Positions 1 through 64,000 of a DNA stretch of 64,000 nucleotides are shown piece after piece. The notes under the pieces are model-generated. The model had not been told where the DNA came from. It ran no database searches and was given only the letters and a program-made list of their open reading frames with translations. The stretch comes from Nesterenkonia salmonea (GTDB lineage: Bacteria; Actinomycetota; Actinomycetes; Actinomycetales; Micrococcaceae). Positions within the stretch are counted from its first letter, which is position 1, and each line of letters opens with the position of its first letter. Location of the stretch: NCBI RefSeq assembly GCF_005771525.1, contig NZ_VAVZ01000001.1:57628-121627 (forward strand), read 5' to 3'. The position numbers and the translations under genes are program-made.

Positions 1-100
1 ATCCGAAGAGCCGCTCAATGATCCGACGCTGACCATGCCGATACTCCACCAACTGCACCGCAGTGGCCCCCGACGCTGTCTTCACCCGCCTGATCCTCAC
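1..100 (-). CDS. IS1634-type transposase, N-terminal part (runs off left edge)
   Basis: Reading the minus strand from a GTG at 98-100 gives 33 residues that begin VRIRRVKTASGATAVQLVEY and continue to the window edge. The stretch KTASGATAVQ followed by a basic segment is the typical amino terminus of IS1634-family (IS4-related) transposases, which cut and paste their element with a DDE catalytic domain; that domain lies outside the window. The frame is clean over what is visible, so the copy could be intact. It lies head to head with the IS110 remnant that starts near 190, suggesting one element landed in or beside the other. The element end and its terminal repeat should lie between about 110 and 190, but I could not define them. 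Family assignment rests on a short stretch. Confidence 0.72.
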   Translation of the reverse strand, partial: MRIRRVKTASGATAVQLVEYRHGQRRIIERLFG

Positions 101-189
101 CCACCAAGTCTATTTAGTGCGGCCACCACACCCTGAAAACCCCGGAAACAAGCCAATCCAAAGCCCCCAACCCACCAAAATCACCTCGA

Positions 190-498
190 GTGACCAAAGT
201 CAGGAGGGTCCCCAACGATGCAGCTTTCGCTTCCCTGGCCGGGGTTAACCCCATCCCCGCCTCATCCGGGAATACGGTCAGACACCGACTGAACCGCGGC
301 GGCGATAGATCCCTGAACAGCGTCCTTCACGTGGTCGCGATATAAAGAATCACCCATGACCCTGGAACCCGCGACCACGTCGAAAAGCGCCGAACAGAAA
401 ACACCACAGACCGCGAGAACCGCCGCTGCCTCAAACGTTACCTAGCCCGCCGCGTCCACCGAACGCTCAACACCTCAACACCTCAACACCTCAACACC
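190..498 (+). pseudogene. Remnant of an IS110-family transposase (C-terminal part)
   Basis: One plus-strand frame from about 190 reads NDAAFASLAGVNPIPASSGN, then TVRHRLNRGGDRSLN, then after a TAA at 343-345 DPGTRDH and RENRRCLKRYLARRVHRTL. These are the conserved C-terminal blocks of IS110/IS1111-type transposases (transposase_20 domain: AAFA-LAGV-P-PASSG, HRLNRGGDR, DP-TR, RCLKRYLAR). The N-terminal RuvC-like DEDD domain is missing and the frame breaks upstream of about 190, where the next codons no longer match the family. The internal stop plus the lost N terminus make this a dead fragment. It is probably the older element, truncated by the IS1634-type element on its left. The 3' boundary is approximate because the frame stays open for another 130 bp. 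Confidence 0.82.
467..498. repeat. Four tandem copies of an 8-bp unit (TCAACACC)
   Basis: Four perfect head-to-tail copies of TCAACACC occupy 467-498, followed by a partial TC. They lie just after the last conserved codons of the IS110 remnant. Eight is not a multiple of three, so gain or loss of one unit would shift any frame passing through. The array is too short, has no spacers and is therefore not a CRISPR. Confidence 0.95.
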
Positions 499-627
499 TC
501 TCACGAACGCGGCTTGACAGACACAGAAAAGTCTTCTGAGAGCACACCTCGGATCAGCTCAACCACGACCATTTGGTACATACATTCACACCAACCGTCG
601 CGCCGATCTGGCCCCGCCTCTCAAAAC
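499..627. other. Non-coding stretch, probable 3' flank of the IS110 remnant
   Basis: No gene is supported here. The sequence around 511-530 (GGCTTGACAGACACAGAA) resembles what commonly follows IS110-type transposases, so it is likely the non-coding right end of that element. The neighbouring ATP-grasp gene ends at 628 on the other strand. Confidence 0.5.
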
Positions 628-1884
628 CTAGCGTGAAAAGCTGCTTCCACCTGGTCCGGGGTTGGACCGCGTTTGTACAGCCATCACCGGTGCATGGAGG
701 ACGCTGCCCTCGAGAACGAGCTCGTTAAACAGCGCAATCCTCGATGGATCGCCCACCATCTCACCGGACACCACCCCCGATACGGGATCCTCTGAAGAAA
801 CGTGGAACTTTATTCCTGTTCGTGCCGCCGCGGCTGCTGCCTGCCTCACATTCTCACCAACCTGTGAAAGTCCCTCCCAGGTAAAGCTGACATTAACCTC
901 AGGGGCGGAGCCAGGTAGTGCCAAGTCGATGCCCTCGGCCTCAGCCGCACTGCGAAAAAGCTCATCTCCTAGCTCACTGATACAACATGGCGAGGCCAAA
1001 TACTGAACGTGCATCCACGGACGCTCGGAGGTATCAACGAGAACTGGTCTGGAAACTGCCGTTGATTCCGTGAAGTTATTCACCACGACATCGGCGGACA
1101 TGACGCTCAAACCTGGGCAAGATCGCCAAACCTCCTCGGCGAATTCCCGAAGTTCAGGATGAATTTCGTGTAAAACCTCTGCAGCAGCCGAATTCGAGCG
1201 CCACGGCCCATGCGGCAAAAGCACAGCCGAAAAGAGTCGTCCTTCAGCCAGGAGCAGGCGCACATACTGACCGGAGACTCGCTCCTCAACCATGAACCGA
1301 TACGTGCCTCGGGTTCGCGTGCTGCTGCTGGACCTAGGGGTCAGCAACTGGGTAAATGCGTAGGAAGCAGTCGTGAAATCTTCTCGCGAAGTGGGGACTT
1401 TCCTCAAGTATTCGATCGCTTGTTCAAGTTGCTCTTCATCTCTGATGTCTGGCATTACCTCCACCGTTGACTCTCCGAGCATTGGTTTCACGACAACTGG
1501 ATAGCCAATACTCGCCGCAAATACCTTGGCATGAGAGGCCCCTCGCTTCAGCGAAAACGACCTAGCCCTCGGCACAGGAACTCCCGCCTCTTCTACGATG
1601 TCCCGGCGCATCCGCTTGTCTTGCATTAACGTGGCCGACGAGAGCCAGGTTCGATTGGGCACACCGTGGGCGAAAGCCAAACCAGCGGTGTGATCATCTC
1701 CGGCATATGCCATGAGCGCTTGCCCCGGAAAAAGCAGAGTGTTCAGATCATGCCGTAGCGCAGAGGCATGCATCACCCATCCGTCAAGAAGATCCGAGGG
1801 GCACTCGTGCAAGGGAGTGGGCAAACCAGTGGAGACGGCACGCAGTGGCGCTGGACGAATAGGGGCAACCTGGTCACTTGCCAT
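628..1884 (-). CDS. ATP-grasp protein, CphA-like with an altered metal-binding motif
   Basis: This 418-residue protein has an ATP-grasp core from about residue 85 to 320. A VVVKP segment at 130-134 supplies the ATP-binding lysine, and VEERVSGQYVRLLL near 199-211 matches the central strand of cyanophycin-synthetase-like ATP-grasp domains. At the end of the domain, where active members have ExN followed by MH, it reads VDTSERPWMH (283-292): Glu is replaced by Asp284 and Asn by Ser. Enzymes of this fold join a carboxylate to an amine with ATP; the substrate is unknown. I chose the ATG at 1884 because GAGGAG precedes it by seven bases. The start overlaps the stop of the upstream fusion gene by 11 bases, so the two are translationally coupled. 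The Asp/Ser substitution may mean altered or lost catalysis. No signal peptide is seen. Confidence 0.8.
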   Translation of the reverse strand: MASDQVAPIRPAPLRAVSTGLPTPLHECPSDLLDGWVMHASALRHDLNTLLFPGQALMAYAGDDHTAGLAFAHGVPNRTWLSSATLMQDKRMRRDIVEEAGVPVPRARSFSLKRGASHAKVFAASIGYPVVVKPMLGESTVEVMPDIRDEEQLEQAIEYLRKVPTSREDFTTASYAFTQLLTPRSSSSTRTRGTYRFMVEERVSGQYVRLLLAEGRLFSAVLLPHGPWRSNSAAAEVLHEIHPELREFAEEVWRSCPGLSVMSADVVVNNFTESTAVSRPVLVDTSERPWMHVQYLASPCCISELGDELFRSAAEAEGIDLALPGSAPEVNVSFTWEGLSQVGENVRQAAAAAARTGIKFHVSSEDPVSGVVSGEMVGDPSRIALFNELVLEGSVLHAPVMAVQTRSNPGPGGSSFSR

Positions 1885-4687
1885 CGTTCTGCTCCTCAAG
1901 TCGGTCCTCGAGCTCTTCAGGACTCAACAGGTCATCAATCTCCTGCAGGTCAGAAAGCTGTTCTGGTTCCGTTGACGTCTCCTCGACCGATGAGTCACTC
2001 TCTTCAAAGTCAGAGAGATCTGTATTAGCCCCAGGTTCGAATGCTACGCCGCCCCGGTCATCTGAATCTTCGTCAAAAAGAACGAACTCATCGAGTTCAG
2101 GTAACTCAGAAGTATGGACAGACTTGACCGATTCAGGAGCTGCTTTTGGCGGCCCCAAAATAGCGACAGTCGCCATCGCCGTAGCAGCGGCGGTCGGGCC
2201 ACTGACGAGGGCCTCGGCTTGGCGTTCCCCTGTGTTTCGGAACCATCCCGAAAGGCCTGATTTAGATGCTCGGCGGGTGAACCACTTTCCGTAGCCAACG
2301 CCGGTGACGCCACCGTGTATGGTGAGCCGCAGATTCAGCGTTTCCGCTCGTTCCGGCCAAGACTCCAAACCAAATGCCTCGACGCAGCGCAAAATGAACT
2401 GCTCTGACAGTCGCCTAGGAGTTCCGTACACAGGGTATTCGGCGACTGGAAGCGCTGCCATAGCGTTGATTTCGCAGATGGCTCCATCCTGTTCATCCAG
2501 AGGCTTCGTGTGATCCTCCAGGAGAAAGTCAACTCCGCAGTACCCCATTCCTGGTACTGCCTTGACGGCTCTTACACTCGCTTCTTTGATGCTCGGATGC
2601 AGCTCATCCAGGATTTCTACTGACTCGCCCCCCTGTGTCAGGTTGTTGGTACTGAGTAAGTAGATTCTCTGACCTGCGGGTATCACGCTGTCGATGGTGT
2701 ATCCCTGCTTTCCAAGCTGATAAGCAACAGATGCGTCCCATTTGATCTTGAGCGGTCCCAAGTGAGAATTTTGCCGGCGGGCCACATTCTTCTCGATCAT
2801 CAGCTGCCCAACGGTCTGGACCCCATCGCCCACCACGTTTGCGGGGATTCTCTGAACTGCTGCAGCAACTTCATCACCAATCACCATGATGCGGTAGTCG
2901 CCACCGTTGATGTGCTTCTCGACGATGAATTCATCGTTGCCATGGGCAGTTCTAGAGAACATCCGCAATGCTTCCGTCAGCTCGGAGTCGCTACCGATGT
3001 TGGCAGTGACCCCAACACCCATAGAACCCTCAGCGGGCTTCAGGACGACCGGATACCCAATGCGTCGTGCATAGCTCAGCGAAATCTCGTGGTCCCCCCC
3101 ATGGAAAGTTCGGCCCTCTGGCACCGGGCAGCCAGCCCTCCGAAGCAGAATTCGGGTGGACTCCTTATGTTTCGCAACGGAGGACGCGACAACACCTGAC
3201 AATGGCCAGCGAGTCGTCCTAAAAGGCAGCTGAACACCGGCCGTGTCCGAGACCATGATGCTTGACTTCGTGAAGCGCCAACTATTGAGGCCCCGGGCTA
3301 AAGCCTCACGCTCAACGATATGGCCATGGACGGCATAGGCGCCGATGGGAGAGATGTAGTCGACATCGTCATATGTGTTGGGTTCGAGACCAGGTGTTGC
3401 ATCAGACGGTATAGACGGGTGAAGAATACGGCCTCTTGCTTGGGAAACCAGGGCCTGGTAATCCAGTGCAAGTCCTGTCCCTTGCCGCAACAGGGGGCTC
3501 CTCCGCAAACGTGACAGTCTCCGAGTGCCACGGAACTTTCGTTCCACTTCAGCAGACGCCCCCACGAATCGAGCGTTGGGCAGAGCTTTGGCCAAGTCAC
3601 GGTGGACCATTTGCGTCACTCGTGACGCTCCAGGGAATTGAGAGACCACGATTTGACCCTCTGGCGAGATCTTCTTGAAGTTCTCTGCTATCTCGATTGA
3701 CCTTAGGATCCCTCCGAGCTCTGCCGGGCGGATGTTCAACATCCGGAGAGTCCCCTCCTCAGACCCAAGCATGTCGGCAGTGTCACTCGGTCCCGCGCTG
3801 CGCGGAAGAATCGTTACTCCTGATGAGCCTGCCACCCGTTGGGCCAAGCTGTCCGCCACACTCTGCAATTCGGCAGACCGCTCCAGGTCATGCCGAGCCA
3901 GGAGGTTTTGTAGGACTATTTGGGACGGTAGCTTTCCCCCTGCCGCTAGGTGAGCGACTTCTTCTACAATATGGCGGGCGGAATCGAATGCGAGCTTTCC
4001 TCGAAAATTAAACCAAATGGGCTGAGCTGCTGCCGAGGGTCGGATGGCGCGACGGGCCGTCGCTACAAGCTGGAAGTGCTCCAGATCCTCGGTGATGTCC
4101 TCGCCCCCGACCAACCGTAGGGGCGTCTTGGCTCCGCGAACCCGTTTCTGGAAGTACTCGTCGATTTTGCTCGGGTCACGATGCCTCATGACAGGCGGCA
4201 CCGGTGCAGTGACAAGACGACGTCTGCCGAGTAAATCCACGAAAGTGACACCCTTGGCTTTCGCGGCTAAGTCCAGCAGGGCCGTCTCGATGCCCATGAT
4301 CGTGGCCCTCGACCTAAAGAGTGGATTGAATTCATCCTTGTCCGCCGCGTCTTGCAACAGCCTGGTGTGACCTCTAATGTCATCAAGTGGATGTCTTAGA
4401 GATAGCGACTGGCCGACTAAGCCTGCGAGCGCGTCGTCTAGGAAAGGCCAAGACCTATCGTGCAAATCTCCTGTCTGATTTGGTCGAGGTTGGGCTTCCC
4501 CCAGGCCGAAATAGCTCACTCCATGCGACGTTTCCCCACGAACGCTGACGAGGTAGTTAAACGGCGCAACCGAGCGCTGGGCGTTTTCCGCCGCCAAGTC
4601 CATGGGCACACGGAACGCGATTGCTTCAGCCTGCGTTATCGTCAGTTTCTCAGGCGATCTTCCCCAGTGGGGCAGCGAAAGCCTCAT
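1874..4687 (-). CDS. Enolase-superfamily-like domain fused to a CphA-like ATP-grasp ligase
   Basis: This 937-residue protein has three parts. Residues 15-370 align by eye with the enolase superfamily (dipeptide epimerase / muconate lactonizing branch), including ATIMGIETALLDL and an LNIRPAELGG block. The expected catalytic residues are replaced: the KxK position is TPLRL (188-192), the Asp/Glu/Asp metal ligands read Asn227, Gln260 and Arg296, and the last lysine is Arg320. Residues 500-775 form a cyanophycin-synthetase-type ATP-grasp with GYPVVLKP (Lys550), a glycine-rich loop, RIPANVVGDG and an intact EIN metal motif (739-741), so this half looks active. The last 80 residues are very acidic. 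The start ATG shares TAATG with the smc stop, so translation is coupled. Inference: a peptide or amino-acid ligase with an inactive epimerase-fold partner domain. The substrate is unknown. Confidence 0.85.
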   Translation of the reverse strand: MRLSLPHWGRSPEKLTITQAEAIAFRVPMDLAAENAQRSVAPFNYLVSVRGETSHGVSYFGLGEAQPRPNQTGDLHDRSWPFLDDALAGLVGQSLSLRHPLDDIRGHTRLLQDAADKDEFNPLFRSRATIMGIETALLDLAAKAKGVTFVDLLGRRRLVTAPVPPVMRHRDPSKIDEYFQKRVRGAKTPLRLVGGEDITEDLEHFQLVATARRAIRPSAAAQPIWFNFRGKLAFDSARHIVEEVAHLAAGGKLPSQIVLQNLLARHDLERSAELQSVADSLAQRVAGSSGVTILPRSAGPSDTADMLGSEEGTLRMLNIRPAELGGILRSIEIAENFKKISPEGQIVVSQFPGASRVTQMVHRDLAKALPNARFVGASAEVERKFRGTRRLSRLRRSPLLRQGTGLALDYQALVSQARGRILHPSIPSDATPGLEPNTYDDVDYISPIGAYAVHGHIVEREALARGLNSWRFTKSSIMVSDTAGVQLPFRTTRWPLSGVVASSVAKHKESTRILLRRAGCPVPEGRTFHGGDHEISLSYARRIGYPVVLKPAEGSMGVGVTANIGSDSELTEALRMFSRTAHGNDEFIVEKHINGGDYRIMVIGDEVAAAVQRIPANVVGDGVQTVGQLMIEKNVARRQNSHLGPLKIKWDASVAYQLGKQGYTIDSVIPAGQRIYLLSTNNLTQGGESVEILDELHPSIKEASVRAVKAVPGMGYCGVDFLLEDHTKPLDEQDGAICEINAMAALPVAEYPVYGTPRRLSEQFILRCVEAFGLESWPERAETLNLRLTIHGGVTGVGYGKWFTRRASKSGLSGWFRNTGERQAEALVSGPTAAATAMATVAILGPPKAAPESVKSVHTSELPELDEFVLFDEDSDDRGGVAFEPGANTDLSDFEESDSSVEETSTEPEQLSDLQEIDDLLSPEELEDRLEEQNDGK

Positions 4688-7600
4688 TATGCATCCTCCA
4701 ACTCGCGGTTCAATCGCTGGGACACTACACGAGTCGAGCCGTCCTGTCGCATGGACACCCCGTAGAGCGCATCAGCTATCTCCATGGTCCGCTTCTGGTG
4801 GGTAATCACAATCAATTGTGAACTCTCTCTAAGCTCTTCGAAAATCACCAGCAATCGTGAGAGGTTCGTGTCATCCAAGGCGGCTTCCACCTCGTCCATA
4901 ACATAGAACGGACTGGGCCTCGCTTTGAAGATTGCCACTAACAAGGCGACTGCCGTCAGGGAGCGCTCACCACCGGAGAGCAGCGAGAGCCGCCGGATTC
5001 GTTTTCCTGGAGGTCTGGCTTGGACTTCTATACCAGTGTTGAGCATGTCCTCGGGGTTCGTGAGCTCCAACCGTCCTTCGCCACCGGGGAACAAGCGAGC
5101 GAACACTCTCTCGAATTGGACTCGAGTGTCCTCCCACGCTTCGGAGAAAACTTTGTGCACCGTCGTGTCCACCTCAGCGATGATGTTGAGCAGATCCTGT
5201 CTGGATGTCTTCAGGTCAGTGAGCTGACCCTGAAGGTAGGTGTGTCTCTCCTCCAGGGCGGCGTGTTCTTCCAGTGCCAGCGGGTTGACCTTGCCCAGTG
5301 CCTTCAAATCTCTCCTGGCACGTGAAAGGCGCTGCTCCTGCTCCGTCCGGACATAGGGCCGTTCGGCCTGATCTTTGTCCCCTTCAGCATCGAGATCCGG
5401 GACACCCTGATCGGGCCCATAATGCTCGATCAGGTATTCGGCTGTGAGACTCAGTTCTTCCTGCGCGCGGGACTCAGCTGCCTCCAGGGCGAGTCTGAGT
5501 TCGGTTTGCTTCAGCTCCGCCTGGTGCAGACGCGCGGTGATCTCCTCCAGCTGTGCGGACTCCCCTGCCCGAGCTTCCATCATCTCGGCCACCTGTGACC
5601 TCAGCTGCTCGTGCTGCTGCTGAGCGTCGGCGCGGGCGCGGTCGATTCTCTCCAATTGCACTTCAATTCGCTCCACAGCATCCTGGGCTTCCTCGGCGAT
5701 CTGCTCCGCCTGCTCAGCCTGTTTGTGACGCGCCTCGGCTGCCCGTCGTGCCTGCTCCTGGCGGTGTTCCTCGGCTTGGGCTGAACGGCGCAGAGCGGCG
5801 GCGCGCTCCAAGAGCTGTTTGTGCTCTTCTTCAGCCGCCCGCAGGGCAAGCCTCGCGTCGACTTCGCTGCGCCGTAGTTCTGAGGCTCGTTCAGCAAGGC
5901 TGTCCCGCTCCGCGGTCGATGGCTCTTCTACCAGCTCCTCGTTCTCTGCTGCCTCCAACCGAACAGTGACTTCCTGAAGCTGCTCCTGGGCATCCGCCGC
6001 CGCAGTCTCAGCATCCTCAATTTCCCGGCCGAAGCCATTGATCCGCTCCTGGGATCGGCTGACTTCGCGTTTGAGTCTGGCCAATTGCTCTGTGGAAGAC
6101 GCGATGGCCGTCTCATTGGACTGCACCGCGTCCGAGGTTTCACTGACGCGCAGCTCAGCGGCCGTCACCTCATCCTGACTGCGTTGCACGTGAGCATTAA
6201 TCGCGTCGAGCTCTTCAGCCGCGGATCTCAGCGTTGTCTGAAGCTGTTCCACCTGGCCGGTGAGCGTGGTCTCTGGGGCTAGTGCGGGACTGCCACTGAT
6301 CCGCTCTCCCTGCCTGATCACAGCCTTGTCGAGAGACAGTGCCGCCGCGGCGTCGCCTCGATCAACGAGTTCTACTCCGAAGGCTTTCTCATCTACGAGC
6401 ACCGCATCGGCGAGCGCCTCCCGGAGGGAATGGGCCAGCTGATCGGTGACGTGGACGACTTCTATGCTGAAGGCGGCACCTGGTTCATCTAATTTGACTG
6501 GCTCCTCTGCTGCCGCGATTGCGTCTTCCAGCGCCGACATCTTGGCTCGAGTCTCACTGACTCGGATCTCCAGACGACGCTGCTGGGCAAGCTGCTGATC
6601 GTGAGTAGCTTTGGTGTCCTGGTAGCGCTGCTGGGCCTCAGCCAACTCTTGCTGGGCGCCAGCATCGCCAGTTTCCACGCTCGCGATGTGCTGTTCGAGT
6701 TGTGCCAATTCAGCCTCGGTGCCCTCCAATGAGGCCTTTTCAGCATCCAGCTGCTCAGCAGCACGACGACGCCGCGACGCTGCCGCATCTGCCCGTCCCT
6801 GAGCAGTTTCCACCCTGCCCCGGAGAGTCGCCAGCCCCGCTCGTCGATCGGCCACAGCTCGTAGCTGCTCGTTGATGAGTGCTTCCTCTGCCTTGAGTGC
6901 GGCTTCAGCCTCTGCCCGGGAAGAGCTGATGCCCTCTAGGGCTACCTGGGCGTCTTGGACTGCTGCGTGCTTCGCATGTGCCTCGGAGCTGACCTGCTCG
7001 GCCTGGGCGCGCAACTGCTCAGGGTCCCGACCGCTGGTGTAGTCCACCGTGCTGGCGCTGCGCAGGCTGCGGGTGCGTTCCCGCGCCAGTGACACCACGG
7101 AACGAAGGCGCTCCTGAATCTGCGCCAGCCGATGATGTCCGCCGGAGAACTGTTCTGCCCGGGCGCGCTGTTCCTCAGCCTGCTGATTCAGTGCACCCAC
7201 CTGGGTGTCATAGTCGGCTAGACCAGACCTGAGTTCAGCGGCGGCTTCACGATCGGCGTGCTCACCCTGCGATGACGAGTGCAGCGCTGTGGCAGCTTGG
7301 ACGAGGTCATCGGCGATCAGCCGCGACAGCGCGTCGCGGACATCGTGTTGGATTCGCTGGGCCCGCCGGGCGACTTTTGCCTGCCTGCCCAATGGGGCAA
7401 GTTGCCGTGAGATTTCTCCAATGAGGTCTTCTAAGCGCTCTAGGTTGGTCTGCATCGACTCAAGCTTCCGCACCGAACGTTCCCTGCGGCGCCGGTGCTT
7501 GAGCACCCCGGCAGCTTCTTCGATGAAACCGCGCCGCTGCTCAGGGGTCGCCTGCAGAATCTGATCCAACTGACCCTGTCCAACAATGACGTGCATCTCC

Positions 7601-8004
7601 CGGCCCAGACCTGAGTCGGAGAGCAGCTCCTGAATATCCAGCAGCCGGCACTTGGTGCCGTTGATCGTGTACTCGGACCCGCCTGAGCGGAACATGGTCC
7701 GCGAGATCGTGACCTCTGTGTAGTCAATTGGCAGCAGGGCATCCGAATTGTCTATCGTAAGGCTGACCGAGGCCCGGCCCAGCGGCTGACGTTCAGAGGT
7801 GCCGGCGAAGATCACATCTTCCATGGAGCCCCCGCGCAACGACTTAGCGCCCTGCTCCCCCATGACCCAGGCCAGAGCGTCGACCACATTCGACTTCCCA
7901 GAGCCGTTCGGCCCCACCACTGCAGTGACCCCAGGTCCGAATTCGAAAGTCGTAGCCGAGGCGAACGACTTAAACCCACGGACCGTCAGCGTCTTCAGGT
8001 GCAT
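4687..8004 (-). CDS. smc: Chromosome segregation ATPase SMC (short hinge)
   Basis: SMC folds newly replicated DNA as the core of the SMC-ScpAB condensin. The 1105 residues show the family layout: an N-terminal head with Walker A GPNGSGKSN (31-39), a long coiled coil rich in Glu, Ala, Arg and Gln from about 170 to 500, a hinge, a return coil, and a C-terminal head with the signature LSGGERSLTAVAL and Walker B FYVMDEVEAALD. The hinge (about 503-585) is only some 80 residues, roughly half the usual size, and the total is about 90 shorter than typical actinobacterial SMC. The usual neighbours rnc, mutM and ftsY are absent on both sides; ATP-grasp and surface-polymer genes sit there instead. The start ATG has a divergent gene 124 bp away. 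Confidence 0.97.
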   Translation of the reverse strand: MHLKTLTVRGFKSFASATTFEFGPGVTAVVGPNGSGKSNVVDALAWVMGEQGAKSLRGGSMEDVIFAGTSERQPLGRASVSLTIDNSDALLPIDYTEVTISRTMFRSGGSEYTINGTKCRLLDIQELLSDSGLGREMHVIVGQGQLDQILQATPEQRRGFIEEAAGVLKHRRRRERSVRKLESMQTNLERLEDLIGEISRQLAPLGRQAKVARRAQRIQHDVRDALSRLIADDLVQAATALHSSSQGEHADREAAAELRSGLADYDTQVGALNQQAEEQRARAEQFSGGHHRLAQIQERLRSVVSLARERTRSLRSASTVDYTSGRDPEQLRAQAEQVSSEAHAKHAAVQDAQVALEGISSSRAEAEAALKAEEALINEQLRAVADRRAGLATLRGRVETAQGRADAAASRRRRAAEQLDAEKASLEGTEAELAQLEQHIASVETGDAGAQQELAEAQQRYQDTKATHDQQLAQQRRLEIRVSETRAKMSALEDAIAAAEEPVKLDEPGAAFSIEVVHVTDQLAHSLREALADAVLVDEKAFGVELVDRGDAAAALSLDKAVIRQGERISGSPALAPETTLTGQVEQLQTTLRSAAEELDAINAHVQRSQDEVTAAELRVSETSDAVQSNETAIASSTEQLARLKREVSRSQERINGFGREIEDAETAAADAQEQLQEVTVRLEAAENEELVEEPSTAERDSLAERASELRRSEVDARLALRAAEEEHKQLLERAAALRRSAQAEEHRQEQARRAAEARHKQAEQAEQIAEEAQDAVERIEVQLERIDRARADAQQQHEQLRSQVAEMMEARAGESAQLEEITARLHQAELKQTELRLALEAAESRAQEELSLTAEYLIEHYGPDQGVPDLDAEGDKDQAERPYVRTEQEQRLSRARRDLKALGKVNPLALEEHAALEERHTYLQGQLTDLKTSRQDLLNIIAEVDTTVHKVFSEAWEDTRVQFERVFARLFPGGEGRLELTNPEDMLNTGIEVQARPPGKRIRRLSLLSGGERSLTAVALLVAIFKARPSPFYVMDEVEAALDDTNLSRLLVIFEELRESSQLIVITHQKRTMEIADALYGVSMRQDGSTRVVSQRLNRELEDA

Positions 8005-8128
8005 ACTCGGAGCTGCTCCTCTCCGCCGCGTTGGGGCTGCCGGTTCACCCGATCAGCTTAGCCGGTGCGCATCTGGTGCGAGGCGTGGGACGCCCCATCG
8101 CCGCGCAACCACCGGTACCATCGCACGT

Positions 8129-9304
8129 ATGTCTCATGAGTTGTCCCCCTCGCCGAGGAAACCGCCTTACCCTATGCGACTCGCCCAGCGCTTGCTGCAG
8201 AACGCCAAGGACCCGCTGGGCATCCCCCAGCGCACAGCCAAGACCTACCGGTACCGCCGGCGCCAGTTCGGCGCAGCGCGCCGGTTTCTGCGCAAAGAGT
8301 TCCGTTGGGAGACCGAATGGGGTAACCGGAAACCAGATTGGTGGCGCAGAGGGTTCCTGTCGCGGTCAGTGACGCTCTATCAACTGCCGGACAATGACCC
8401 CTCGCTCTACATCAATGACGTCCAGCGGTACTTCCGCACCAAGCGGATGGTCAACCCTCATCTGCAGGAAGTGCTGAACAACAAGTTCTCCTTCTTCCTG
8501 CTGGTGAAGAACCTCGGGTTGGACTCTGATGTGGTGGACCTTCTGGGCCTGCACACCCGCGGACATGTGCACCCATTCCCGCAGAGCAGGCGCATCCCGG
8601 TTGATCAGTTCCTCGCAGAAATCCTCAGCGAACGGCAGCACATCTTCGTCAAGCCACTGCACGGTGCGGAAGCCAACGGAGTGCGATCTCTGAAAGTCTC
8701 CGACGGCGAATACCGGATGGACGGCCAGCCCAGCAGTATCGAGGAGATGGCCAAGTGGGTGCGCGACTTCCCCCGCCCGGTGCTGTTCGAGGCTGCGATC
8801 ACCCAGCACGATGACCAGGCGTACCTGAACTCACACTCCACCAACACCATCCGACTGCTGACCATGCCTGATGTCACCGATGACCACACGCCCTTTATTG
8901 CCCGAGCCTCACAGCGGATCGGGTCAGTGCGCTCCGGGCACATCGACAACTGGACTAAGGGTGGCCTTTCAGCCAATGTCGATTTGGAGACTGGGAAGCT
9001 CTCCGCCGCAGCGCAACTGCCTGAGGGCAACGATCTCCAGTGGTTTGCTGAGCACCCGGACTCGGGGGCGCGAATCCAGGGTCACCAGGTGCCGTTCTGG
9101 GAGGAGACCAAGCAGCTCGTCCTGGACGCCGCTCATCGGTTGGCGTTCATGGAGTACATCGGCTGGGACATCATCATCACCAAAGACGGCCCGGTCATTC
9201 TGGAGGCAAATATCAACTCTGGAATGAACGTGCTGCAGGTCCACGGACCGCTTCTGGCCGACCCGCGCGCCGCAGCCTACTATCGGGCCAGGGGCGTGGT
9301 CTAG
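8129..9304 (+). CDS. Sugar-transfer-associated ATP-grasp protein
   Basis: This 391-residue protein matches the ATPgrasp_ST family, found next to sugar transferases in polysaccharide loci. Visible family blocks are FFLLVKNLGL near the start of the domain, IFVKPLHGAEANGVRSL (ATP-binding lysine and glycine-rich loop), NTIRLLTM, the GG-SANVD segment, and the end motif GWDIIITKDGPVILEANINSGMN written here in part (ILEAN supplies the Glu-x-Asn metal ligands). These suggest a working ligase, with unknown substrate. I chose the ATG at 8129; the frame stays open upstream but that part lies inside smc and is not family-like. A second ATG lies 15 codons in. The stop is shared with the convergent gene through a CTAG at 9301-9304, leaving no room for a terminator between them. 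Confidence 0.85.
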   Translation: MSHELSPSPRKPPYPMRLAQRLLQNAKDPLGIPQRTAKTYRYRRRQFGAARRFLRKEFRWETEWGNRKPDWWRRGFLSRSVTLYQLPDNDPSLYINDVQRYFRTKRMVNPHLQEVLNNKFSFFLLVKNLGLDSDVVDLLGLHTRGHVHPFPQSRRIPVDQFLAEILSERQHIFVKPLHGAEANGVRSLKVSDGEYRMDGQPSSIEEMAKWVRDFPRPVLFEAAITQHDDQAYLNSHSTNTIRLLTMPDVTDDHTPFIARASQRIGSVRSGHIDNWTKGGLSANVDLETGKLSAAAQLPEGNDLQWFAEHPDSGARIQGHQVPFWEETKQLVLDAAHRLAFMEYIGWDIIITKDGPVILEANINSGMNVLQVHGPLLADPRAAAYYRARGVV

Positions 9305-9813
9305 GTCTTCTCCAGAGGGGTGTGCAGCCTGGTGAGCGCGAACAGGGCAGACATCTGTTCACGCTTACCAGCTGCTGCGTCTATCAGACCTGCCCGTTCG
9401 GTGCCGGCGAAGTTCTGCACCGCCGTCAGGACAAGGGGGTCCGTGGTCACCAGATGCGTCACCACAGCCGCCAGGGGGTGATCGAGGTCATTCTCTGAGC
9501 CGACCACCAACACTGTGGGCACACTGTGCCGTTCAGCCTCGATCAGCACCTCACGCCATGAACGCGGTATCCGGGCCTGGTCCGGGATTCGCGCCACGAC
9601 GACGCCGCATCGCCTCACCCATTCTGGCTTCGCTTCTGCACTGGTGAGATCAGTGGTGGGAGCGTTCAACCGCAGCTGGCCGAGGGCACCGATTCGAGGA
9701 GCGACGACGCTGCGCGCCCGACGTCCGAGCCGCCGACCTACTCTTTTGGCCCGACGTACCGCAGGCAGCACGCGTGTACCCATCCACGTGGTTTCTAGGG
9801 GCTTATCAGGCAT
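9301..9813 (-). CDS. Hypothetical protein in polysaccharide locus (possible truncated glycosyltransferase-like)
   Basis: I do not recognise this 170-residue protein. The first 45 residues are strongly basic (KRVGRRLGRRARS). The rest alternates strands and helices, with hydrophobic strand CGVVVARIP, then PTVLVVGSENDLDH and VVTHLVTTDPLVL, loosely recalling the nucleotide-sugar side of GT-B glycosyltransferases, where a lone N-terminal half would be too short to act alone. The ATG overlaps the end of the asparagine-synthase-like gene by eight bases, so it is the third gene of a coupled run with the two genes upstream. It ends on a stop shared with the convergent ATP-grasp gene. It is real by position and codon pattern; its function is unknown. 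Confidence 0.65.
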   Translation of the reverse strand: MPDKPLETTWMGTRVLPAVRRAKRVGRRLGRRARSVVAPRIGALGQLRLNAPTTDLTSAEAKPEWVRRCGVVVARIPDQARIPRSWREVLIEAERHSVPTVLVVGSENDLDHPLAAVVTHLVTTDPLVLTAVQNFAGTERAGLIDAAAGKREQMSALFALTRLHTPLEKT

Positions 9814-11539
9814 GTCCGATCCTCATGGGGTCCGCTGCACTGAGCGTAGTGCTGTACTGCTCCAGCCAGAGTGTGAGCATCGCCAGGCCTCGGATCAGAT
9901 GTTGGGAACGCTGACTGTTGAGCAGTCTCTGCCAGACCACAACTCCGTGGGCTGACCCCGGGTCTGCGGCGGCAAGCTCTGCTGAGAGCAGTCCTGCGGC
10001 CGGCCCTCTACGGATCACTCCCGCTAAGTACCTCGCGCCTTCGCGGCTGGCGATCCTGCGTTTGTGGTGACGAGTTCCGGTAAGGTCATCCGCGGTGGCC
10101 ATGCCCCGCAGTGCGGGGTCAGCGGCGGCAAGGAGTTTGGGGTACCAGGCACCGTCGGCCTTGACGTGGTGGGGCAGTTCCAGGGCACGCTGGGCTACCT
10201 GGTCGATGACCATGGGCATCAGCGTGGGTTGAGCTCCGCCGAGCACCTTGGCTGGTGCCGGAGAAATCCCGGGGACGGTGCGAAGCAGGTAGGAGGTCAG
10301 GGTGTGCGCGTTGGGGTGGTCGGCATACCGTTCAGCAGTGGGCCGCGCCCCGCTGTAGGCGCGCTCCTCTACGGAGGCGGCAGTCCTACCCTCCATGACC
10401 TTATGGGCCTCGGTGAGGTACCGGGAACGGGCCTGGACTCTGCTGAGCATCAGCTCATGCCTGCTGACGTGGGACGCCCCCACCGGGTCAGCAAATCCTC
10501 CGCCCAGAAGTACTCCCCCGCCGATCCCGTCAAAAATAGCCCCAGGGCTCTTCCGCAGTTCACGGACTACCGGCATCAACCAGAAGTGGAACGATGCCTG
10601 GTAGTCCACGGCCTCGGCATAGTCGGCGAAGTCTTCTCCGAATTGGTCGTAGCGGCCAGTGATGATGCGGTGGTCCACACCGAGGGTCTCAGCGACCTCG
10701 GATGCGACAAGTTCCTCGAGGGCGGACCCAGCATCCGAGCTGGTTGACCAAGCTGTGAGTTTCTTCCGGTCAGCGCTCTCCCGGGCGGCCAGCGCGGTCA
10801 ACATCCGTGAATCTCGGCCTCCAGAAAGCATGGGGTTAGCTGACCCGCCAGCGTGGGTTCCATCAAGGTGAGGCCGCATGTGAGAGGCCATCGCCTCAAT
10901 GGTCTCCCTGGTGACCTCATCCAGGTTGGGGCCGGCCTGTGGGACATAGTCTTCCCAGGGCCAACGCTGCTGCTTCAGCTGCACAGCGCCGGTATCCGTG
11001 ACCTCGGCGTACTCCATGGGCATCAGGCGTCGGATCTCAGTGAAAGTCGTGCGGCCGGACAATGGTGCCCCGAACGCAAGAATCTCGCTCCATGCTTGCC
11101 AGTCCGGGGTGAGAGTCTCCGCCGTCTCAACCAACCACCGCAGCCTGGTGGAGAAGAAAACTGCTGAATCGGCGGTGTGGACGTAGAGCACCTGGCATCC
11201 GGAGACACTTCCGTGGACTATGCCCGTTCCTCGTGCGGTGGTGCGCAGTCCGCAGGCTTCAGCTTCCCTAGCGGTCTGCTCCCAGGGCTGCCCCAGCAGC
11301 TGGGAATCGATCTGCCCTGCGGCGTTCCACGCTGCACCCAGGCTGCGTTCGGCCCGGCTCACGGCAGCCGCAGCAGTCACTCGAAGCGTCAATCCTGGCA
11401 ATAGGTAAGAGGGATCCCACAAGACGCCCTCAGCCTCTGCGAGTTCAGCCATCCGGTCCGCGCGTTGCCGATGCGCTTCGGTCATGCGTCCGAACACGCC
11501 GCACACAGCCGTGGGCTGCAGACTATGCGGCGCCGTCAT
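9806..11539 (-). CDS. Asparagine-synthase-like amide ligase
   Basis: From the ATG at 11539 the protein has 577 residues. The C-terminal half is an asparagine-synthetase-type adenylating domain with the PP-loop LSGGRDSR (238-245) and a GIGGG block; the middle carries the usual GRTTFTEIRRLMP connection. The N-terminal half is a weak match to the class II glutaminase fold: it lacks the usual RGPD and NGE(I)YN stretches. If the ATG is used, CGVFG lies at 13-17 and there is no terminal cysteine; a GTG at 11506 would instead start the protein MCGVFG, the normal glutaminase N terminus. The ATG overlaps the upstream stop (ATGA), favouring the longer form without glutaminase activity. Members of this fold also make beta-lactam and other amide bonds. 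Here it probably amidates or acylates a surface-polymer unit; that is inference. Confidence 0.82.
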   Translation of the reverse strand: MTAPHSLQPTAVCGVFGRMTEAHRQRADRMAELAEAEGVLWDPSYLLPGLTLRVTAAAAVSRAERSLGAAWNAAGQIDSQLLGQPWEQTAREAEACGLRTTARGTGIVHGSVSGCQVLYVHTADSAVFFSTRLRWLVETAETLTPDWQAWSEILAFGAPLSGRTTFTEIRRLMPMEYAEVTDTGAVQLKQQRWPWEDYVPQAGPNLDEVTRETIEAMASHMRPHLDGTHAGGSANPMLSGGRDSRMLTALAARESADRKKLTAWSTSSDAGSALEELVASEVAETLGVDHRIITGRYDQFGEDFADYAEAVDYQASFHFWLMPVVRELRKSPGAIFDGIGGGVLLGGGFADPVGASHVSRHELMLSRVQARSRYLTEAHKVMEGRTAASVEERAYSGARPTAERYADHPNAHTLTSYLLRTVPGISPAPAKVLGGAQPTLMPMVIDQVAQRALELPHHVKADGAWYPKLLAAADPALRGMATADDLTGTRHHKRRIASREGARYLAGVIRRGPAAGLLSAELAAADPGSAHGVVVWQRLLNSQRSQHLIRGLAMLTLWLEQYSTTLSAADPMRIGHA

Positions 11540-12747
11540 GGGGTGACACCTAGCCACCGGAGGCGTTCCACGTGCCGGCCCGGCCCATGATCGACAGCGA
11601 ACTGCTGTCCTCGCTGTGATTGGGCGAGAAACGCCTCATGGTCCATCCAGTACTGGTCGATCAGGCCTTTGACCTCGCCAGGCTCGGCGTAGACGGCCGC
11701 ATCCCCAAAGATCTCGCGCAGATAGTGGGGCAGCATCACCAGGCATCCTGCTGCGAGCGCTTCCATGATGGCTCTGCCGAAAGCTTCGCTCCACCCTGGA
11801 TGGTGCATATAGACCCAGAAGTCGATTCGCTGGAGGAACTCAGCCGGGGCTTCGGCGCCGAAAGGCTGGACCTGCCATGTCTTGGGAACCTCACCAAGGA
11901 TCTCTTCGGGAACTGCGGCGCCTCCGAGCACCTCCACCCGGTAGTGGGTGCTGTCCGGGTACGCAGCCAGGATGTCTTTAGCTGTCGCGGGCCACTTCTC
12001 CTTCTCCGGCCGGGAGTGCCGGCCGATCACCGGTCGGTCGGTGACGAAACCCGCCCTCGGCGTGATGACAACCTCTTGGCCGAAAATATTGGCCCAGTCC
12101 TGGTCGGCGATGTTCAGACCAGGGACTCTCTGCGCCAGGAGACTCGAGCGCACCACAGGGCTGATGGGCGCCCATTGTGCCTGGACTTTGAACGTCTCGA
12201 AAGCCTTCTTCTCGACGTCTTGTACGGAGTAGTGCCAGGTACCTTCAGCGTCGATCGCAGGATGGTTCGCCACGATCACGACCTGATCGACTGAGATCTT
12301 GCCGAATCTGGCGGCACTGGTGCCGATGACTGTGGGGTGCCGGATCACCAGTAGCGCGGCGTCCAACTCAGCTCGTGGGGAGACGATGTGAACCCCAGGC
12401 AGTCCCATGACCGATTGGATATGGCGGCTGAACCCGGTGACCGTGGTGGTCACCACAGATTGGGCGTGAATAAGAGCAGTGGAGAGCCCGGCGGCGGACT
12501 GTGCACGCACTTCCTCCGCGATCGAAGCAGTTGTGCCGCCTCGGAGCCGGAAATCAGAGAGTATGGCGACGTCGACTCGCCGCACAGGTTCCCGGCCGGC
12601 CTGCTGCATCTGTGCAGCCATTGTGCTCACTTCACCTGCGAGCTCAGCGACTTGGGTGTGGAGTGCCTCACTTTCGGCTCCGGTGATCCGCCGGCGGAGC
12701 CGACCCAGTGTGCGGCGCAGATCCGTGGTTCGGTTCATCAACGCCAC
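11536..12747 (-). CDS. GT-B glycosyltransferase (GT4-like)
   Basis: This 403-residue protein has a short basic N terminus, a coiled stretch at about 25-50, then a GT-B fold. The first half begins VDVAILSDFRLRGGTTASIAEE, quoted only in part, where the glycine-rich turn is typical of GT4-like enzymes. The second half ends with the sugar-nucleotide motif SEAFGRAIMEALAAGCLVM followed by YAEPGE. It likely moves a sugar from a nucleotide donor to a growing surface glycan in the cytoplasm; donor and acceptor are unknown. The C-terminal half is clearly related to the C-terminal part of the 943-residue transferase at 20774. It is the first gene of a coupled minus-strand trio and overlaps the next gene by ATGA. 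Its start faces the divergent gene at 12780, so a promoter region of some 30 bp or an overlapping one must serve both. Confidence 0.88.
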   Translation of the reverse strand: MALMNRTTDLRRTLGRLRRRITGAESEALHTQVAELAGEVSTMAAQMQQAGREPVRRVDVAILSDFRLRGGTTASIAEEVRAQSAAGLSTALIHAQSVVTTTVTGFSRHIQSVMGLPGVHIVSPRAELDAALLVIRHPTVIGTSAARFGKISVDQVVIVANHPAIDAEGTWHYSVQDVEKKAFETFKVQAQWAPISPVVRSSLLAQRVPGLNIADQDWANIFGQEVVITPRAGFVTDRPVIGRHSRPEKEKWPATAKDILAAYPDSTHYRVEVLGGAAVPEEILGEVPKTWQVQPFGAEAPAEFLQRIDFWVYMHHPGWSEAFGRAIMEALAAGCLVMLPHYLREIFGDAAVYAEPGEVKGLIDQYWMDHEAFLAQSQRGQQFAVDHGPGRHVERLRWLGVTP

Positions 12748-12779
12748 TGTATCGCCTTATAAGCGTTAAGCTGTGGATC

Positions 12780-13895
12780 GTGCCTGCGCTGACAACTGTG
12801 CCCGATGCTGACCGCCCTATCGGCAAGTTCGTTGTGGACTCTGTGCTCCCGAGGTGGGACAACATCAACACTTTCCGTCGCGCATTCCCGCACAGCCGCA
12901 TGATGACTGCGATGCTTCAGCGCCGTCGAGTCCACGTCCACCAGTTCAAGGGAATCGTGGCCGCCTTTCTCTATAACGGAGAGATTGTGGGTGGACGCAG
13001 CGGGCGCTTGACCACCCTGGTCAGTGATCAGGCGCTGGAAGCCTGTAATTCTAAGAGTTTGGCGCGCCAGTACTTCACAGCCGCGGGAGTTCCTGTCCCT
13101 CCAGGGCAGGTCTTCACCAGCGACCAGGAGGAGGTCGCTGCGGAGTTTGTGCGCGCACCAGGCCCCTGGGTGGTGAAGCCTGACACCGGGCGGCGTGGCC
13201 GCGGTGTGCATTTCAACGTCACGGAGGACACATTCGAGGCCTCATGGGCAGCGGCATTGAGCGCAATCCCACGAACCGCTCGGAGCCCCAAGCAACTCCT
13301 CATTGATCAGTTTCTGGACGCATTGTGCGTACGCTTCTTTGTGGTCGGCAGCGCCGTCCAAGCAGCCGCGGTGCGCGTTCCGGCGTTCGTGGTCGGTGAC
13401 GGGACACGCACCATCAGCGCACTTCTCGAAGAGTCCTTCGCAGCACGGGAGGCACACCCGCTGCTGCGCAAAACTCTGCCCGAGATTGACCAGAGCTTGC
13501 TGGAGACCACCGGCTGGTCGTTGGATCAGGTGCCCGCGGCAGGTGATCTGGCGCTACTCGGAACCGATGGGGACATGACCAGGGGCGGCATACCCGTTGA
13601 TGTCACTGACGAGGTCAGCTCCGAACTCAATGAGCTGGCCATTCGCGCAGTTGACTCGATCCCGGGCTTAGTGGCGGCAGGCATCGATATCCTAGCCCCT
13701 GACCTGAAGAGTGCTCAGGGCGCCGTCGTACTCGATGCCGATGCCTGGGCTAAGACGACCATGCACAGGTATCCCGCACTTGGACGGCCCCGGGGTGCCG
13801 GTGTCATCGCCGTTGCTGAACACATCAAGCTGCGAGCCCTGCACTGGGACAAACCGGCTCTCCCTCCAGAACCTCAGGACCCTGACGACGACTAG
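12780..13895 (+). CDS. ATP-grasp protein, CphA/RimK-like
   Basis: Taken from the GTG at 12780 this is a 371-residue protein. An ATP-grasp core runs from about 80 to 345: WVVKPDTGRRGRGV (130-143) holds the ATP-binding lysine and glycine-rich loop, VRVPAFVVGDG matches the CphA-type central strand, and the domain ends LDADAW...MH (318-329). Active relatives have Glu-x-Asn there; here it is Asp-x-Asp, which could still bind magnesium. It resembles the 418-residue protein at 628 more than the other ATP-grasps in this locus. The start is uncertain: the frame stays open to 12708, overlapping the divergent glycosyltransferase, and the residues just before 12780 (KLWIV) look like a first beta strand, so a start slightly upstream is possible. 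The reaction is presumably carboxylate-amine ligation with unknown substrate. Confidence 0.75.
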   Translation: MPALTTVPDADRPIGKFVVDSVLPRWDNINTFRRAFPHSRMMTAMLQRRRVHVHQFKGIVAAFLYNGEIVGGRSGRLTTLVSDQALEACNSKSLARQYFTAAGVPVPPGQVFTSDQEEVAAEFVRAPGPWVVKPDTGRRGRGVHFNVTEDTFEASWAAALSAIPRTARSPKQLLIDQFLDALCVRFFVVGSAVQAAAVRVPAFVVGDGTRTISALLEESFAAREAHPLLRKTLPEIDQSLLETTGWSLDQVPAAGDLALLGTDGDMTRGGIPVDVTDEVSSELNELAIRAVDSIPGLVAAGIDILAPDLKSAQGAVVLDADAWAKTTMHRYPALGRPRGAGVIAVAEHIKLRALHWDKPALPPEPQDPDDD

Positions 13896-13944
13896 CTTCA
13901 GCCCCCGCCCGTTTCCCGGACGGTGAGACTCACCTCCAAGTGCT

Positions 13945-15321
13945 ATGAAAGCGAGATTCATGAACGCACTATCCACCCTCAGGCGACGCGCCCTCGGCGT
14001 TGCTCGGCGGGCTCGGCAGGCTATCCGGCGTCCGGAAAGCCCCGCTGCCACTGCTGTGAGCTCGGAAGCGGCCTCTAAGATCTTGTTTGTGGGGCATACC
14101 CGCTTCAGCGTTCACCAGTTCGGGTCCCGGTACTTCAACGCCACCAGAGATGGAGATGCTGGAGCAGGTTTCAGCGAAGATCAGTACACGCAGTGGTTGT
14201 ACAGCGATGAGCGCATGGACCCGCGGACCGAGATCTTCACCCAGCTCAGTCTCCCCCAGCTGGCCCAGGCCGCTGAAGACTTCCACGTGGTCCACTACGT
14301 GTCCTACTCCCCGTCGCTACCGGAGAGGCACAAGAAAGCGCTGCGCCAGGCCGCCCGCACCTATGACTTCGTGGAACTCAACGAAACCAAGAAAACCGTC
14401 TCCTCCACACCCACCAAGAGCCTGATCCGCAAGGCCGCACAGAAACATCACTTCACGTCCGGCCCCATCGGCGTTTACCGGCTTGATGACGACGACGTGC
14501 TCTCGGTGAACTACTTCCACCTCATGGCACCCTATGTTCGGCGCAGTCACATTGGCTGGTGGGTCTCCCAGGGGCTCGGTATTGCCGCGGTGCGGTTCGG
14601 TGAGGACTTTGTGTACGCCCGGGACTACTACTACCCCAAGAGTGCCTTCGGCCCGCTGTGCATCGCTGGATACGACCAGGGAGAGGTCAGCCACACGCAG
14701 GCACCGAAACACACAGTGATGGACCACACCAACCCGACCATCCTTGACTCCCGGGAGCCGGCGTATTTCCATATCCGGCACCGGGGTCAGGACAGCACGC
14801 TGGGTGGAAAGCCCACACCGTTCTACCCCGAGGCCATGATGCGCATCCGCAGTGAGGGCCCAGCGGACCTTGATCAGGTCCGCACACTGTTCCCCGTGGT
14901 CGCTGACCGGATGCGCCTGACACCGGGCAGAGACGAAGACGCCGTTACTTTTGACCCAGGAAGTGTCACCGCCACCAGCGAACCCGTGAGCTACTTGTGG
15001 GAGAAACCCGGAGCTCTTGCCCTCCGTGTTGAGCTTCCCGACCGCGTAAAGCTGAAGCAGCGCCAGCTGAAGGTGAGTTTCTCCACCACCCAAGACGCTG
15101 CCTGCCAGTACTCCAAAGAACAGGAACAGGAGTTCTTCGCCGCCGCGAAAGTCGCATCAGATGACGGTGACTACTCGACGTGGGTGCCCCACCAGAGCAC
15201 GGGCCTGGGCCATATCCTCTTCCTCGAGCCCCCGCAGGGAGTTCGCATCACCAATCTGAGACTCCACACTGACCAGCACGAGCCGCTCACCATCCAGCGC
15301 GTGACCGCCTACCCACTATGA
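13945..15321 (+). CDS. Putative rhamnosyltransferase-like glycosyltransferase
   Basis: This 458-residue protein resembles the putative rhamnosyltransferase family (PF11316 type): after a basic 45-residue lead it reads ILFVGHTRFSVHQF, then VHYVSYSPSLPERHKKAL and the acidic motif YRLDDDDVLSVNYF, which would bind the metal and nucleotide sugar as the DxD motif does in GT-A enzymes. A C-terminal segment of about 130 residues after the transferase core resembles a beta-rich accessory domain. It is a paralogue of the gene at 16946, with the same block order. Its stop overlaps the next start (ATGA), making it the first of four overlapping plus-strand genes. The sugar and acceptor are inferred only from the family name. 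Confidence 0.78.
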   Translation: MKARFMNALSTLRRRALGVARRARQAIRRPESPAATAVSSEAASKILFVGHTRFSVHQFGSRYFNATRDGDAGAGFSEDQYTQWLYSDERMDPRTEIFTQLSLPQLAQAAEDFHVVHYVSYSPSLPERHKKALRQAARTYDFVELNETKKTVSSTPTKSLIRKAAQKHHFTSGPIGVYRLDDDDVLSVNYFHLMAPYVRRSHIGWWVSQGLGIAAVRFGEDFVYARDYYYPKSAFGPLCIAGYDQGEVSHTQAPKHTVMDHTNPTILDSREPAYFHIRHRGQDSTLGGKPTPFYPEAMMRIRSEGPADLDQVRTLFPVVADRMRLTPGRDEDAVTFDPGSVTATSEPVSYLWEKPGALALRVELPDRVKLKQRQLKVSFSTTQDAACQYSKEQEQEFFAAAKVASDDGDYSTWVPHQSTGLGHILFLEPPQGVRITNLRLHTDQHEPLTIQRVTAYPL

Positions 15322-16949
15322 CTTTCGGACCCCTTCATCAGCTCTCGGCGCGCGTTCAGGGGCTCTTCAAGAAACAGGATGCGTCCCTGGCGGCCCAGCT
15401 GTGGCGTGAGTACACAGCTGACCCCGCACGGCATCCGCGCATCCCCAACGTGTCTCACGCCGGATACCAGATGGGTAACCAGCCGCTCCCCGACCTGAAG
15501 GGCCCGGTGTTTCGCGTCGAAGAGTTCGGCGCTGTCCCTGACCAGACCAACGGATGCGACGAGGCTGTGGCTGCAGCTCTTGACGCGGCAGAAAAGGCTG
15601 GCGGCGGCGTCGTCCTATTCCCCGAAGGCACCTTCCACTTCTCCTCAGTGATATGGGTTCACGCATCCAATGTGGTGCTCCGCGGAGCTGGCCAGGGTAA
15701 GACCACCCTGTACTTCACACAACACCTCGATGCGGCATACCGCACCTCACGAATGGGCGAATGGTCCTGGACCGGCGGGCTGGTGTGGTTCCTGCCCCGT
15801 GAGGTGAAAGCCGAACTCGAGGCCTCCGACTGGGCGTGGGGAACCAACGAAGGATGGATCGAGAACCGCGAACTGGCCAAGGTGACGAAACCTGTGGGCC
15901 GCGGCACACAGCGGATACCGGTCTCAGACACCACTGACATCACACCAGGCGATGAGGTCATCCTCTCCGTCACCAATACACCTGGCAACAGCCTCCTGTC
16001 CCACCTATGCGGGGATCTGCCTCAGGACAGCTACGACTTCGCCCAGCTGGCCAGCTCCTTGCGCAAACAGAGGAACTACCGCCAGTTGCGCTGGCCGGTG
16101 CGCGTCGACCAGGTGGAGCCCAACATGCTGGTCCTCGCGCAGCCCACGAAAATCGACCTGCGACCCGAATGGGACCCTACGGTGGCCTCGCTCGGCCCCC
16201 ATGTGCGGGAATCGGGGATCGAGGACTGCACGATCCGCATGCGAGCTGCCGAGCAGCAGCCCCACAACCAAGACCACGGTTTCAACGGACCGCACTTCCA
16301 GGCGGCACTGAACTGCTGGGCACGCCGCGTTGAGGTCATCGACGCTGACAACGGCTTCGGGTTCACCTCAGCCAAAGGCATTACCCTCCATCAGGTCTCT
16401 GTCAGCGGACGGGCACGGCACCACAGTTTCATCTGCCGAGAACAGAGCCACGACTGCCTTATTCACGAGTTCTCAATCCCACCCGCGACCACCGAACTAG
16501 CGCCAGAGGCCCTCACCCACGGGCTCAATGTGGAAGGGTACTCCTCAGGCAATGTCTGGTCCGATGGAGATATGGAAGGGACATTTGATTCCCACCGGCG
16601 AGTTCCGTTCGACAATGTGCGCACCTGCATCACACTTAGGAACACTGGCTCCCTGGGCGGGGCGAAGAAAGCCGGTCCGCATTGGGGAGCCCGCTTTGTG
16701 CACTGGAACGTGGAGGTGACCAATAAGCGCGCCTTCGCGGTGCGCCTGGAGCAGCACGCGCCCTACAGCGCCATGGTCGGCGTGATCGGCCCCACCAAGC
16801 CGCACCCAAAGCCCCGTGAGTTCTCAGGGGACCTGCACTCCGTCCTCGTCGACGTGGGCACCACCGTCTCCCCGCGGAATCTATATCTCGCCCAACTGAA
16901 GCATCGGTTGGGTCCATCATCAGCACGCATGCGGAAGGAACAGCTGTGA
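15318..16949 (+). CDS. Pectate-lyase-fold (right-handed beta-helix) protein
   Basis: This 543-residue protein has the pectate-lyase-3 / GH28-related fold. The opening strand pattern FRVEEFGAVPDQTNGCDEAV (66-85) is the family hallmark, followed by GGGVVLFPEGTFHFSS and VVLRGAGQGKTTLYF. Further rungs follow (IEDCTIRM, RRVEVIDADNGFGF, ITLHQVSVSG, NVWSDGDMEGTFD). Such proteins cleave, epimerise or bind acidic polysaccharides. There is no clear signal peptide, which is odd for a polysaccharide-degrading enzyme and suggests it works on an intracellular intermediate or leaves with the polymer. It overlaps both neighbours by four bases, between two rhamnosyltransferase-like paralogues. The specific reaction cannot be read from the sequence. 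Confidence 0.82.
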   Translation: MTFGPLHQLSARVQGLFKKQDASLAAQLWREYTADPARHPRIPNVSHAGYQMGNQPLPDLKGPVFRVEEFGAVPDQTNGCDEAVAAALDAAEKAGGGVVLFPEGTFHFSSVIWVHASNVVLRGAGQGKTTLYFTQHLDAAYRTSRMGEWSWTGGLVWFLPREVKAELEASDWAWGTNEGWIENRELAKVTKPVGRGTQRIPVSDTTDITPGDEVILSVTNTPGNSLLSHLCGDLPQDSYDFAQLASSLRKQRNYRQLRWPVRVDQVEPNMLVLAQPTKIDLRPEWDPTVASLGPHVRESGIEDCTIRMRAAEQQPHNQDHGFNGPHFQAALNCWARRVEVIDADNGFGFTSAKGITLHQVSVSGRARHHSFICREQSHDCLIHEFSIPPATTELAPEALTHGLNVEGYSSGNVWSDGDMEGTFDSHRRVPFDNVRTCITLRNTGSLGGAKKAGPHWGARFVHWNVEVTNKRAFAVRLEQHAPYSAMVGVIGPTKPHPKPREFSGDLHSVLVDVGTTVSPRNLYLAQLKHRLGPSSARMRKEQL

Positions 16950-18196
16950 GCACTCTCTTCATCGGATACACGAGGTTCAGCGTGCACCAATACGAATCAG
17001 GGAGCTTCAAAGCGACCAGCGCAGCAGGTGGATTTTCCGAGGCCGAATACACCGACTGGCTCTACGCCCCAGACCGGCTCGACACCAGAACAGCCATCTT
17101 CATTGAAGAGAGCCTCCCGCAGCTGGAGCAGGCATCACAGAAGTTCGATCTGGTGCACATTGTGGCGATCTCCCCTTCGCTGCCGGAGAAGTACAAAACA
17201 GCCCTCCAGCAAGCCCGCACACGCTACCCCTTCCTGCGCATCCACGAGACCAAGCAGAGAGCAGCACCGAGCCACCCCAACCTACAACTGGTGAAGACCA
17301 TGCTCACAAAACGCGGATTGGCTGGCCAGGTGTTCGGCATGTACCGGCTCGACGATGACGATCTTCTGCCGATCGACTACTTTGACCGGATGACGCAGTA
17401 CGTCACCGATGAGCACGTAGGCTACCGGGTCTCTCTCCCCCAGGGCATCGGGGCCATACGTGCGCAGAACGGGTACGTGCTCCCCTGGACGTTCTATGAG
17501 GCTAAGTCTTCCGCCGGGTTCCTCACCGTCCACCGATTCTCCCCAGACGGCCAGAAGATCTACGGTCTGGAAGCCAGACACCACCTCAAAGGCCACCACA
17601 AAGCGGACCGCAACTTCCCTGTCATCCTGGATGGCCGCCAGCCCGGATTCTTCCGGGCCCGCCATCAAACCCAGGACAGCACCCTGACCACCTCCGCTGG
17701 GGCATTCTTCACCCGCGTGGTAGAACAAGCCACCGCCCGTGCCGCCGCCACACAGGACGACGTCGCCTCCTCCTTTCCGCACATCGCTGAACGGATCTTC
17801 GACTCGGCTAGGCCCCTCCCCGGCCAGGAAAGCCTGATAGGTGACCCAACACTCTTGAAGGGAGGCGGCATCGCCATTACCTGCGACTACCGTCACCCGA
17901 TGCTGCTCAGTGGGACCCTAGAAAGTGCGCCGGCATCCTCAACTATCCGGCTGCGGTTGACGCTGGAGGAGAGCCCCGATGAGAAAGCGGTGGAGTTCCT
18001 CCGTGAGGCCGGTTTCACCCGGGACGACCAGAGCAGGTTCGAACGACCCCTGCGTTGGGCTGGTCACCAGATCACCGATGTCCTGGAACCAGCCCCTGGT
18101 GCCATAATCACCGGCCTGGAACTCTCCAGCTCTGAGGATGTGACTCTGGCATCTCTGTTCGCCGCCCCCCTGAAAACTGACAGAGAGGCTTCATGA
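16946..18196 (+). CDS. Putative rhamnosyltransferase-like glycosyltransferase (paralogue)
   Basis: This 416-residue protein starts at a GTG that overlaps the previous stop (GTGA). It opens LFIGYTRFSVHQYESGSF, then has VHIVAISPSLPEKYKTAL and YRLDDDDLLPIDYFDRM, matching the gene at 13945 block for block but without that protein's basic N-terminal extension. The same C-terminal accessory region is present. Two similar transferases in one operon suggest two successive transfers of the same or related sugars, or linkages of different type. It overlaps the following pyruvyl-transferase gene by ATGA. The family assignment is by motif; the sugar is not known. Confidence 0.78.
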   Translation: MSTLFIGYTRFSVHQYESGSFKATSAAGGFSEAEYTDWLYAPDRLDTRTAIFIEESLPQLEQASQKFDLVHIVAISPSLPEKYKTALQQARTRYPFLRIHETKQRAAPSHPNLQLVKTMLTKRGLAGQVFGMYRLDDDDLLPIDYFDRMTQYVTDEHVGYRVSLPQGIGAIRAQNGYVLPWTFYEAKSSAGFLTVHRFSPDGQKIYGLEARHHLKGHHKADRNFPVILDGRQPGFFRARHQTQDSTLTTSAGAFFTRVVEQATARAAATQDDVASSFPHIAERIFDSARPLPGQESLIGDPTLLKGGGIAITCDYRHPMLLSGTLESAPASSTIRLRLTLEESPDEKAVEFLREAGFTRDDQSRFERPLRWAGHQITDVLEPAPGAIITGLELSSSEDVTLASLFAAPLKTDREAS

Positions 18197-19527
18197 GCCC
18201 GAACCCTGAACCGCGCGTACTGAGCCGACTGCGAGGCTACAGTCTGTGGAACCGCAAGGCGCGGCTGCTCTTGGGCCAGCCAACAGCTGGAGACCATTCC
18301 ATCACCTGGCACATCACCACCGAGGTGGGAGAAGTGGACTTGGTGGCGCGGTTATCGGGAAGCAACCTGAGGCTGGAGTGCGCCAGTGAGGACGCGCTCG
18401 TAGCTCGGTCCCTGCGGGCCATGCTGGTCACCAAAGCAGCATTGGTCGCCGAACCAGAGGAGCACCATGTGCTCACTGACATCTCCGCAGCGTCCCGGGG
18501 TGCGGCCAGAGAACTCATGCGCCATGCGATGTATTGGGCTGAGGCTGTGACCTCCATGGCCCACCGCGAACAGGAGATCCACCGGGGTTCTACGTCTCTT
18601 CAGAATGTCGTCGCCCAAGGCATCTGGTATGACCGGCGCCCCAACTTTGGCGACGCTGTCGGCCCCTGGCTGGTCACCGCTCTTACCGGCAAAGACGTCG
18701 TCAACGTCCGGCGCACCCGTGAAACTCCCACGAAAGCACGGGGACGCGCCACGCTGCTCGTAGGGTCGATCATTCAGATGATCAATCGGAACAACGTGGA
18801 CATCTGGGGCAGTGGGCTGATGCGTGCACTGTCTGTGGAACAGGTCACAGCGTTTTCACGGCTGAAAAACATTCGAGTCCGCGCCGTTCGGGGCAGGCTA
18901 ACCGCCGCTGAGCTGAGGGAGAAACTCGGCTGGGAGGTGCCGGAGATCTACGGTGACCCGGCGCTGCTTCTGCCACGGCATTTTCCGGTCACATCGCGTG
19001 GGGAGCATATCGCGGTGGTTCCGCATTTGAAGCACAGAGCGGCAATGCGAGAGCTCGCCAATGAAAGACTCGTGGTTTCAGATGTGCGTGAAGACCTAGA
19101 AACTGTGGTCACTCAGATCGCGTCAGCCCAGGCGTGCATATCAACCTCACTCCACGGGATCATCGTCGCGCAGGCCTATGGCGTGCCGTGGGTGTGGCTC
19201 AATCTCACCGATTCGCCTGTCGACGGACGCGATTTCAAGTTTGATGATTTTTTCACCACAATCGACGCCGCAGCCGTTTCGCGTCTGGATGTTCCGCTCA
19301 GCGAGGTGACCCGCCTTGATTTCATCGAATTGGCGCAGCAGACCACATTGCCCGACCTCAGAACTGACCTCGACAGGCTCGAGACAGCCCTGCCTGTCAG
19401 GCGGGAAACGTCCGGTGCTGCCGGGACCGAAGCTCGCGAGCGTGGACTGAGCTCAGTGCCAGCCAGGCTCGCGCGTGGCATCCGGCGACTCCTTTCCCGC
19501 TCCTCCAGACGGATCCGCAGTCATTAA
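18193..19527 (+). CDS. Polysaccharide pyruvyl transferase family protein
   Basis: This 444-residue protein belongs to the polysaccharide pyruvyl transferase family, which moves a pyruvate ketal from phosphoenolpyruvate onto a sugar, adding a negative charge to wall or capsule glycans. Family marks are PNFGDAVGPWL (about 154-164), LLVGSIIQ, DIWGSGLM, VRAVRGRLTAAEL, IYGDPALLLP and the C-terminal SLHGIIVAQAYGVPWVWL. The N-terminal 140 residues are less typical and may bind the acceptor. It is the last of four overlapping plus-strand genes, and its stop shares a TTAA (19524-19527) with the convergent TupA-like gene. In actinobacteria such ketals often serve as anchors for S-layer-type proteins; whether that applies here is unknown. 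Confidence 0.85.
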   Translation: MSPNPEPRVLSRLRGYSLWNRKARLLLGQPTAGDHSITWHITTEVGEVDLVARLSGSNLRLECASEDALVARSLRAMLVTKAALVAEPEEHHVLTDISAASRGAARELMRHAMYWAEAVTSMAHREQEIHRGSTSLQNVVAQGIWYDRRPNFGDAVGPWLVTALTGKDVVNVRRTRETPTKARGRATLLVGSIIQMINRNNVDIWGSGLMRALSVEQVTAFSRLKNIRVRAVRGRLTAAELREKLGWEVPEIYGDPALLLPRHFPVTSRGEHIAVVPHLKHRAAMRELANERLVVSDVREDLETVVTQIASAQACISTSLHGIIVAQAYGVPWVWLNLTDSPVDGRDFKFDDFFTTIDAAAVSRLDVPLSEVTRLDFIELAQQTTLPDLRTDLDRLETALPVRRETSGAAGTEARERGLSSVPARLARGIRRLLSRSSRRIRSH

Positions 19528-20777
19528 CACCACTTTTGGGACGTCCGGCGGGGGCGACTCCACAGCGCAGGAGCCTCTTTCCCGGACTGCGTCAGCTGGT
19601 CGTACCACCACGTGTAGTCATTCCGCCCGAAGAGCGATCCGTAGGGCCGGCCCGCTGCAAGGTCCTGCTCCAAACGGGACTGAGCTTTGACCCACTCCAG
19701 GCCCATATAGGCGTCGTGCTCACCGCGGTACCTTTGCCGTCCCCCAGGTGTGGGAGTCAGCTCCCCAAGGATAAGCCCTCGCGGAGTCTGATAGAGATCC
19801 ACTCGCACGAACGGCATGCCCACCGCCCGGGATAGGTGCCGCGCAGTCTCCATGATGTGATCGATATTCTCGGGCGTGGGGATATCCGGGTTCCAGGTGC
19901 CCATTTCTGCCACCTTGCCCAGGTCCTCACCATCGGCACCGAGGTAGCGGCGCGTGTAGGAACGCCGGTCCATGGAGCCCTCTCCACCGGACTGCATCAG
20001 CAGAATCTGCAACACCTCGCCGTAGGCGGTGTAGACCTTGATGTCCTCGGGTATCGCCGAGTCAGAGGTCCCTTCGAGGAGTTCCTCAGCGAAGTACGGG
20101 CCATGCCAGTGACTGAACCGTTCCAGGATCTCCGCCGACGGGGTATTACCCTGAAACGCGATGCCACCATCCAGAGTTTCCCAACCGTGGCCCGTGCGCT
20201 GGAGGATGAAGACGCCATGGCCGCTGTGTCCACCGTCGGACTTCAGCACCATCTTGTCTGTCGTCAGGGAGCTGAGGTTGATGTCTTCCGGGTGTTCCCA
20301 CACCTGGTAGACCTCCGGGACACCGACACCGTGGCTCTGGGCCAATGAGTAGTTGCGCAATTTGAACGGCATCTGCCAAAGAGGCAGCGCATCGGACGGG
20401 TCGGCGGTAAATCGCTGCTCGTATAGTTCCCGGTAGGCCACCAGCAGAGTCAGAAACGACGGCTTGTCCAACCGGCTGCGTGATCGCCGCAGATCAGCCT
20501 CTAGGCGCTCAATCTTTTCTTCGAGTTCCTGAGCTTTGCGGTCCCTTGCTCGAAGAGCATCAAGCTTTTCACGCTCCGAGAGTTCGCTGCGCGCCCGGAA
20601 CGTCTCAACTCTCCGCAACGCCCGATTCAGCCGATCTTCCAGCCGGGTACGTTGATCTTCGTTCCAGCGGATCTTTCCTGCTGAGCGCCGTGCTTCTATC
20701 TCAAGTTCTTTGATTTGACGGTCCCGGGAGACGACAGGTGGAAGCCGCCTCACCATTTTCGACCCCAGCTGCTTCAT
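19524..20777 (-). CDS. TupA-like ATP-grasp protein with N-terminal coiled coil
   Basis: This 417-residue protein matches the TupA-like ATP-grasp family, named from the teichuronopeptide synthesis gene of alkaliphilic Bacillus. Residues 20-105 form a charged coiled coil. The ATP-grasp follows, with DKMVLKSDGGHSGHGVFI (ATP-binding lysine and glycine-rich loop), a YFAEELLEG strand and a closing VRVDLYQTPRGLILGELTPT block, where GELT replaces the usual Glu-x-Asn and is normal in this family. It probably attaches an amino acid or peptide to a glycan. The start overlaps the stop of the 943-residue transferase by ATGA, so the two are made together; the stop overlaps that of the convergent pyruvyl transferase. 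The protein is cytoplasmic, and its coiled coil may dock it to the membrane-anchored partner. Confidence 0.83.
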   Translation of the reverse strand: MKQLGSKMVRRLPPVVSRDRQIKELEIEARRSAGKIRWNEDQRTRLEDRLNRALRRVETFRARSELSEREKLDALRARDRKAQELEEKIERLEADLRRSRSRLDKPSFLTLLVAYRELYEQRFTADPSDALPLWQMPFKLRNYSLAQSHGVGVPEVYQVWEHPEDINLSSLTTDKMVLKSDGGHSGHGVFILQRTGHGWETLDGGIAFQGNTPSAEILERFSHWHGPYFAEELLEGTSDSAIPEDIKVYTAYGEVLQILLMQSGGEGSMDRRSYTRRYLGADGEDLGKVAEMGTWNPDIPTPENIDHIMETARHLSRAVGMPFVRVDLYQTPRGLILGELTPTPGGRQRYRGEHDAYMGLEWVKAQSRLEQDLAAGRPYGSLFGRNDYTWWYDQLTQSGKEAPALWSRPRRTSQKWC

Positions 20778-23605
20778 CCTGCAGGCTCAAGTTCTGGGAG
20801 GCCTTCTGCAGAGGACTCGCGCAGACGGGCAAGGTATAGCTCAGCTGAACGATTTTGGCGAAGGAATTCGACGCCACGCTGCTGCTGATCCGCGTAGCCA
20901 TCGGGGTCTTCCCAAAGCGTCTTCAACACCCGACGTACGTCTTTGGGCTCAGCATAGACTGCCGCCTCACCGTAGACCGAACGGTATTCGGGTTCGAGGA
21001 CCACGACCACCCCTGCTTTGAGAGCGGCCAGGACGCTGGGCTCAACAGACTCATGCCACGGCTGGTTGTCGAAACAGACCAGGAAGTCCAGGGCACCGAG
21101 ATAGTCCAAGAAACTCTCCTCACCCGGAGCCTCGACGTTCCACGACGGAGGCACACCGTCGCCGCCGATCACACCATGCTGCCGCAGCACCTGAACGTTG
21201 GAGCGCAATTCGACGCGACAGCTCCCGTTAGTGGGGTATATCTGAGAACGCAGTGTCTTGGGTGGCCAGTGCGACTCGGTTTCGCTCACCGGGCGTCCGA
21301 TGACGGGCAGCGCAGACGGGTCGTGGGCCTCGGTTCGCAGCTCACCGATGTGCGCGACGACGGAGGCCCAGTTAGACGGTAAGAGTTGCTGGACTGGCAA
21401 CTGTCCCAGCAGATAGCTGCGTGCCAGGGTTGATTGAGGAGCCCACATCGGCTGCCGGCCGAAGGCCGCCACACAGTTGCGGCTGACCTGGTCCATGGAG
21501 TAGTACCTGTCATCACTATGGATCGCTGCGGGTAGCTGATTGGCGACGACCACGATCCTACCCACGTTAATCTGGGAGACGGTACCTGTGTCGAGCTGCA
21601 TGACAGTGGGCCAGTGGACCACCATCAGTGGGGTCTTCGCCTGTCGGTCAAGAGTCAGCCAGTCAATGCGTCCGGCGAGGAAGAGGCGTTCAAGCTCCGG
21701 GACCAGGCGCCGTTTGGCTGCCGAGGGAACAAGTCCGTTCTGCAGAGCGATCAGCCCTACCCGCAGCCCTGTTTGGAGAGCCGCTTCAATCTCTTGAACC
21801 AGGCCGAGTGTGTTTCCGCCGAGCACTCCGCACTCGGAGAGGAAAATCACGTCGTACTCCGGGATGTAGGTCTTGTCCCGTCCTGGAAGGAATGAAGGAG
21901 GCGCCACAAAGGGTCGCTTGTCTGGGTTCTTCGGCATGAACGGGCTCGCGCCGGCGCTGATGCTCTGATGCCATGCCCCGTACGCCCGCTGGTAAATCTC
22001 CCGATCCGGGTGGCGATAACCCAACCCAAAGTCATGTGAGGTCAGGTTGTCTTCACCGAGTAGGGAGAACGCCATGGGAACCGGATCGTCAGAGACCAGT
22101 TTGGTGTTGAAGACCAGTTCGAATCGTTTCTTGTACTCGTTATCAGCAGATTTGCGGACCGCATCCCAATAGCCGAGCTTGTCTTTGACGGTCTCTCTGC
22201 GGAACATAATGCAGGCGAAGCTGGGGTGGATGACCCGGTCTGGACCCCAGCGAACTTGGAACTTCACGTTCTCATCGACCCTTACCCACTGCACGATATT
22301 GGCGTGCTTGTCATGGTGTTTCATCAGATCCCGCGCTTGGCGCTCGATCCGTTGGGGGTGGTGCCAGTCGTCTTTATCGGCGATCGTGACGAATTCACCA
22401 GTTGCCATATCGAATGCGTCGTTGCGGACCGCGTAGGCTCCTCGGTTCTGTTCGCAGAAAATCAAGCGGATGCGACTGTCCCGTGCTGCCCAGCCTTCGA
22501 GCTGAGCCCGGTAAGGGGTGGGGTTCCCGAGCTCGTCTGTCTCAGGAGAAGCGTCATCGATGATGATGATCTCCAGGTTCCTCCACGATTGATTGAGCAA
22601 TGATTCAATCGCCACATCCGTGGCCGCATTTGGCTCGTATATGGGCATGATGACTGACACCCTCGGCAGGTCACCACCTGTGACTGCAGGGGCGTCACAA
22701 CGGATGTGGTAGAACGACGGTGCTTGCGGATTCTCGAAGGAGGGCGGCACCAGGCCGTGCCGGCTGAACTCCTCGCCGAGTTGGGCTGACCACTGTCCGG
22801 CCTGATGGCGCTGCCCCGTCAAATTCGGATTGACCGTATTGAGGCGCAAGTACCGCTGGGAGTACTCGCGGTCCGGATCAGGGTCCTGGTAGTTGAGCAC
22901 CTCAGCGGCACGTGTGTGTTCACCGTTCCAGCTGAGCAGATCGGCGTAGTGAGAGCGGTCGATACCCTCGCTGAAGACTCGCATACCGAAAATGTCTTCA
23001 GCGAAACTGTAGAGCGAGAGGCAGTTGAAGAGGTCCCTGTTGTCAAGGCGCTGACTATAGAGCACTCGTGCGAGCGATAGGTAGGCCGGTGCCCACAGGA
23101 TCTGTTGAAGAAGCGCTCTGCGCTGAAGGTCGGTGGAGCGGAAACGCAAGGATTCGATTTCGCGAACCAGGGCACGGTAGTCATACGCCCCAGATGTGGC
23201 ACTCAGTGCTAGGACATCCCGAGCACCAGTAAGCCTAGTTTCGCGGGCAAGGCTGGCGAACCATTGAAGCCTTCCGCCACGGCGCAGCTCCTTAGCCCAC
23301 TGCAGGAGTGTGGGATCGTGACCGCGCAGCTGCGCTTGATCGCCCCCGCCGCTGGGTGTTTCGGCGGGTGCAGGTAAATCGAAAGTGTTGCCGAAAAGCC
23401 GTCGTCTTGCGTCCTCGTTTCCATACACCACCACGCACAGGGTGCCAACAACCAGTGCAGTCAGACACCCCAGCGCTAATCCATACATCTGGAGGAACGC
23501 TGCCATCACGGCCAGCACAGCGATGAGCGACGCGAGCATCAGGGCCGCCTTGTGGAGACGACTGAGCTTCCGCACTTCCCGCTTAACCTTTTCAATTGTG
23601 CTCAA
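20774..23605 (-). CDS. Membrane-anchored double glycosyltransferase (GT2 plus GT-B-like)
   Basis: This 943-residue protein has two predicted membrane helices (about 19-61), a helical linker to about 310, a GT2 domain (315-520) with RVSVIMPIYEPN, IIIIDDASPE and the DxD-type ADKDDW (409-414), and a C-terminal region (about 600-930) that resembles a GT-B glycosyltransferase. The last part aligns with the separate enzyme at 11536, sharing IVVVANQ, MWAP, VYGEAAVYAEP and a QQRG ending. It therefore seems to join two transferases on one membrane-tethered chain, as polymerases adding alternating residues do. It is translated before the TupA-like gene in a two-gene coupled unit. A 112-bp gap with nothing recognised separates it from tam. 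The linkage made is unknown. Confidence 0.85.
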   Translation of the reverse strand: MSTIEKVKREVRKLSRLHKAALMLASLIAVLAVMAAFLQMYGLALGCLTALVVGTLCVVVYGNEDARRRLFGNTFDLPAPAETPSGGGDQAQLRGHDPTLLQWAKELRRGGRLQWFASLARETRLTGARDVLALSATSGAYDYRALVREIESLRFRSTDLQRRALLQQILWAPAYLSLARVLYSQRLDNRDLFNCLSLYSFAEDIFGMRVFSEGIDRSHYADLLSWNGEHTRAAEVLNYQDPDPDREYSQRYLRLNTVNPNLTGQRHQAGQWSAQLGEEFSRHGLVPPSFENPQAPSFYHIRCDAPAVTGGDLPRVSVIMPIYEPNAATDVAIESLLNQSWRNLEIIIIDDASPETDELGNPTPYRAQLEGWAARDSRIRLIFCEQNRGAYAVRNDAFDMATGEFVTIADKDDWHHPQRIERQARDLMKHHDKHANIVQWVRVDENVKFQVRWGPDRVIHPSFACIMFRRETVKDKLGYWDAVRKSADNEYKKRFELVFNTKLVSDDPVPMAFSLLGEDNLTSHDFGLGYRHPDREIYQRAYGAWHQSISAGASPFMPKNPDKRPFVAPPSFLPGRDKTYIPEYDVIFLSECGVLGGNTLGLVQEIEAALQTGLRVGLIALQNGLVPSAAKRRLVPELERLFLAGRIDWLTLDRQAKTPLMVVHWPTVMQLDTGTVSQINVGRIVVVANQLPAAIHSDDRYYSMDQVSRNCVAAFGRQPMWAPQSTLARSYLLGQLPVQQLLPSNWASVVAHIGELRTEAHDPSALPVIGRPVSETESHWPPKTLRSQIYPTNGSCRVELRSNVQVLRQHGVIGGDGVPPSWNVEAPGEESFLDYLGALDFLVCFDNQPWHESVEPSVLAALKAGVVVVLEPEYRSVYGEAAVYAEPKDVRRVLKTLWEDPDGYADQQQRGVEFLRQNRSAELYLARLRESSAEGLPELEPAG

Positions 23606-23717
23606 GGCGTTGAACTTTCTTCATCGACAATGGCTGATAGCAGGCCAGTGTAGACCGATGAGCACCGCAATAGTGCTAAAGAACGCTGAAAGTTTGTGTG
23701 CCCTGCAGCACTTTTTT

Positions 23718-24527
23718 CTAGTGGCTGCGGCGAGCGATGAAGAAAATTCTCCGGAAGGGAAGGATTGTCCCGATTCGAGTCTCGGGGTACGCCTCTTTGA
23801 GCGCCGCTTTGTACTCGGTCGTGAACTTCTCAAGCAGGTCTGGAGGGAGTGCAGAGAGCACAGGCCGTGCTGCTGCTCCGGAAATCCAGTCAAAGACCGG
23901 GTCCTGTCCCTGGAGGACATGATGGTATGTCGTTTCCCACGCCTCGACGTCCCAGCCATCACTGCTGACGTCGAGCATGTAGTCGATCACCCCTGCAGTA
24001 GGGGTCAGCAGTGTGGCGGGGTCGACGTGCTCTGCATAGGGTCTGCTGCCGGCCATCTCCGAGAGCAGACGGTGGCTCGGCGCCGCATAGTTACCGGGTA
24101 CTTGAACGGCCAGCGCTCCTCCGGGGGCAATGGAACGCTGGATAGCTGGCAGGAGTTCCCGGTGGTCGGGCAGCCACTGCAGCGCAGCATTCGAAACAAT
24201 AAGGTCCACCGGCTCTGAGGTCGCGAACGAGCGGATGTCTGCCCGCTCATAGGTGATTTTGGAGTCGTCGCTTGTGGACTCGCGCGCCTTGTCCAACATC
24301 TCCTGACTGGAATCTACTCCTGTGATGTGGGCAGCGGGCCAGTGGTGCCGTAGGACCGGCATCCCATTTCCAGGTCCACAGCCGAGATCAACGACGGTGC
24401 GAGCGTTGGGGAGGTTTACTCGACCCAGGAGATCGACGAAGGGACGTGTGCGTTCTGAGGCGAAGGCCAAGTATCGAGTGGGGTTCCAGGTAGTGTCCGA
24501 GGGCACGCCGGTGGAGGATGAGGGCAT
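23718..24527 (-). CDS. tam: Trans-aconitate 2-methyltransferase-like SAM methyltransferase
   Basis: This 269-residue class I methyltransferase follows Tam closely: WNPTRYLAFASERTRPFVDL at the N terminus, the SAM-binding VVDLGCGPGNG (about 46-56), GVDSSQEMLDKAR, and IVSNAALQWLPDH. Tam methylates trans-aconitate, a by-product of the citric-acid cycle that inhibits aconitase. The length fits the family. It is transcribed away from the exporter genes at 24707 and 112 bp past the double glycosyltransferase, so it need not belong to the surface-polymer pathway. A small-molecule carboxyl methyltransferase acting in that pathway is the alternative. Confidence 0.85.
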   Translation of the reverse strand: MPSSSTGVPSDTTWNPTRYLAFASERTRPFVDLLGRVNLPNARTVVDLGCGPGNGMPVLRHHWPAAHITGVDSSQEMLDKARESTSDDSKITYERADIRSFATSEPVDLIVSNAALQWLPDHRELLPAIQRSIAPGGALAVQVPGNYAAPSHRLLSEMAGSRPYAEHVDPATLLTPTAGVIDYMLDVSSDGWDVEAWETTYHHVLQGQDPVFDWISGAAARPVLSALPPDLLEKFTTEYKAALKEAYPETRIGTILPFRRIFFIARRSH

Positions 24528-24706
24528 GGAGTGATTCTAGGGACCCAGCGCCTCGCCGGCCGAGACCAATGACACGTGGCGCAATGAAGGAGCCGCAGAT
24601 CACCTGCACCCCTAATGTCCACGGCACTGTCACGCCCCGCTGGTAGACTGGGCCGCGCTTTGCCCCGCCATGTGCGTGGCACGCAATTCACCCCGGGAGG
24701 ACTCTC

Positions 24707-25642
24707 ATGGCAGCACCTGCCTCTGAACGACATCGGCCCAGTTTCCAGTTGGGCCCCCAGCGGGTCGTCCAGATGGATGGAGACCAGTTGGTCCGAGTGG
24801 GTGCTCGTCCAGGCCTGTTCCGCTACATCCGGAACATCTGGGCTTTCCGCCACTTCCTTCAGTACGATGCGCACGCCCGCACATCGTCGCAGAACAATCT
24901 CGATTCACTCGGCCGCTTCTGGATGGTCATGAACCCGCTGCTGCAGGCTGCGGTGTACTTCTTCATCTTCGGCTACATCCTGGAGACTCACCGTGGCATC
25001 GTGAACTTCATCGGGTATCTGATCATTGGTGTGCTGACTTTCCGTTTCATTCAGGGCGCTGTGGTCAGCGCTTCGAATTCGATCGCCGGTAACCAACAAG
25101 TGGTTCAGGCGTTCAACTTTCCACGCGCCTGTCTGCCGATCTCCTCCGCAGTCCGTGAACTCTTCGCCACGGTTCCCACCTTTGTGGTGATGGCTGTTCT
25201 GGTCTACTTCATCGGGGACTACCAGATCGCCGATATGGAGCGCGCCAGCATCACCCTGGATTGGAAATGGCTGATGTTCTTCCCGGCCATTTTCTTGGGG
25301 CTTATGGTCATGACTGGAATCGGCCTGATCCTGGCGCGGGTCGTGGCCAACCACAATGACGTCAAGCACCTCATCAGTATTGGGGTCAGGCTGTGGTTCT
25401 ACGCCTCGGCCGTGATCTTCAGTGTGGATCGGTTCGCTGACCGGGGCCATGACTGGATTATCACGGTCATGCACTACAACCCTGCCTTCTGTATCTTGGA
25501 CATCATTCGTGACGCGTGGCTCTACGACGGCCTCGGGGAGCCCTTCCGTTGGGCAGTACTGGGCGGTTGGGCCGTTGGTGCCCTGGTGATCGGCATGATC
25601 ATCTTCTGGCGCGGGGAAGAAACGTACGGGCGGGAGCGCTGA
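24707..25642 (+). CDS. ABC-2 polysaccharide export permease (TagG/Wzm-like)
   Basis: This 311-residue membrane protein carries about six hydrophobic segments in the ABC-2 permease pattern, after a 60-residue cytoplasmic lead. The segment NNLDSLGRFWMVMNPLLQAA is characteristic of permeases that export teichoic acids and O-antigens, and NFPRACLPIS with the following helix is the coupling region. With the ATPase ten bases downstream it forms a transporter that flips a lipid-linked polymer across the membrane. The direct pairing makes it the likely exit route for the polymer made by genes 8129-23605. A GGAGG at about 24696 precedes the ATG by a few bases. The 180 bp upstream presumably holds the promoter; a weak TAGACT at 24642 is the best -10 I see. 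Confidence 0.9.
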   Translation: MAAPASERHRPSFQLGPQRVVQMDGDQLVRVGARPGLFRYIRNIWAFRHFLQYDAHARTSSQNNLDSLGRFWMVMNPLLQAAVYFFIFGYILETHRGIVNFIGYLIIGVLTFRFIQGAVVSASNSIAGNQQVVQAFNFPRACLPISSAVRELFATVPTFVVMAVLVYFIGDYQIADMERASITLDWKWLMFFPAIFLGLMVMTGIGLILARVVANHNDVKHLISIGVRLWFYASAVIFSVDRFADRGHDWIITVMHYNPAFCILDIIRDAWLYDGLGEPFRWAVLGGWAVGALVIGMIIFWRGEETYGRER

Positions 25643-25652
25643 GTCGAACAAT

Positions 25653-26699
25653 ATGAGTACTCCAACTTCTCCCTACACTCCCCGCCGGGCAAACGGACCA
25701 GCCCGCAATGGAACCGCCGGTGATGGCCTCGACCTGGATCCTGAGGTCTTCGACGACGGATTCGGGTTCGACCAGATCCAAGAGATCGCGTGGGATGACC
25801 AGCCCCTGACGCAGAACGCGCCGCAGGTTGAGACAGTCGACCCGGATAAGGTCTCCGTAGCTGTGGACAACGCGTCCAAGATCTACCGCATTCGCTCAGG
25901 TACCGAGCATAAGAACTCCACCAAAAGAGTGGGTCGTCATCTGCAGCGGGCCCTCGGCTCAGGATGGTCTGAGATCCCCGCCCTGAACGAGCTCAGCTTT
26001 GTGGTCAACCGCGGTGAGACCGTCGGAGTCATCGGAACCAACGGTTCCGGTAAGTCCACCCTGATGAAGCTCCTCACCGGGAAGATCCGCCCCACCTCCG
26101 GTGAAGTCTTCGCCACGTCCACGCCGGTGATGCTGGGCGTCAACGCGGCCCTCGTCCGAGAGATCTCCGGACGGGAGAACATCAAGCTCGGGTGTCTCGC
26201 GATGGGGCTGTCCCCCAAAGAAGCCCAGAAGAAGTTCGACATGATCGTCGAGATTTCTGGACTCCATGAGGCATTGGACCGGCCGTTGAAAGCCTACTCC
26301 TCAGGTATGGCGTCACGGTTGCAATTCGCGATCGCTACGAGTGTGGACCCCGATATCCTGCTCATTGACGAGGCTCTCAACACCGGTGACGCCCAGTTCC
26401 GTTCCCGAACCAAGAAGCGGTTAGATGAAGTGCGCGCCCAAGCCGGCTGCGTGTTCCTCGTCTCCCACTCTCTTGGCACGATCAAGCAGATGTGCACCAG
26501 GGTGATATGGATCGAGCAGGGCCGCATGCTCGCCGATGGTGACCCAGAATGGGTGTGCTCCCAGTACCAGGAGTACACCGATCACAAGTCGAACGGGCGC
26601 ATGCGCGCCGCTCAGATCGTCTACGACCGCACCCAGCTGAAGCTCTCACCTGTTCAGGTAGAGTTCATCGACGGCACCCGCCCGACGAAGGCCGGCTAG
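25653..26699 (+). CDS. ABC polysaccharide exporter ATPase (TagH/Wzt-like)
   Basis: This 348-residue ATPase has Walker A GTNGSGKST, signature YSSGM, Walker B ILLIDEALNTGD and the switch histidine in SHSLG. The order and spacing match TagH/Wzt-type exporters, and the ALNTGDAQF stretch resembles the ALAVGD of that group. The first 70 residues are an acidic, low-complexity extension not needed for ATP binding. There is no separate C-terminal carbohydrate-binding domain of the Wzt kind, so export probably does not depend on recognising a terminal sugar. It starts 11 bp after the permease and is the last gene of the polymer locus; ndk converges on it with a one-base gap. Confidence 0.9.
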   Translation: MSTPTSPYTPRRANGPARNGTAGDGLDLDPEVFDDGFGFDQIQEIAWDDQPLTQNAPQVETVDPDKVSVAVDNASKIYRIRSGTEHKNSTKRVGRHLQRALGSGWSEIPALNELSFVVNRGETVGVIGTNGSGKSTLMKLLTGKIRPTSGEVFATSTPVMLGVNAALVREISGRENIKLGCLAMGLSPKEAQKKFDMIVEISGLHEALDRPLKAYSSGMASRLQFAIATSVDPDILLIDEALNTGDAQFRSRTKKRLDEVRAQAGCVFLVSHSLGTIKQMCTRVIWIEQGRMLADGDPEWVCSQYQEYTDHKSNGRMRAAQIVYDRTQLKLSPVQVEFIDGTRPTKAG

Positions 26700-26700
26700 C

Positions 26701-27114
26701 TCAGCCGAACCAGATGCTGATTTCGCGTTCAGCGCTCTCTACTGAATCCGAACCATGCACGAGGTTCTTTTGGACCTTCTCACCCCAGTCTCGACCCAGA
26801 TCGCCGCGGATCGTCCCCGGAGCTGCTGTGGTCGGGTCGGTCTGTCCTGCAAGTGAGCGGAATCCTTTGATGACGTCGTTTCCCTCGACGACGGCGGCCA
26901 CAATGGGCCCTGAAAGCATGAAGTCGACCAGAGGCTGGTAGAACGGTTTGCCTTCATGTTCGGCGTAGTGGGCAGCCAACTGATCTGGAGCGGCATCGGA
27001 TTTGGTCAACTGAGCGATGACGTAAGCCTTAGCTTCAATGCGGCGCAGGATCTCCCCCGTCAGGCCCCGCTGCACTCCGTCAGGTTTGATGAGCACCAAT
27101 GTGCGTTCAGTCAT
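26701..27114 (-). CDS. ndk: Nucleoside diphosphate kinase
   Basis: Ndk moves the terminal phosphate of ATP to nucleoside diphosphates through a phospho-histidine. The 137 residues begin ERTLVLIKPDGVQRGLTGEI and carry the active-site block NLVHGSDSVESA, whose His takes the phosphate. Length is normal for bacteria. The start overlaps the DUF4233 stop (ATGA), making the third gene of folC-DUF4233-ndk, an order found across actinobacteria. It converges on the ABC ATPase gene with one base between the stops. Confidence 0.98.
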   Translation of the reverse strand: MTERTLVLIKPDGVQRGLTGEILRRIEAKAYVIAQLTKSDAAPDQLAAHYAEHEGKPFYQPLVDFMLSGPIVAAVVEGNDVIKGFRSLAGQTDPTTAAPGTIRGDLGRDWGEKVQKNLVHGSDSVESAEREISIWFG

Positions 27115-27617
27115 GATGATTTCTCCTCATTGTCATCTGCGCCAGCGCCAGGTTCGTCTGCCTCGACCTGCGCAGCAAGTTCTTCTTCCGCTTTCCATCT
27201 TTCCATCTTTTCCACGTCCACCTGGGCACCCCTCGAGACGGCGTACCACCAGCAGGCAGTGAATGCCAGGCCCGGGAGCAGCGCCAGCGGCACGATCAGA
27301 CCTTCCGAGGTAATCGCTGCCACGCCCACGAAGCTGGCCACCATGATGACCTGCATCACCCATCCAGCGGGATAGCCGAAGGGCCGGTGGAGGACAGCGC
27401 ATAGCGCGACGCACAGAATGGCCACCACACATGCGCCAGCGAAAATCCACCAGGCGTACCATTCATTCTGGTTCAGACCCCAGGCTGCGAGGCCGAAGAA
27501 GAACATCAGTGCTGCTTCCAGGCAGAGCACTGTGGAGGCGAACAGGGCCTTCACCGATCGCGGCGGCCGAACTTGGCCCGGCTCCCATTCCCGCTGGGCG
27601 CGTGTCTGCCATGCCAT
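27111..27617 (-). CDS. DUF4233 family membrane protein
   Basis: This 168-residue protein has four hydrophobic segments (about 20-42, 50-66, 78-100 and 104-124), followed by an acidic tail of about 40 residues. It matches the DUF4233 family by length, by the SVKALFASTVLCLEAALMFF type first helix and by position between folC and ndk, where this family is nearly always found. Function is unknown. It shares bases with both neighbours at start and stop, so it is translated together with them. Confidence 0.85.
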   Translation of the reverse strand: MAWQTRAQREWEPGQVRPPRSVKALFASTVLCLEAALMFFFGLAAWGLNQNEWYAWWIFAGACVVAILCVALCAVLHRPFGYPAGWVMQVIMVASFVGVAAITSEGLIVPLALLPGLAFTACWWYAVSRGAQVDVEKMERWKAEEELAAQVEADEPGAGADDNEEKSS

Positions 27618-29035
27618 CAGAGTTCACCTTCCACAGCGTCAGCGTCGGGGATGCCCGTGTCGACGGCGCCGAAGAGAGCCCGCGCCTCGCCGACCACGGT
27701 GATGGAACCGGTGACGAGGATCCCGCCCGTCTCAGTGGCGCCGTCCTCGTCGGTGCGTGCCACAGCCCAACTGATGGCCTCATCGAGCCGTTCGGTGCTG
27801 TGGATGTCTCCCTCCTGGAAACCAGCATCCAGAGCGAGTTCCGCCAGATCAGCGGCGGGGATAGCTCGTGGTGAGGTGGACGCGGTGAAACAGACTGCGC
27901 TGGCGAGCTCGCTGTACTGCTCGAACAGCTCTCTCAGCATCGCGCGGGCGTCCTTGTCCTGCAGAATTCCGACGACGAGAACGAGCCCAGTCACCCCGAA
28001 ACTCTCTTTCAGCGCCTGAGCGCTGGCCTCAATGCCCGCCGGGTTGTGGGCGGCGTCGACGATGATGGCCGGCGCCGACCGCAGAGTCTCCAGCCGCCCG
28101 GGTGAGGTGACGTGCTCGCAGGCGGTCCTCAGGTTTTCCAGTGCGAGCTCCCGCTCCCCTCCCCCGAGGAACGCTTCTAGGGCTGCCACTGCTAAGGCGA
28201 AGTTCTCTGCCTGATGGGCTCCCAGCAACGGCAACATCAAGTCGGGGTAGCGACCTGCGAGCCCCTGAACGGTGACCTGCTGCCCTCCCACACCGGGGAG
28301 TCGGGATTCTACGCCGAACTCGACTCCTTCGAATCGGAAGGGCACCCCAGCCGTCTGAGCGGCTTCCAATAGGACATCGGCGGCGTCGCGCTCCTGGGCT
28401 GCGGAGATGAGGAACCCACCAGACTTGATGATCCCGGCTTTTTCCTCGGCGATTTCTTCCACCGTCTCGCCCAGCATCGCAGTGTGGTCCAAGCTGATGG
28501 GACCGATCACCTGCACTGCCGCATCGGCCACATTGGTAGCGTCCCAAGAACCACCCAACCCCACCTCGATGACCATGACGTCCACCGGTTCATCGGCAAA
28601 GATCGCGAACGCCAGCACGGTCAGCAGCTCGAACAGTGTCAGCGGGGTCTCCCCCTGCTCGACGAGCTCCTGATCGACAAACCCGATATGGGGTCTGATC
28701 TCATCCCAGATTCTGACGAAGGTCTCATCGGTGACCGGTTTGCCGTCGATGGCGATTCGTTCGGTCACTTTGCCCATATGTGGTGAGCTGTATCGGCCCA
28801 CACGCAGGTCATGGGCCAGCAGCCCTGCCTCAATCATTCGTGCGGTCGAGGTCTTGCCGTTGGTGCCGCCGACGTGGATGACCGGGGCAGTGCGCTGGGG
28901 TTCACCGAGAACGTCCATGGCCCTCTGCATCGGTTCGAGTCGGGGCCTCATGTCTGACTCGGGGGCGCGAGCGAGCATCTCAGCGTAGATGCTCTCCACT
29001 GAGAATTCGTCAACTGGTTGTTCTGGATCAGGCAT
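27617..29035 (-). CDS. folC: Folylpolyglutamate synthase / dihydrofolate synthase
   Basis: FolC adds glutamate to dihydropteroate and to folates with ATP, a Mur-ligase-type reaction in the cytoplasm. The 472 residues show the P-loop [15 protein letters not shown], the [12 protein letters not shown] block and the C-terminal [10 protein letters not shown] that binds the ATP adenine side. I chose the ATG at 29035, with GAGGGG in front; it overlaps the ileS end by eight bases. A TTG at 29047 is less likely. It leads the folC-DUF4233-ndk unit and is probably co-transcribed with ileS. Confidence 0.96.
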
Positions 29036-32000
29036 GGGACCCCTCAATCACGACGACGCTGGCACGGGTGCTCTCGGTCTCTTCACCGGCTACGAGATTC
29101 AACTCCACTGTCAGCGTCTCAGCTTTCACGAGCTCCGCATGAGCCTCCACCGCTTCGATCACCGCAGGAGAAGCAGTCAGTGTGGTCGCAATGCGATCGG
29201 AGACCTGCAGGTCTTCGTCCTTACGGGCAGCTTGGACAGTGCGGATGACATCACGGGCGGTGCCTTCGGCAATCAGCTCCTCGCTCAGCCGAGTGTCCAG
29301 TACCAAGAACCCTTGACCGGCACCTAAGGCTTTCTCCAGGACTGTTACGGCCTTGTCTCCGAGCTCCTCCGAGACTGTGGTCGTCAGCGTGTATTCGCCT
29401 TCTTTCAGCTCCAGCCCGCCAGCTGTGACAACTCCGTCGGAGACAGACCAGTCACCAGATTTAGCGCCCCGGATGGCGTGCTGGACCTCTTTGCCCAGAC
29501 GTGGCCCCGCGACCCTGGCGTTGACCACCAGCTGCTGACCAATGCCGTACTGCTCAGCAGAGACTTCTTGCGTGTCCAGGAGCTCCACCTGTTTGATGTT
29601 CAGCTCATCAGCGATGATCTGCTCATAGGTTCCTGCCAGGGACTGAGCGTCCGGGACCACCACGGTCAATGTGGCCAGCGGTTGCCGCACCCGTCGCTTG
29701 GCCTGCTTCCGCAGGGCAGAGCCTGCGGAGGTCACCACTCGGGTGAGGTCCATCAGCTCCACCGCACGCTCATCGCGGACATAACGTGCCGGGTCCGGCC
29801 AGTCTGCCAAGTGCACGCTGCGCCCTCCGGTGAGTCCACGCCACACTTCCTCAGAGACGAGGGGCAGCAGCGGCGCTGCCACACGAGTGAAGGTCTCCAG
29901 CACGGTGTACAGCACGTCGTAGGCGGTGAAGTCCTCGTCATAGAACCTCTGCCGTGAACGGCGGATGTACCAGTTAGTCAGCAGATCGGCGAACCGGCGC
30001 AAGGCCTCGCAGGCCCGCGAGACGTCGAAATCGTCCAGGGCATCGGTGGCTTCGCGAACCAAATCTCCCGTGGCAGCCAAGATGTAGTGGTCCAAGGGGG
30101 TGAGTAGGGCGTCGTCGTTCTCAACCGGTTTGGCCAGATATCCGGCTCCCTGTTTGGCGGAGTTGGCGTAGAGCGCGAAGAAATGCCAGACGTTCCACAT
30201 GGGCAGCAGCACCTGGCGGACGCCCTCACGGATCCCTTCCTCGGTGACCACAAGGTTGCCGCCCCTAAGGATGGGCGAGCTCATCAGGAACCAGCGCATG
30301 GCATCTGATCCGTCGCGGTCGAAGACCTCGTTGACATCCGGGTAGTTCTGCAGCGATTTGGACATCTTCTGCCCATCGGATCCCAGCACAATCCCGTGGC
30401 TGATGACATTGCTGAAACCTGGCCGGTCGAAGAGTGCCGTGGCCAGGATGTGCATGGTGTAGAACCAACCGCGGGTCTGGCCGATGTACTCCACGATGAA
30501 GTCTGCTGGGTTATGGCTGTCGAACCAGCTGGCGTTCTCGAATGGGTAGTGCACCTGTGCGAAGGGCATGGAGCCGGAGTCGAACCAGACATCCAGCACG
30601 TCCTCTACCCTGCGCATGGTCGAGTTTCCGGTCGGGTCGTCGGGGTTGGGCCGAGTGAGCTGATCGATCCATGGCCGGTGCAGGTCCGGCTCTCCGGCGG
30701 CATTGCGCGGGTAGTCTCCGAAGGCTTCCTTGAGCTCGTCCAAGGAACCGTAGACCTCGGTACGCGGATAGTTCGGGTCATCCGAAGCCCACACTGGGAT
30801 GGGGCTGCCCCAGTAGCGGTTGCGGGAGATCGACCAGTCTCGGGCGTTCTCCAACCACTTGCCGAACTGGCCGTGCTTCACATTGTCAGGGATCCAGTTG
30901 ATGTCTTCGTTGAGCTCCAGCATGCGTTGCTTGATCTGTGTGACAGCGACGTACCAGGAGGTGACCGCCTTGTACATCAACGGGGTGCGGCAGCGCCAGC
31001 AATGCGGATACGAGTGCACATAGGACTGCTCACGCACCAGGCGCCCATCTGCTTTGAGCCGGTTGATGATGGGGCGGTTGGCCTCGAAGACCTGAACGCC
31101 GGCGATCTCCGCCAATGGTGTGTCCCCCTGCGGCGTGGGTTCAGCGAACATCGGAAGGAACTGCGCAGCGGCATCGACGGAGAGGATCACCGGAATTCCG
31201 GCCTCCTCCGAGGACCTTTGGTCTTCCTCACCGTAGGCCGAGGCCTGGTGGACGATGCCTGTGCCGTCTGTTGTGGTGATGTAGTCCTCGATGAGCACCC
31301 GCCAGGCATTCTGAGTGCCCCAGGCTTCGGTATCGGCGTAGTAGTGCCATAGCGGCTCGTACTCCAGTTGGGCGAGGTCCTTGCCCACGTAACGGCCCAC
31401 CACGGCCGCCTGGGCAGCTTCAGCGGCGGAGACCTCGTCATGGTCGGCGAAGCCCAAGTCCTGGGCGTAGGCTCCCACCAGGTCCGCGGCGATCATATGC
31501 CGACCCGGCAGCGGCCCGTCAGCTGGGGCCTCGACGACGGCGTATTCGATCTCTGGTCCCACCGCGACGGAGAAGTTGGTGGGGAGGGTCCACGGGGTCG
31601 TAGTCCAGGCAAGAAGGTTCACTCCACGCAGTTGGTCCCCCAACGCACCACCCCCAGTGATGGGGAATGTCACGGTGACTGAGGGGTCCTGCCGGTCCTT
31701 GTACACCTCATCGTCCATGCGCAGCTCGTGGTTGGACAGGGGCGTTTCATCCTTCCAGCAATAGGGCAGAACGCGGAACCCCTGATACGTCAGGCCCTTT
31801 TCGTGGAGCTGCTTGAACGCCCAGATGACTGACTCCATAAACTCAACGTTGAGTGTTTTGTAGTCATTCTCGAAGTCCACCCAGCGCGCCTGGCGCTTGA
31901 CGTAGGCCGACCATTCATTGGTGAACTTCAGCACATTTGAGCGGCAGGCATCGTTGAAGTGTTCAATGCCCATGGCCTCGATCTCGGCCTTATCTGCCAT

Positions 32001-32348
32001 GCCAAGATCTTTCATGGCGGAGAGCTCAGCGGGCAGACCGTGGGTATCCCAGCCGAAACGACGCTCTACTCGCTTACCGCGCATGGTCTGGTAGCGGGGC
32101 ACCAGGTCCTTCACGTACCCAGTGAGCAGGTGACCGTAGTGCGGCAGACCATTGGCGAAGGGCGGGCCGTCGTAGAAGACGAACTCGTCATCCTCGGGCC
32201 GGGACTCGACAGAGGCTTTGAAGGTACCGTCTGCTTCCCAGTACTTCAGGATGCGCTCCTCAATCTCCGGGAAGCGCACAGAATTTTGGACCGCGCCCTG
32301 GGCGGCAGAGGTCGCGCGCGGATACGTGGGAGAGGCGTTCTCAGTCAT
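29028..32348 (-). CDS. ileS: Isoleucyl-tRNA synthetase (eukaryote-like type)
   Basis: IleS charges tRNA-Ile with isoleucine. The 1106 residues show the class I signature as [13 protein letters not shown] and the KMSKS loop in [13 protein letters not shown], with an editing domain between and an anticodon-binding and C-terminal domain after. HYGH with the surrounding wording is the eukaryote-like IleRS form, found in many actinobacteria and tied to low sensitivity to mupirocin. The ATG at 32348 is chosen: AGGA precedes it by nine bases and MTENASP begins typical sequence; a second ATG lies three codons upstream. A T-box leader precedes the gene, so expression should rise when tRNA-Ile is uncharged. 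Confidence 0.98.
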
Positions 32349-32589
32349 GAAGGTCATCCTGGTGCATAGCTGTGGCCGGTTCGGCAAGGACGCCTGGTGC
32401 AGAAGAGGACTCCTACCCGCGTGCGCGGTACCACCTTGCTTGCTGAAACCCCGATGGTCACACCGGACATTCCAGCCACTTCATGACTGCTATGACGGGC
32501 TTACCCGTCCGGTTCTACTGCGGGGAAGACAGTCAGTCTCTCCCCGGTTCTTCCGGAAGCTCACCGGTGATGGCCGGATCGTAGCTGCT
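32349..32589 (-). promoter_or_regulatory. T-box leader of ileS (translational type)
   Basis: Reading the minus strand, the leader contains the Stem I segment GATCCGGCCATCACCGGTGA with the isoleucine codon AUC at 32571-32569 as specifier, and downstream the conserved T-box sequence AAGGTGGTACCGCG at 32437-32424, whose UGGU can pair with the ACCA end of uncharged tRNA-Ile. No terminator with a U run lies between the T-box and ileS, so regulation is probably at translation initiation, as established for actinobacterial ileS leaders with a short Stem I. The ends are approximate. Confidence 0.9.
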
Positions 32590-32596
32590 GTTGAGG

Positions 32597-32626
32597 ATTC
32601 TACGCGAAACACCAGACCCAGCCCAA
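32597..32626 (-). promoter_or_regulatory. Candidate promoter of the ileS transcript
   Basis: On the minus strand TTGGGC (32626-32621) and TAGAAT (32602-32597) are 18 bases apart, a good sigma-70-type pair. Transcription would begin near 32589, just ahead of the T-box Stem I, which fits its placement. Not experimentally supported here. Confidence 0.55.
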
Positions 32627-32755
32627 TCGCTCCGACTGGTTGAGTCTGCCGATAAAGCGGGCCATCTGCACCCATTTTGGCGACAGAATCGGCCCGTCAG
32701 CGAGGTCGGCACGACCTTCAGGCTGGCTCAAGCCTGGGAGCCTACCGTGAGACGC

Positions 32756-33466
32756 ATGAACATTGACCTGATACCTGACACGCTTGCCACTGAAGCCACT
32801 CTCCTGGCCTGCGCGTTCGTCCTCTCTGCTGTGGTGGGCTTGGAACGAGAACTGGGACAGAAGTCAGCCGGCGCCCGCACCCACATATTAGTGGGGCTCG
32901 GTTCTGCGCTGTTCACACTCGTCTCCGCCTACGGGTTCTCCCACCTGCTGGGTGAAGACGTGATCTTGGACCCCTCGCGCATTGCTGCACAGATCGTCTC
33001 CGGCATCGGCTTCATCGGGGCCGGAGTGATCTTCGTCCGCCAGAACATTGTCTCGGGGCTCACCACGGCTGGATCCATCTGGGTCACCGCAGCAGTCGGT
33101 ATGGCCTGCGGTGCCGGGATGCCGCTTATCGCCGCACTGACAGTGATCTTCTACCTACTGGCTGTCACGATTGTGACCCGGCTGGCGAAGAAAATCCCGA
33201 AGCGCGGCCGCACCCACCGGTACGAGGTCCGCTACCAGGACGGTCGGGGCATTCTGCGTGACGTGCTCACGGCAGCCTCAGGACTTGGCTATGAGGTGGC
33301 TCTGAACCGAACGCGGCGCAAGGAAAGCGAGGACGAGGGCGCGGTGGTGGACGCCCAGCTGAGTTTCTCGCGCTCTCAGTACCTCTCCCCCGATCAACTC
33401 CATCGCCGACTCAGTGAGTTGGAAGGTGTGCTGGAGGTCCGCGCAGTGGAGGCCGACAACGACTGA
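32756..33466 (+). CDS. MgtC/SapB family membrane protein
   Basis: This 236-residue protein begins with about five hydrophobic segments (to about residue 140), including the family blocks VVGLERELGQKSAGARTHIL, quoted here in part, GSALFTLVS and GIGFIGAGVIF, then a soluble C-terminal ACT-like region. MgtC/SapB proteins act at the inner membrane; the virulence-linked members affect magnesium stress and the F-type ATP synthase, but most relatives have no known role. The ATG at 32756 is chosen because MNIDLIP starts the usual sequence; a GTG three codons earlier is possible. Its promoter must lie within or beside the T-box leader region on the other strand. A strong hairpin follows. Confidence 0.9.
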   Translation: MNIDLIPDTLATEATLLACAFVLSAVVGLERELGQKSAGARTHILVGLGSALFTLVSAYGFSHLLGEDVILDPSRIAAQIVSGIGFIGAGVIFVRQNIVSGLTTAGSIWVTAAVGMACGAGMPLIAALTVIFYLLAVTIVTRLAKKIPKRGRTHRYEVRYQDGRGILRDVLTAASGLGYEVALNRTRRKESEDEGAVVDAQLSFSRSQYLSPDQLHRRLSELEGVLEVRAVEADND

Positions 33467-33503
33467 TCACCACAGTCGAGCAGAGAGTCCGGAGTATCGG
33501 GCA

Positions 33504-33544
33504 CACCGACCTCAGCGCCGCGTCCTGAGCCGCTGAGGTCGGTG
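33504..33544. terminator. Strong hairpin between convergent genes
   Basis: Arms CACCGACCTCAGCG (33504-33517) and CGCTGAGGTCGGTG (33531-33544) are perfectly complementary over 14 bp with a 13-base loop. It sits between the stop of the MgtC-like gene and that of valS, which converge, so it can end transcripts from both sides. No long U run follows, as is common in high-GC actinobacteria. Confidence 0.8.
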
Positions 33545-33575
33545 CATGTTCCGCGCCAGCCGGGTCTCAAGCGGG

Positions 33576-36209
33576 CTACGCCTGGACCGGCTCCGCGAGC
33601 GACACGTCAGATACGCGCATTTCAGTGGCGTCCTGAACCGAGCTTTCCACGTGCAGCACCTGGGATTTGGTGGCCGCGCGCAGATCCTCCAATGCCGACC
33701 GAACAGCTTCGGTACTGTGCTCTGAACCAGTGATCCGTGCTGAGATAATCTCCGTGCGCTGTTTGACTTTGGCCTCAGCCTTCGCCCGGCGCAGACTGGT
33801 CAGCGCCTCGGCGACCGCATCCAGCACATCAGCAGACCCCGCCACAGCGTCCAAGTCTGACGCCTGAGGCCAGCTCACCCCATGCACAGAACCGCTCCGC
33901 CACCACCGCCATACCTCATCGGTGGCGAATGGGAGCACGGGAGCGAACAGGCGTAGCAACTTATCCAGCGCCGTAGCGAGTGTGGCACGCACTGAGGCCT
34001 GAGCCTGCTCGCCCTGAGCACCGTAGGCCCGGTCTTTGACCAACTCCACGTAGTCGTCAGTGAAGGCCCAGAAGAAACTCTCTGTCAGATTCAGCGCACG
34101 AGCGTAGTCGTAGTTGTCGAAATGATCGGTGGCTTGCTGAATGACCACGCGAAGTTTGGCAAGAAGTGCCTGGTCCAACGGTTCAGTGATGGCCGCGTCG
34201 TCGCTTCCGGAGCCCACAATATGCTCTTCCGTCACGCCCATGCCGAAGGCAAACTTGGACACGTTGAGCAGCTTGATCGCCAAACGACGGCCGATCTTCA
34301 TTTGGCTGATCTCGTAAGCCGTATCGGCGCCCAACTTTGCTGATGCTGCCCAATACCGCACAGCGTCAGCGCCGAACTGCTCCAGCGGCTCATTGGGCAC
34401 CACAACATTGCCCTTGGACTTAGACATCTTCTTCCGGTCCGGGTCCAAGATCCAACCGGAAATAGCGGTATTGGTCCACGGCACCGAGTCATGCAGCGAG
34501 TTGGCGCGCACCACACTGGAGAACAACCAGGTGCGGATAATGTCATGCCCCTGGGGACGCAGATCGAAGGGAAAGACCCGGTTGAACAGATCTGGGTCGC
34601 GCTCCCATTTCCCTGCAATCTGAGGTGTCAGGGACGACGTCGCCCAGGTGTCCAGCACATCAGGCTCACCCATAAATCCGCCCGGTTCGCCGCGCTGCGA
34701 CTCAGCGAAACCCGGGGCAGGTTCGGAGGCCGGGTCTACAGGAAGCTTTTCCTCCTCAGGCAGGATCGGGTGGTCATAATCGGGCTCTGCGTCGCTGTTG
34801 AGCGGGTACCACACGGGGATCGGCACACCGAAGAACCTCTGGCGTGAGATGAGCCAGTCTCCGTTAAGGCCCTCCACCCAGTTTTCATACCTGGAACGCA
34901 TAAAAGACGGGTTCCAGGTGATCTTGCGACCTCGTTCAACAAGCTGGTCCCGGCGGTCAGCATCACGACCACCGTTCCGGATGTACCACTGGCGCGACGT
35001 CACCACTTCTAGTGGCTTATCACCCTTCTCATAGAAGTGGACTGCATGGGTAATCTTTTCCGGCTCAGCGCGAAGCAGATCGCCCGACTGCAGGAGCTCA
35101 ATCACGGCCTCTTTGGCGGAGTGAACCGTTTTGCCTGCCAGCTGCTGATAGTTTTCCCGGCCCTGCTCGGAGGTGATCCACTCAGGCGTGTCACCGGTGA
35201 AACGCCCCTCACGGCCGATCAGCGCCCGGGTGGGAAGGTTCAGCTCCCGCCACCATGTCACGTCAGTCATGTCGCCGAAGGTGCAGATCATTGCGATGCC
35301 CGAACCCTTCTCAGGGTCGGCCAAAGTGTGGGCCTTCACCGGCACCTCAACTCCAAAGAGCGGGGAGGTCACGGTTTTGCCGAACAGGTGTTTGTAACGC
35401 TCATCCTCCGGGTGGGCGACCAGGGCCACGCACGAGGGCAGCAACTCCGGCCGGGTTGTAGCGATGATGACCTCGTTGCCGGACTCGTCAGTGAAGGGGT
35501 AGCGGTAGTAGGCCCCCGGGCGTTCTTTGGCTTCCAGCTCCGCCTGAGCAACAGCCGTCCGGAAGGTTACATCCCACAGCGTGGGCGCTTCGGCCGTGTA
35601 GGCATTGCCGGAGCGCACATCACGAAGGAATGCCCGCTGGGAGGCTGTGCGCGAGTGGTCGTCGATGGTGCGGTAGGTCTGCCGCCAGTCCACTGAGAGT
35701 CCGAGCGTGGTGAACAGGTCCTCGAAGATTTTCTCGTCCTCGACGGTGAGCGTCTCACACAGTTCGATGAAGTTGCGCCGGGAGATCATGTCCCAGTCGC
35801 GCTGGTTCTTGGCAGGCTTCTCCGGCGGTGTGTAGTCCGGGTCGTAGGGCTTGGTGGGGTCGCAGCGCACACCGTAGTAGTTCTGGACGCGACGCTCAGT
35901 CGGCAGACCATTGTCATCCCAGCCCAGCGGGTAGAAGACCTTCTTTCCGCGCATCCGCTGGAAACGAGCCACCACATCAGTCTGGGTGTACGAAAACATG
36001 TGGCCTACGTGCAGTGATCCGGAGGCAGTCGGCGGTGGTGTGTCGATGGAGTACACCTGGTCCCGGGCAGCGCTGTCGTCGAAGTGAAAGAGCTGCTCCT
36101 CGGCCCAAGCAGTGTTGAGCTTGCGCTCCAGTCCCTCCAAAGCTGGCTTGTCGGGGACTTCCGGGTTCTTGTATGCGGGCGCGTCCGTGCCCTTTATGTT
36201 TTCGGCCAT
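33576..36209 (-). CDS. valS: Valyl-tRNA synthetase
   Basis: ValS charges tRNA-Val with valine and clears threonine by editing. The 877 residues show the class I signature as PTASGSLHVGHMFSYTQTD and the KMSKS loop in RKKMSKSKGNVV, with the editing domain between and an anticodon-binding domain after. The length fits the shorter actinobacterial form, which lacks a long C-terminal coiled coil. The upstream 94 bp has no T-box, unlike ileS. It ends 31 bases past the shared terminator hairpin. Confidence 0.98.
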   Translation of the reverse strand: MAENIKGTDAPAYKNPEVPDKPALEGLERKLNTAWAEEQLFHFDDSAARDQVYSIDTPPPTASGSLHVGHMFSYTQTDVVARFQRMRGKKVFYPLGWDDNGLPTERRVQNYYGVRCDPTKPYDPDYTPPEKPAKNQRDWDMISRRNFIELCETLTVEDEKIFEDLFTTLGLSVDWRQTYRTIDDHSRTASQRAFLRDVRSGNAYTAEAPTLWDVTFRTAVAQAELEAKERPGAYYRYPFTDESGNEVIIATTRPELLPSCVALVAHPEDERYKHLFGKTVTSPLFGVEVPVKAHTLADPEKGSGIAMICTFGDMTDVTWWRELNLPTRALIGREGRFTGDTPEWITSEQGRENYQQLAGKTVHSAKEAVIELLQSGDLLRAEPEKITHAVHFYEKGDKPLEVVTSRQWYIRNGGRDADRRDQLVERGRKITWNPSFMRSRYENWVEGLNGDWLISRQRFFGVPIPVWYPLNSDAEPDYDHPILPEEEKLPVDPASEPAPGFAESQRGEPGGFMGEPDVLDTWATSSLTPQIAGKWERDPDLFNRVFPFDLRPQGHDIIRTWLFSSVVRANSLHDSVPWTNTAISGWILDPDRKKMSKSKGNVVVPNEPLEQFGADAVRYWAASAKLGADTAYEISQMKIGRRLAIKLLNVSKFAFGMGVTEEHIVGSGSDDAAITEPLDQALLAKLRVVIQQATDHFDNYDYARALNLTESFFWAFTDDYVELVKDRAYGAQGEQAQASVRATLATALDKLLRLFAPVLPFATDEVWRWWRSGSVHGVSWPQASDLDAVAGSADVLDAVAEALTSLRRAKAEAKVKQRTEIISARITGSEHSTEAVRSALEDLRAATKSQVLHVESSVQDATEMRVSDVSLAEPVQA

Positions 36210-36303
36210 GGGCCCATTCTGCCACGCATGAAAAAGGTGCTGGTCCGTCTCACATGTCGGAAATGCTGCCCACAGACTCGCGGCTACTGACTAGTCTGTC
36301 CCC

Positions 36304-37065
36304 ATGAACATTGAATCCTCTTCCCGCCGCGCACTCGTCACTGGAGCTTCCTCCGGAATCGGCGCTGCCACCGCTCTCCGCCTGACTTCCGAGGGTTGGC
36401 AAGTCTTTGCCGTAGCTCGCCGGGCTGAAAAGTTGGAGCACCTTGCCGAGCAGGAGGGCATTGTTCCCGTGGTCTGTGATGTGACCGACGCCGGCCAGGT
36501 AGCGTCCCTGCTGGAAACGGTCACCGAGGCTGGGGGAATCGACACGCTTATCAACAATGCCGGTGGCGCACTCGGGGTGGACTCAGTCGCTCAGAGCAGC
36601 GCGGAGGATTGGCGTTGGATGTACGAAGTCAATGTCTTGGGCACCCTGAACGTCACTCAAGCTTTCCTGCCGATGCTCCGGGCCCATGGTGAGGGAACAG
36701 TGCTGAATCTGACATCCACCGCCGGCACGGTGGCGTATGAGGGCGGTGCCGGGTACAACGCTGCGAAGTTCGGTCAGCATTCACTCACCAGCGTCCTCAG
36801 GCTGGAAGAAGCTGAGCACAATATCCGGGTCATCGAGGTCCAGCCCGGAATGGTCCGCACAGATGAGTTCGCCGCAAAGAGGATGAGGGGCGACGCCGCG
36901 GCGGCTGAGAAGGTCTATGCCGGTGTGGAGAAGCCCTTGGTCGCGGAGGACGTCGCTGAGATCATCACCCACGCGGTGACAGTCCCACACCATGTAAACC
37001 TCGATCAGATTGTGGTCAGACCTGTGGCGCAGGCTGCTCAGCACAAGGTGATTCGCAAAGGCTGA
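36304..37065 (+). CDS. Short-chain dehydrogenase/reductase (YdfG-like)
   Basis: This 253-residue classical SDR has the NAD(P)-binding TGASSGIGAAT (14-24), NNAGGALG, the catalytic serine in LTSTAGT and the YxxxK in YNAAK. The arginine pair ARR after the second strand suggests NADP preference. Length and blocks resemble the YdfG/serine-dehydrogenase group, which oxidises small hydroxy acids or reduces their aldehydes. It stands alone, between the divergent valS and a strong terminator. The substrate cannot be read from the sequence. Confidence 0.88.
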   Translation: MNIESSSRRALVTGASSGIGAATALRLTSEGWQVFAVARRAEKLEHLAEQEGIVPVVCDVTDAGQVASLLETVTEAGGIDTLINNAGGALGVDSVAQSSAEDWRWMYEVNVLGTLNVTQAFLPMLRAHGEGTVLNLTSTAGTVAYEGGAGYNAAKFGQHSLTSVLRLEEAEHNIRVIEVQPGMVRTDEFAAKRMRGDAAAAEKVYAGVEKPLVAEDVAEIITHAVTVPHHVNLDQIVVRPVAQAAQHKVIRKG

Positions 37066-37118
37066 GCCCCAGTAGGCAGGCGCCTGCACTCGGACGTCCA
37101 GGTCCCAATCAGAACAGA

Positions 37119-37165
37119 AAGAGCCCCGACCCGGAGCACTTCGTATGCAACAGGTCGGGGCTCTT
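37119..37165. terminator. Intrinsic terminator hairpin
   Basis: Arms AAGAGCCCCGACC (37119-37131) and GGTCGGGGCTCTT (37153-37165) pair over 13 bp with a 21-base loop. It lies between the SDR stop and the stop of the DsbA-like gene on the other strand and can serve both. Confidence 0.85.
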
Positions 37166-37176
37166 CGCCGTGTGAA

Positions 37177-37776
37177 TCAGCCGAACTGTGGGCCTTCAGT
37201 GCGTGAGCGCTTCAGCTCAAAGAAGTAGGGGTACTCCGCCAACGCCACGGCACCGTCGAAGATCTTCCCGGCGTCCTCGCCGGTGGGTACCCGCGTGATG
37301 ACCGGGCCGAAGAACGCGGTGCCGGCGAATGCCACGATCGGCGTGCCAACATCCTGACCCACCTGGGAGATTCCGGCATCATGAGAGGTGCGCATTGCGT
37401 CGTCGTAGGTGTCTGTCTTGGCACCATCAACTAGGGACTCGTCTTCACCGATCTCGGCAAGTGCGCGGCGTGAAGCCGCTTCGAAGTCTCGGTGTCCGTT
37501 GACGTGAATGTCGTGACCGATGGCGGTGTAGAAGTCGCCGATCTTCTCCGGAGCTGTTTGAGCCACGGCCATCGAGGTGCGTGCCGGGATCCAACGCGCC
37601 AGAACGTCGTCGTCTTCAGTGGGTGCTGGGTTCTTGTCCTCATTGAGCACACCCAGGCTCATGACGTTCCACTTCACCTCGATATCGCGGACCTTCTCCA
37701 CTTCAATAATCCAGCGGGAGGTCGCGTAGGCGAAGGGGCAGATGGGGTCAAACCAGAAGTCAACGCGCTCAGCCAT
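37177..37776 (-). CDS. Mycothiol-linked DsbA-fold oxidoreductase, Rv2466c-like
   Basis: This 199-residue thioredoxin-fold protein matches the mycobacterial Rv2466c family of mycothiol-dependent reductases over its whole length: DFWFDPICPFAYATSRWI, VMSLGVLNE, VGQDVGTPIVAF, FFGPVITRVP and the ending EYPYFFELKRSR. The family active site is Cys-Pro-Trp-Cys; here it is Cys-Pro-Phe-Ala (13-16), so only the first cysteine remains. A one-cysteine site can still form a mixed disulfide with mycothiol but not an internal one. It lies downstream of mycothione reductase, a sensible partner, separated by 70 bp. Confidence 0.85.
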   Translation of the reverse strand: MAERVDFWFDPICPFAYATSRWIIEVEKVRDIEVKWNVMSLGVLNEDKNPAPTEDDDVLARWIPARTSMAVAQTAPEKIGDFYTAIGHDIHVNGHRDFEAASRRALAEIGEDESLVDGAKTDTYDDAMRTSHDAGISQVGQDVGTPIVAFAGTAFFGPVITRVPTGEDAGKIFDGAVALAEYPYFFELKRSRTEGPQFG

Positions 37777-37846
37777 GAGGTGGTCCTTTCAATCAGCGTA
37801 CAGAGATTCCTCCCATGCCAACCCTGATGAGACCGAAGTCATTCCT

Positions 37847-39289
37847 TTACAGCGGAGGCTCTGCCGGAATCGGGACCTCCAGGCCGAGCAGGGCGTTCTC
37901 TGTGACTTCCATCAGGGCCGGGTGAATCCAGTATTGACCTCGGGCGGCGGTGTAGGCGTCCTGACCGAAGCTCATAGCGTGGACGATCGGCTGGATGAGG
38001 TTCGAGGACTGGTACCCGATGGCATGAGCACCCAAGATGTGACCATCCCGACGGTCAGCAATGACCTTCATGATTCCCGTCTGGTCTTCCATGGCCCAGC
38101 CGTAGGCGGTGTCCCCGTAGCGCTGAGTCTTGACGGTCAGGTGCTCAGCACCGATCTGCTCTGCAGCTTGGGCTTCGGTGAGGCCCACAACGGCAATCTC
38201 AGGGTGGGAGAAGATTGCCGCAGGGATGGCTTCGTGACGCACACGCCGTAGATGCTGTGGGTTCTCCAGGTTGTGCGCCGCAACGCGCGCTTCATGGTTG
38301 GCCACGTGTTTGAGCATGGGAGCAGACGAGATGTCTCCGATGGCGTAGACGCCCTCGACTGGCTCTCCGTCTATCTGGACTCGGAGGTACTCATCCACTG
38401 CGATCCGACCGTCAGGGTGAAGGTCAAGCCCTGCATCTGCCGCTCCTACCGAATCGCTGTTGGGCACCCGCCCGATGGCAATGAGCACCGTGTCAGCCTG
38501 CACCTCTTCGGCACGGCCGTCTGAGGTCACCAGCTGGGCGGTGACTCCGCCGTGGGCGTCTTCGACGATGCCCGCGAGGGTCCTTTGGTAGCGAACTGAC
38601 CAGTTCGCTTCCGCCTGGGCGGAGTAGGCCTCGGAGATCTCCTGATCCAGCTGGTTCATCAACCCGACGCTGCGGTTGATCTGAGTCACCTCTGATCCGA
38701 GTCCGGAGAAGATGCCCGCGAATTCACAGGCGATATACCCGCCCCCGACGATCAGTATTCTCCTTGGAAGTTCGTCGATGCGCATGATGGTATCCGAGGT
38801 GTGGACCTGTGGGAGCTCAATACCTGGCACATCTGGAAGCACCGGGCGGGAACCAGCGGCGATGACCATCTGCTCAGCGGTGACCTCGTTACCTGAGGTG
38901 GTGCGGAAAGACCGGGGACTGGTCAGCGTGACACGCTCCGCAATGAGGTCCACATTCTCCAAACGGTCACGGTAGTCGCGTCCGCCGGCGGAGATCGCAT
39001 CAATCCGGCTGAAGATGCGGTCCCTGATAGCTGGCCAATCGGCGTGTTCGGTGGTCATCGTGACGCCGAGACGTGCCGCCTCCTCCGGGGCCCTCGCCAG
39101 GGCAGCGGGGCGGACATACATCTTGGTGGGGATGCACCCGACGTTGAGGCAGGTTCCGCCGAAAGCCCCGGTGGACGGGATTCCCTGATCAGCCAGGGCA
39201 ACCCGTTTCTGGTCCCAGTAGGGAGTGATCAAAGAGTTCCCAGAGCCGGAGCCAATGATCGCGAGGTCATAGGGTCCCACAGGGTTCAT
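37847..39289 (-). CDS. mtr: Mycothione reductase
   Basis: Mtr reduces the disulfide of mycothiol, the main small thiol of actinobacteria, with NADPH. The 480 residues show FAD binding IIGSGSGN, the redox-active GTCLNVGCIPTKM, NADPH binding VGGGYIACEFAG, the second FAD block VYAIGDIS and a C-terminal dimer domain with IHPALMEVTENAL, whose His-Pro and Glu form the acid-base pair. GSGSGN near the start is typical of Mtr rather than of glutathione or lipoamide enzymes. Its ATG overlaps the parA stop (ATGA), an unusual pairing. Its presence indicates that the organism makes mycothiol. Confidence 0.95.
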   Translation of the reverse strand: MNPVGPYDLAIIGSGSGNSLITPYWDQKRVALADQGIPSTGAFGGTCLNVGCIPTKMYVRPAALARAPEEAARLGVTMTTEHADWPAIRDRIFSRIDAISAGGRDYRDRLENVDLIAERVTLTSPRSFRTTSGNEVTAEQMVIAAGSRPVLPDVPGIELPQVHTSDTIMRIDELPRRILIVGGGYIACEFAGIFSGLGSEVTQINRSVGLMNQLDQEISEAYSAQAEANWSVRYQRTLAGIVEDAHGGVTAQLVTSDGRAEEVQADTVLIAIGRVPNSDSVGAADAGLDLHPDGRIAVDEYLRVQIDGEPVEGVYAIGDISSAPMLKHVANHEARVAAHNLENPQHLRRVRHEAIPAAIFSHPEIAVVGLTEAQAAEQIGAEHLTVKTQRYGDTAYGWAMEDQTGIMKVIADRRDGHILGAHAIGYQSSNLIQPIVHAMSFGQDAYTAARGQYWIHPALMEVTENALLGLEVPIPAEPPL

Positions 39290-40092
39290 GAGGACAGGTT
39301 CTTAGCTGGAACGAGCTGCTTGATGAGTTCATCGAAGCTCTTAGCCATATCGCGCACCTGATCACCTGGCCACTGGTGAACGGGATAGGCCGCCCCCTGG
39401 ATCTGCTGCCAGTGGGGGTTCTCCTCCAGCACGGGAAGCATGAGCTTATCAGCGTAGAGCCGTTCCATTTCCAGCAGCCGGTATTCGTGTTCGGCGGAGT
39501 CAGCCCGGGCCCTGTTGACGACGACGCCGGCTTGAGTCAGCTGGGGGGCGAACTCGTTGGAGAACATTCTGATGGCACGCATGGTCCGCTCGGTGCCCGC
39601 GACGGAGAAGAGGGAAGGTTCGGCAACGAGCAATACTTGGTGGGACGCCGCCCAGGCGATTCTGGTGAGTCCGGAGAGTGAGGGCGGGCAGTCGACCAGC
39701 ACCAGGTCATACCCGCTGAGGCCGTCAACGAGGCTTTTGAGCCGTTTCATATCCCGTGGGCGAATATCGGGGCGGTCGAACGTCGCGGAGAGCGCGGAGC
39801 CCACCACAACGTCTAGCACAGCGGTTTTCTGCTTTTCCGGGTCCAGAAGGTCCAGCCAACCTGACCGGACTACATGGTCAGCGATCTTCGCCTTACGTGA
39901 CTCTTTCAGCAGTTGGCCGGCCTCGCGTCCTGTACCCCGGGCAACGCTGAGGCCTGTAGTGGCGTCGGCGTGCGGGTCAAGGTCAATCACGAGGGTCTTG
40001 ACGCCTCTGTTGAGGGCCGCTGACGCCAAACCCATGGTGACCGAGGTCTTGCCGACCCCGCCTTTCAGACTGGACACACTGAGAATCTGCAC
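39286..40092 (-). CDS. ParA-family ATPase (orphan)
   Basis: This 268-residue P-loop ATPase has the deviant Walker A KGGVGKTS (10-17), the LVIDLDPHADAT switch block and LVDCPPSLSGL. ParA proteins use ATP-dependent DNA binding to move chromosomes, plasmids or protein clusters. No ParB or parS site is seen nearby, so it is an orphan, and it is probably not the chromosomal partition ParA, which usually sits near the origin with parB. It overlaps mtr downstream and lies 71 bp after the antibiotic-monooxygenase-like gene, with a hairpin between. Confidence 0.88.
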   Translation of the reverse strand: MQILSVSSLKGGVGKTSVTMGLASAALNRGVKTLVIDLDPHADATTGLSVARGTGREAGQLLKESRKAKIADHVVRSGWLDLLDPEKQKTAVLDVVVGSALSATFDRPDIRPRDMKRLKSLVDGLSGYDLVLVDCPPSLSGLTRIAWAASHQVLLVAEPSLFSVAGTERTMRAIRMFSNEFAPQLTQAGVVVNRARADSAEHEYRLLEMERLYADKLMLPVLEENPHWQQIQGAAYPVHQWPGDQVRDMAKSFDELIKQLVPAKNLSS

Positions 40093-40117
40093 GGTTTCAT
40101 CCTAATGCTGAAGACGG

Positions 40118-40139
40118 CCACGCAGGAGGACCTGCGTGG
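40118..40139. terminator. Small perfect hairpin upstream of parA
   Basis: CCACGCAGG (40118-40126) and CCTGCGTGG (40131-40139) pair perfectly over 9 bp with a 4-base loop, between the end of the ABM-domain gene and the parA start. It could end the upstream transcript or fold in the parA leader. Confidence 0.5.
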
Positions 40140-40163
40140 AAAGGGCGGGGGTTTGACAGGTGG

Positions 40164-40493
40164 CTAGGACACTTTCATCTCGCCCATCTCATCCCATCCC
40201 TCGGCCTCGACCGTCTGGGAGATGATGCGCGGGGTGGCGGCCAGTGCATTGTGCATAGGTCCGTCTGGATCAATTGCTGCCTGAAAGTGATCAGAAGTCA
40301 CGTGGGCTTCTGCTGCGTCATCGTCGAAGCCCTCGACCAGCACAAACTCGTTGGGGTCCTCTACGCCGCGGGACCATTCGAAGAATTTGTTCCCGGGCTC
40401 GGCACGTGTGGCTTCAGTGAACTCCCGAACAATCTGGGGCCACTGGTCGGCGTGCGAGGGCTTGACGGGGAACTTGACGACAATAAGGATCAT
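40164..40493 (-). CDS. Antibiotic biosynthesis monooxygenase (ABM) domain protein
   Basis: This 109-residue protein has the small ferredoxin-like ABM fold, with ILIVVKFPVKPSHADQWP at the start, EPGNKFFEWSRGVEDPNEF in the middle and HVTSDHFQAAI near the end. Relatives include quinol monooxygenases of the YgiN type, which act without metal or flavin, as well as heme-degrading and purely structural members. The Phe-Phe-Glu-Trp and His residues are in the usual places. Its neighbours (MerR-type regulator and ParA) do not indicate a pathway. Confidence 0.8.
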   Translation of the reverse strand: MILIVVKFPVKPSHADQWPQIVREFTEATRAEPGNKFFEWSRGVEDPNEFVLVEGFDDDAAEAHVTSDHFQAAIDPDGPMHNALAATPRIISQTVEAEGWDEMGEMKVS

Positions 40494-40555
40494 CGGCGCG
40501 GACCTTCCCTGTAGTGGTGACGTTGGCGTGAACCTGAGTTATGCGGCCATGGCAG

Positions 40556-41164
40556 TCATGACGCCTGCTGGCGCTTGGCCCGAAGCCGAGAGAACTCATC
40601 CATAGCGGTCGCCACGGATGGTTCTTCCGACACCGCCTCAGGGGCTTCACTGCGCTCACGGGGTAGTTCGGCGAGACTGCCTTCGACTTCACGCCAGACA
40701 CGACCGACGGCGATTCCGAACACTCCCTGTCCACCCTGGACGAGGTCGATCACCTCATCGGTGGAGGTACATTCGTAGACGCTCGCTCCGTCAGACATCA
40801 GCGTAATCTCAGCGAGGTCTTCCACTCCGCGTTCACGCAAGTGTTCGATCGCCGCACGGATCTGCTGCAGGGAAACCCCAGTGTCCAGCAGCCGCTTGAC
40901 GACCTTGAGAACCAGAACGTCCCGGAATGAGTAGAGCCTGGCGGATCCGGATCCGGAGGCATTGCGCAACGTTGGCTCAACGAGCTTAGTACGAGCCCAG
41001 TAGTCCAGCTGACGGTAGGTGATACCGGCCGCCGAACACGCAACCGGTCCCCGGTATCCCATGTCCTCATCCAGGTCAGGTAAACCGTCGTTGAACAGGG
41101 TGTCCTGAGCCGGGGGGCAGGAGTGGTGTCGGGTGCGCGGTAGTTCAGCGCGTTGGTCCTTCAC
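40556..41164 (-). CDS. MerR-type transcription regulator (Rv1830-like)
   Basis: This 202-residue regulator has a winged helix-turn-helix that begins GYRGPVACSAAGITYRQLDY (36-55), then WARTKLVEPTLRNA and SARLYSFRDVLVLKVVKRLL. The DNA-binding domain is not at the very N terminus as in classic MerR proteins; a 35-residue lead precedes it. Position two genes downstream of ftsR with DUF151 between matches the mycobacterial Rv1828-Rv1829-Rv1830 order, so it is the Rv1830 equivalent. The effector and targets are unknown. The start is a GTG at 41164. Confidence 0.88.
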   Translation of the reverse strand: MKDQRAELPRTRHHSCPPAQDTLFNDGLPDLDEDMGYRGPVACSAAGITYRQLDYWARTKLVEPTLRNASGSGSARLYSFRDVLVLKVVKRLLDTGVSLQQIRAAIEHLRERGVEDLAEITLMSDGASVYECTSTDEVIDLVQGGQGVFGIAVGRVWREVEGSLAELPRERSEAPEAVSEEPSVATAMDEFSRLRAKRQQAS

Positions 41165-41271
41165 TCAGGCACCTCTCTGGTGGTGTGCGTCACGTCGTAT
41201 CGGATCACTGTGGCCAGTCTATCCGCGTCGAGTCTTCTTGTGGTGGCAGGAGCCCTCAGTCTCGGCGTGTC

Positions 41272-41829
41272 TCATGACCTGCCGAAGTCTTCGGGGTCGG
41301 CATCGCTGAGGTACTTCTGAAATTCGCGAATCTCATCCTCTGAGATAGGACCTTTGCCTGCCAGGTGCTCAGCTTCAGCCCTGGCTGCGGGCGTGGGCTC
41401 GCTCTGCGAGGTCTTATAGCGAGGAGTCACGGAGACCGCTTCCAGCGTTGAGCGGGCCATAGTGACCGGGCATTGGGCGCGCACAGCCACCGCGATAGCG
41501 TCAGAGGCTCGCGCGTCAATGGTGTTGCCGGTGTTGAGCCGGACATAGCCCGCGTAGGTACTCATATCGAGAAGTCTGATCTCAACGGCAGCGATACCCC
41601 TGCCGAAGCTCTCCAGCACGTTAGTGAGCAGATCGTGCGTCATGGGACGAGGAGGGACTTCTCCCTGGAGAGCTCGCGCCACAGCAGCGGCCTCAGCTGG
41701 GCCGACGACGACGGCCACATGGAACGTCTCTGTGCCAGGTTCGGCACCGCGCAGAATCAGCACAGGTTGATTGTTGGGCAGCTCAACACGAACACCCATC
41801 ACCTCTAGTCGAACCTGCGCATCATCCAT
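41272..41829 (-). CDS. Bifunctional nuclease family protein (DUF151)
   Basis: This 185-residue protein matches the DUF151 / bifunctional nuclease family, with VLILRGAEPGTETFHVAVVV, PRPMTHDLLTNVLESFG and ARASDAIAVAVRA, the last holding the conserved acidic residues. The family name comes from a plant member with DNase and RNase activity; in actinobacteria (Rv1829) the role is not settled. The C-terminal 50 residues are acidic. It lies between two MerR-type regulators in the conserved gcvH-garA-ftsR-DUF151-MerR series. Confidence 0.88.
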   Translation of the reverse strand: MDDAQVRLEVMGVRVELPNNQPVLILRGAEPGTETFHVAVVVGPAEAAAVARALQGEVPPRPMTHDLLTNVLESFGRGIAAVEIRLLDMSTYAGYVRLNTGNTIDARASDAIAVAVRAQCPVTMARSTLEAVSVTPRYKTSQSEPTPAARAEAEHLAGKGPISEDEIREFQKYLSDADPEDFGRS

Positions 41830-41874
41830 TATTCAAGTGTATGCCTGTCGAGCCGGCCGAGGAGTCCAGTGTCC

Positions 41875-42630
41875 TCAACGACGGTCGATTTTCTCCACTG
41901 CCGCGTCCATGATGGAGGCGCGCAGCTCTTTGAGGCACTGCAGCATTTCTTTCGAGGATTCAGCGACTCGCGCACGCGCCGCAGCGTCTTTCCGAGCTGC
42001 CTGCGGGGCCATGGCGCGTCCTATGAGATCAAGCTCGGCGTCAGCGGATCGGCGAAGTGTCACCAGGTGTTTTGGCTCCAACCCGTAGCGCGCCAAGACT
42101 CGGACAGCTTTCACCGCTTTGAGGTCATGATGACTGTAGTTGCCCTGGGCGTCCGCCGTGATGATGCGGAATTTCTCCAGAGTGTCGAGCATGCCGCGGG
42201 TCGCTCCCGAGAGGGCGCGCAGTTCTTTGCGGCTCATTGGACGGCTGCGCCCCGTGATCTGTGCGGCCATCTCTCCCGTGACCTCACGAGGGCCGACAGG
42301 AGCTGACTCTGGGAGCGCTTCGGGCTTCTCCCCCACGTCTATGGCGTCCATTGTTTGCTTAATGACGTCCAATGGCATGTACCGGTCGCGCTGCAGCGCA
42401 AGGATGAAGCGCAGGCGTTCGACGTCGGCTGCGGAGTACTTACGGTAACCCGATTGGGTTCGCGCGGGCTCCACGAGGTCGCGTTCTTCCAGGAACCTCA
42501 GTTTCGATGCTGAGAGATCCGGAAATTCGCGCTGTAGTTCACGCAGCACTTCAGAGATGGTGAAGACATGGGAATTGGCAGGCCCGGCCTTCTCAGCCGG
42601 CTTAGGCTGACGAGCAGGTGTTGCACTCAC
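41875..42630 (-). CDS. ftsR: MerR-type regulator FtsR-like (Rv1828 equivalent)
   Basis: This 251-residue protein has a MerR-type winged helix-turn-helix after a 25-residue lead: FTISEVLRELQREFPDLSAS, LRFLEERDLVEPAR and YRKYSAADVERLRFILALQR. That wording and the place next to garA match Rv1828 / FtsR, which in Corynebacterium activates the cell-division gene ftsZ. The C-terminal half binds an unknown effector or forms a dimer. The start is a GTG at 42630 with AGAGGA about ten bases before it. It is followed 45 bp later by the DUF151 gene. Confidence 0.88.
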   Translation of the reverse strand: MSATPARQPKPAEKAGPANSHVFTISEVLRELQREFPDLSASKLRFLEERDLVEPARTQSGYRKYSAADVERLRFILALQRDRYMPLDVIKQTMDAIDVGEKPEALPESAPVGPREVTGEMAAQITGRSRPMSRKELRALSGATRGMLDTLEKFRIITADAQGNYSHHDLKAVKAVRVLARYGLEPKHLVTLRRSADAELDLIGRAMAPQAARKDAAARARVAESSKEMLQCLKELRASIMDAAVEKIDRR

Positions 42631-42728
42631 GGGCGCATCCTCTTTCAGGTTCAGGGGAAGGAAAGAAGTCAGCCTCAGAATAACGTGCGAATCGCCGAAG
42701 TCCGATCATTTGTCCATTGCCGGAGGTT

Positions 42729-43169
42729 TCAGTCGCCTCCGGAGTAGAACGTGAGGCGGAATTTGCCGACCTGAACTTCGTCGCTTGTGGTGAGTGTGTA
42801 GTGATCTACACGGTCATGATTGACGTAGGTTCCGTTGAGGCTGCCGAGGTCCTCGACGTCGAAACCACGCTCATCCCGGTTGATCTTCACATGGCGCCGA
42901 GAGACGGTCACATCGTCGAGGAAGATGTCTGCCTCGGGGTGGCGACCCACGATGGTTTCGTCTTTATCGAGGAGGAAACGCGCGCCCTGGTTCGCCCCGG
43001 TGTGGGCTATGAGCAGGGCGGAGTTCTTGGGCAGGGCGCTGATGGCAGCGATGTCCTGCTCCGAGAGGTTGGCTTCCGGTGGGCCAGTGTTCGCCGGTGG
43101 CAGCGCAATGGAGGTTGACTCCGCCGCGCTCTCCGGGGCGGAATGCTGATGGTCGTTCGGCTCAGTCAC
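42729..43169 (-). CDS. garA: FHA-domain protein GarA/OdhI-like
   Basis: GarA/OdhI binds and inhibits 2-oxoglutarate dehydrogenase until phosphorylated near its N terminus by PknG or PknB. The 146 residues end with a complete FHA domain: ETIVGRHPEADIFLDDVTVS, then RRH, DLGSLNGTYVN and VQVGKFRLTF. The N-terminal phospho-site, ETTSVF in mycobacteria, reads ESTSIAL (residues 17-23 from the GTG), so one threonine remains but the following Phe is gone. I chose the GTG at 43169 because an AGGAGG lies six bases upstream; the open frame extends 13 codons earlier without such a site. It sits between gcvH and ftsR as in mycobacteria. Confidence 0.9.
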   Translation of the reverse strand: MTEPNDHQHSAPESAAESTSIALPPANTGPPEANLSEQDIAAISALPKNSALLIAHTGANQGARFLLDKDETIVGRHPEADIFLDDVTVSRRHVKINRDERGFDVEDLGSLNGTYVNHDRVDHYTLTTSDEVQVGKFRLTFYSGGD

Positions 43170-43282
43170 CAGTCCCTCCTCTCTATGCATAGTGGGGTGC
43201 GGTGGCACCTGAGATCTTGACGGATATTCTGGTCGATTCAGGACCGAACCCCGGGTAACAACTATATAACAGGCTGCCCAGT

Positions 43283-43669
43283 TCAGCCCACTTGCTGGGT
43301 GTAGTCCTCCGCGCTGAGGAGGTCGTCAATCCCGGAGGCGTCTGCGAGCTTCACTTCGAAGAGCCATCCGGCGCCGTAGGGGTCGGAATTGATGACCTGG
43401 GGCTTGTCGTCGAGCTCTTCGTTGACAGCGGTGATTTCACCTGCCACGGGGGCGAAGATGTCCGAGACCGACTTTGTGGACTCCACCTCTCCGACCACGT
43501 CGCCGGCCGCGACGGTGGCCCCCACTTCTGGGTGCTCTACGTACACCACTTCACCGAGGGCATCTTGTGCGAAGTCCGTGATGCCGATGCGCACCACACC
43601 CTCGGCTTCGGCTGAGGAAATCCACTCGTGCTCTGCGCTGTACTTCAGCTCGGCGGGGATGCTGCTCAT
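43283..43669 (-). CDS. gcvH: Glycine cleavage system H protein
   Basis: GcvH carries the aminomethyl group on a lipoyl arm between the P, T and L proteins of glycine cleavage. The 128 residues match the family throughout: YSAEHEWI near the start, GITDFAQDALGEVVYVE, and the lipoyl site VGEVESTKSVSD, whose lysine takes the cofactor. The other glycine-cleavage genes are not in the window. It begins the conserved gcvH-garA-ftsR-DUF151-MerR series. Confidence 0.97.
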   Translation of the reverse strand: MSSIPAELKYSAEHEWISSAEAEGVVRIGITDFAQDALGEVVYVEHPEVGATVAAGDVVGEVESTKSVSDIFAPVAGEITAVNEELDDKPQVINSDPYGAGWLFEVKLADASGIDDLLSAEDYTQQVG

Positions 43670-43751
43670 CGTGTGGGCTCCTTCGAAGTGGCGGGAGAAA
43701 CGTGTACCGAGGACAACTTAGCACCCTGTCGGGCGTGTCGCAGGCCCGTGG

Positions 43752-44408
43752 TCATCCCAGGATGCCTTCGCGGATCGCGCGCAGCACAGCATTGGTGCGA
43801 TCCCGAGCCCCGAGCTTGATCAGGATCGACGAGATGTGGTTCTTGACAGTCCCCTCTGCCAAGTGGATCAGCTCTGCGACCTGCCGGTTCGAATATCCTT
43901 CAGCGACCAGACGAAGCACCTCCACTTCACGCTCCGTGAGGCGTTCAACGACTAGGCCGGCAGCCCCTGTCGGAGGCGGAGAGGCCCGGATCGCTCGCAC
44001 CAGCCGGTCTGTGATGGAGGGGGCGATGAGCGTGCCACCGTTGGCGAGTGCATGGACTGCCTGAGCGAGTTGGTCTACGGTGACGTCTTTGAGCAGATAG
44101 CCGCGGGCTCCGGCGCGGAGGGCATCGAGCACCAGAGTGTCGTCGTCGAAAGTGGTCAGCACCAGCACGGGGATGTCACAGCTCTGCTCCTGGAGCTTGT
44201 GAAGAAGCCACAAGCCGTCGTACTTCGGCATGCGCAGATCCAGCAGAACCACCTGAGGGGCGCTCGTTTCGATTGCGGCGAGCGCTTCTGAGCCGTCGCC
44301 TGCTTCTGCCACCACGTTGATCCCGCCGAGTTCCAGTAATGTGCGAATCCCATGGCGCACCAGCGTTTGGTCATCGACTACGAGAACGCGCACCGACGGC
44401 GCAGTCAT
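43752..44408 (-). CDS. NarL/LuxR-type response regulator
   Basis: From the ATG at 44408 this is a 218-residue regulator with a receiver domain (VRVLVVDDQTLVRHG start, phosphate-accepting Asp in VVLLDLRMP, and switch Thr in VLTTFDDD) and a C-terminal LuxR-type helix-turn-helix (LTEREVEVLRLVAEGYSNRQ, AEGTVKNHIS). The start is not certain: a TTG overlapping the kinase stop (TTGA) would add nine residues. It is paired with the sensor kinase upstream, and the operon lies divergent to an ABC export pair at 45717 that it probably controls. Confidence 0.93.
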   Translation of the reverse strand: MTAPSVRVLVVDDQTLVRHGIRTLLELGGINVVAEAGDGSEALAAIETSAPQVVLLDLRMPKYDGLWLLHKLQEQSCDIPVLVLTTFDDDTLVLDALRAGARGYLLKDVTVDQLAQAVHALANGGTLIAPSITDRLVRAIRASPPPTGAAGLVVERLTEREVEVLRLVAEGYSNRQVAELIHLAEGTVKNHISSILIKLGARDRTNAVLRAIREGILG

Positions 44409-44431
44409 GCTGTCGGTGAGGTCGTGCTCAC

Positions 44432-45607
44432 TCAATCGGTGGCCTGCTCTCCAGTTGGCGCTGTACCAAGTGGCACGCCGTGGAGACAAGGTAACCGGAC
44501 TTCCACCGTGAAGTGCGGCGAACTGGTGATGCTGAGTCGGCCTCCGAGAAGTTCGACCCGCTCCCGCAGTCCGTTGAGACCATGACCGGGGGTGATGGTC
44601 TTCGGTGCCAGGCCGTCGTTGGAGCCGGAGAGCACTATGTGTGAGTCTTCCTGGGTGAGAACCAGGGATAGCTCGCGGGCTTCTGAGTGTTTAACGGTGT
44701 TGGTGATGATCTCCTGGGCGGCGCGCACCAGAGCAGCGCTCTGTTGGTCGTCAAGGGCGGCCGCACCAGAGGTCTCTACGTGGATCTCCAGGGAGGGAAC
44801 AGCTGCTGCAAGCCGCTCCAGATGGCCTTGCACGTCGCCCTGTTCTGTCTCGCGCAACTCGCCTACCGTGTTGCGCACATCAGCCAGGAGGTGCTTAGCC
44901 ACTTGGGCGGCTTGGTCGACATGCTCGGCGACGGATTGCGCCTGTGTGGTTGTCGACAGACGGTGTTTGGCCGCTTCCAGCTCCAGATTTAGGACTGTGA
45001 GCTGATGCCCCACCGCGTCATGAAGCTCCCGGGAAATGCGCAACCGCTCCGCGGTCTTGGCAGAGTCTTCCAGGAGGACGCTCGCCGCTTCGAGCTCAAC
45101 GTTCTTCTGTTCCAGTTCTGCCCTCAGCGTCGTCTCTCGCCACAGTGCGAAGGTACTGAAGACCGCCGCTAAGTGAATGAACGCGTAGAACACAGTACTG
45201 GCGACGGATTCCACCAGGTCCACACCGTGGATCAGCTGCTGGATGACAAGCGCCAACAAATTGAGCACGACGACGCCCAACACTACGGGAATCGAGAGGA
45301 GATAACTGCCCACTGCTGCGATGACCACCAGGATCACGGCCAACATGCCCTGGTGAGGCATGGTGAGCAGCAGCGCCCAGGAACTGAGAAGCGCAGCAGA
45401 GTAGAGCGCCAGCTGGTGCCGACGGGAGAAGATCCCGCTAGCAGCGACGAACACGCTGACGAGGCAACCGAGCAATAACAGCACCCAGGCCCATATCGGG
45501 ATAAACGGCTCAGAGCCGGCGAAGAGTGATAGCACACCAATACCCAGGCAGAGCACCAGAATGGCTGCACCTGAATATTCTTCCAAGCGGCGGTGGTCAA
45601 GGGTCAT
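44432..45607 (-). CDS. HisKA_3 sensor histidine kinase
   Basis: This 391-residue kinase has about five or six hydrophobic segments in the first 165 residues with very short loops outside, so it probably senses the membrane itself. A coiled linker leads to the phospho-accepting His in ISRELHDAVGHQLTVLN, and the ATP-binding domain has AQEIITNTVKHSEA and GHGLNGLRERVELLGG. This is the layout of DesK, LiaS and VraS types, which answer to envelope stress. The response regulator follows 23 bp downstream. I chose the ATG at 45607; a GTG lies one codon earlier. The divergent ABC genes suggest a detoxification or envelope-stress unit. Confidence 0.9.
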   Translation of the reverse strand: MTLDHRRLEEYSGAAILVLCLGIGVLSLFAGSEPFIPIWAWVLLLLGCLVSVFVAASGIFSRRHQLALYSAALLSSWALLLTMPHQGMLAVILVVIAAVGSYLLSIPVVLGVVVLNLLALVIQQLIHGVDLVESVASTVFYAFIHLAAVFSTFALWRETTLRAELEQKNVELEAASVLLEDSAKTAERLRISRELHDAVGHQLTVLNLELEAAKHRLSTTTQAQSVAEHVDQAAQVAKHLLADVRNTVGELRETEQGDVQGHLERLAAAVPSLEIHVETSGAAALDDQQSAALVRAAQEIITNTVKHSEARELSLVLTQEDSHIVLSGSNDGLAPKTITPGHGLNGLRERVELLGGRLSITSSPHFTVEVRLPCLHGVPLGTAPTGEQATD

Positions 45608-45716
45608 CACCGCAAGCTTACTGAGTCCTTGATGGCCGCTGCAGTGCCGAAAGTCATGGCGAGCCTAGTGACTGTTGGCACAGGTGATGCCTGTCGCATC
45701 CGAGAAGACTGGGGCC

Positions 45717-46472
45717 ATGTCAAGCAGAAGCTCGCGCATAGCCATCACAGCTGACCGCCTGGTGAAGCGTTATAAAAAGAAGACCGCGGTCAACGACATC
45801 AGTCTGGAAATCCACCATGGTGAGACCTTCGGCATTCTCGGCGCCAATGGCGCAGGAAAGACGACCACTGTGGAGATGCTCGCTGGGCTTCGCACTCCCA
45901 CTGAAGGCACAGTGCGGATCTGGGGGCTTGATCCCTTAGCCGACCGGGCCAGAGTGCGACAGATCCTCGGGGTCCAATTGCAGCAGGCGTACATGCATGG
46001 AGCCCTCACTGCCCGCGAGTTGGTGGACCTCTACCGGAGTTTCTACCCGAATCCACTAGATGCAGAGCAGGCTCTGGCGATGGTGGACCTCCTGGATAAG
46101 GCAAAAACCAAGTTCGACAACCTCTCGGGAGGTCAGATGCAACGACTTTCCATAGCCTTGGCGCTCATAGGCCAACCCCAAGTGGTGATCCTCGATGAGC
46201 TCACCACAGGCCTGGACCCCAGAGCCCGGCGCCGAATCTGGGCCACGATCGAGGCGCTGGAGGAACAGACGGTCATCCTGGTCAGTCACGCAATGGATGA
46301 GGTGGAGCGGCTCTGCAACCGGGTGGCTCTGATCGACGCCGGGCGCATCATCGCCCTGGGTTCACCTCAGGAGCTGCGCGAAAAAGCAGGGGCCGCCACA
46401 CTGGAGGACGCCTTCGTGTCGCTGACCGGAAAACAGATCCACGACGAGGAGAACGAGGATTCAACACTATGA
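45717..46472 (+). CDS. ABC transporter ATPase (DrrA-like)
   Basis: This ATPase of about 251 residues has Walker A GANGAGKTTTVEM, signature LSGGQMQRLS, Walker B VVILDELTTGLDP and the switch His in LVSHAMDE. The GANGAGKTT wording and the LTTGLDPRARR block place it with exporters of drugs or lipids of the DrrA/CcmA group. The start is uncertain: ATG at 45687 or 45717 (or TTG at 45675) all precede the first strand ITADRLVKRY. It overlaps the permease gene by ATGA. It lies 107 bp from the divergent kinase gene. Confidence 0.9.
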   Translation: MSSRSSRIAITADRLVKRYKKKTAVNDISLEIHHGETFGILGANGAGKTTTVEMLAGLRTPTEGTVRIWGLDPLADRARVRQILGVQLQQAYMHGALTARELVDLYRSFYPNPLDAEQALAMVDLLDKAKTKFDNLSGGQMQRLSIALALIGQPQVVILDELTTGLDPRARRRIWATIEALEEQTVILVSHAMDEVERLCNRVALIDAGRIIALGSPQELREKAGAATLEDAFVSLTGKQIHDEENEDSTL

Positions 46473-47254
46473 CTTCACCAGCTGACACACACATTGAGCC
46501 ACGAAGGCCTGGGGCGGTGGCTTGGCTCCGGCTAACCCAGGCTGAGGCGCGGATGACTGTCCGGGATACCGCTGGTCTGGTGGTTCCTTTGGGACTGCCA
46601 CTGCTGATCTTGGTGATGCAGGCTATCTCATTCGACGACGTGAACCAGCAGTTGCCTTCTGGCGTCACGGTCTTGTCATACTACTTGCTCCCCGTGGTGG
46701 TAACGCTGGTCATCGCCACGATTGCTGTGATCAATATGCCCAGCTTCCTTGCTATGTACCGCAAGACTAAGGTGCTGCGGCGCCTCGCGGTGACCCCGGC
46801 CTCCCCAGCGATGCTCCTGGTCGCGCAGATGGTCGTGAGCTTTATCCAGGTCCTGGTAGGAATCGGCGTCGCCTACGGGGTGGCTGTGCTGTTCTTCGGC
46901 GCAAGCCTTCCACAGTCGCCCCTCACCGCGGCTGCGGTGCTCCTTGCCGCCTGCGCGGCGATGTATGGCGTGGGCATGATTGTTGCTTCGGTCTCTCCTA
47001 CACCGAACTCGGCTGTGGCCATTGGGCTGATCGCATTCTTTGGGCTGGCAGCTTTGGGCGGAATGTTCGGTCCGGTGGAGAACCTACCTGATTCGTTGCA
47101 GCAGGTCGCCGGTTGGCTGCCCTTCGCCTCGGCGGTGGAGGCGTTCCAGCACGCATGGGTCGCCGAGGCTGTGCCTGCGCAGAATTGGACAGTACTCGTT
47201 CTGAGCGCGGTGGTCGGCGCTGCGGTGGCTGCCGCGTTGTTCAGGTGGGAATGA
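46469..47254 (+). CDS. ABC-2 type export permease
   Basis: This 261-residue membrane protein has about six hydrophobic segments in the ABC-2 permease layout. The block KTKVLRRLAVTPASPAMLL (about 95-113), between the second and third helices, is the coupling region, and PNSAVAIGLIAFFGLAALGG is a typical fifth-helix stretch. It pairs with the ATPase that overlaps its start. Together they would pump out a drug, lipid or peptide; the substrate cannot be told. It converges on the sugar-importer ATPase gene at 47268 with 13 bases between. Confidence 0.9.
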   Translation: MTSPADTHIEPRRPGAVAWLRLTQAEARMTVRDTAGLVVPLGLPLLILVMQAISFDDVNQQLPSGVTVLSYYLLPVVVTLVIATIAVINMPSFLAMYRKTKVLRRLAVTPASPAMLLVAQMVVSFIQVLVGIGVAYGVAVLFFGASLPQSPLTAAAVLLAACAAMYGVGMIVASVSPTPNSAVAIGLIAFFGLAALGGMFGPVENLPDSLQQVAGWLPFASAVEAFQHAWVAEAVPAQNWTVLVLSAVVGAAVAAALFRWE

Positions 47255-47267
47255 GGCCCTTTCGTGG

Positions 47268-48533
47268 CTACTTCTGGGCCTTGGCCGCCGACATCTCCCG
47301 CTCTCGTTTGCGGTCTTCGGCTGCCAACCGAGTGAGTTCTGCGCCGGCCTCCGCGTCGCGTGTGAGGTTCTCCCCCGTGGCAGGATCGAAGAGGTGGATT
47401 CTTCGGGTATCCACCCACAGATCGGTGGAGTCTCCGCCGCGCACTCGCGACATAGCGTCCAGAGCGACGACCAGCTGGGTACGTAGGTCATCTGAGTCCA
47501 TATCCTGAGCGAGGCTCTGGAGTGTGTCGACCACTCGAGGGTCGTTTTCGTAGCTGATGTAACCGTATTGCTCGTTGCCCAACCACTCGACGTGCGTCAG
47601 TTCGGCTGTCACCACAGATCCACGGCCTCGTTTGTGCTCGTCCACTGTTGAGGCTTCTGCGAAGAACTCGGGACGTATACCTGCCAGCACAATGTCTTTG
47701 CCTTGTCCGGCCGCGGCAATATGCTCTGGAAGCTCAATCTCTCCTAGTGGGGTGTTCAGACACATCGACCCGGTCGAGCTGCGCTCCACTGTCCCGGGTA
47801 GGAAGTTCATGGACGGCGCACCGATGAAGCCGGCAACGAAGAGGTTGGCTGGCTGCTCGTAGAGCTCGCGGGGTGAAGCGATCTGCTGCAGTAGTCCTTT
47901 CTTCAACACCGCCACTCGATCGCCGAGTGTCATCGCTTCGGTCTGATCGTGGGTGACGTACACACTGGTGGTGTTGAGGTTGCGCTGCAGCTGCGAAATT
48001 TCTGCCCGCATCTGGCCGCGCAGTTTGGCGTCGAGGTTGCTGAGCGGCTCGTCGAAGAGAAAAGCGTTGGCTTCCCGGACGATCGCCCGGCCCATGGCGA
48101 CACGTTGGCGCTGACCACCGGAGAGATTCGCTGGTTTCCGGTCTAGGTGTTCGGTCAGCTCCAGCATTCCTGCTGCTTTCTGGACCTTTTCCTCGACATC
48201 GGATTCACTGAATTTTCCTTTGGCCAGGCGCATGGGGAAGGCGATGTTTTCGTAGACCGTCAGATGCGGGTAGAGCGCATAGTTCTGGAACACCATTGCC
48301 AGATTGCGTTCACGAGGTGGCTTGTCGTTGACTCGCTGTCCGTCGATCAGCATGTCACCGGAGGTGATGTCTTCCAGCCCCACGATCATCCGCAGCAGGG
48401 TGGATTTGCCACATCCTGAGGGGCCCACGAGGATCACAAACTCCCCATCCTCGATATCTATTGAAATATCGTTGACAGCCGGGAAGCCGTCGTCGTACTC
48501 CTTGACGATATTCTTCATCGTGATCGATGCCAT
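47268..48533 (-). CDS. sugC: Sugar ABC importer ATPase (SugC/MsmK/UgpC-like)
   Basis: This 421-residue ATPase powers a carbohydrate importer. It has Walker A GPSGCGKST, the Q loop MVFQNYALYPHLTVYENIAF, quoted in part, signature LSGGQRQRVAMGRAIVR, Walker B LFDEPLSNLDAK and the switch His in VYVTHDQTEAM. The C-terminal 150 residues form the OB-type regulatory domain with AGIRPE. It is the last gene of the importer unit and starts 32 bp after the second permease. Compared with relatives it has an extra charged tail of about 40 residues. The symbol rests on the neighbouring LpqY-like protein. Confidence 0.88.
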   Translation of the reverse strand: MASITMKNIVKEYDDGFPAVNDISIDIEDGEFVILVGPSGCGKSTLLRMIVGLEDITSGDMLIDGQRVNDKPPRERNLAMVFQNYALYPHLTVYENIAFPMRLAKGKFSESDVEEKVQKAAGMLELTEHLDRKPANLSGGQRQRVAMGRAIVREANAFLFDEPLSNLDAKLRGQMRAEISQLQRNLNTTSVYVTHDQTEAMTLGDRVAVLKKGLLQQIASPRELYEQPANLFVAGFIGAPSMNFLPGTVERSSTGSMCLNTPLGEIELPEHIAAAGQGKDIVLAGIRPEFFAEASTVDEHKRGRGSVVTAELTHVEWLGNEQYGYISYENDPRVVDTLQSLAQDMDSDDLRTQLVVALDAMSRVRGGDSTDLWVDTRRIHLFDPATGENLTRDAEAGAELTRLAAEDRKREREMSAAKAQK

Positions 48534-48565
48534 GAGTCGTTTCCTTTCCTTGGCCCTTGACAGCC

Positions 48566-49420
48566 CTAGCCCTTGACCGCGCCCTGGGTCAGGCCGGAGA
48601 CGATACGCCGCTGGAACAGCAGCACGAGTATGACGACGGGTATGGTGACCACAATCGCCGCCGCTGAGATTGCACCGGTGGGTTCTTCGAATTGGCTTGC
48701 ACCTTGGAAGAACGCCAGGGCGGCCGGAACTGGCCGCGCAGACTCGGTCGAGGTCAGCGAAATTCCGTAGACGAAGTCATTCCATGCGATGAAGAACGCC
48801 AGGATAGCGGTGGTGAAAACTCCCGGCGCTGCGAGGGGAATGATGGCTTTGCGAAAGGCTTGCCACTGGGTGGCGCCGTCCACCTGCGCTGCTTGCTCCA
48901 AGTCCCAGGGAATCTGCCGGAAGAACGCGGAGAGGGTCCAGATGGAGATCGGCAGAGTCAGCGACAGGTAGGGAATGATGAGGCCCAGCCAGGTGTCGTA
49001 GAGCCCAATTGTCCGCCATAGGTTGAACAGTGGGGTCACCACGGAAATCACCGGGAAGATGGACACCGCCAGCGCTGCTCCGAGAATGATGCGCTTGCCT
49101 GGGAAGTTCAGCCGGGCAATGGCATAGGCACACAGTGTAGCCAGCACCACTGCTATGAAGGTAGCTATCAGCGTGATTCCGATGCTGTTGCGCAACGAGG
49201 TCAGGAACAGTTCCTGCGCACTGCCCACAAAGATCATCTCGTAGTGCGTCAAGGTCCAGTTGGCGGGCCAGAACGTGGGGTTCCCGAGATCCGCTTGAGT
49301 CTTGAAGCTGTTGGCGAAGATAGCTGCCACGGGGAAGAGCGCATAGAGTAGGACGAGGACGGTGGTCACTGCCCAGCCAATCTTCTGCCGGCCGGTGAGG
49401 CGCTTTGAGCTGGCCATCAC
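48566..49420 (-). CDS. sugB: Sugar ABC importer permease 2 (SugB-like)
   Basis: This 284-residue protein has six membrane segments and the MalG/SugB-type EAA loop QAAQVDGATQWQAFRKAIIP that docks to the ATPase. The C terminus ends FQRRIVSGLTQGAVKG, the usual close of this permease group. The start is a GTG that overlaps the upstream permease stop (GTGA); an ATG follows one codon later. With the other genes in this unit it would import a disaccharide, most likely trehalose. Confidence 0.9.
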   Translation of the reverse strand: MMASSKRLTGRQKIGWAVTTVLVLLYALFPVAAIFANSFKTQADLGNPTFWPANWTLTHYEMIFVGSAQELFLTSLRNSIGITLIATFIAVVLATLCAYAIARLNFPGKRIILGAALAVSIFPVISVVTPLFNLWRTIGLYDTWLGLIIPYLSLTLPISIWTLSAFFRQIPWDLEQAAQVDGATQWQAFRKAIIPLAAPGVFTTAILAFFIAWNDFVYGISLTSTESARPVPAALAFFQGASQFEEPTGAISAAAIVVTIPVVILVLLFQRRIVSGLTQGAVKG

Positions 49421-50397
49421 TTCCCCCCATCTTTTTTGCCACTGGATGAGTCAGTCCCACTGGCGAGATCAACTTTGAAACCTTTCACAGCGATCACGCA
49501 CATCAACAGCACGCAGATGAACAGGACGACTGACACGGCTGAGCCGAGGCCGATCTCGAGCCGTGAGATCGATTGGTTGTAGGCCAGCAGAGACAGGACC
49601 TCGGTATTGGCATCGCCGCCGGTCATAATGAAGACGTTGTCGAATATTCGGAAAGCGTCCAGGGCGCGGAACAGGACAGCCACCATGATGGCGGCCTTCA
49701 TATTGGGGATGATGACGCGAGTGAATTGCTGAACTTTCGTCGCTCCGTCGACCCGGGCTGCCTCGACCAATTCGTCCGGTACCTGGGCCAGGCCAGCCAG
49801 AAGGAGCAGTGCGATGAAAGGAGTGGTCTTCCAGATCTCGGAGGCCATGATGACCGTGATGGCGGTCCCGAAGTTTGAGAACCAGTCGAGATCGCTGTCA
49901 ATCCCGGGGACCCAACTCAGCCATCTGTTGACGAAGCCCGAGTTGATGTCGAACATGTAGTACCAGGCGAAGGCTGAGACTACGGTAATGATTCCGTAGG
50001 GCACGAGGATCGCGGTTCTCAGCAGCCCACGCATGGATTTCAGAGCCCGGTGCATGACCAACGCAAGCGCGAAACCGAGGACGAGCTCCACTGCCACGGT
50101 CACTACTGTGATCAGCAGGGTGACGCCGAATATCCTCCAGAACATCCCGTCGGTGAAGAGCAGGAGATAGTTGTCAAGGAAGACGAACGAGCGCTCATCC
50201 GGTGCGGTGAGCCGGAAGGAGAAGAGGGAGTCGAAAGTCGCTTGCGCGATGGGATAGGCGGTGACCGCCATCATCACGAAGAATGCCGGCCCGGCTAGCA
50301 TCCACCCCAGCCGTATTTCGGCCTTAGTGCGGTCGGATTTTCGCGGGCGTTTGGTGGCCTGTCCGTTCTTGCGGGTGTTCTCGGCAGTGGCAGTCAC
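49417..50397 (-). CDS. sugA: Sugar ABC importer permease 1 (SugA-like)
   Basis: This 326-residue protein has six membrane segments after a 30-residue basic lead, and the EAA loop EAARVDGATKVQQFTRVIIP typical of MalF/SugA permeases. The stretch WKTTPFIALLLLAGL before it fits the group. A charged tail rich in Ser, Lys and Gly closes it. It overlaps the lipoprotein stop (ATGA) and the next permease start. It forms the membrane channel with the second permease. Confidence 0.9.
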   Translation of the reverse strand: MTATAENTRKNGQATKRPRKSDRTKAEIRLGWMLAGPAFFVMMAVTAYPIAQATFDSLFSFRLTAPDERSFVFLDNYLLLFTDGMFWRIFGVTLLITVVTVAVELVLGFALALVMHRALKSMRGLLRTAILVPYGIITVVSAFAWYYMFDINSGFVNRWLSWVPGIDSDLDWFSNFGTAITVIMASEIWKTTPFIALLLLAGLAQVPDELVEAARVDGATKVQQFTRVIIPNMKAAIMVAVLFRALDAFRIFDNVFIMTGGDANTEVLSLLAYNQSISRLEIGLGSAVSVVLFICVLLMCVIAVKGFKVDLASGTDSSSGKKDGGK

Positions 50398-51674
50398 AGC
50401 AGACGCTCCCCTCGCAGGACTTCCATGATGTATGAGTCAGTCTCTGCCGGTGTGGTGTCCGGGTCGACTCCGGAGAGCGGAGTGAACCGACCTTGGATGG
50501 ATTCGGATATTTCGTTGTAGTAAGGGGTTTGCGGCCTCGGCGCTGCGCTGTCGAGTGCTTCCCTGATCACATCGGCCATGGGGAAGTCTTCTTCCACACG
50601 TGGATCGTCGAACGCTGATTCGGAGGAGGGTGGGTTGCCGTTGGTGACGAAGTACTCCGCTTGGTTCTCGGGGGTTACGATGCACTCGATTGCCTCGTAG
50701 GCCAGTTCTGGGTGTTCAGAGTCTGCGCCGACTCCGAGGTTGATTCCGCCCAGCGGGTGGGCCGCTGGAGTATCGGCGTCGACCCTGGGGTAGAGCGCCC
50801 ATCCGATGTCATCGGGGACATCAGCGTCGATGCTGCCTTCTTCGGCAGCAGAGTTGGTCGCCGCCCAGACGAATGGCCAGTTGACCATGAAGGAGCCGTT
50901 GTCACGTTGGAACAGCAGCATGGACTGGTTCTCATCCATCGAAGCGATGCCGGGGCCTCCGAGGCCTTCCTGCCCGATTCGCGAGATGATACTTGCGGCG
51001 TTCGCTCCGGATTCAGAATCGAGATTGGTTTCAAGCTCCTCGGCGGATGCTGATGGGTCCACCAGAATGGACTCTTCCTGCGATTCCACCAGGGCGTTGA
51101 CCCATACCGTCATGGACTCAGCTCGGACCCCCTGGACCCCCAGGTACTTGTCCTGTTCTGCTGCGGCATCCATAATCTCGTCCCAGGTGACGGGTTCGCC
51201 CATGTCGAGCCCGGCGGCTTCCGCGACAGATTCGCGGTACCAGAGGATCTGTGTGTTGGCCCAGAAGGGGATAGTGACGAGCTCGTCGCCCCACATAGCT
51301 CCTGCCAGCGCGCCATCCAACGTGTCTTCAGTGGTGCGTTCGGCCACGTCTTCAGGGACTGGTGCAAGGAAGCCTGGGGTCGCGAGTTCCGGGATGAAGG
51401 GTGGGTCGATGCTCATAATATCCAGGGACGAGTCCCCGGCAGCGAGACGCCGCGCCAACTGCTCGCGTTGAGCCGGGGCGTCCATGGGAAGCAGGGATGT
51501 TTGGATGCGGTATGCGCCGTCGGCCTCTTCTGTGCATTTCTCTGCCAACGCCTGCTGGCCACCATCATCGGGATTGATATACCAGGTGAGAGTGGTGACT
51601 CCGTCATCGCCTCCGCACCCTGCCAAGAGCAGAACTGCTGCGGCGGCAGCCGCACCTGCTGATCGTGCTTTCAC
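50394..51674 (-). CDS. lpqY: LpqY-like trehalose-type substrate-binding lipoprotein
   Basis: This 426-residue binding protein starts at a GTG preceded by AGGAGG and has a lipoprotein signal with lipobox LLAGC (lipid on Cys20). The mature part reads LTWYINPDDGGQQALAEKC, then IMSIDPPFIPELATPGFLAP and QILWYRESVAEAAGLD, the wording of LpqY, the trehalose receptor of the mycobacterial LpqY-SugABC importer. The four-gene order lpqY-sugA-sugB-sugC is the same. Trehalose is the expected ligand, but related disaccharides are possible. No sugar-responsive regulator lies next to it; a palindrome overlaps its likely transcription start. Confidence 0.88.
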   Translation of the reverse strand: MKARSAGAAAAAAVLLLAGCGGDDGVTTLTWYINPDDGGQQALAEKCTEEADGAYRIQTSLLPMDAPAQREQLARRLAAGDSSLDIMSIDPPFIPELATPGFLAPVPEDVAERTTEDTLDGALAGAMWGDELVTIPFWANTQILWYRESVAEAAGLDMGEPVTWDEIMDAAAEQDKYLGVQGVRAESMTVWVNALVESQEESILVDPSASAEELETNLDSESGANAASIISRIGQEGLGGPGIASMDENQSMLLFQRDNGSFMVNWPFVWAATNSAAEEGSIDADVPDDIGWALYPRVDADTPAAHPLGGINLGVGADSEHPELAYEAIECIVTPENQAEYFVTNGNPPSSESAFDDPRVEEDFPMADVIREALDSAAPRPQTPYYNEISESIQGRFTPLSGVDPDTTPAETDSYIMEVLRGERLL

Positions 51675-51697
51675 CAGTACTACACCTCCTCGTTGAG

Positions 51698-51745
51698 GTG
51701 ACACGCGTCACGTTCTATAAAGTGAACATTAGTACCAGTTGCCAA
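51698..51745 (-). promoter_or_regulatory. Candidate promoter and operator of the lpqY-sugABC unit
   Basis: On the minus strand TTGGCA (51745-51740) and TTTATA (51721-51716) are 18 bases apart, a good sigma-70-type pair, about 40 bp before the GTG start. Right after it lies the palindrome GTGACGCGTGTCAC (51711-51698; arms GTGAC/GTCAC), placed where a repressor would block the start of transcription. The binding regulator is not in the window. Confidence 0.5.
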
Positions 51746-51819
51746 TAAACGGAAGTCATAGCGGATAACAGTTACTGACTCGTCAATTAAGCGGCCTTTT
51801 TCTGGCCCTCCGAGTGAGG

Positions 51820-53112
51820 TTAGGCGGACTTCTTGCGGAGCTTTTTGGCCTCATCCCGCGTGGTCAGCAGCGGCTCTGCACCCTCACGAACAACCTCACC
51901 AGTGATCGTCACGACCGCAATATCATCGCGGCTGGGCAGATCGAACATCATGGGGTTGAGCACATTCTCCAGAATGGAGCGAAGCCCGCGTGCGCCAGTG
52001 CCTCGAAGCTGGGCCAGTTCCACCACTGCTTTGATGGCGTCATCGTCGAACTCAAGCTCCACGTCATCGATGGCGAACATTTTCTGGTACTGCTTCAGCA
52101 GCGCGTTTCTGGGCTTGCTCAGAATGTCTGTTAGAGCCGCCTCATCCAGTTCCTCAACCGTGGCGACCACGGGAAGGCGCCCAATGAACTCAGGGATAAG
52201 CCCAAACTTATGAAGATCCTCAGGCTCGACGTCAGCGTAGCTGGCATCGCCAGGGACAATGGTCGACAAGGGCGCACCGAAGCCAATACCTTTCCGCCCG
52301 GCGCGCGACTCGATGATGTCCTCTAAGCCAGCGAACGCCCCTGCGACGATGAACAGCACATTCGAGGTATCAATCTGGATGAACTCCTGCTGGGGGTGTT
52401 TGCGTCCACCCTGCGGCGCCACGGAGGCCGTGGTGCCCTCCAAAATTTTGAGCAGAGCCTGCTGCACGCCCTCACCCGAGACGTCACGGGTAATCGATGG
52501 ATTCTCTGACTTGCGGGAGATCTTGTCGATCTCATCAATGTAGACGATGCCGTGTTGGGCCTTCTTCACGTCACCATCGGCGGCCTGGATGAGTTTGAGA
52601 AGAATATTCTCCACATCCTCCCCCACGTAGCCGGCTTCAGTGAGACTCGTCGCGTCAGCGACGATGAACGGCACTTGGAGCTTCCTTGCAAGGGACTGCG
52701 CGAGGTAAGTTTTACCTGAACCGGTGGGCCCGACCATGAGGATATTGGACTTACCGATCTCCACCTCATCGAACGGCCCCTTTTCCAAGGAAGTTGTTTT
52801 TGAGGCTGAGCCGGTAGCTTGAATCCGTTTGTAGTGATTGTGGACGGCTACCGCGAGCGACCGTTTCGCCTTGTCCTGCCCCACGACGTACTCGTCAAGG
52901 AAGTCCTTGATCTCCTTGGGAGTCGGCAACTCAACCTCGGAGGTCTCTTGGACCTCGTTGAGGTACTCATCAATGATCTCGTTGCACAGCTCAATGCACT
53001 CATCACAGATGTAAACGCCGGGGCCCGCGATCAGCTTGTACCGCACCTGCTTCTGCGACTTGCCGCAGAAAGAGCACTTTAACAAGTCCGAGCTTTCACC
53101 TATTCGGGCCAT
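51820..53112 (-). CDS. clpX: ATP-dependent Clp protease ATPase subunit ClpX
   Basis: ClpX unfolds tagged proteins and feeds them to ClpP. The 430 residues begin with the four-cysteine zinc domain (CSFCGKSQ and CDECIELC), then the AAA+ module with Walker A GPTGSGKT, Walker [11 protein letters not shown], sensor blocks and the IGF loop GIGFGAPL that docks to ClpP. Length is normal. It lies 114 bp after clpP2 on the same strand, so it may have its own promoter. Confidence 0.98.
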
Positions 53113-53226
53113 GTGTGGGCAACCCTCTCACCGTGCAGATCGTTATGGGACTCTCTCAAGCCTACTTCAGACCCCGGACCTCCCCGGCAACCGCCACGGG
53201 CAGGTGACCCCGTCGGTGCAGCGACT

Positions 53227-53838
53227 TTAGGCGGGGAGCTTGCGCGAGCTCAGCACTTCGTCGACAAGTCCATAATCCTTGGCTCCAGCAGCCGAGAGGA
53301 ACTTGTCACGATCGATGTCTTCCTTGATCTGCTCTGAAGACTTATTGGTGTGCTGGGCCAGAACGTCTTCCATCCACGTTCTGATGCGTCGGATCTCATC
53401 TGCCTGAATGGCAAGGTCGGTGGCTGTGCCTCTGGCTCCGCCCATAGCGGGCTGGTGGATCAGCACCCGGGCGTTGGGCAGCGCCAGACGCTTACCGGGA
53501 GTCCCAGCTGCGAGCAGCACCGCGGCAGCGGAGGCCGCCTGCCCCAGGCACACGGTCTGCACATGAGGGCGAATGAACTGCATCGTGTCGTAGATGGCTG
53601 TCATCGCGGTGAACGATCCACCAGGAGAGTTGATGTACAGCGTGATGTCACGCTCGGAGTCCATGGACTCGAGCACAAGGAGCTGGGCCATGATGTCATC
53701 GGCACTGGCGTCGTCCACCTGGGCGCCGAGGAACACAATGCGATCCTCAAAGAGCTTGGCGTAAGGGTCCTGGCGCTTAAAACCGTAAGGGGTCCGCTCC
53801 TCGAAGGAAGGAAGGATGTAGCGTGCTTCAAAATTCAT
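53227..53838 (-). CDS. clpP2: ATP-dependent Clp protease subunit ClpP2
   Basis: This 203-residue serine protease has the catalytic Ser in [15 protein letters not shown], His in [10 protein letters not shown] and Asp in DIDRDKFL. It is the second ClpP, which with ClpP1 forms the mixed 14-mer of actinobacteria. I chose the ATG at 53838, with AGGAGA seven bases upstream; the frame stays open back into clpP1 but is not family-like there. [14 protein letters not shown] is the usual ClpP2 start. It follows clpP1 by 50 bp. Confidence 0.96.
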
Positions 53839-53888
53839 CTCAAAGTCTCCTGTGAAGTCCTGGGGTTCCGCGGCGTCGTCGATTGTCC

Positions 53889-54497
53889 TCAGACTCCCCC
53901 GCCGCCGGAGACGGTCGAGGAGCGCTGAGCGATTTTGTCGAAGAACCCGTATTCCAGGCCTTCCTCTGCGGTGAACCACTTGTCACGCGCGTTGTCGTTG
54001 AGGATCGTCTCAACGGACTGCCCCGTCTGCTCAGCGGTGAGTTCAGCCATGACCTGTTTCATGTGTTTGATCAGCTCAGCCTGAATGCGAACATCGGATT
54101 CCGTGCCGCCGATGCCGCCGGAGGGCTGGTGCATCAGAATACGAGCGTTCGGTGTGGCGAAGCGCTTACCTGGGGTCCCGGATGACAGCAGGAACTGCCC
54201 CATGGAAGCGGCAAGGCCTGTCGCCACTGTCACAACATCATTAGGAATGAACTGCATAGTGTCGTAGATGGCCATGCCTGCAGTGACGGATCCGCCCGGA
54301 GAGTTGATGTACAGGTAAATGTCTCGCTCAGGATCCTCTGCGGACAACAGCAGCATCTGGGAGCAGAGGGTATTGGCGTTGTCATCGCGCACCTCTGACC
54401 CCAGCCAGATAATCCGCTCCTTCAGGAGCCGGTTGTAGATGTAGTTCTCTTGCGATGCCGGGTCCACGTTCGAGGCCGTGGGCAGCTGCTCTGACAT
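53889..54497 (-). CDS. clpP1: ATP-dependent Clp protease subunit ClpP1
   Basis: This 202-residue serine protease has the catalytic Ser in [16 protein letters not shown], His in [12 protein letters not shown] and Asp in [10 protein letters not shown] chose the ATG at 54497 because GGAGGAA precedes it; the open frame extends further without family likeness. MSEQLP with [15 protein letters not shown] is typical. It is the first gene of the clpP1-clpP2 pair, behind the tig terminator. Confidence 0.96.
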
Positions 54498-54618
54498 CAA
54501 GTTCCTCCATACGTCTCTGACTGGTTCTGCTATGACATTACTGGAGACCGACGACGACGACACCGCTTGCGTTGGACTGTTCGCCCATGGCACACGGCAG
54601 ATCAGCACTCCAGAGATG

Positions 54619-54657
54619 TGAAAGCGCCCCAGTCCGCTAGTGGACGGGGCGCTTTCA
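54619..54657 (-). terminator. Terminator hairpin after tig
   Basis: TGAAAGCGCCCC (54619-54630) pairs with GGGGCGCTTTCA (54646-54657) over 12 bp, extended inside by GTCC/GGAC. It lies 14 bases past the tig stop and before clpP1, so it separates the two units. Confidence 0.85.
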
Positions 54658-54671
54658 CAGTTCCAGAAGTT

Positions 54672-56084
54672 CTACTTAGCCTCAGTCTGGTCCTCAGCAG
54701 AGTCGGTGTCAGCCTCAGTGGCCTCTTCTGACTCGCTCTCTGGGGCGTCAGCCTCGACAGCCTCAGCGGCATCCTGGTCTTCCTGCTCTTCGGCGGGGGT
54801 GACGAACTCAGTGAGGTCGACGGTCTTGCCTTCGGAGTCGGTGACTGTGGCCAGCTCCAGGACCTTTGCCAGAGCTTTGCGCCGGCGTACCTCGCCCATG
54901 ATCATCGGGACTTGGCCTGCCTGGTCGAGCATCTGGGCGAACTGGTTCGGCTCCATGCCGTACTGCTGGGCGGTGGCGACGATGTATTCGATGATCTCGC
55001 CCTGCTCAACGCCGATCTCTTCCTTCTCAGCGATGAGATCCAGGACGATCTCGTTGCGGAAGGCTTCTGAAGTCTGTTCGCGAATCTCGGCCCGGTGGTC
55101 ATCGGTGTCGTGGGAGTCACCTTCAGAGTGGCCCTGCGAGCTGAAGTGCTGACTGATCTGCTCTTCCACCACAGACTCTGGCACGGGCACCTCGACCAGG
55201 CTCATCAGTTTCTCGAGAACCTTGTCGCGTGCTTCCACACCTTGCTTCTCCAGCACTGTGGAGGCTGCTTTGCTCTTCAGGTCCTCTTTGAGCTCATCGA
55301 TAGTGTCGAACTCGGAGGCCATCTGGGCGAAGTCATCGTCAGCTTCAGGAAGCTCACGCTCCTTCACCGCTGTGAGCGTGACCTTGGCGGTTGCCTCTTC
55401 ACCAGAGTGCTCGCCGCCGGCCAGCGTGGAGTTGAAGGTGGCGTCCTCACCAGCGGAGAGCCCCTCGAGGGCTTCATCGAGACCATCGAGCATGGTTCCG
55501 GCGCCAACCTGGTAGCTGAGGCCGGTAGCGTTGTCGACTTCTTCCTCACCGATGGTCGCGGTCAAGTCGATTGTGACAAAATCGTCGGTCGTCGCTGGAC
55601 GCTCGACGTCCTTAAGAGTTCCGAACCGCGAACGCAGCGCATCGAGCTCTTCCTGGACAGCTTCATCGTCTGCTTCGACGGCTTCGACCTCTACCTCGAG
55701 GCCGGAGTAGTCCGGCAACTCAACAGTGGGCTTGACGTCGAGCTCACCGGAGAACTTCAGCGTTCCCTCGTTGGTCTCGACGTCTGGGATTTCTTCGACC
55801 TCTACCTCAGGGCGGGACAGCGGAGTAATCTCCGCCTCGACCAGTCCTGCCTGGTAGAACTCCTGGAGTCCGTCGTTGATCGCCTGCTGAATCACGGCCT
55901 CGCGGCCGAACCGCTGGTCAATGATGGGCGCAGGAACTTTGCCCTTGCGGAAGCCTGGAATCTGAACCTGATTGGCGATGCTCTTATAAGCAGCCCTAAT
56001 CTTGGGCTCGAGCTCCTCGCCGGACACCTCTACGGTGAGCTTGATTCGAGTCGGATTCAGTTCTTCGACGGTGCTCTTGACCAC
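54672..56084 (-). CDS. tig: Trigger factor chaperone
   Basis: Trigger factor binds the ribosome exit and helps new chains fold, with prolyl isomerase activity. The 470 residues begin [20 protein letters not shown] and carry the ribosome-docking signature GFRKGKVP, a central FKBP-type domain ([20 protein letters not shown]) and a long helical C-terminal arm. The last 60 residues are a strongly acidic tail rich in Glu, Asp and Ala, longer than in E. coli but usual in actinobacteria. The start is the GTG at 56084, with AGGAG seven bases upstream; the open frame runs on into tRNA-Pro and is not real there. Confidence 0.97.
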
Positions 56085-56217
56085 GTATGGGCTCCTGTTG
56101 CTGCGATTGCAAAACTTGACGTTGTACTGGGGCCAGATCCACCTGCGGTGAACAACAGGCCTCTGACGTTCTAGGCCGAAGATCACTGCCGCTGCACGCG
56201 GCCAACTTCGGACACTG

Positions 56218-56291
56218 TCGGGATGACAGGATTTGAACCTGCGACCTCTCGCTCCCAAAGCGAGCGCTCTACCAAACTGAACTACATCCCG
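56218..56291 (-). tRNA. tRNA-Pro (anticodon TGG)
   Basis: A 74-base cloverleaf: acceptor CGGGATG pairs with CATCCCG, D arm GTTC/GAGC, anticodon loop TTTGGGA with anticodon TGG between CTCGC and GCGAG, and a T arm with TTCAAAT. The discriminator base is A and CCA is not encoded. It reads proline codon CCA and, with wobble, others. Confidence 0.97.
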
Positions 56292-56467
56292 TGGAGACCA
56301 TGCTGCTCCGAAGAAATCCTGCACTCCGGGACACGGACCGGTCAACAGTACCGTGTCTTGACCCTTGGCCGCGAATCCTCACCCAAATCGGCAAAATTTC
56401 GCGTATGAACCAAGAAAGCCGCCGATCGTCATGACCAGCGGCTTTCCTCTTTGTGTTCCTTATTCCG

Positions 56468-56540
56468 TGGGCCCCGCGGGACTTGAACCCGCAACCTGCA
56501 GATTAAGAGTCTGATGCTCTGCCAGTTGAGCTAGAGGCCC
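56468..56540 (-). tRNA. tRNA-Lys (anticodon CTT)
   Basis: A 73-base cloverleaf: acceptor GGGCCTC pairs with GGGGCCC (one G-T pair), D arm GCTC/GAGC, anticodon loop CTCTTAA with anticodon CTT, and T arm GCGGG/CCCGC with TTCAAGT. Discriminator A; CCA not encoded. It reads lysine codon AAG. Confidence 0.97.
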
Positions 56541-56651
56541 TGGTTTAGCAGAACAAGGACACAAAGAAAGTCGCCCAGCCGGTGGGCAACGACACACAAC
56601 ATTAGCACCACTGGCAGATTCGCGCTAATTGCCGTCTAGGTGAGCTTTGTC

Positions 56652-57194
56652 TCAGCCTCGTTTGCGTTCCACAACGTCCATGAAGTGATCCAGGAAGGTG
56701 TAGAAGTCCTCCACATCAAACTGTTGATGAAGAGGGACACCCGGAATCTGCTCAAAGGTGACGAGGGTCTGCACATCTAGCTTCACACGCCGCCCTGTGG
56801 ACAGAGCAATTTCGACTGTTGTGTCCTCAGAGGCCATACCCGCGAGATTCGTCAGATTGACCAGTACCGGCACTCGTGGAGAGGGGGGTGCGCCATCTTC
56901 ATCCGGGGGAAGCAGCGCAGCCGGGTCGACAGGACAGAGGACCAATTCAGCAGGCTCGCGCCGATACCCCACGATGAGATGCCTTGCTGATTCCACAGCT
57001 TCTTGCGCGGAGAGCTCGGCGGCTGGGGCTTCGCTGCTCGACAGCAGCAGTTCCGGATGCTTCTCCCTCCCGAACAAGTTTGCCGCGTAGAGCAGGTTGT
57101 ACGACCCGAAGTTCATCACAGACGCATCGAACACCGCCCGGAATGCTGCAACAAGCTGCTCTTCCTGAGGACTGCGCTCTGTGCGAATCACCAT
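56652..57194 (-). CDS. Hypothetical protein
   Basis: I do not recognise this 180-residue protein. It is acidic, soluble and without signal peptide. Visible features are a helical start (SPQEEQLVAAFRAVFDASVM), a hydrophobic FGSYNLLYAANLFG stretch, a Pro-rich linker (LLPPDEDGAPPSPRVP) and a C-terminal FYTFLDHFMDVVERKRG helix. It is divergent from bcp with 52 bp between starts, and lies downstream of nothing on its own strand but before the tRNA genes. Codon pattern and an ATG in place suggest it is real. Confidence 0.65.
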   Translation of the reverse strand: MVIRTERSPQEEQLVAAFRAVFDASVMNFGSYNLLYAANLFGREKHPELLLSSSEAPAAELSAQEAVESARHLIVGYRREPAELVLCPVDPAALLPPDEDGAPPSPRVPVLVNLTNLAGMASEDTTVEIALSTGRRVKLDVQTLVTFEQIPGVPLHQQFDVEDFYTFLDHFMDVVERKRG

Positions 57195-57246
57195 GGCGAT
57201 AGTCTACGGGGGAGCACAGAAACGTCCCCATGATAGGAGCTCTTTC

Positions 57247-57714
57247 ATGACTGAACGCCTCTCCCCCGGAGATACAGCCCCAGCTTTTACCCTGACCTCC
57301 GCCGATGGCAGCACAGTGTCCCTGGAGGACTTCAGCGGCCAGGACGTGATTGTCTACTTCTACCCGAAGGCATCCACCCCCGGGTGCACGACACAGGCAT
57401 GCGATTTCAGGGACTCGTTGGAATCATTGAACGCGGCTGGATACCAGGTACTGGGCGTGTCTCCGGATCCTGTATCCGACCTCAAGAAGTTCGCGGACAA
57501 AGAAGATCTCAGCTTTCCGCTTCTCTCTGACGAAGGTCATGCGGTCGCCGAGGCATATGGCGCATGGGGCGAAAAGAAGAACTACGGCAAAGTCTATGAA
57601 GGCCTCATCCGATCGACCGTGGTGGTGGACGCCGAGGGAATGGTAAAAGTCGCCCAGTACAACGTGAAGGCAACAGGTCACGTGGCCCGCCTGCGCAAGG
57701 AACTGGCGGCATAG
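57247..57714 (+). CDS. bcp: Thiol peroxidase Bcp (PrxQ-type peroxiredoxin)
   Basis: Bcp reduces hydrogen peroxide and organic peroxides through a cysteine. The 155 residues match family length: SPGDTAPAFTLTSADG at the start, FYPKASTPGCTTQACDFRD with the reactive cysteine, and a second cysteine five residues on in the same helix, the PrxQ pattern for an internal disulfide. FPLLSDEGHAVAEAYGAWG follows as usual. The ATG at 57247 is chosen: AGGAGC lies six bases upstream. It is transcribed away from the hypothetical gene. Confidence 0.96.
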   Translation: MTERLSPGDTAPAFTLTSADGSTVSLEDFSGQDVIVYFYPKASTPGCTTQACDFRDSLESLNAAGYQVLGVSPDPVSDLKKFADKEDLSFPLLSDEGHAVAEAYGAWGEKKNYGKVYEGLIRSTVVVDAEGMVKVAQYNVKATGHVARLRKELAA

Positions 57715-57728
57715 CGAGGCATTGAGCA

Positions 57729-57757
57729 TTGCCCTCCAGCAAGGGCTGTACACTAGT
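57729..57757 (+). promoter_or_regulatory. Candidate promoter of tRNA-Leu and the downstream gene
   Basis: TTGCCC (57729-57734) and ACTAGT (57752-57757) are 17 bases apart, about 40 bases before the tRNA 5' end. The -10 match is only fair. No other promoter lies between the tRNA and the solute-binding protein gene, so one transcript probably covers both. Confidence 0.4.
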
Positions 57758-57799
57758 GTGCTGCTGCGGCGTGCGGGTGAGCACAACGCGCAGCGCCTT

Positions 57800-57881
<82 letters not shown>

Positions 57882-57882
57882 C

Positions 57883-59532
57883 GTGAACACTCTCTCCCGG
57901 CTCTCCCGGCGCCGGTTTCTCGGCGCCACGTCGGCAGCCGGAGCAGCAGCTGCACTTCACACGGCCTCGATCGGGGCAACGGATCAGAGGCCCGACCTCG
58001 ACGTTGATGCTGACGATGACACCATCACGATAGCTGGTATCCATCGTCCACAGTCCCTGGACCCAGGTCTGGCAACTGATGCGGAAACTGAGCGGATTAT
58101 CCGCCAGATCTACGAACCCTTGGTGGGTATCGACCAGGACACCGGCTCGTTCGATCCCTTACTCGCAGAGGAGTGGGAGATCAGTGACGATGAGCTGACG
58201 TACACATTCACGCTGCGCAGAGATGTCATCTTTCACGATGGATCCGAGTTGACCGCAGATGTAGTAGTCGAGAACTTCCGACGCTGGGGGCGGTTGGACT
58301 ATCTCTACGGTTTCGGCAACATCAGCCAATCGACGCCACTGGCTTTCCCCACGGTTTTCGGCGGGTACTACGACAGCGATGAATGTGTGCTGGAGTCAGT
58401 CGAGGCTGAGGACGACCACACAGTTGTCCTGACTCTGTCCGAACCGGTGGTCTACCTCCTGCAGGCGCTGACCCTTCCAGCGTTCGGCATCGCCTCCTCT
58501 GAAGTGTTGGTGGACAGCGATCCAGGCCTGGCTTCCCGAACCCCGGTGGGTACTGGGCCTTACCAACTTGTCGAATCTGAGTCCGAGGACGCATCACGGC
58601 TTATCCTTCAGGCCTTCGACGACTACTGGGATTCAATGGACGGCCCGGCTGAGGTGATTGTTCGCCCTCTGCCGCACACCTTTGACCGGCTCCGTGAACT
58701 TCAGCGCGGTCAGGTGGATGTCTACGACCTGATCACTGCAGACAATCTTCGCTCCCTGGTTCAATCGGGTCGCATGATTCTCCAACGTGATCCGTTTTCG
58801 GTCCTGTACATGGGTTTCAACCTCGACCATCCCGTCATGTCTGATCTTGGAATTCGCGAGGCGGCAGCCCGAGCCATCAACCGCCCACAGCTGGTCGACA
58901 GGCTGTTCCTGGAAGGTTCCAGGGCCGCCTATCAGTTCACTCCGGCGGCACTGTCGGTCCACTCTGATAGTGCTCAGCAGTACAGTTACAGCCTCTCGGA
59001 GGCCCAGGAACTGCTGGAAGATTCAGATTACGACGACGAACCGCTGGACTTCTTCTACCCCATCAACACCACTCGAAGCTACCTGCCGCAACCGGAGGCC
59101 GTATTCGCCGCGATTGCCGCGGACCTGACTGCAGCTGGCTTCGTCGTTCGGCCCCGGCCCGTCCGCTGGGGCGACGGCTATGTGGACCAAGTGATGGGCG
59201 ACTCTTCCCGAGCGCTGCATCTGCTCGGCCGCAACGGCGGATTCCGGTCGCCTCATGCCTTCCTCTCCCCGCTGTTCGGACAGCGCAGCCGAGAGTTCAA
59301 CTTTCACGACGAAGACCTCGTCGATCTTCTCAATGAGGCACGCGCTGAAGCTGATGAAGAAGCACGCGCAGAGATCTACCGCGATGCCGCTGACCTGATC
59401 CAGGACCAATTGCCCGCCTTGCCGCTGGCTTACCCGATTTCAGGGCTGGCGTTGAACGCCCGGGTTGCTGATTACCCCATGTCACCGGTTCTCAATGAAC
59501 GCTTCGCGGAGATCCGGCTCACCGGCATGTGA
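57883..59532 (+). CDS. Tat-exported family 5 solute-binding protein
   Basis: This 549-residue protein is a peptide/nickel-type (SBP_bac_5) binding protein: RPQSLDPGLATDAETERIIR near the mature start, LAEEWEISDD, FHDGSELTADVV and VGTGPYQLVE are the family blocks. The N terminus has a twin-arginine signal, SRRRFLG (8-14) followed by an alanine-rich helix, so it is folded before export. No lipobox cysteine is seen, which is unusual in a Gram-positive. No permease or ATPase genes accompany it. The only usable start is the GTG at 57883, because the Tat motif fixes the N terminus; it begins one base after tRNA-Leu, with no Shine-Dalgarno site of its own. Confidence 0.88.
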   Translation: MNTLSRLSRRRFLGATSAAGAAAALHTASIGATDQRPDLDVDADDDTITIAGIHRPQSLDPGLATDAETERIIRQIYEPLVGIDQDTGSFDPLLAEEWEISDDELTYTFTLRRDVIFHDGSELTADVVVENFRRWGRLDYLYGFGNISQSTPLAFPTVFGGYYDSDECVLESVEAEDDHTVVLTLSEPVVYLLQALTLPAFGIASSEVLVDSDPGLASRTPVGTGPYQLVESESEDASRLILQAFDDYWDSMDGPAEVIVRPLPHTFDRLRELQRGQVDVYDLITADNLRSLVQSGRMILQRDPFSVLYMGFNLDHPVMSDLGIREAAARAINRPQLVDRLFLEGSRAAYQFTPAALSVHSDSAQQYSYSLSEAQELLEDSDYDDEPLDFFYPINTTRSYLPQPEAVFAAIAADLTAAGFVVRPRPVRWGDGYVDQVMGDSSRALHLLGRNGGFRSPHAFLSPLFGQRSREFNFHDEDLVDLLNEARAEADEEARAEIYRDAADLIQDQLPALPLAYPISGLALNARVADYPMSPVLNERFAEIRLTGM

Positions 59533-59621
59533 TCTGCGAAACACAATTTCTTGCCGTGAAGCGCCAGCGGTAAAGTCTTGAGAGATCAGTTGCACTGTCT
59601 GCCACTAGAGGAGCCCCTGCC

Positions 59622-61118
59622 GTGAGCGAGTCATCGTCGACCCACGCCACCCAGCGATTCGATGTGATTCTCATCGGGGGTGGCATCATGTCCACCACGC
59701 TTGGAGCCATCCTGAAGGAACTTCAGCCGGATTGGAATATCGCTCTTTTCGAGAAGCTCGACGGCGTCGGCCAGGAGTCCTCGGACCCTTGGAACAACGC
59801 TGGAACCGGTCACACCGCCTACTGCGAACTGAATTACACTCCGCGTGGAACCGACGGCGAGATCTCGACCGCAAAAGCCTGCGGTATCGCGGATCAGTTC
59901 CATGTCTCGCGGCAACTCTGGTCCCACTGGGTCAAGGAAGGTGTGCTGGGATCGCCCCGCACATTCATCAACGCCCTGCCTCACATTAGCTTCGTGTGGG
60001 GAGAGAAGAACTCGCAGTATCTGCGTGATCGCTACCACGCCATGCGGGCTGAACCGCTCTTCTCCCATATTGAACACACTGAGGACCCAGACACGATCGC
60101 CGACTGGGCACCACTTCTGACCCGAGGACGCAACACCGACACCCCGGTCGCCGCATCGCGTTTCCAGGATGGGACCGATGTTGACTTCGGCTCCATCTCA
60201 CGCCAACTTGCTGGCCACCTGGACGCACAGGGTGTCGAGCTGCGGTACAGCCATGAGGTTTCCAGTTTGGCCCGCGGCAACGATGGCCGTTGGGACATGA
60301 AGGTCAAGAACACCGCCAGCGGCGAAAAGTTCTCAGCAAGTGCTCGGTTCGTCTTCGTCGGCGCGGGCGGCGGGGCGCTCAGCCTCCTGCAGGCCAGTGG
60401 CATCGACGAGATCAAAGGCTTCGGCGGTTTCCCCGTCTCTGGGCAGTTCCTGCGCACCACAGAATCGGCCATCACTCAGGAGCATCACGCCAAGGTGTAC
60501 GGCCTAGCCTCTGTCGGGGCTCCTCCGATGTCTGTGCCGCACCTCGACACACGCTTCGTCGAGGGTCGGCGCTCCCTGATGTTCGGACCATTCGCAGGAT
60601 TCTCGACGAACTTCCTGAAGTCCGGATCCTACTTCGATCTGCCACTTTCGGTGCGCCGCCACAACCTGGTGCCAATGCTGCAAGTGGGAGCCTCAAACAC
60701 TTCCCTGGTGACATACCTGATGAAAGAAGTGGCAAAGACCCACAAGAAAAAGGTGGAAGCCCTCCAAGACTTCTATCCAGAGGCTCACCAGGATCAGTGG
60801 GAACTGATCACTGCCGGCCAGCGGGTCCAGGTCATGAAGAAAAACGAATCAGGCAAGGGAGTGCTGCAATTCGGCACCGAACTGATCGCTTCAGCTGACG
60901 GCTCAATCGCCGGGCTGCTGGGTGCCTCCCCTGGTGCCTCGACAGCACCCAGCATCATGTTGAAATTGCTCGAGCGTTGTTTCCCCGGACAGATCGATGC
61001 ATGGAAACCGCGACTCGAGAGCATGGTGCCCTCCTACGGCCGACTGCTCAACGATGACCCTCAGCTTCTGAAGGAAATCAGCAGTTCCACAGCGGAGACC
61101 CTTCAGTTGGATCTCTGA
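59622..61118 (+). CDS. mqo: Malate:quinone oxidoreductase
   Basis: Mqo oxidises malate to oxaloacetate at the membrane and passes electrons to quinone, replacing NAD-dependent malate dehydrogenase in many actinobacteria. The 498 residues show FAD binding DVILIGGGIMSTTLGAIL, the hallmark WNNAGTGHTAYCELNYTP, RRSLMFGPFAGFSTNFLK, quoted in part, and the closing GLLGASPGASTAPSIMLKLL. It is an FAD-bound peripheral membrane protein without membrane helices. The start is a GTG with AGGAG eight bases before it. It converges on the small membrane protein gene with eight bases between. Confidence 0.97.
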   Translation: MSESSSTHATQRFDVILIGGGIMSTTLGAILKELQPDWNIALFEKLDGVGQESSDPWNNAGTGHTAYCELNYTPRGTDGEISTAKACGIADQFHVSRQLWSHWVKEGVLGSPRTFINALPHISFVWGEKNSQYLRDRYHAMRAEPLFSHIEHTEDPDTIADWAPLLTRGRNTDTPVAASRFQDGTDVDFGSISRQLAGHLDAQGVELRYSHEVSSLARGNDGRWDMKVKNTASGEKFSASARFVFVGAGGGALSLLQASGIDEIKGFGGFPVSGQFLRTTESAITQEHHAKVYGLASVGAPPMSVPHLDTRFVEGRRSLMFGPFAGFSTNFLKSGSYFDLPLSVRRHNLVPMLQVGASNTSLVTYLMKEVAKTHKKKVEALQDFYPEAHQDQWELITAGQRVQVMKKNESGKGVLQFGTELIASADGSIAGLLGASPGASTAPSIMLKLLERCFPGQIDAWKPRLESMVPSYGRLLNDDPQLLKEISSSTAETLQLDL

Positions 61119-61126
61119 TCAGCCAG

Positions 61127-61630
61127 CTACTGGGGTTCCTCAGAGTCCACCCGGTACCGTCGCATCACCAGCACCGGCACTGCAGCGGCAGCAGTGACCC
61201 CGCACACCGCCAGTGGAACCGACCAAGCTCCAGCGAAACCACACGCCAGCGTCAGGAGCACACTCAGGCCCAGCGCGGAGCGGTCAAGCCGGATGTTTGG
61301 CACGCACACTCGCTCCGCTGGGGCTGCTGTGCCGGCGAGCAGGCTCAGTAACAGCACAAGCCAAAGTCGCTGCTGGTCGCTTGCCGCAATCAGCAGCACC
61401 ACCAGCACTACGTAGGCGACCGTCTGCCCGAGAAGCAGGTTCCTCCAGCTGCCCCACCGCCGCACCAACACTTGCGCGATGACGGCTGAGAGGACGTATC
61501 CGACCACGGCGGCAACTCCCCCGGCAAGAGCCGTCCACCACCCCACTCCGGCCAGGCTGACAAGGCTCAACCCGACCGCGAAGGGCAGCAAGGTCCCTGG
61601 TAGGCGCGCAATCAGCTCGAGGACACGCAT
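61127..61630 (-). CDS. Small multi-pass membrane protein, MFS-like half
   Basis: This 167-residue protein has about five or six hydrophobic segments. Its pattern, with a start ELIARLPGTLLPFAVGLSLV and a later QVLVRRWGSWRNLLLGQTVA, recalls the first half of a major-facilitator transporter, where an RxG-x-R loop joins helices 2 and 3. A full transporter has twelve helices, so this is either a truncated copy, a half-size carrier that pairs with itself, or an unrelated membrane protein. It starts inside the last codons of sbcC (TGATG), so the two are coupled. The function is unknown. Confidence 0.7.
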   Translation of the reverse strand: MRVLELIARLPGTLLPFAVGLSLVSLAGVGWWTALAGGVAAVVGYVLSAVIAQVLVRRWGSWRNLLLGQTVAYVVLVVLLIAASDQQRLWLVLLLSLLAGTAAPAERVCVPNIRLDRSALGLSVLLTLACGFAGAWSVPLAVCGVTAAAAVPVLVMRRYRVDSEEPQ

Positions 61631-64000
61631 CAGGACACGCCGATCAGCTCGAGGGCGGAACCAGTATTGGTCTTGGTGACCTTCAACTGGATAGGTATCT
61701 GTTGATGCATCTCCGTGACGTGACTGACCACGCCAATTCTGCGCCCTTCACCTTGTAATGTGTGCAGCGCGGACATCACCGACTCCAGCGTATGGTCATC
61801 CAATGACCCGAAGCCTTCGTCGATGAACAGACTGTCCAGCCCGACCCCACCGGCCTCGGACTGCACAACCTCGGCCAACCCCAACGCCAAGGACAGTGAC
61901 GCCATAAAGGTCTCGCCACCCGAGAGGGACTCAGCTGGCCGTTCTTGCTCGGCATACTCGTCATAGACCTTCAGATCGAGGCCACGCAATCGTTGTCTGG
62001 TTCCCGTGCGCTCAGGGTCTAACAACAGCTGGTACCGCCCGTCGGTCATGACGTTTAAGTGTCTAGTCGCAGCTTCTGTGACGCGCTCTAACCGTGCGGC
62101 CAGCACATAGGTGGTCAGGCGCATTCCCTTGTCATTGTCTCCCCCTTGGGCCCGGACAGCGTCAGCGAGTTCAGCACGCAGATGTGATTCAGCGGCCTGG
62201 TCCCGACGCTGGGTGAGTACGTGGTGCAGGTCCCCGGAGACACGCTCGACGGCCTTGGCTTCCGCCCTGTACTCCGCAAATCTGCGTTGGGTGCTGATTG
62301 CGGTCTCTCGGGCCTGTTGCGCTTTGGCCTGGGCGTCGTTGACGTCTTCCTGCGAGGGAAGTGTCTCTCCCCTCTCTGCGCGCTGCATTCCGGCCGTGAC
62401 ATCTTCAAGCTCAGCTTCGAAATGAAGCCTTTTGTCAGTGTCGGCGAAAGCCGTCACCTGCTGGCTGAGATCATTGAGGGTCTCTTGGGGCAGACGCGCA
62501 CTATTGACCGCATCGACGTCTGCAAAGGGGGAGGCGGTGACGTGGTCGTCAGCTTCTTTGGCGCTGCGCTGCGCCGCAGCAGCGGCGTTTTCTGCCTCCT
62601 GCCGCGCTGTCTGCGCCGACTTGAACACCAGCTGCCACTGCTCCAATACTTCTACCCGTGCAGCGATACTGGGGTGGGGCCCTCGCAGTTCCGTGAGGCG
62701 CGCCCACACAGTCTTCGCCTCTTCGCTGAGTCGCTGGGCCTCTGCAGCCTGTTGCCCTGCTGTGTGCTCAGCGGCCGTCTGGTCTTCGCGCAGAGCCACT
62801 ATCTGCTCCCGCATCTCCTGCACCTGTTCCACCAGTAGACGCTGGTCTCGGCGGCGTTGCACTGCCATCCGGGCCTTCTCTTCGGCCGCGGAATGAATGG
62901 CTTTCGCCTCCTCTTCCGAGAGGTGAGCATCAGCAGAGAGCTCTCCGTGGATTTCTTGAAGCTGGCTGTGGGCACGCTGCTGTTGTTCGGCGAGGCTCCC
63001 GCTGTGCAGACGCGCTTGCTGGAGAATTTCGGTCGCTGCGTTGAGTTCCTCCTTGGTCACCGTCTCCTGGTCACGTTTCAGAGGATCGGGGTGTTCGGTG
63101 GACCCACAGACCAGGCAGGGCTCACCGTCTGAGAGGTTTTCGGCAAGCTCCTGCGCCAGGGACTGGAGGTATCCCTGAGAGACCTTTCGAAGGTCGCTTT
63201 CCGCCTGATTCTGCTGATCTTTCGCCTGTTCGACCTGCTGGCGAAGGTTCTTCACCTCGGAAGCGGCGGTGTCCCTCTGCGCTACTCGGTCCATACGTGT
63301 CCGGGCTGCTCTGACCGCCGCCTGCGCAGCCTCAACCTCTTGGTCGAGCTGCTCTGAGGGCACGATCTTGTCTTGCTGTGTCTCAAGCTTCTCCTGGGCA
63401 GCAGCCGCTTGAGATCTCAGGGTGTGGGCGTGCAGCTGCGCGTCCGTGGCGGCCTGTTCCGCAGTCTGCGCCGCGGAGCTGAGCTTGGTGTAGCGCTCCT
63501 CGAGTCCGAGCGCTTCGGGGTCAGTGAGTCGCGCACGCAGCTGCAGCACTTCTTCAGCTGCCGCGTCGAGCGTCTCAGCGTTCACGTCAGACTGGTCGCG
63601 TAGCAGCGACCGCGCCTCGTGTTCAGTGGATACTGCGCTCTTCTCTTTCTGCTGTGCCGTCTCAGCGTCACGGTCGGCGCGAACAACCCATTGGTGGACG
63701 GTCTCCGCCGCGCGATGCTCCGCTATGCGGTGCTCGGCTCGGACGGCCTCCGCGCGGAACTCCTCGTGCACTCGGCGCAGTTCGGCGTGCTCTGTCCAGC
63801 GTGTGAGTTGGCGGTGCCGCGTGGTGAGCTTTTCGAGCTCTTCGGCTGCCCCTTCTGCTGCAGCCTGCGCCTTTTCTTCTGCGCAGCGCAATCGTTCGTG
63901 GCCCTTCTCCACCTCGGTCAGCAGTGGTTCGCTCAGCTCCCCAGGCCGCAGCTCTTCAGTGGAGGGCATGTCCTCACCGAGCAGGGCAGCTGCGGAGCTT
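61630..64000 (-). CDS. sbcC: Exonuclease SbcC (C-terminal 790 residues; cut by right edge)
   Basis: SbcC is the ATPase of the SbcCD nuclease, which opens DNA hairpins and trims broken ends. The visible part is long coiled coil rich in Glu, Ala, Gln and Arg on both sides of a zinc hook, PCLVCGSTEHPDP (about 300 residues into the visible part), through which two molecules join. The C-terminal head has the ABC signature ESLSGGETFMASLSLALGLA and Walker B LFIDEGFGSLDD. The frame stays open to base 64000, so the N-terminal Walker A part, and probably sbcD, lie to the right of the window. An ATG at 63969 is internal, not the start. Confidence 0.95.
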   Translation of the reverse strand, partial: SSAAALLGEDMPSTEELRPGELSEPLLTEVEKGHERLRCAEEKAQAAAEGAAEELEKLTTRHRQLTRWTEHAELRRVHEEFRAEAVRAEHRIAEHRAAETVHQWVVRADRDAETAQQKEKSAVSTEHEARSLLRDQSDVNAETLDAAAEEVLQLRARLTDPEALGLEERYTKLSSAAQTAEQAATDAQLHAHTLRSQAAAAQEKLETQQDKIVPSEQLDQEVEAAQAAVRAARTRMDRVAQRDTAASEVKNLRQQVEQAKDQQNQAESDLRKVSQGYLQSLAQELAENLSDGEPCLVCGSTEHPDPLKRDQETVTKEELNAATEILQQARLHSGSLAEQQQRAHSQLQEIHGELSADAHLSEEEAKAIHSAAEEKARMAVQRRRDQRLLVEQVQEMREQIVALREDQTAAEHTAGQQAAEAQRLSEEAKTVWARLTELRGPHPSIAARVEVLEQWQLVFKSAQTARQEAENAAAAAQRSAKEADDHVTASPFADVDAVNSARLPQETLNDLSQQVTAFADTDKRLHFEAELEDVTAGMQRAERGETLPSQEDVNDAQAKAQQARETAISTQRRFAEYRAEAKAVERVSGDLHHVLTQRRDQAAESHLRAELADAVRAQGGDNDKGMRLTTYVLAARLERVTEAATRHLNVMTDGRYQLLLDPERTGTRQRLRGLDLKVYDEYAEQERPAESLSGGETFMASLSLALGLAEVVQSEAGGVGLDSLFIDEGFGSLDDHTLESVMSALHTLQGEGRRIGVVSHVTEMHQQIPIQLKVTKTNTGSALELIGVS

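Follow-up and report, generated by a model that had tools for sequence, protein, structure and literature searches.

Several described systems resemble parts of the locus analysed here. Poly-gamma-glutamate is synthesised with a CapB-like Mur ligase, a PGA_cap protein (CapA/PgsA) and a glutamate racemase. Teichuronopeptide systems are characterised by TupA and, to our knowledge, enolase and acylphosphatase modules are not part of those described. The dipeptide epimerases of the MLE subgroup have the enolase superfamily fold (an alpha/beta cap plus a modified TIM barrel), with three metal-binding carboxylates at successive barrel strand ends and lysine bases on the second Lys of a KxK motif and on a later strand. 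In acylphosphatases, we take the Arg of the GVGFR loop and the Asn of GWxRN to be the catalytic residues. Finally, cyanophycin synthetases contain an ATP-grasp module in which, for TeCphA1, N452 presumably has a role in the site. PMC9427784 describes the roles of TeCphA1 K220, K261, R309, R323, D431 and E450, the holding of aspartate by R323 and N394, and the importance of H267 for CphA activity.

We analysed a window of 64,000 nucleotides from Nesterenkonia salmonea, which carries a P-type ligase gene with an ATG start and an uninterrupted frame (Table 1). An earlier note on this DNA had described it as a fusion of an enolase fold with a CphA-like ATP-grasp domain. That fusion stands, but a third domain, an acylphosphatase-like (AcP) module at residues 787-869 (Pfam, 9.8e-10), had been overlooked, and the account also lacked the small ATP-grasp partner, the sister ligases with all five catalytic residues and the sister fusions to PGA_cap, Mur ligase or TupA. 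The acidic tail has 6/67 invariant columns among 5 orthologues. A disabled gene was ruled out by the open frame and by a barrel dN/dS below 1 wherever it could be estimated. The stop codon of smc overlaps the start codon of the ligase by a single base (TAATG), and the partner gene, for which we chose the ATG at 1884, has 11 nt in common with the end of the ligase gene. Promoter and terminator scans found sites no more frequent than in shuffled sequences. The ligase is rare, occurring in 8 of 394 genomes of the class, this one included; several of the host actinobacteria have names that refer to salt or alkali. We found no description of an enolase-fold/ATP-grasp fusion in the open-licence literature, in agreement with the earlier statement that no such system was known.

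Table 1. Coordinates of the ligase, its domains and other genes of the window.
Feature	Position	Strand	Remarks
P-type ligase ORF, 937 aa	1874..4687	(-)	putative pseudo-epimerase, CphA-like ATP-grasp, acylphosphatase-like domain, acidic tail
Enolase/MLE-fold domain, residues 1-435	3383..4687	(-)	catalytic/metal residues kept: 0/5
CphA-like ATP-grasp, residues 451-770	2378..3337	(-)	alignment to TeCphA1
Acylphosphatase-like (AcP) domain, residues 785-870	2078..2335	(-)	Pfam match
Acidic tail, residues 871-937	1877..2077	(-)	poorly conserved
Small partner, 418 aa	628..1884	(-)	altered ATP-grasp and C-terminal beta-alpha-beta-beta-alpha-beta domain
smc, housekeeping	4687..8004	(-)	just upstream of ligase
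ATPgrasp_ST (sugar-transfer associated)	8165..9304	(+)	neighbour
CphA-like ATP-grasp nearby	12708..13895	(+)	TeCphA1 E450 and N452 both replaced by Asp
TupA-like ATP-grasp	19524..20777	(-)	in neighbouring glycan cluster
folC, housekeeping	27617-29047		only Mur-superfamily match among window genes scanned

The enolase fold of the N-terminal domain, and its likeness to the dipeptide-epimerase branch, were borne out by profile and structure comparisons. Taken alone, the window protein matched MR_MLE_N in Pfam (3.6e-5, 24.4 bits against a cut-off of 22) and gave no match to MR_MLE_C, a domain matched by 17 of 26 family members. A 26-row family profile found solved MLE/epimerase chains (3r0k, 3.4e-16; the L-Ala-D/L-Glu epimerase 1jpm, 1.3e-13), and the AlphaFold model of residues 1-435 (pLDDT 87.6, pTM 0.90) displayed both the cap and the modified barrel. 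Foldseek searches with this model reached E-values down to 4.3e-18, with 3ro6, 3q45, 3jva and 1jpm among the matches listed; dipeptide epimerases aligned with TM-scores of ~0.6 by query length and 0.64-0.78 by target length at 14-20% identity, and other MLE enzymes were matched as well. The order of the catalytic strand ends is also that of the dipeptide epimerases 1jpm, 3jva, 3ro6 and 3q45.

In contrast with those enzymes, the window domain is fused to a ligase and has all five catalytic/metal residues replaced. Asn, Gln and Arg (N227, Q260, R296) stand in place of the metal-binding carboxylates and V193 and R320 in place of the lysine bases, at or just after model strands 190-193, 224-227, 256-260, 290-294 and 316-319. 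Family alignment confirmed the four replacements already named (Asn227, Gln260, Arg296, Arg320). The change first read as KxK to LRL was a true motif loss, but the reading was shifted by one: intact relatives have R-x-K where dipeptide epimerases have K-x-K, and the window has R191-L192-V193, with the Arg unchanged and Val in place of the second Lys, which is the base. Neither the model nor the alignment revealed intact ligands or lysines elsewhere in the domain, and the losses coincide with modelled strand ends. They are not due to chance, since they recur in four orthologues with 47-52% identity to the window in the enolase domain; all 5 Nesterenkonia orthologues of the window clade retain 0/5 residues.

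The losses extend beyond this clade. We built the enolase-domain tree and counted residues for 29 of 32 tabulated proteins, dropping L065|12376, L071|12862 and L072|16665, which are very diverged and all have incomplete sites. The tree was built without the outgroup L002, the broken P-type copy L037 served for the ATP-grasp and AcP parts only, and the enolase domains of twelve extra stretches (L081-L092) were mapped outside the catalytic-site scoring. P-type enolase domains formed one group of 15 (support 99/98, with a long-branch warning). All 15 keep at most 3/5 residues, none with both lysines, so that the sharing of losses by proteins of the same layout, a point raised in the earlier note, holds throughout; each has lost at least two residues, and the subsets kept differ. 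The sister (A-type) domains, by comparison, retain 5/5 residues in 12 of 14 rows; the Nesterenkonia alkaliphila protein L064|10007 has such an intact domain. In the ATP-grasp tree, a single group of 20 (99/99, also with a long-branch warning) comprised 16 P-type ligases plus four whose N-terminus is shorter, and L066|996 was placed apart from these four. The fusion and the residue losses are well supported. Judging from the aligned residues, the N-terminal domain is most probably a descendant of an epimerase-type MLE enzyme that no longer catalyses.

The ATP-grasp domain, on the other hand, keeps its site. Of two NCBIfam cyanophycin synthetase models, one (cut-off 877 bits) aligned through its positions 167-467 only with window residues 460-764 (1.5e-68, 232 bits) and the other (cut-off 850 bits) scored 214 bits, both being confined to residues 460-765; PDB 7wac was matched at 1.3e-42. 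Residue numbers were hand-counted from the alignment to 7wac: window K508, K550, R599, R613, N682, D720, E739 and N741 correspond to TeCphA1 K220, K261, R309, R323, N394, D431, E450 and N452. Seven of these (TeCphA1 K220, K261, R309, R323, D431, E450 and N452) are kept in 15/15 P-types, the window included, and they comprise the ATP lysines, the Mg-binding Asp/Glu and the chain-carboxylate Arg. The ATP lysine and EIN metal motif noted previously are part of a set in which every ATP/Mg residue tested is intact, as in the G domain of CphA1/CphA2. TeCphA1 E215, H267 (Met in the window), G456 and R458 are changed, as are the residues that hold the Asp-Arg primer in CphA. Unlike CphA1/CphA2, the window protein has no CphA N-domain match and has enolase and AcP domains added. 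No Mur ligase domain, responsible for Arg addition in CphA1, was matched by Pfam in this protein; this and the score far under the cut-off led us to reject a plain cyanophycin synthetase.

The AcP domain resembles acylphosphatases, but its loop reads GVGYG in the window. The last loop position is Arg in 12/15 P-types and is lost in the window, L056 and L049; the Asn of the window GWFRN is kept, as in 9/15 P-types counting the window, and both residues occur together in 8/15.

A smaller, altered ATP-grasp paralogue adjoins the P-type ligase in 15/15 cases. In the window this partner has SERP at the E-x-N position of the ligase. Among the extra stretches, it lies beside a P-like ligase in L085, L087 and L091. 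The genes listed for L081, L083 and L089 do not include it, and an ORF on the opposite strand occupies its place. L081 resembles the genome of L066, in which the partner was found.

A link to envelope polymers is suggested by relatives. A Pfam scan of ten other enolase-module proteins found PGA_cap in 5, Mur ligase in 3, TupA ATP-grasp in 1 (Haloechinothrix L068) and nothing but a CphA-like ATP-grasp in 1. Each of the nine proteins with a PGA_cap, Mur or TupA fusion is a sister protein (8 belong to the A-type group, and L085 lay outside the scoring), and no P-type has one. As in poly-gamma-glutamate synthesis, an Asp/Glu racemase lies beside the P-type gene in both loci scanned for it (L067, L091), and a PGA_cap-ATP-grasp protein occurs in the locus of one window-clade member (L059). 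The window itself carries TupA and ATPgrasp_ST genes, recalling teichuronopeptide systems, along with genes for glycosyltransferases and for an exporter that resembles Wzm/Wzt or TagGH. Its ligase is of the ATP-grasp kind and is not encoded together with PGA_cap and a Mur-type polymer ligase, and neither PGA_cap nor an Asp/Glu racemase was found beside the ligase; in this genome they lie on contigs C61 and C52 (PGA_cap) and C75 (racemase). The polymer link therefore leans on the relatives and on the glycan genes upstream of smc.

We tentatively favour, with a probability of about 0.48, a CphA-like ligase that uses a dead epimerase barrel as a binder, works in complex with its partner and makes a poly-amino-acid envelope polymer. 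The ligase would activate the chain-end carboxylate as an acyl phosphate and add an acidic amino acid, a proposal based on the retention of R323 and N394 and the change of the primer residues. The barrel, with Arg, Asn and Gln at the Mg2+/carboxylate sites, might bind the anionic chain end or the amino-acid donor without Mg2+ and present it to the ligase, and the small partner could have a regulatory or chain-holding role in the complex. In A-type sisters an intact epimerase would set chirality, whereas P-types would only bind. The product might be a poly-amino-acid or peptide-bearing polymer of the polyglutamate or teichuronopeptide sort. The Met at the position of TeCphA1 H267 and the looser conservation of the barrel speak against this reading.

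What the barrel does can be read in other ways. The earlier proposal that it now recognises a substrate or partner remains the likeliest role, helped by Q260, R296 and R320 being fixed in 5/5 orthologues, but invariance at 3/5 catalytic sites against 25% of barrel columns has a binomial probability of ~0.1 (worked by hand), so that these replacements argue weakly for recognition, and the barrel may be a structural remnant. Such a leftover, serving folding or oligomerisation with the ligase and partner and having no ligand pocket, fits the looser constraint on the barrel (25% invariant columns versus 58% in the ATP-grasp domain; dN/dS of 0.14-0.55, with two pairs at 0.49-0.55, versus 0.05-0.22 in the 3/10 orthologue pairs with an ATP-grasp estimate), as well as the differing residue subsets of other P-types. 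It also fits the shorter-N-terminus relatives (L050, L051, L053, L066|4648), whose weak resemblance is to the cap half alone (hhalign probability 46); these four P-group ligases may, from their sequences, have lost the barrel outright. We nevertheless consider it rather unlikely, as every barrel dN/dS that could be estimated, for 8 of the 10 orthologue pairs, stays below 1 (dS being near saturation) and as the window clade has N261 and P321 fixed together with the three replacements, although the catalytic sites themselves are only suggestive. The fixed polar residues at strand ends could also reflect new metal-free chemistry by Arg, Asn and Gln. This is very improbable: the lysine base is gone from both places in the window clade, P-types differ from one another at the catalytic sites, and we know of no metal-free reaction in the enolase superfamily.

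The product is a separate matter. ATP-grasp ligases serve many small-peptide, cofactor and protein-modification pathways (PMC4431377), and an Asn_synthase-like gene and two neighbours of no assigned family lie close to the ligase, which would suit a small peptide, a cofactor or a protein modification. We regard such a product as unlikely in view of the PGA_cap, Mur ligase and TupA fusions of the sister modules and of the genes for glycans and export that surround the ligase gene of the window.

Extending the preferred reading of a binding barrel and an envelope polymer, it is conceivable, if doubtful, that actinobacteria possess undescribed poly-amino-acid machines in which one enolase module is plugged into ATP-grasp, Mur-ligase, PGA_cap or TupA proteins. 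The module of an old ligase lineage would then have become a metal-free, arginine-lined receptor for anionic chains, acting with an altered ATP-grasp partner, and the paralogues would have divided the work, A-types controlling chirality and P-types holding the chain. One fused ligase family offers a natural series that starts with the complete catalytic set, passes through partly depleted sites and ends with a barrel that has none of the residues, which makes it directly testable how a catalytic TIM barrel changes its role, and it points to an unstudied actinobacterial system, possibly for an envelope polymer, with stereochemical control.

Pfam analysis of the ligase encoded in the window revealed MR_MLE_N (3.6e-5), several ATP-grasp families and an acylphosphatase match at residues 787-869 (9.8e-10), and its top NCBIfam match was cyanophycin synthetase (residues 460-764, 1.5e-68; 232 bits versus a cut-off of 877). 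The earlier note had assigned the N-terminal part to the enolase superfamily, in agreement with the evidence obtained here. A profile of 26 enolase domains matched solved chains of this superfamily (3r0k, 3.4e-16; the L-Ala-D/L-Glu epimerase 1jpm, 1.3e-13). The AlphaFold model of residues 1-435, based on the same 26-domain alignment, reached a pLDDT of 87.6 and a pTM of 0.90, and its top Foldseek match in the PDB was L-talarate dehydratase (3cb3, 4.3e-18), followed by other superfamily members; the dipeptide epimerases 3ro6, 3q45, 3jva and 1jpm were among the best 50 matches listed (TM ~0.6 by query length, 14-20% identity). These matches and the model make us sure of the enolase fold and less sure of the nearest subgroup.

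At the catalytic places, 12 relatives show the pattern R-x-K ... D ... E ... D ... K, whereas the window ligase has R191-L-V193, N227, Q260, R296 and R320, retaining none of the five residues (193, 227, 260, 296 and 320). The replacements lie at or just past the model strands 190-193, 224-227, 256-260, 290-294 and 316-319. The four changes at N227, Q260, R296 and R320 had been read correctly by eye; the proposed change of KxK to LRL was shifted by one place: intact relatives also begin this motif with Arg, and the base lysine is Val in the window ligase. In a tree of 29 family domains and three other MLE-family proteins from the same genome, a group of 15, which we call P-type and which includes the window ligase, splits off with support 99/98. 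The 14 sister domains (A-type) may comprise more than one branch; the full set of five is kept in 12 of them, and three residues remain in two rows, both from Haloechinothrix. The losses are common to the relatives of the window ligase: all 15 P-types lack at least two residues and none has both lysines (in four rows, position 191 or 193 falls in a gap). In the two Haloechinothrix A-types (L068 and L070, 9893-12349), all three metal ligands remain but both lysines are gone, a loss that apparently arose independently. One P-type copy (L037, 3-2681) has its enolase part broken over several frames, with the ATP-grasp part still open. In the ATP-grasp tree, 16 P-type ligases and four with a shorter N-terminus form one group (20 rows, 99/99); therefore, the loss of epimerase residues tracks the ligase class.

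Within the window clade of five, R191, Q260, N261, R296, R320 and P321 are invariant and Asn occupies 227 in four. Since invariant columns make up 62 of 250 in the barrel (versus 185 of 320 in the ATP-grasp part), invariance at three of the five catalytic sites (binomial ~0.1, by hand) is only suggestive. With dS near saturation, dN/dS ranged from 0.14 (N. sedimenti versus N. alba) to 0.55 in the barrel (estimates for 8 of 10 pairs) and from 0.05 to 0.22 in the ATP-grasp part (3 of 10). The enolase domain is retained, under weaker constraint than the ligase part.

Seven residues of TeCphA1, the cyanophycin synthetase used for numbering (K220, K261, R309, R323, D431, E450 and N452), are present in all 15 P-types examined (window K508, K550, R599, R613, D720, E739 and N741). 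N394 (window N682) is kept in the window ligase and seven other P-types and is Ser in seven, and E215, R458, H267 and G456 are changed. According to the report on the TeCphA1 structure (PMC9427784), from which we took the residue roles other than that of N452, N394 and R323 grip the incoming aspartate, E215 and R458 hold the cyanophycin primer, and H267 and G456 steady reaction intermediates; the related ligase GshF likewise lacks the His. Because the ATP/Mg and aspartate residues are kept and the primer residues changed, we infer the function of the fused ligase as follows: it is predicted to be active and to add an acidic amino acid to a chain other than cyanophycin. The fusion of a pseudo-epimerase to an ATP-grasp part with intact ATP/Mg residues, as proposed in the earlier note, is real and well supported.

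Features of the window discussed in the text
Feature	Position	Strand	Remarks
Small ATP-grasp partner	628-1884	-	
Fused ligase	1874-4687	-	Open frame, 937 aa
Housekeeping smc	4687-8004	-	Ligase directly after
Three-gene run	9301-12747	-	170 aa, 583 aa (Asn_synthase-like), 403 aa
CphA-like ATP-grasp	12708-13895	+	TeCphA1 E450 and N452 both Asp
Pectate-lyase/epimerase-like beta-helix protein	15318-16949	+	Amid glycosyltransferases

The smc stop and the ligase start have one base in common (TAATG), with GGAGG upstream, and the ligase 3' end overlaps the partner gene by 11 nt. Close relatives of the ligase occur in N. sphaerica, N. sedimenti, N. alba and a Nesterenkonia MAG. The smc-then-ligase layout recurs in L056 (N. 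sphaerica) and L057 (N. sedimenti), where the motifs were seen; L058 and L059 have an smc-sized ORF at the equivalent place, and SMC_N lies upstream of the P-type of N. alkaliphila (L064).

All 15 P-types adjoin a CphA-like gene of 381-526 aa (longest ORF). The profile of these partners matched 7lgm (3.9e-19), and the partner model (pLDDT 86.4) had 7wac as top Foldseek match (5e-11, TM 0.42 by query length). Its C-terminus follows the order beta-alpha-beta-beta-alpha-beta, as in acylphosphatases. All 16 aligned partners (the 15 and one from L069) keep R309, and 15 keep K261; all have an altered glycine loop, no stretch around N394 and an S-E-R motif with Ser at the N452 place (SERP in 15). These proteins are probably altered or non-catalytic. 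A small ATP-grasp gene, in this case lacking the motif, also follows the A-type ligases of L061 and L062.

Ten further enolase-module proteins were searched with Pfam. Five carried PGA_cap, a CapA/PgsA-type capsule protein domain (L064, L066, L069, L060 and L085), three a Mur ligase (L062, with an acylphosphatase-like domain, L071 and L072), one a TupA ATP-grasp (L068) and one a CphA-like ATP-grasp alone (L062|9944). The PGA_cap, Mur ligase and TupA carriers are A-type (L085 unscored), and these domains occur on no P-type. The label Rhodobacteraceae of L060, whose 6.4-kb contig belongs to a metagenome-assembled genome, may be wrong. An Asp/Glu racemase adjoins the P-type in both loci scanned for it (L067 and L091); in the L067 locus there are also an ATPgrasp_ST gene and a protein combining PGA_cap with ATP-grasp, and the locus of L059, of the window clade, likewise encodes a PGA_cap-ATP-grasp protein. 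Genes for rhamnosyl- and pyruvyl-transferases, for TupA and for an exporter resembling Wzm/Wzt or TagGH (matches below curated cut-offs) neighbour the ligase in the window, together with ATPgrasp_ST and a further CphA-like ATP-grasp, which is possibly another altered ligase. The outer two genes of the three-gene run had no Pfam or NCBIfam match; by size only, similar runs occur in L057 (1882-5334) and partly in L040 (7043-9989). Judging from the domain fusions of sister proteins and from the neighbouring genes, the ligase likely has a role in making an envelope polymer, a reading kept no firmer because PGA_cap and the racemase of N. salmonea lie on other contigs.

Genome scans with the enolase-domain profile (E <= 1e-20) matched 8 of 394 genomes sampled from the class (two Nesterenkonia, including N. 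salmonea, and six of one other family) and 2 of 396 in a phylum sample, N. salmonea included. Within Nesterenkonia, 21 of 30 genomes had some match at 0.001: strong in nine (E < 1e-100), among them N. salmonea, and weak in the other 12. The earlier note knew of no described system with this layout, in accord with the open-licence papers searched, whose titles and abstract openings describe no fusion of ATP-grasp with an enolase fold or an acylphosphatase-like domain; a 2009 amidoligase survey may mention one, and enolase, epimerase, acylphosphatase and cyanophycin are absent from the accessible part of PMC2922099. That a pseudo-epimerase joined to an ATP-grasp ligase with its ATP/Mg residues kept is common to the P-types is well supported; the parts were already known, and what is new is the domain layout.
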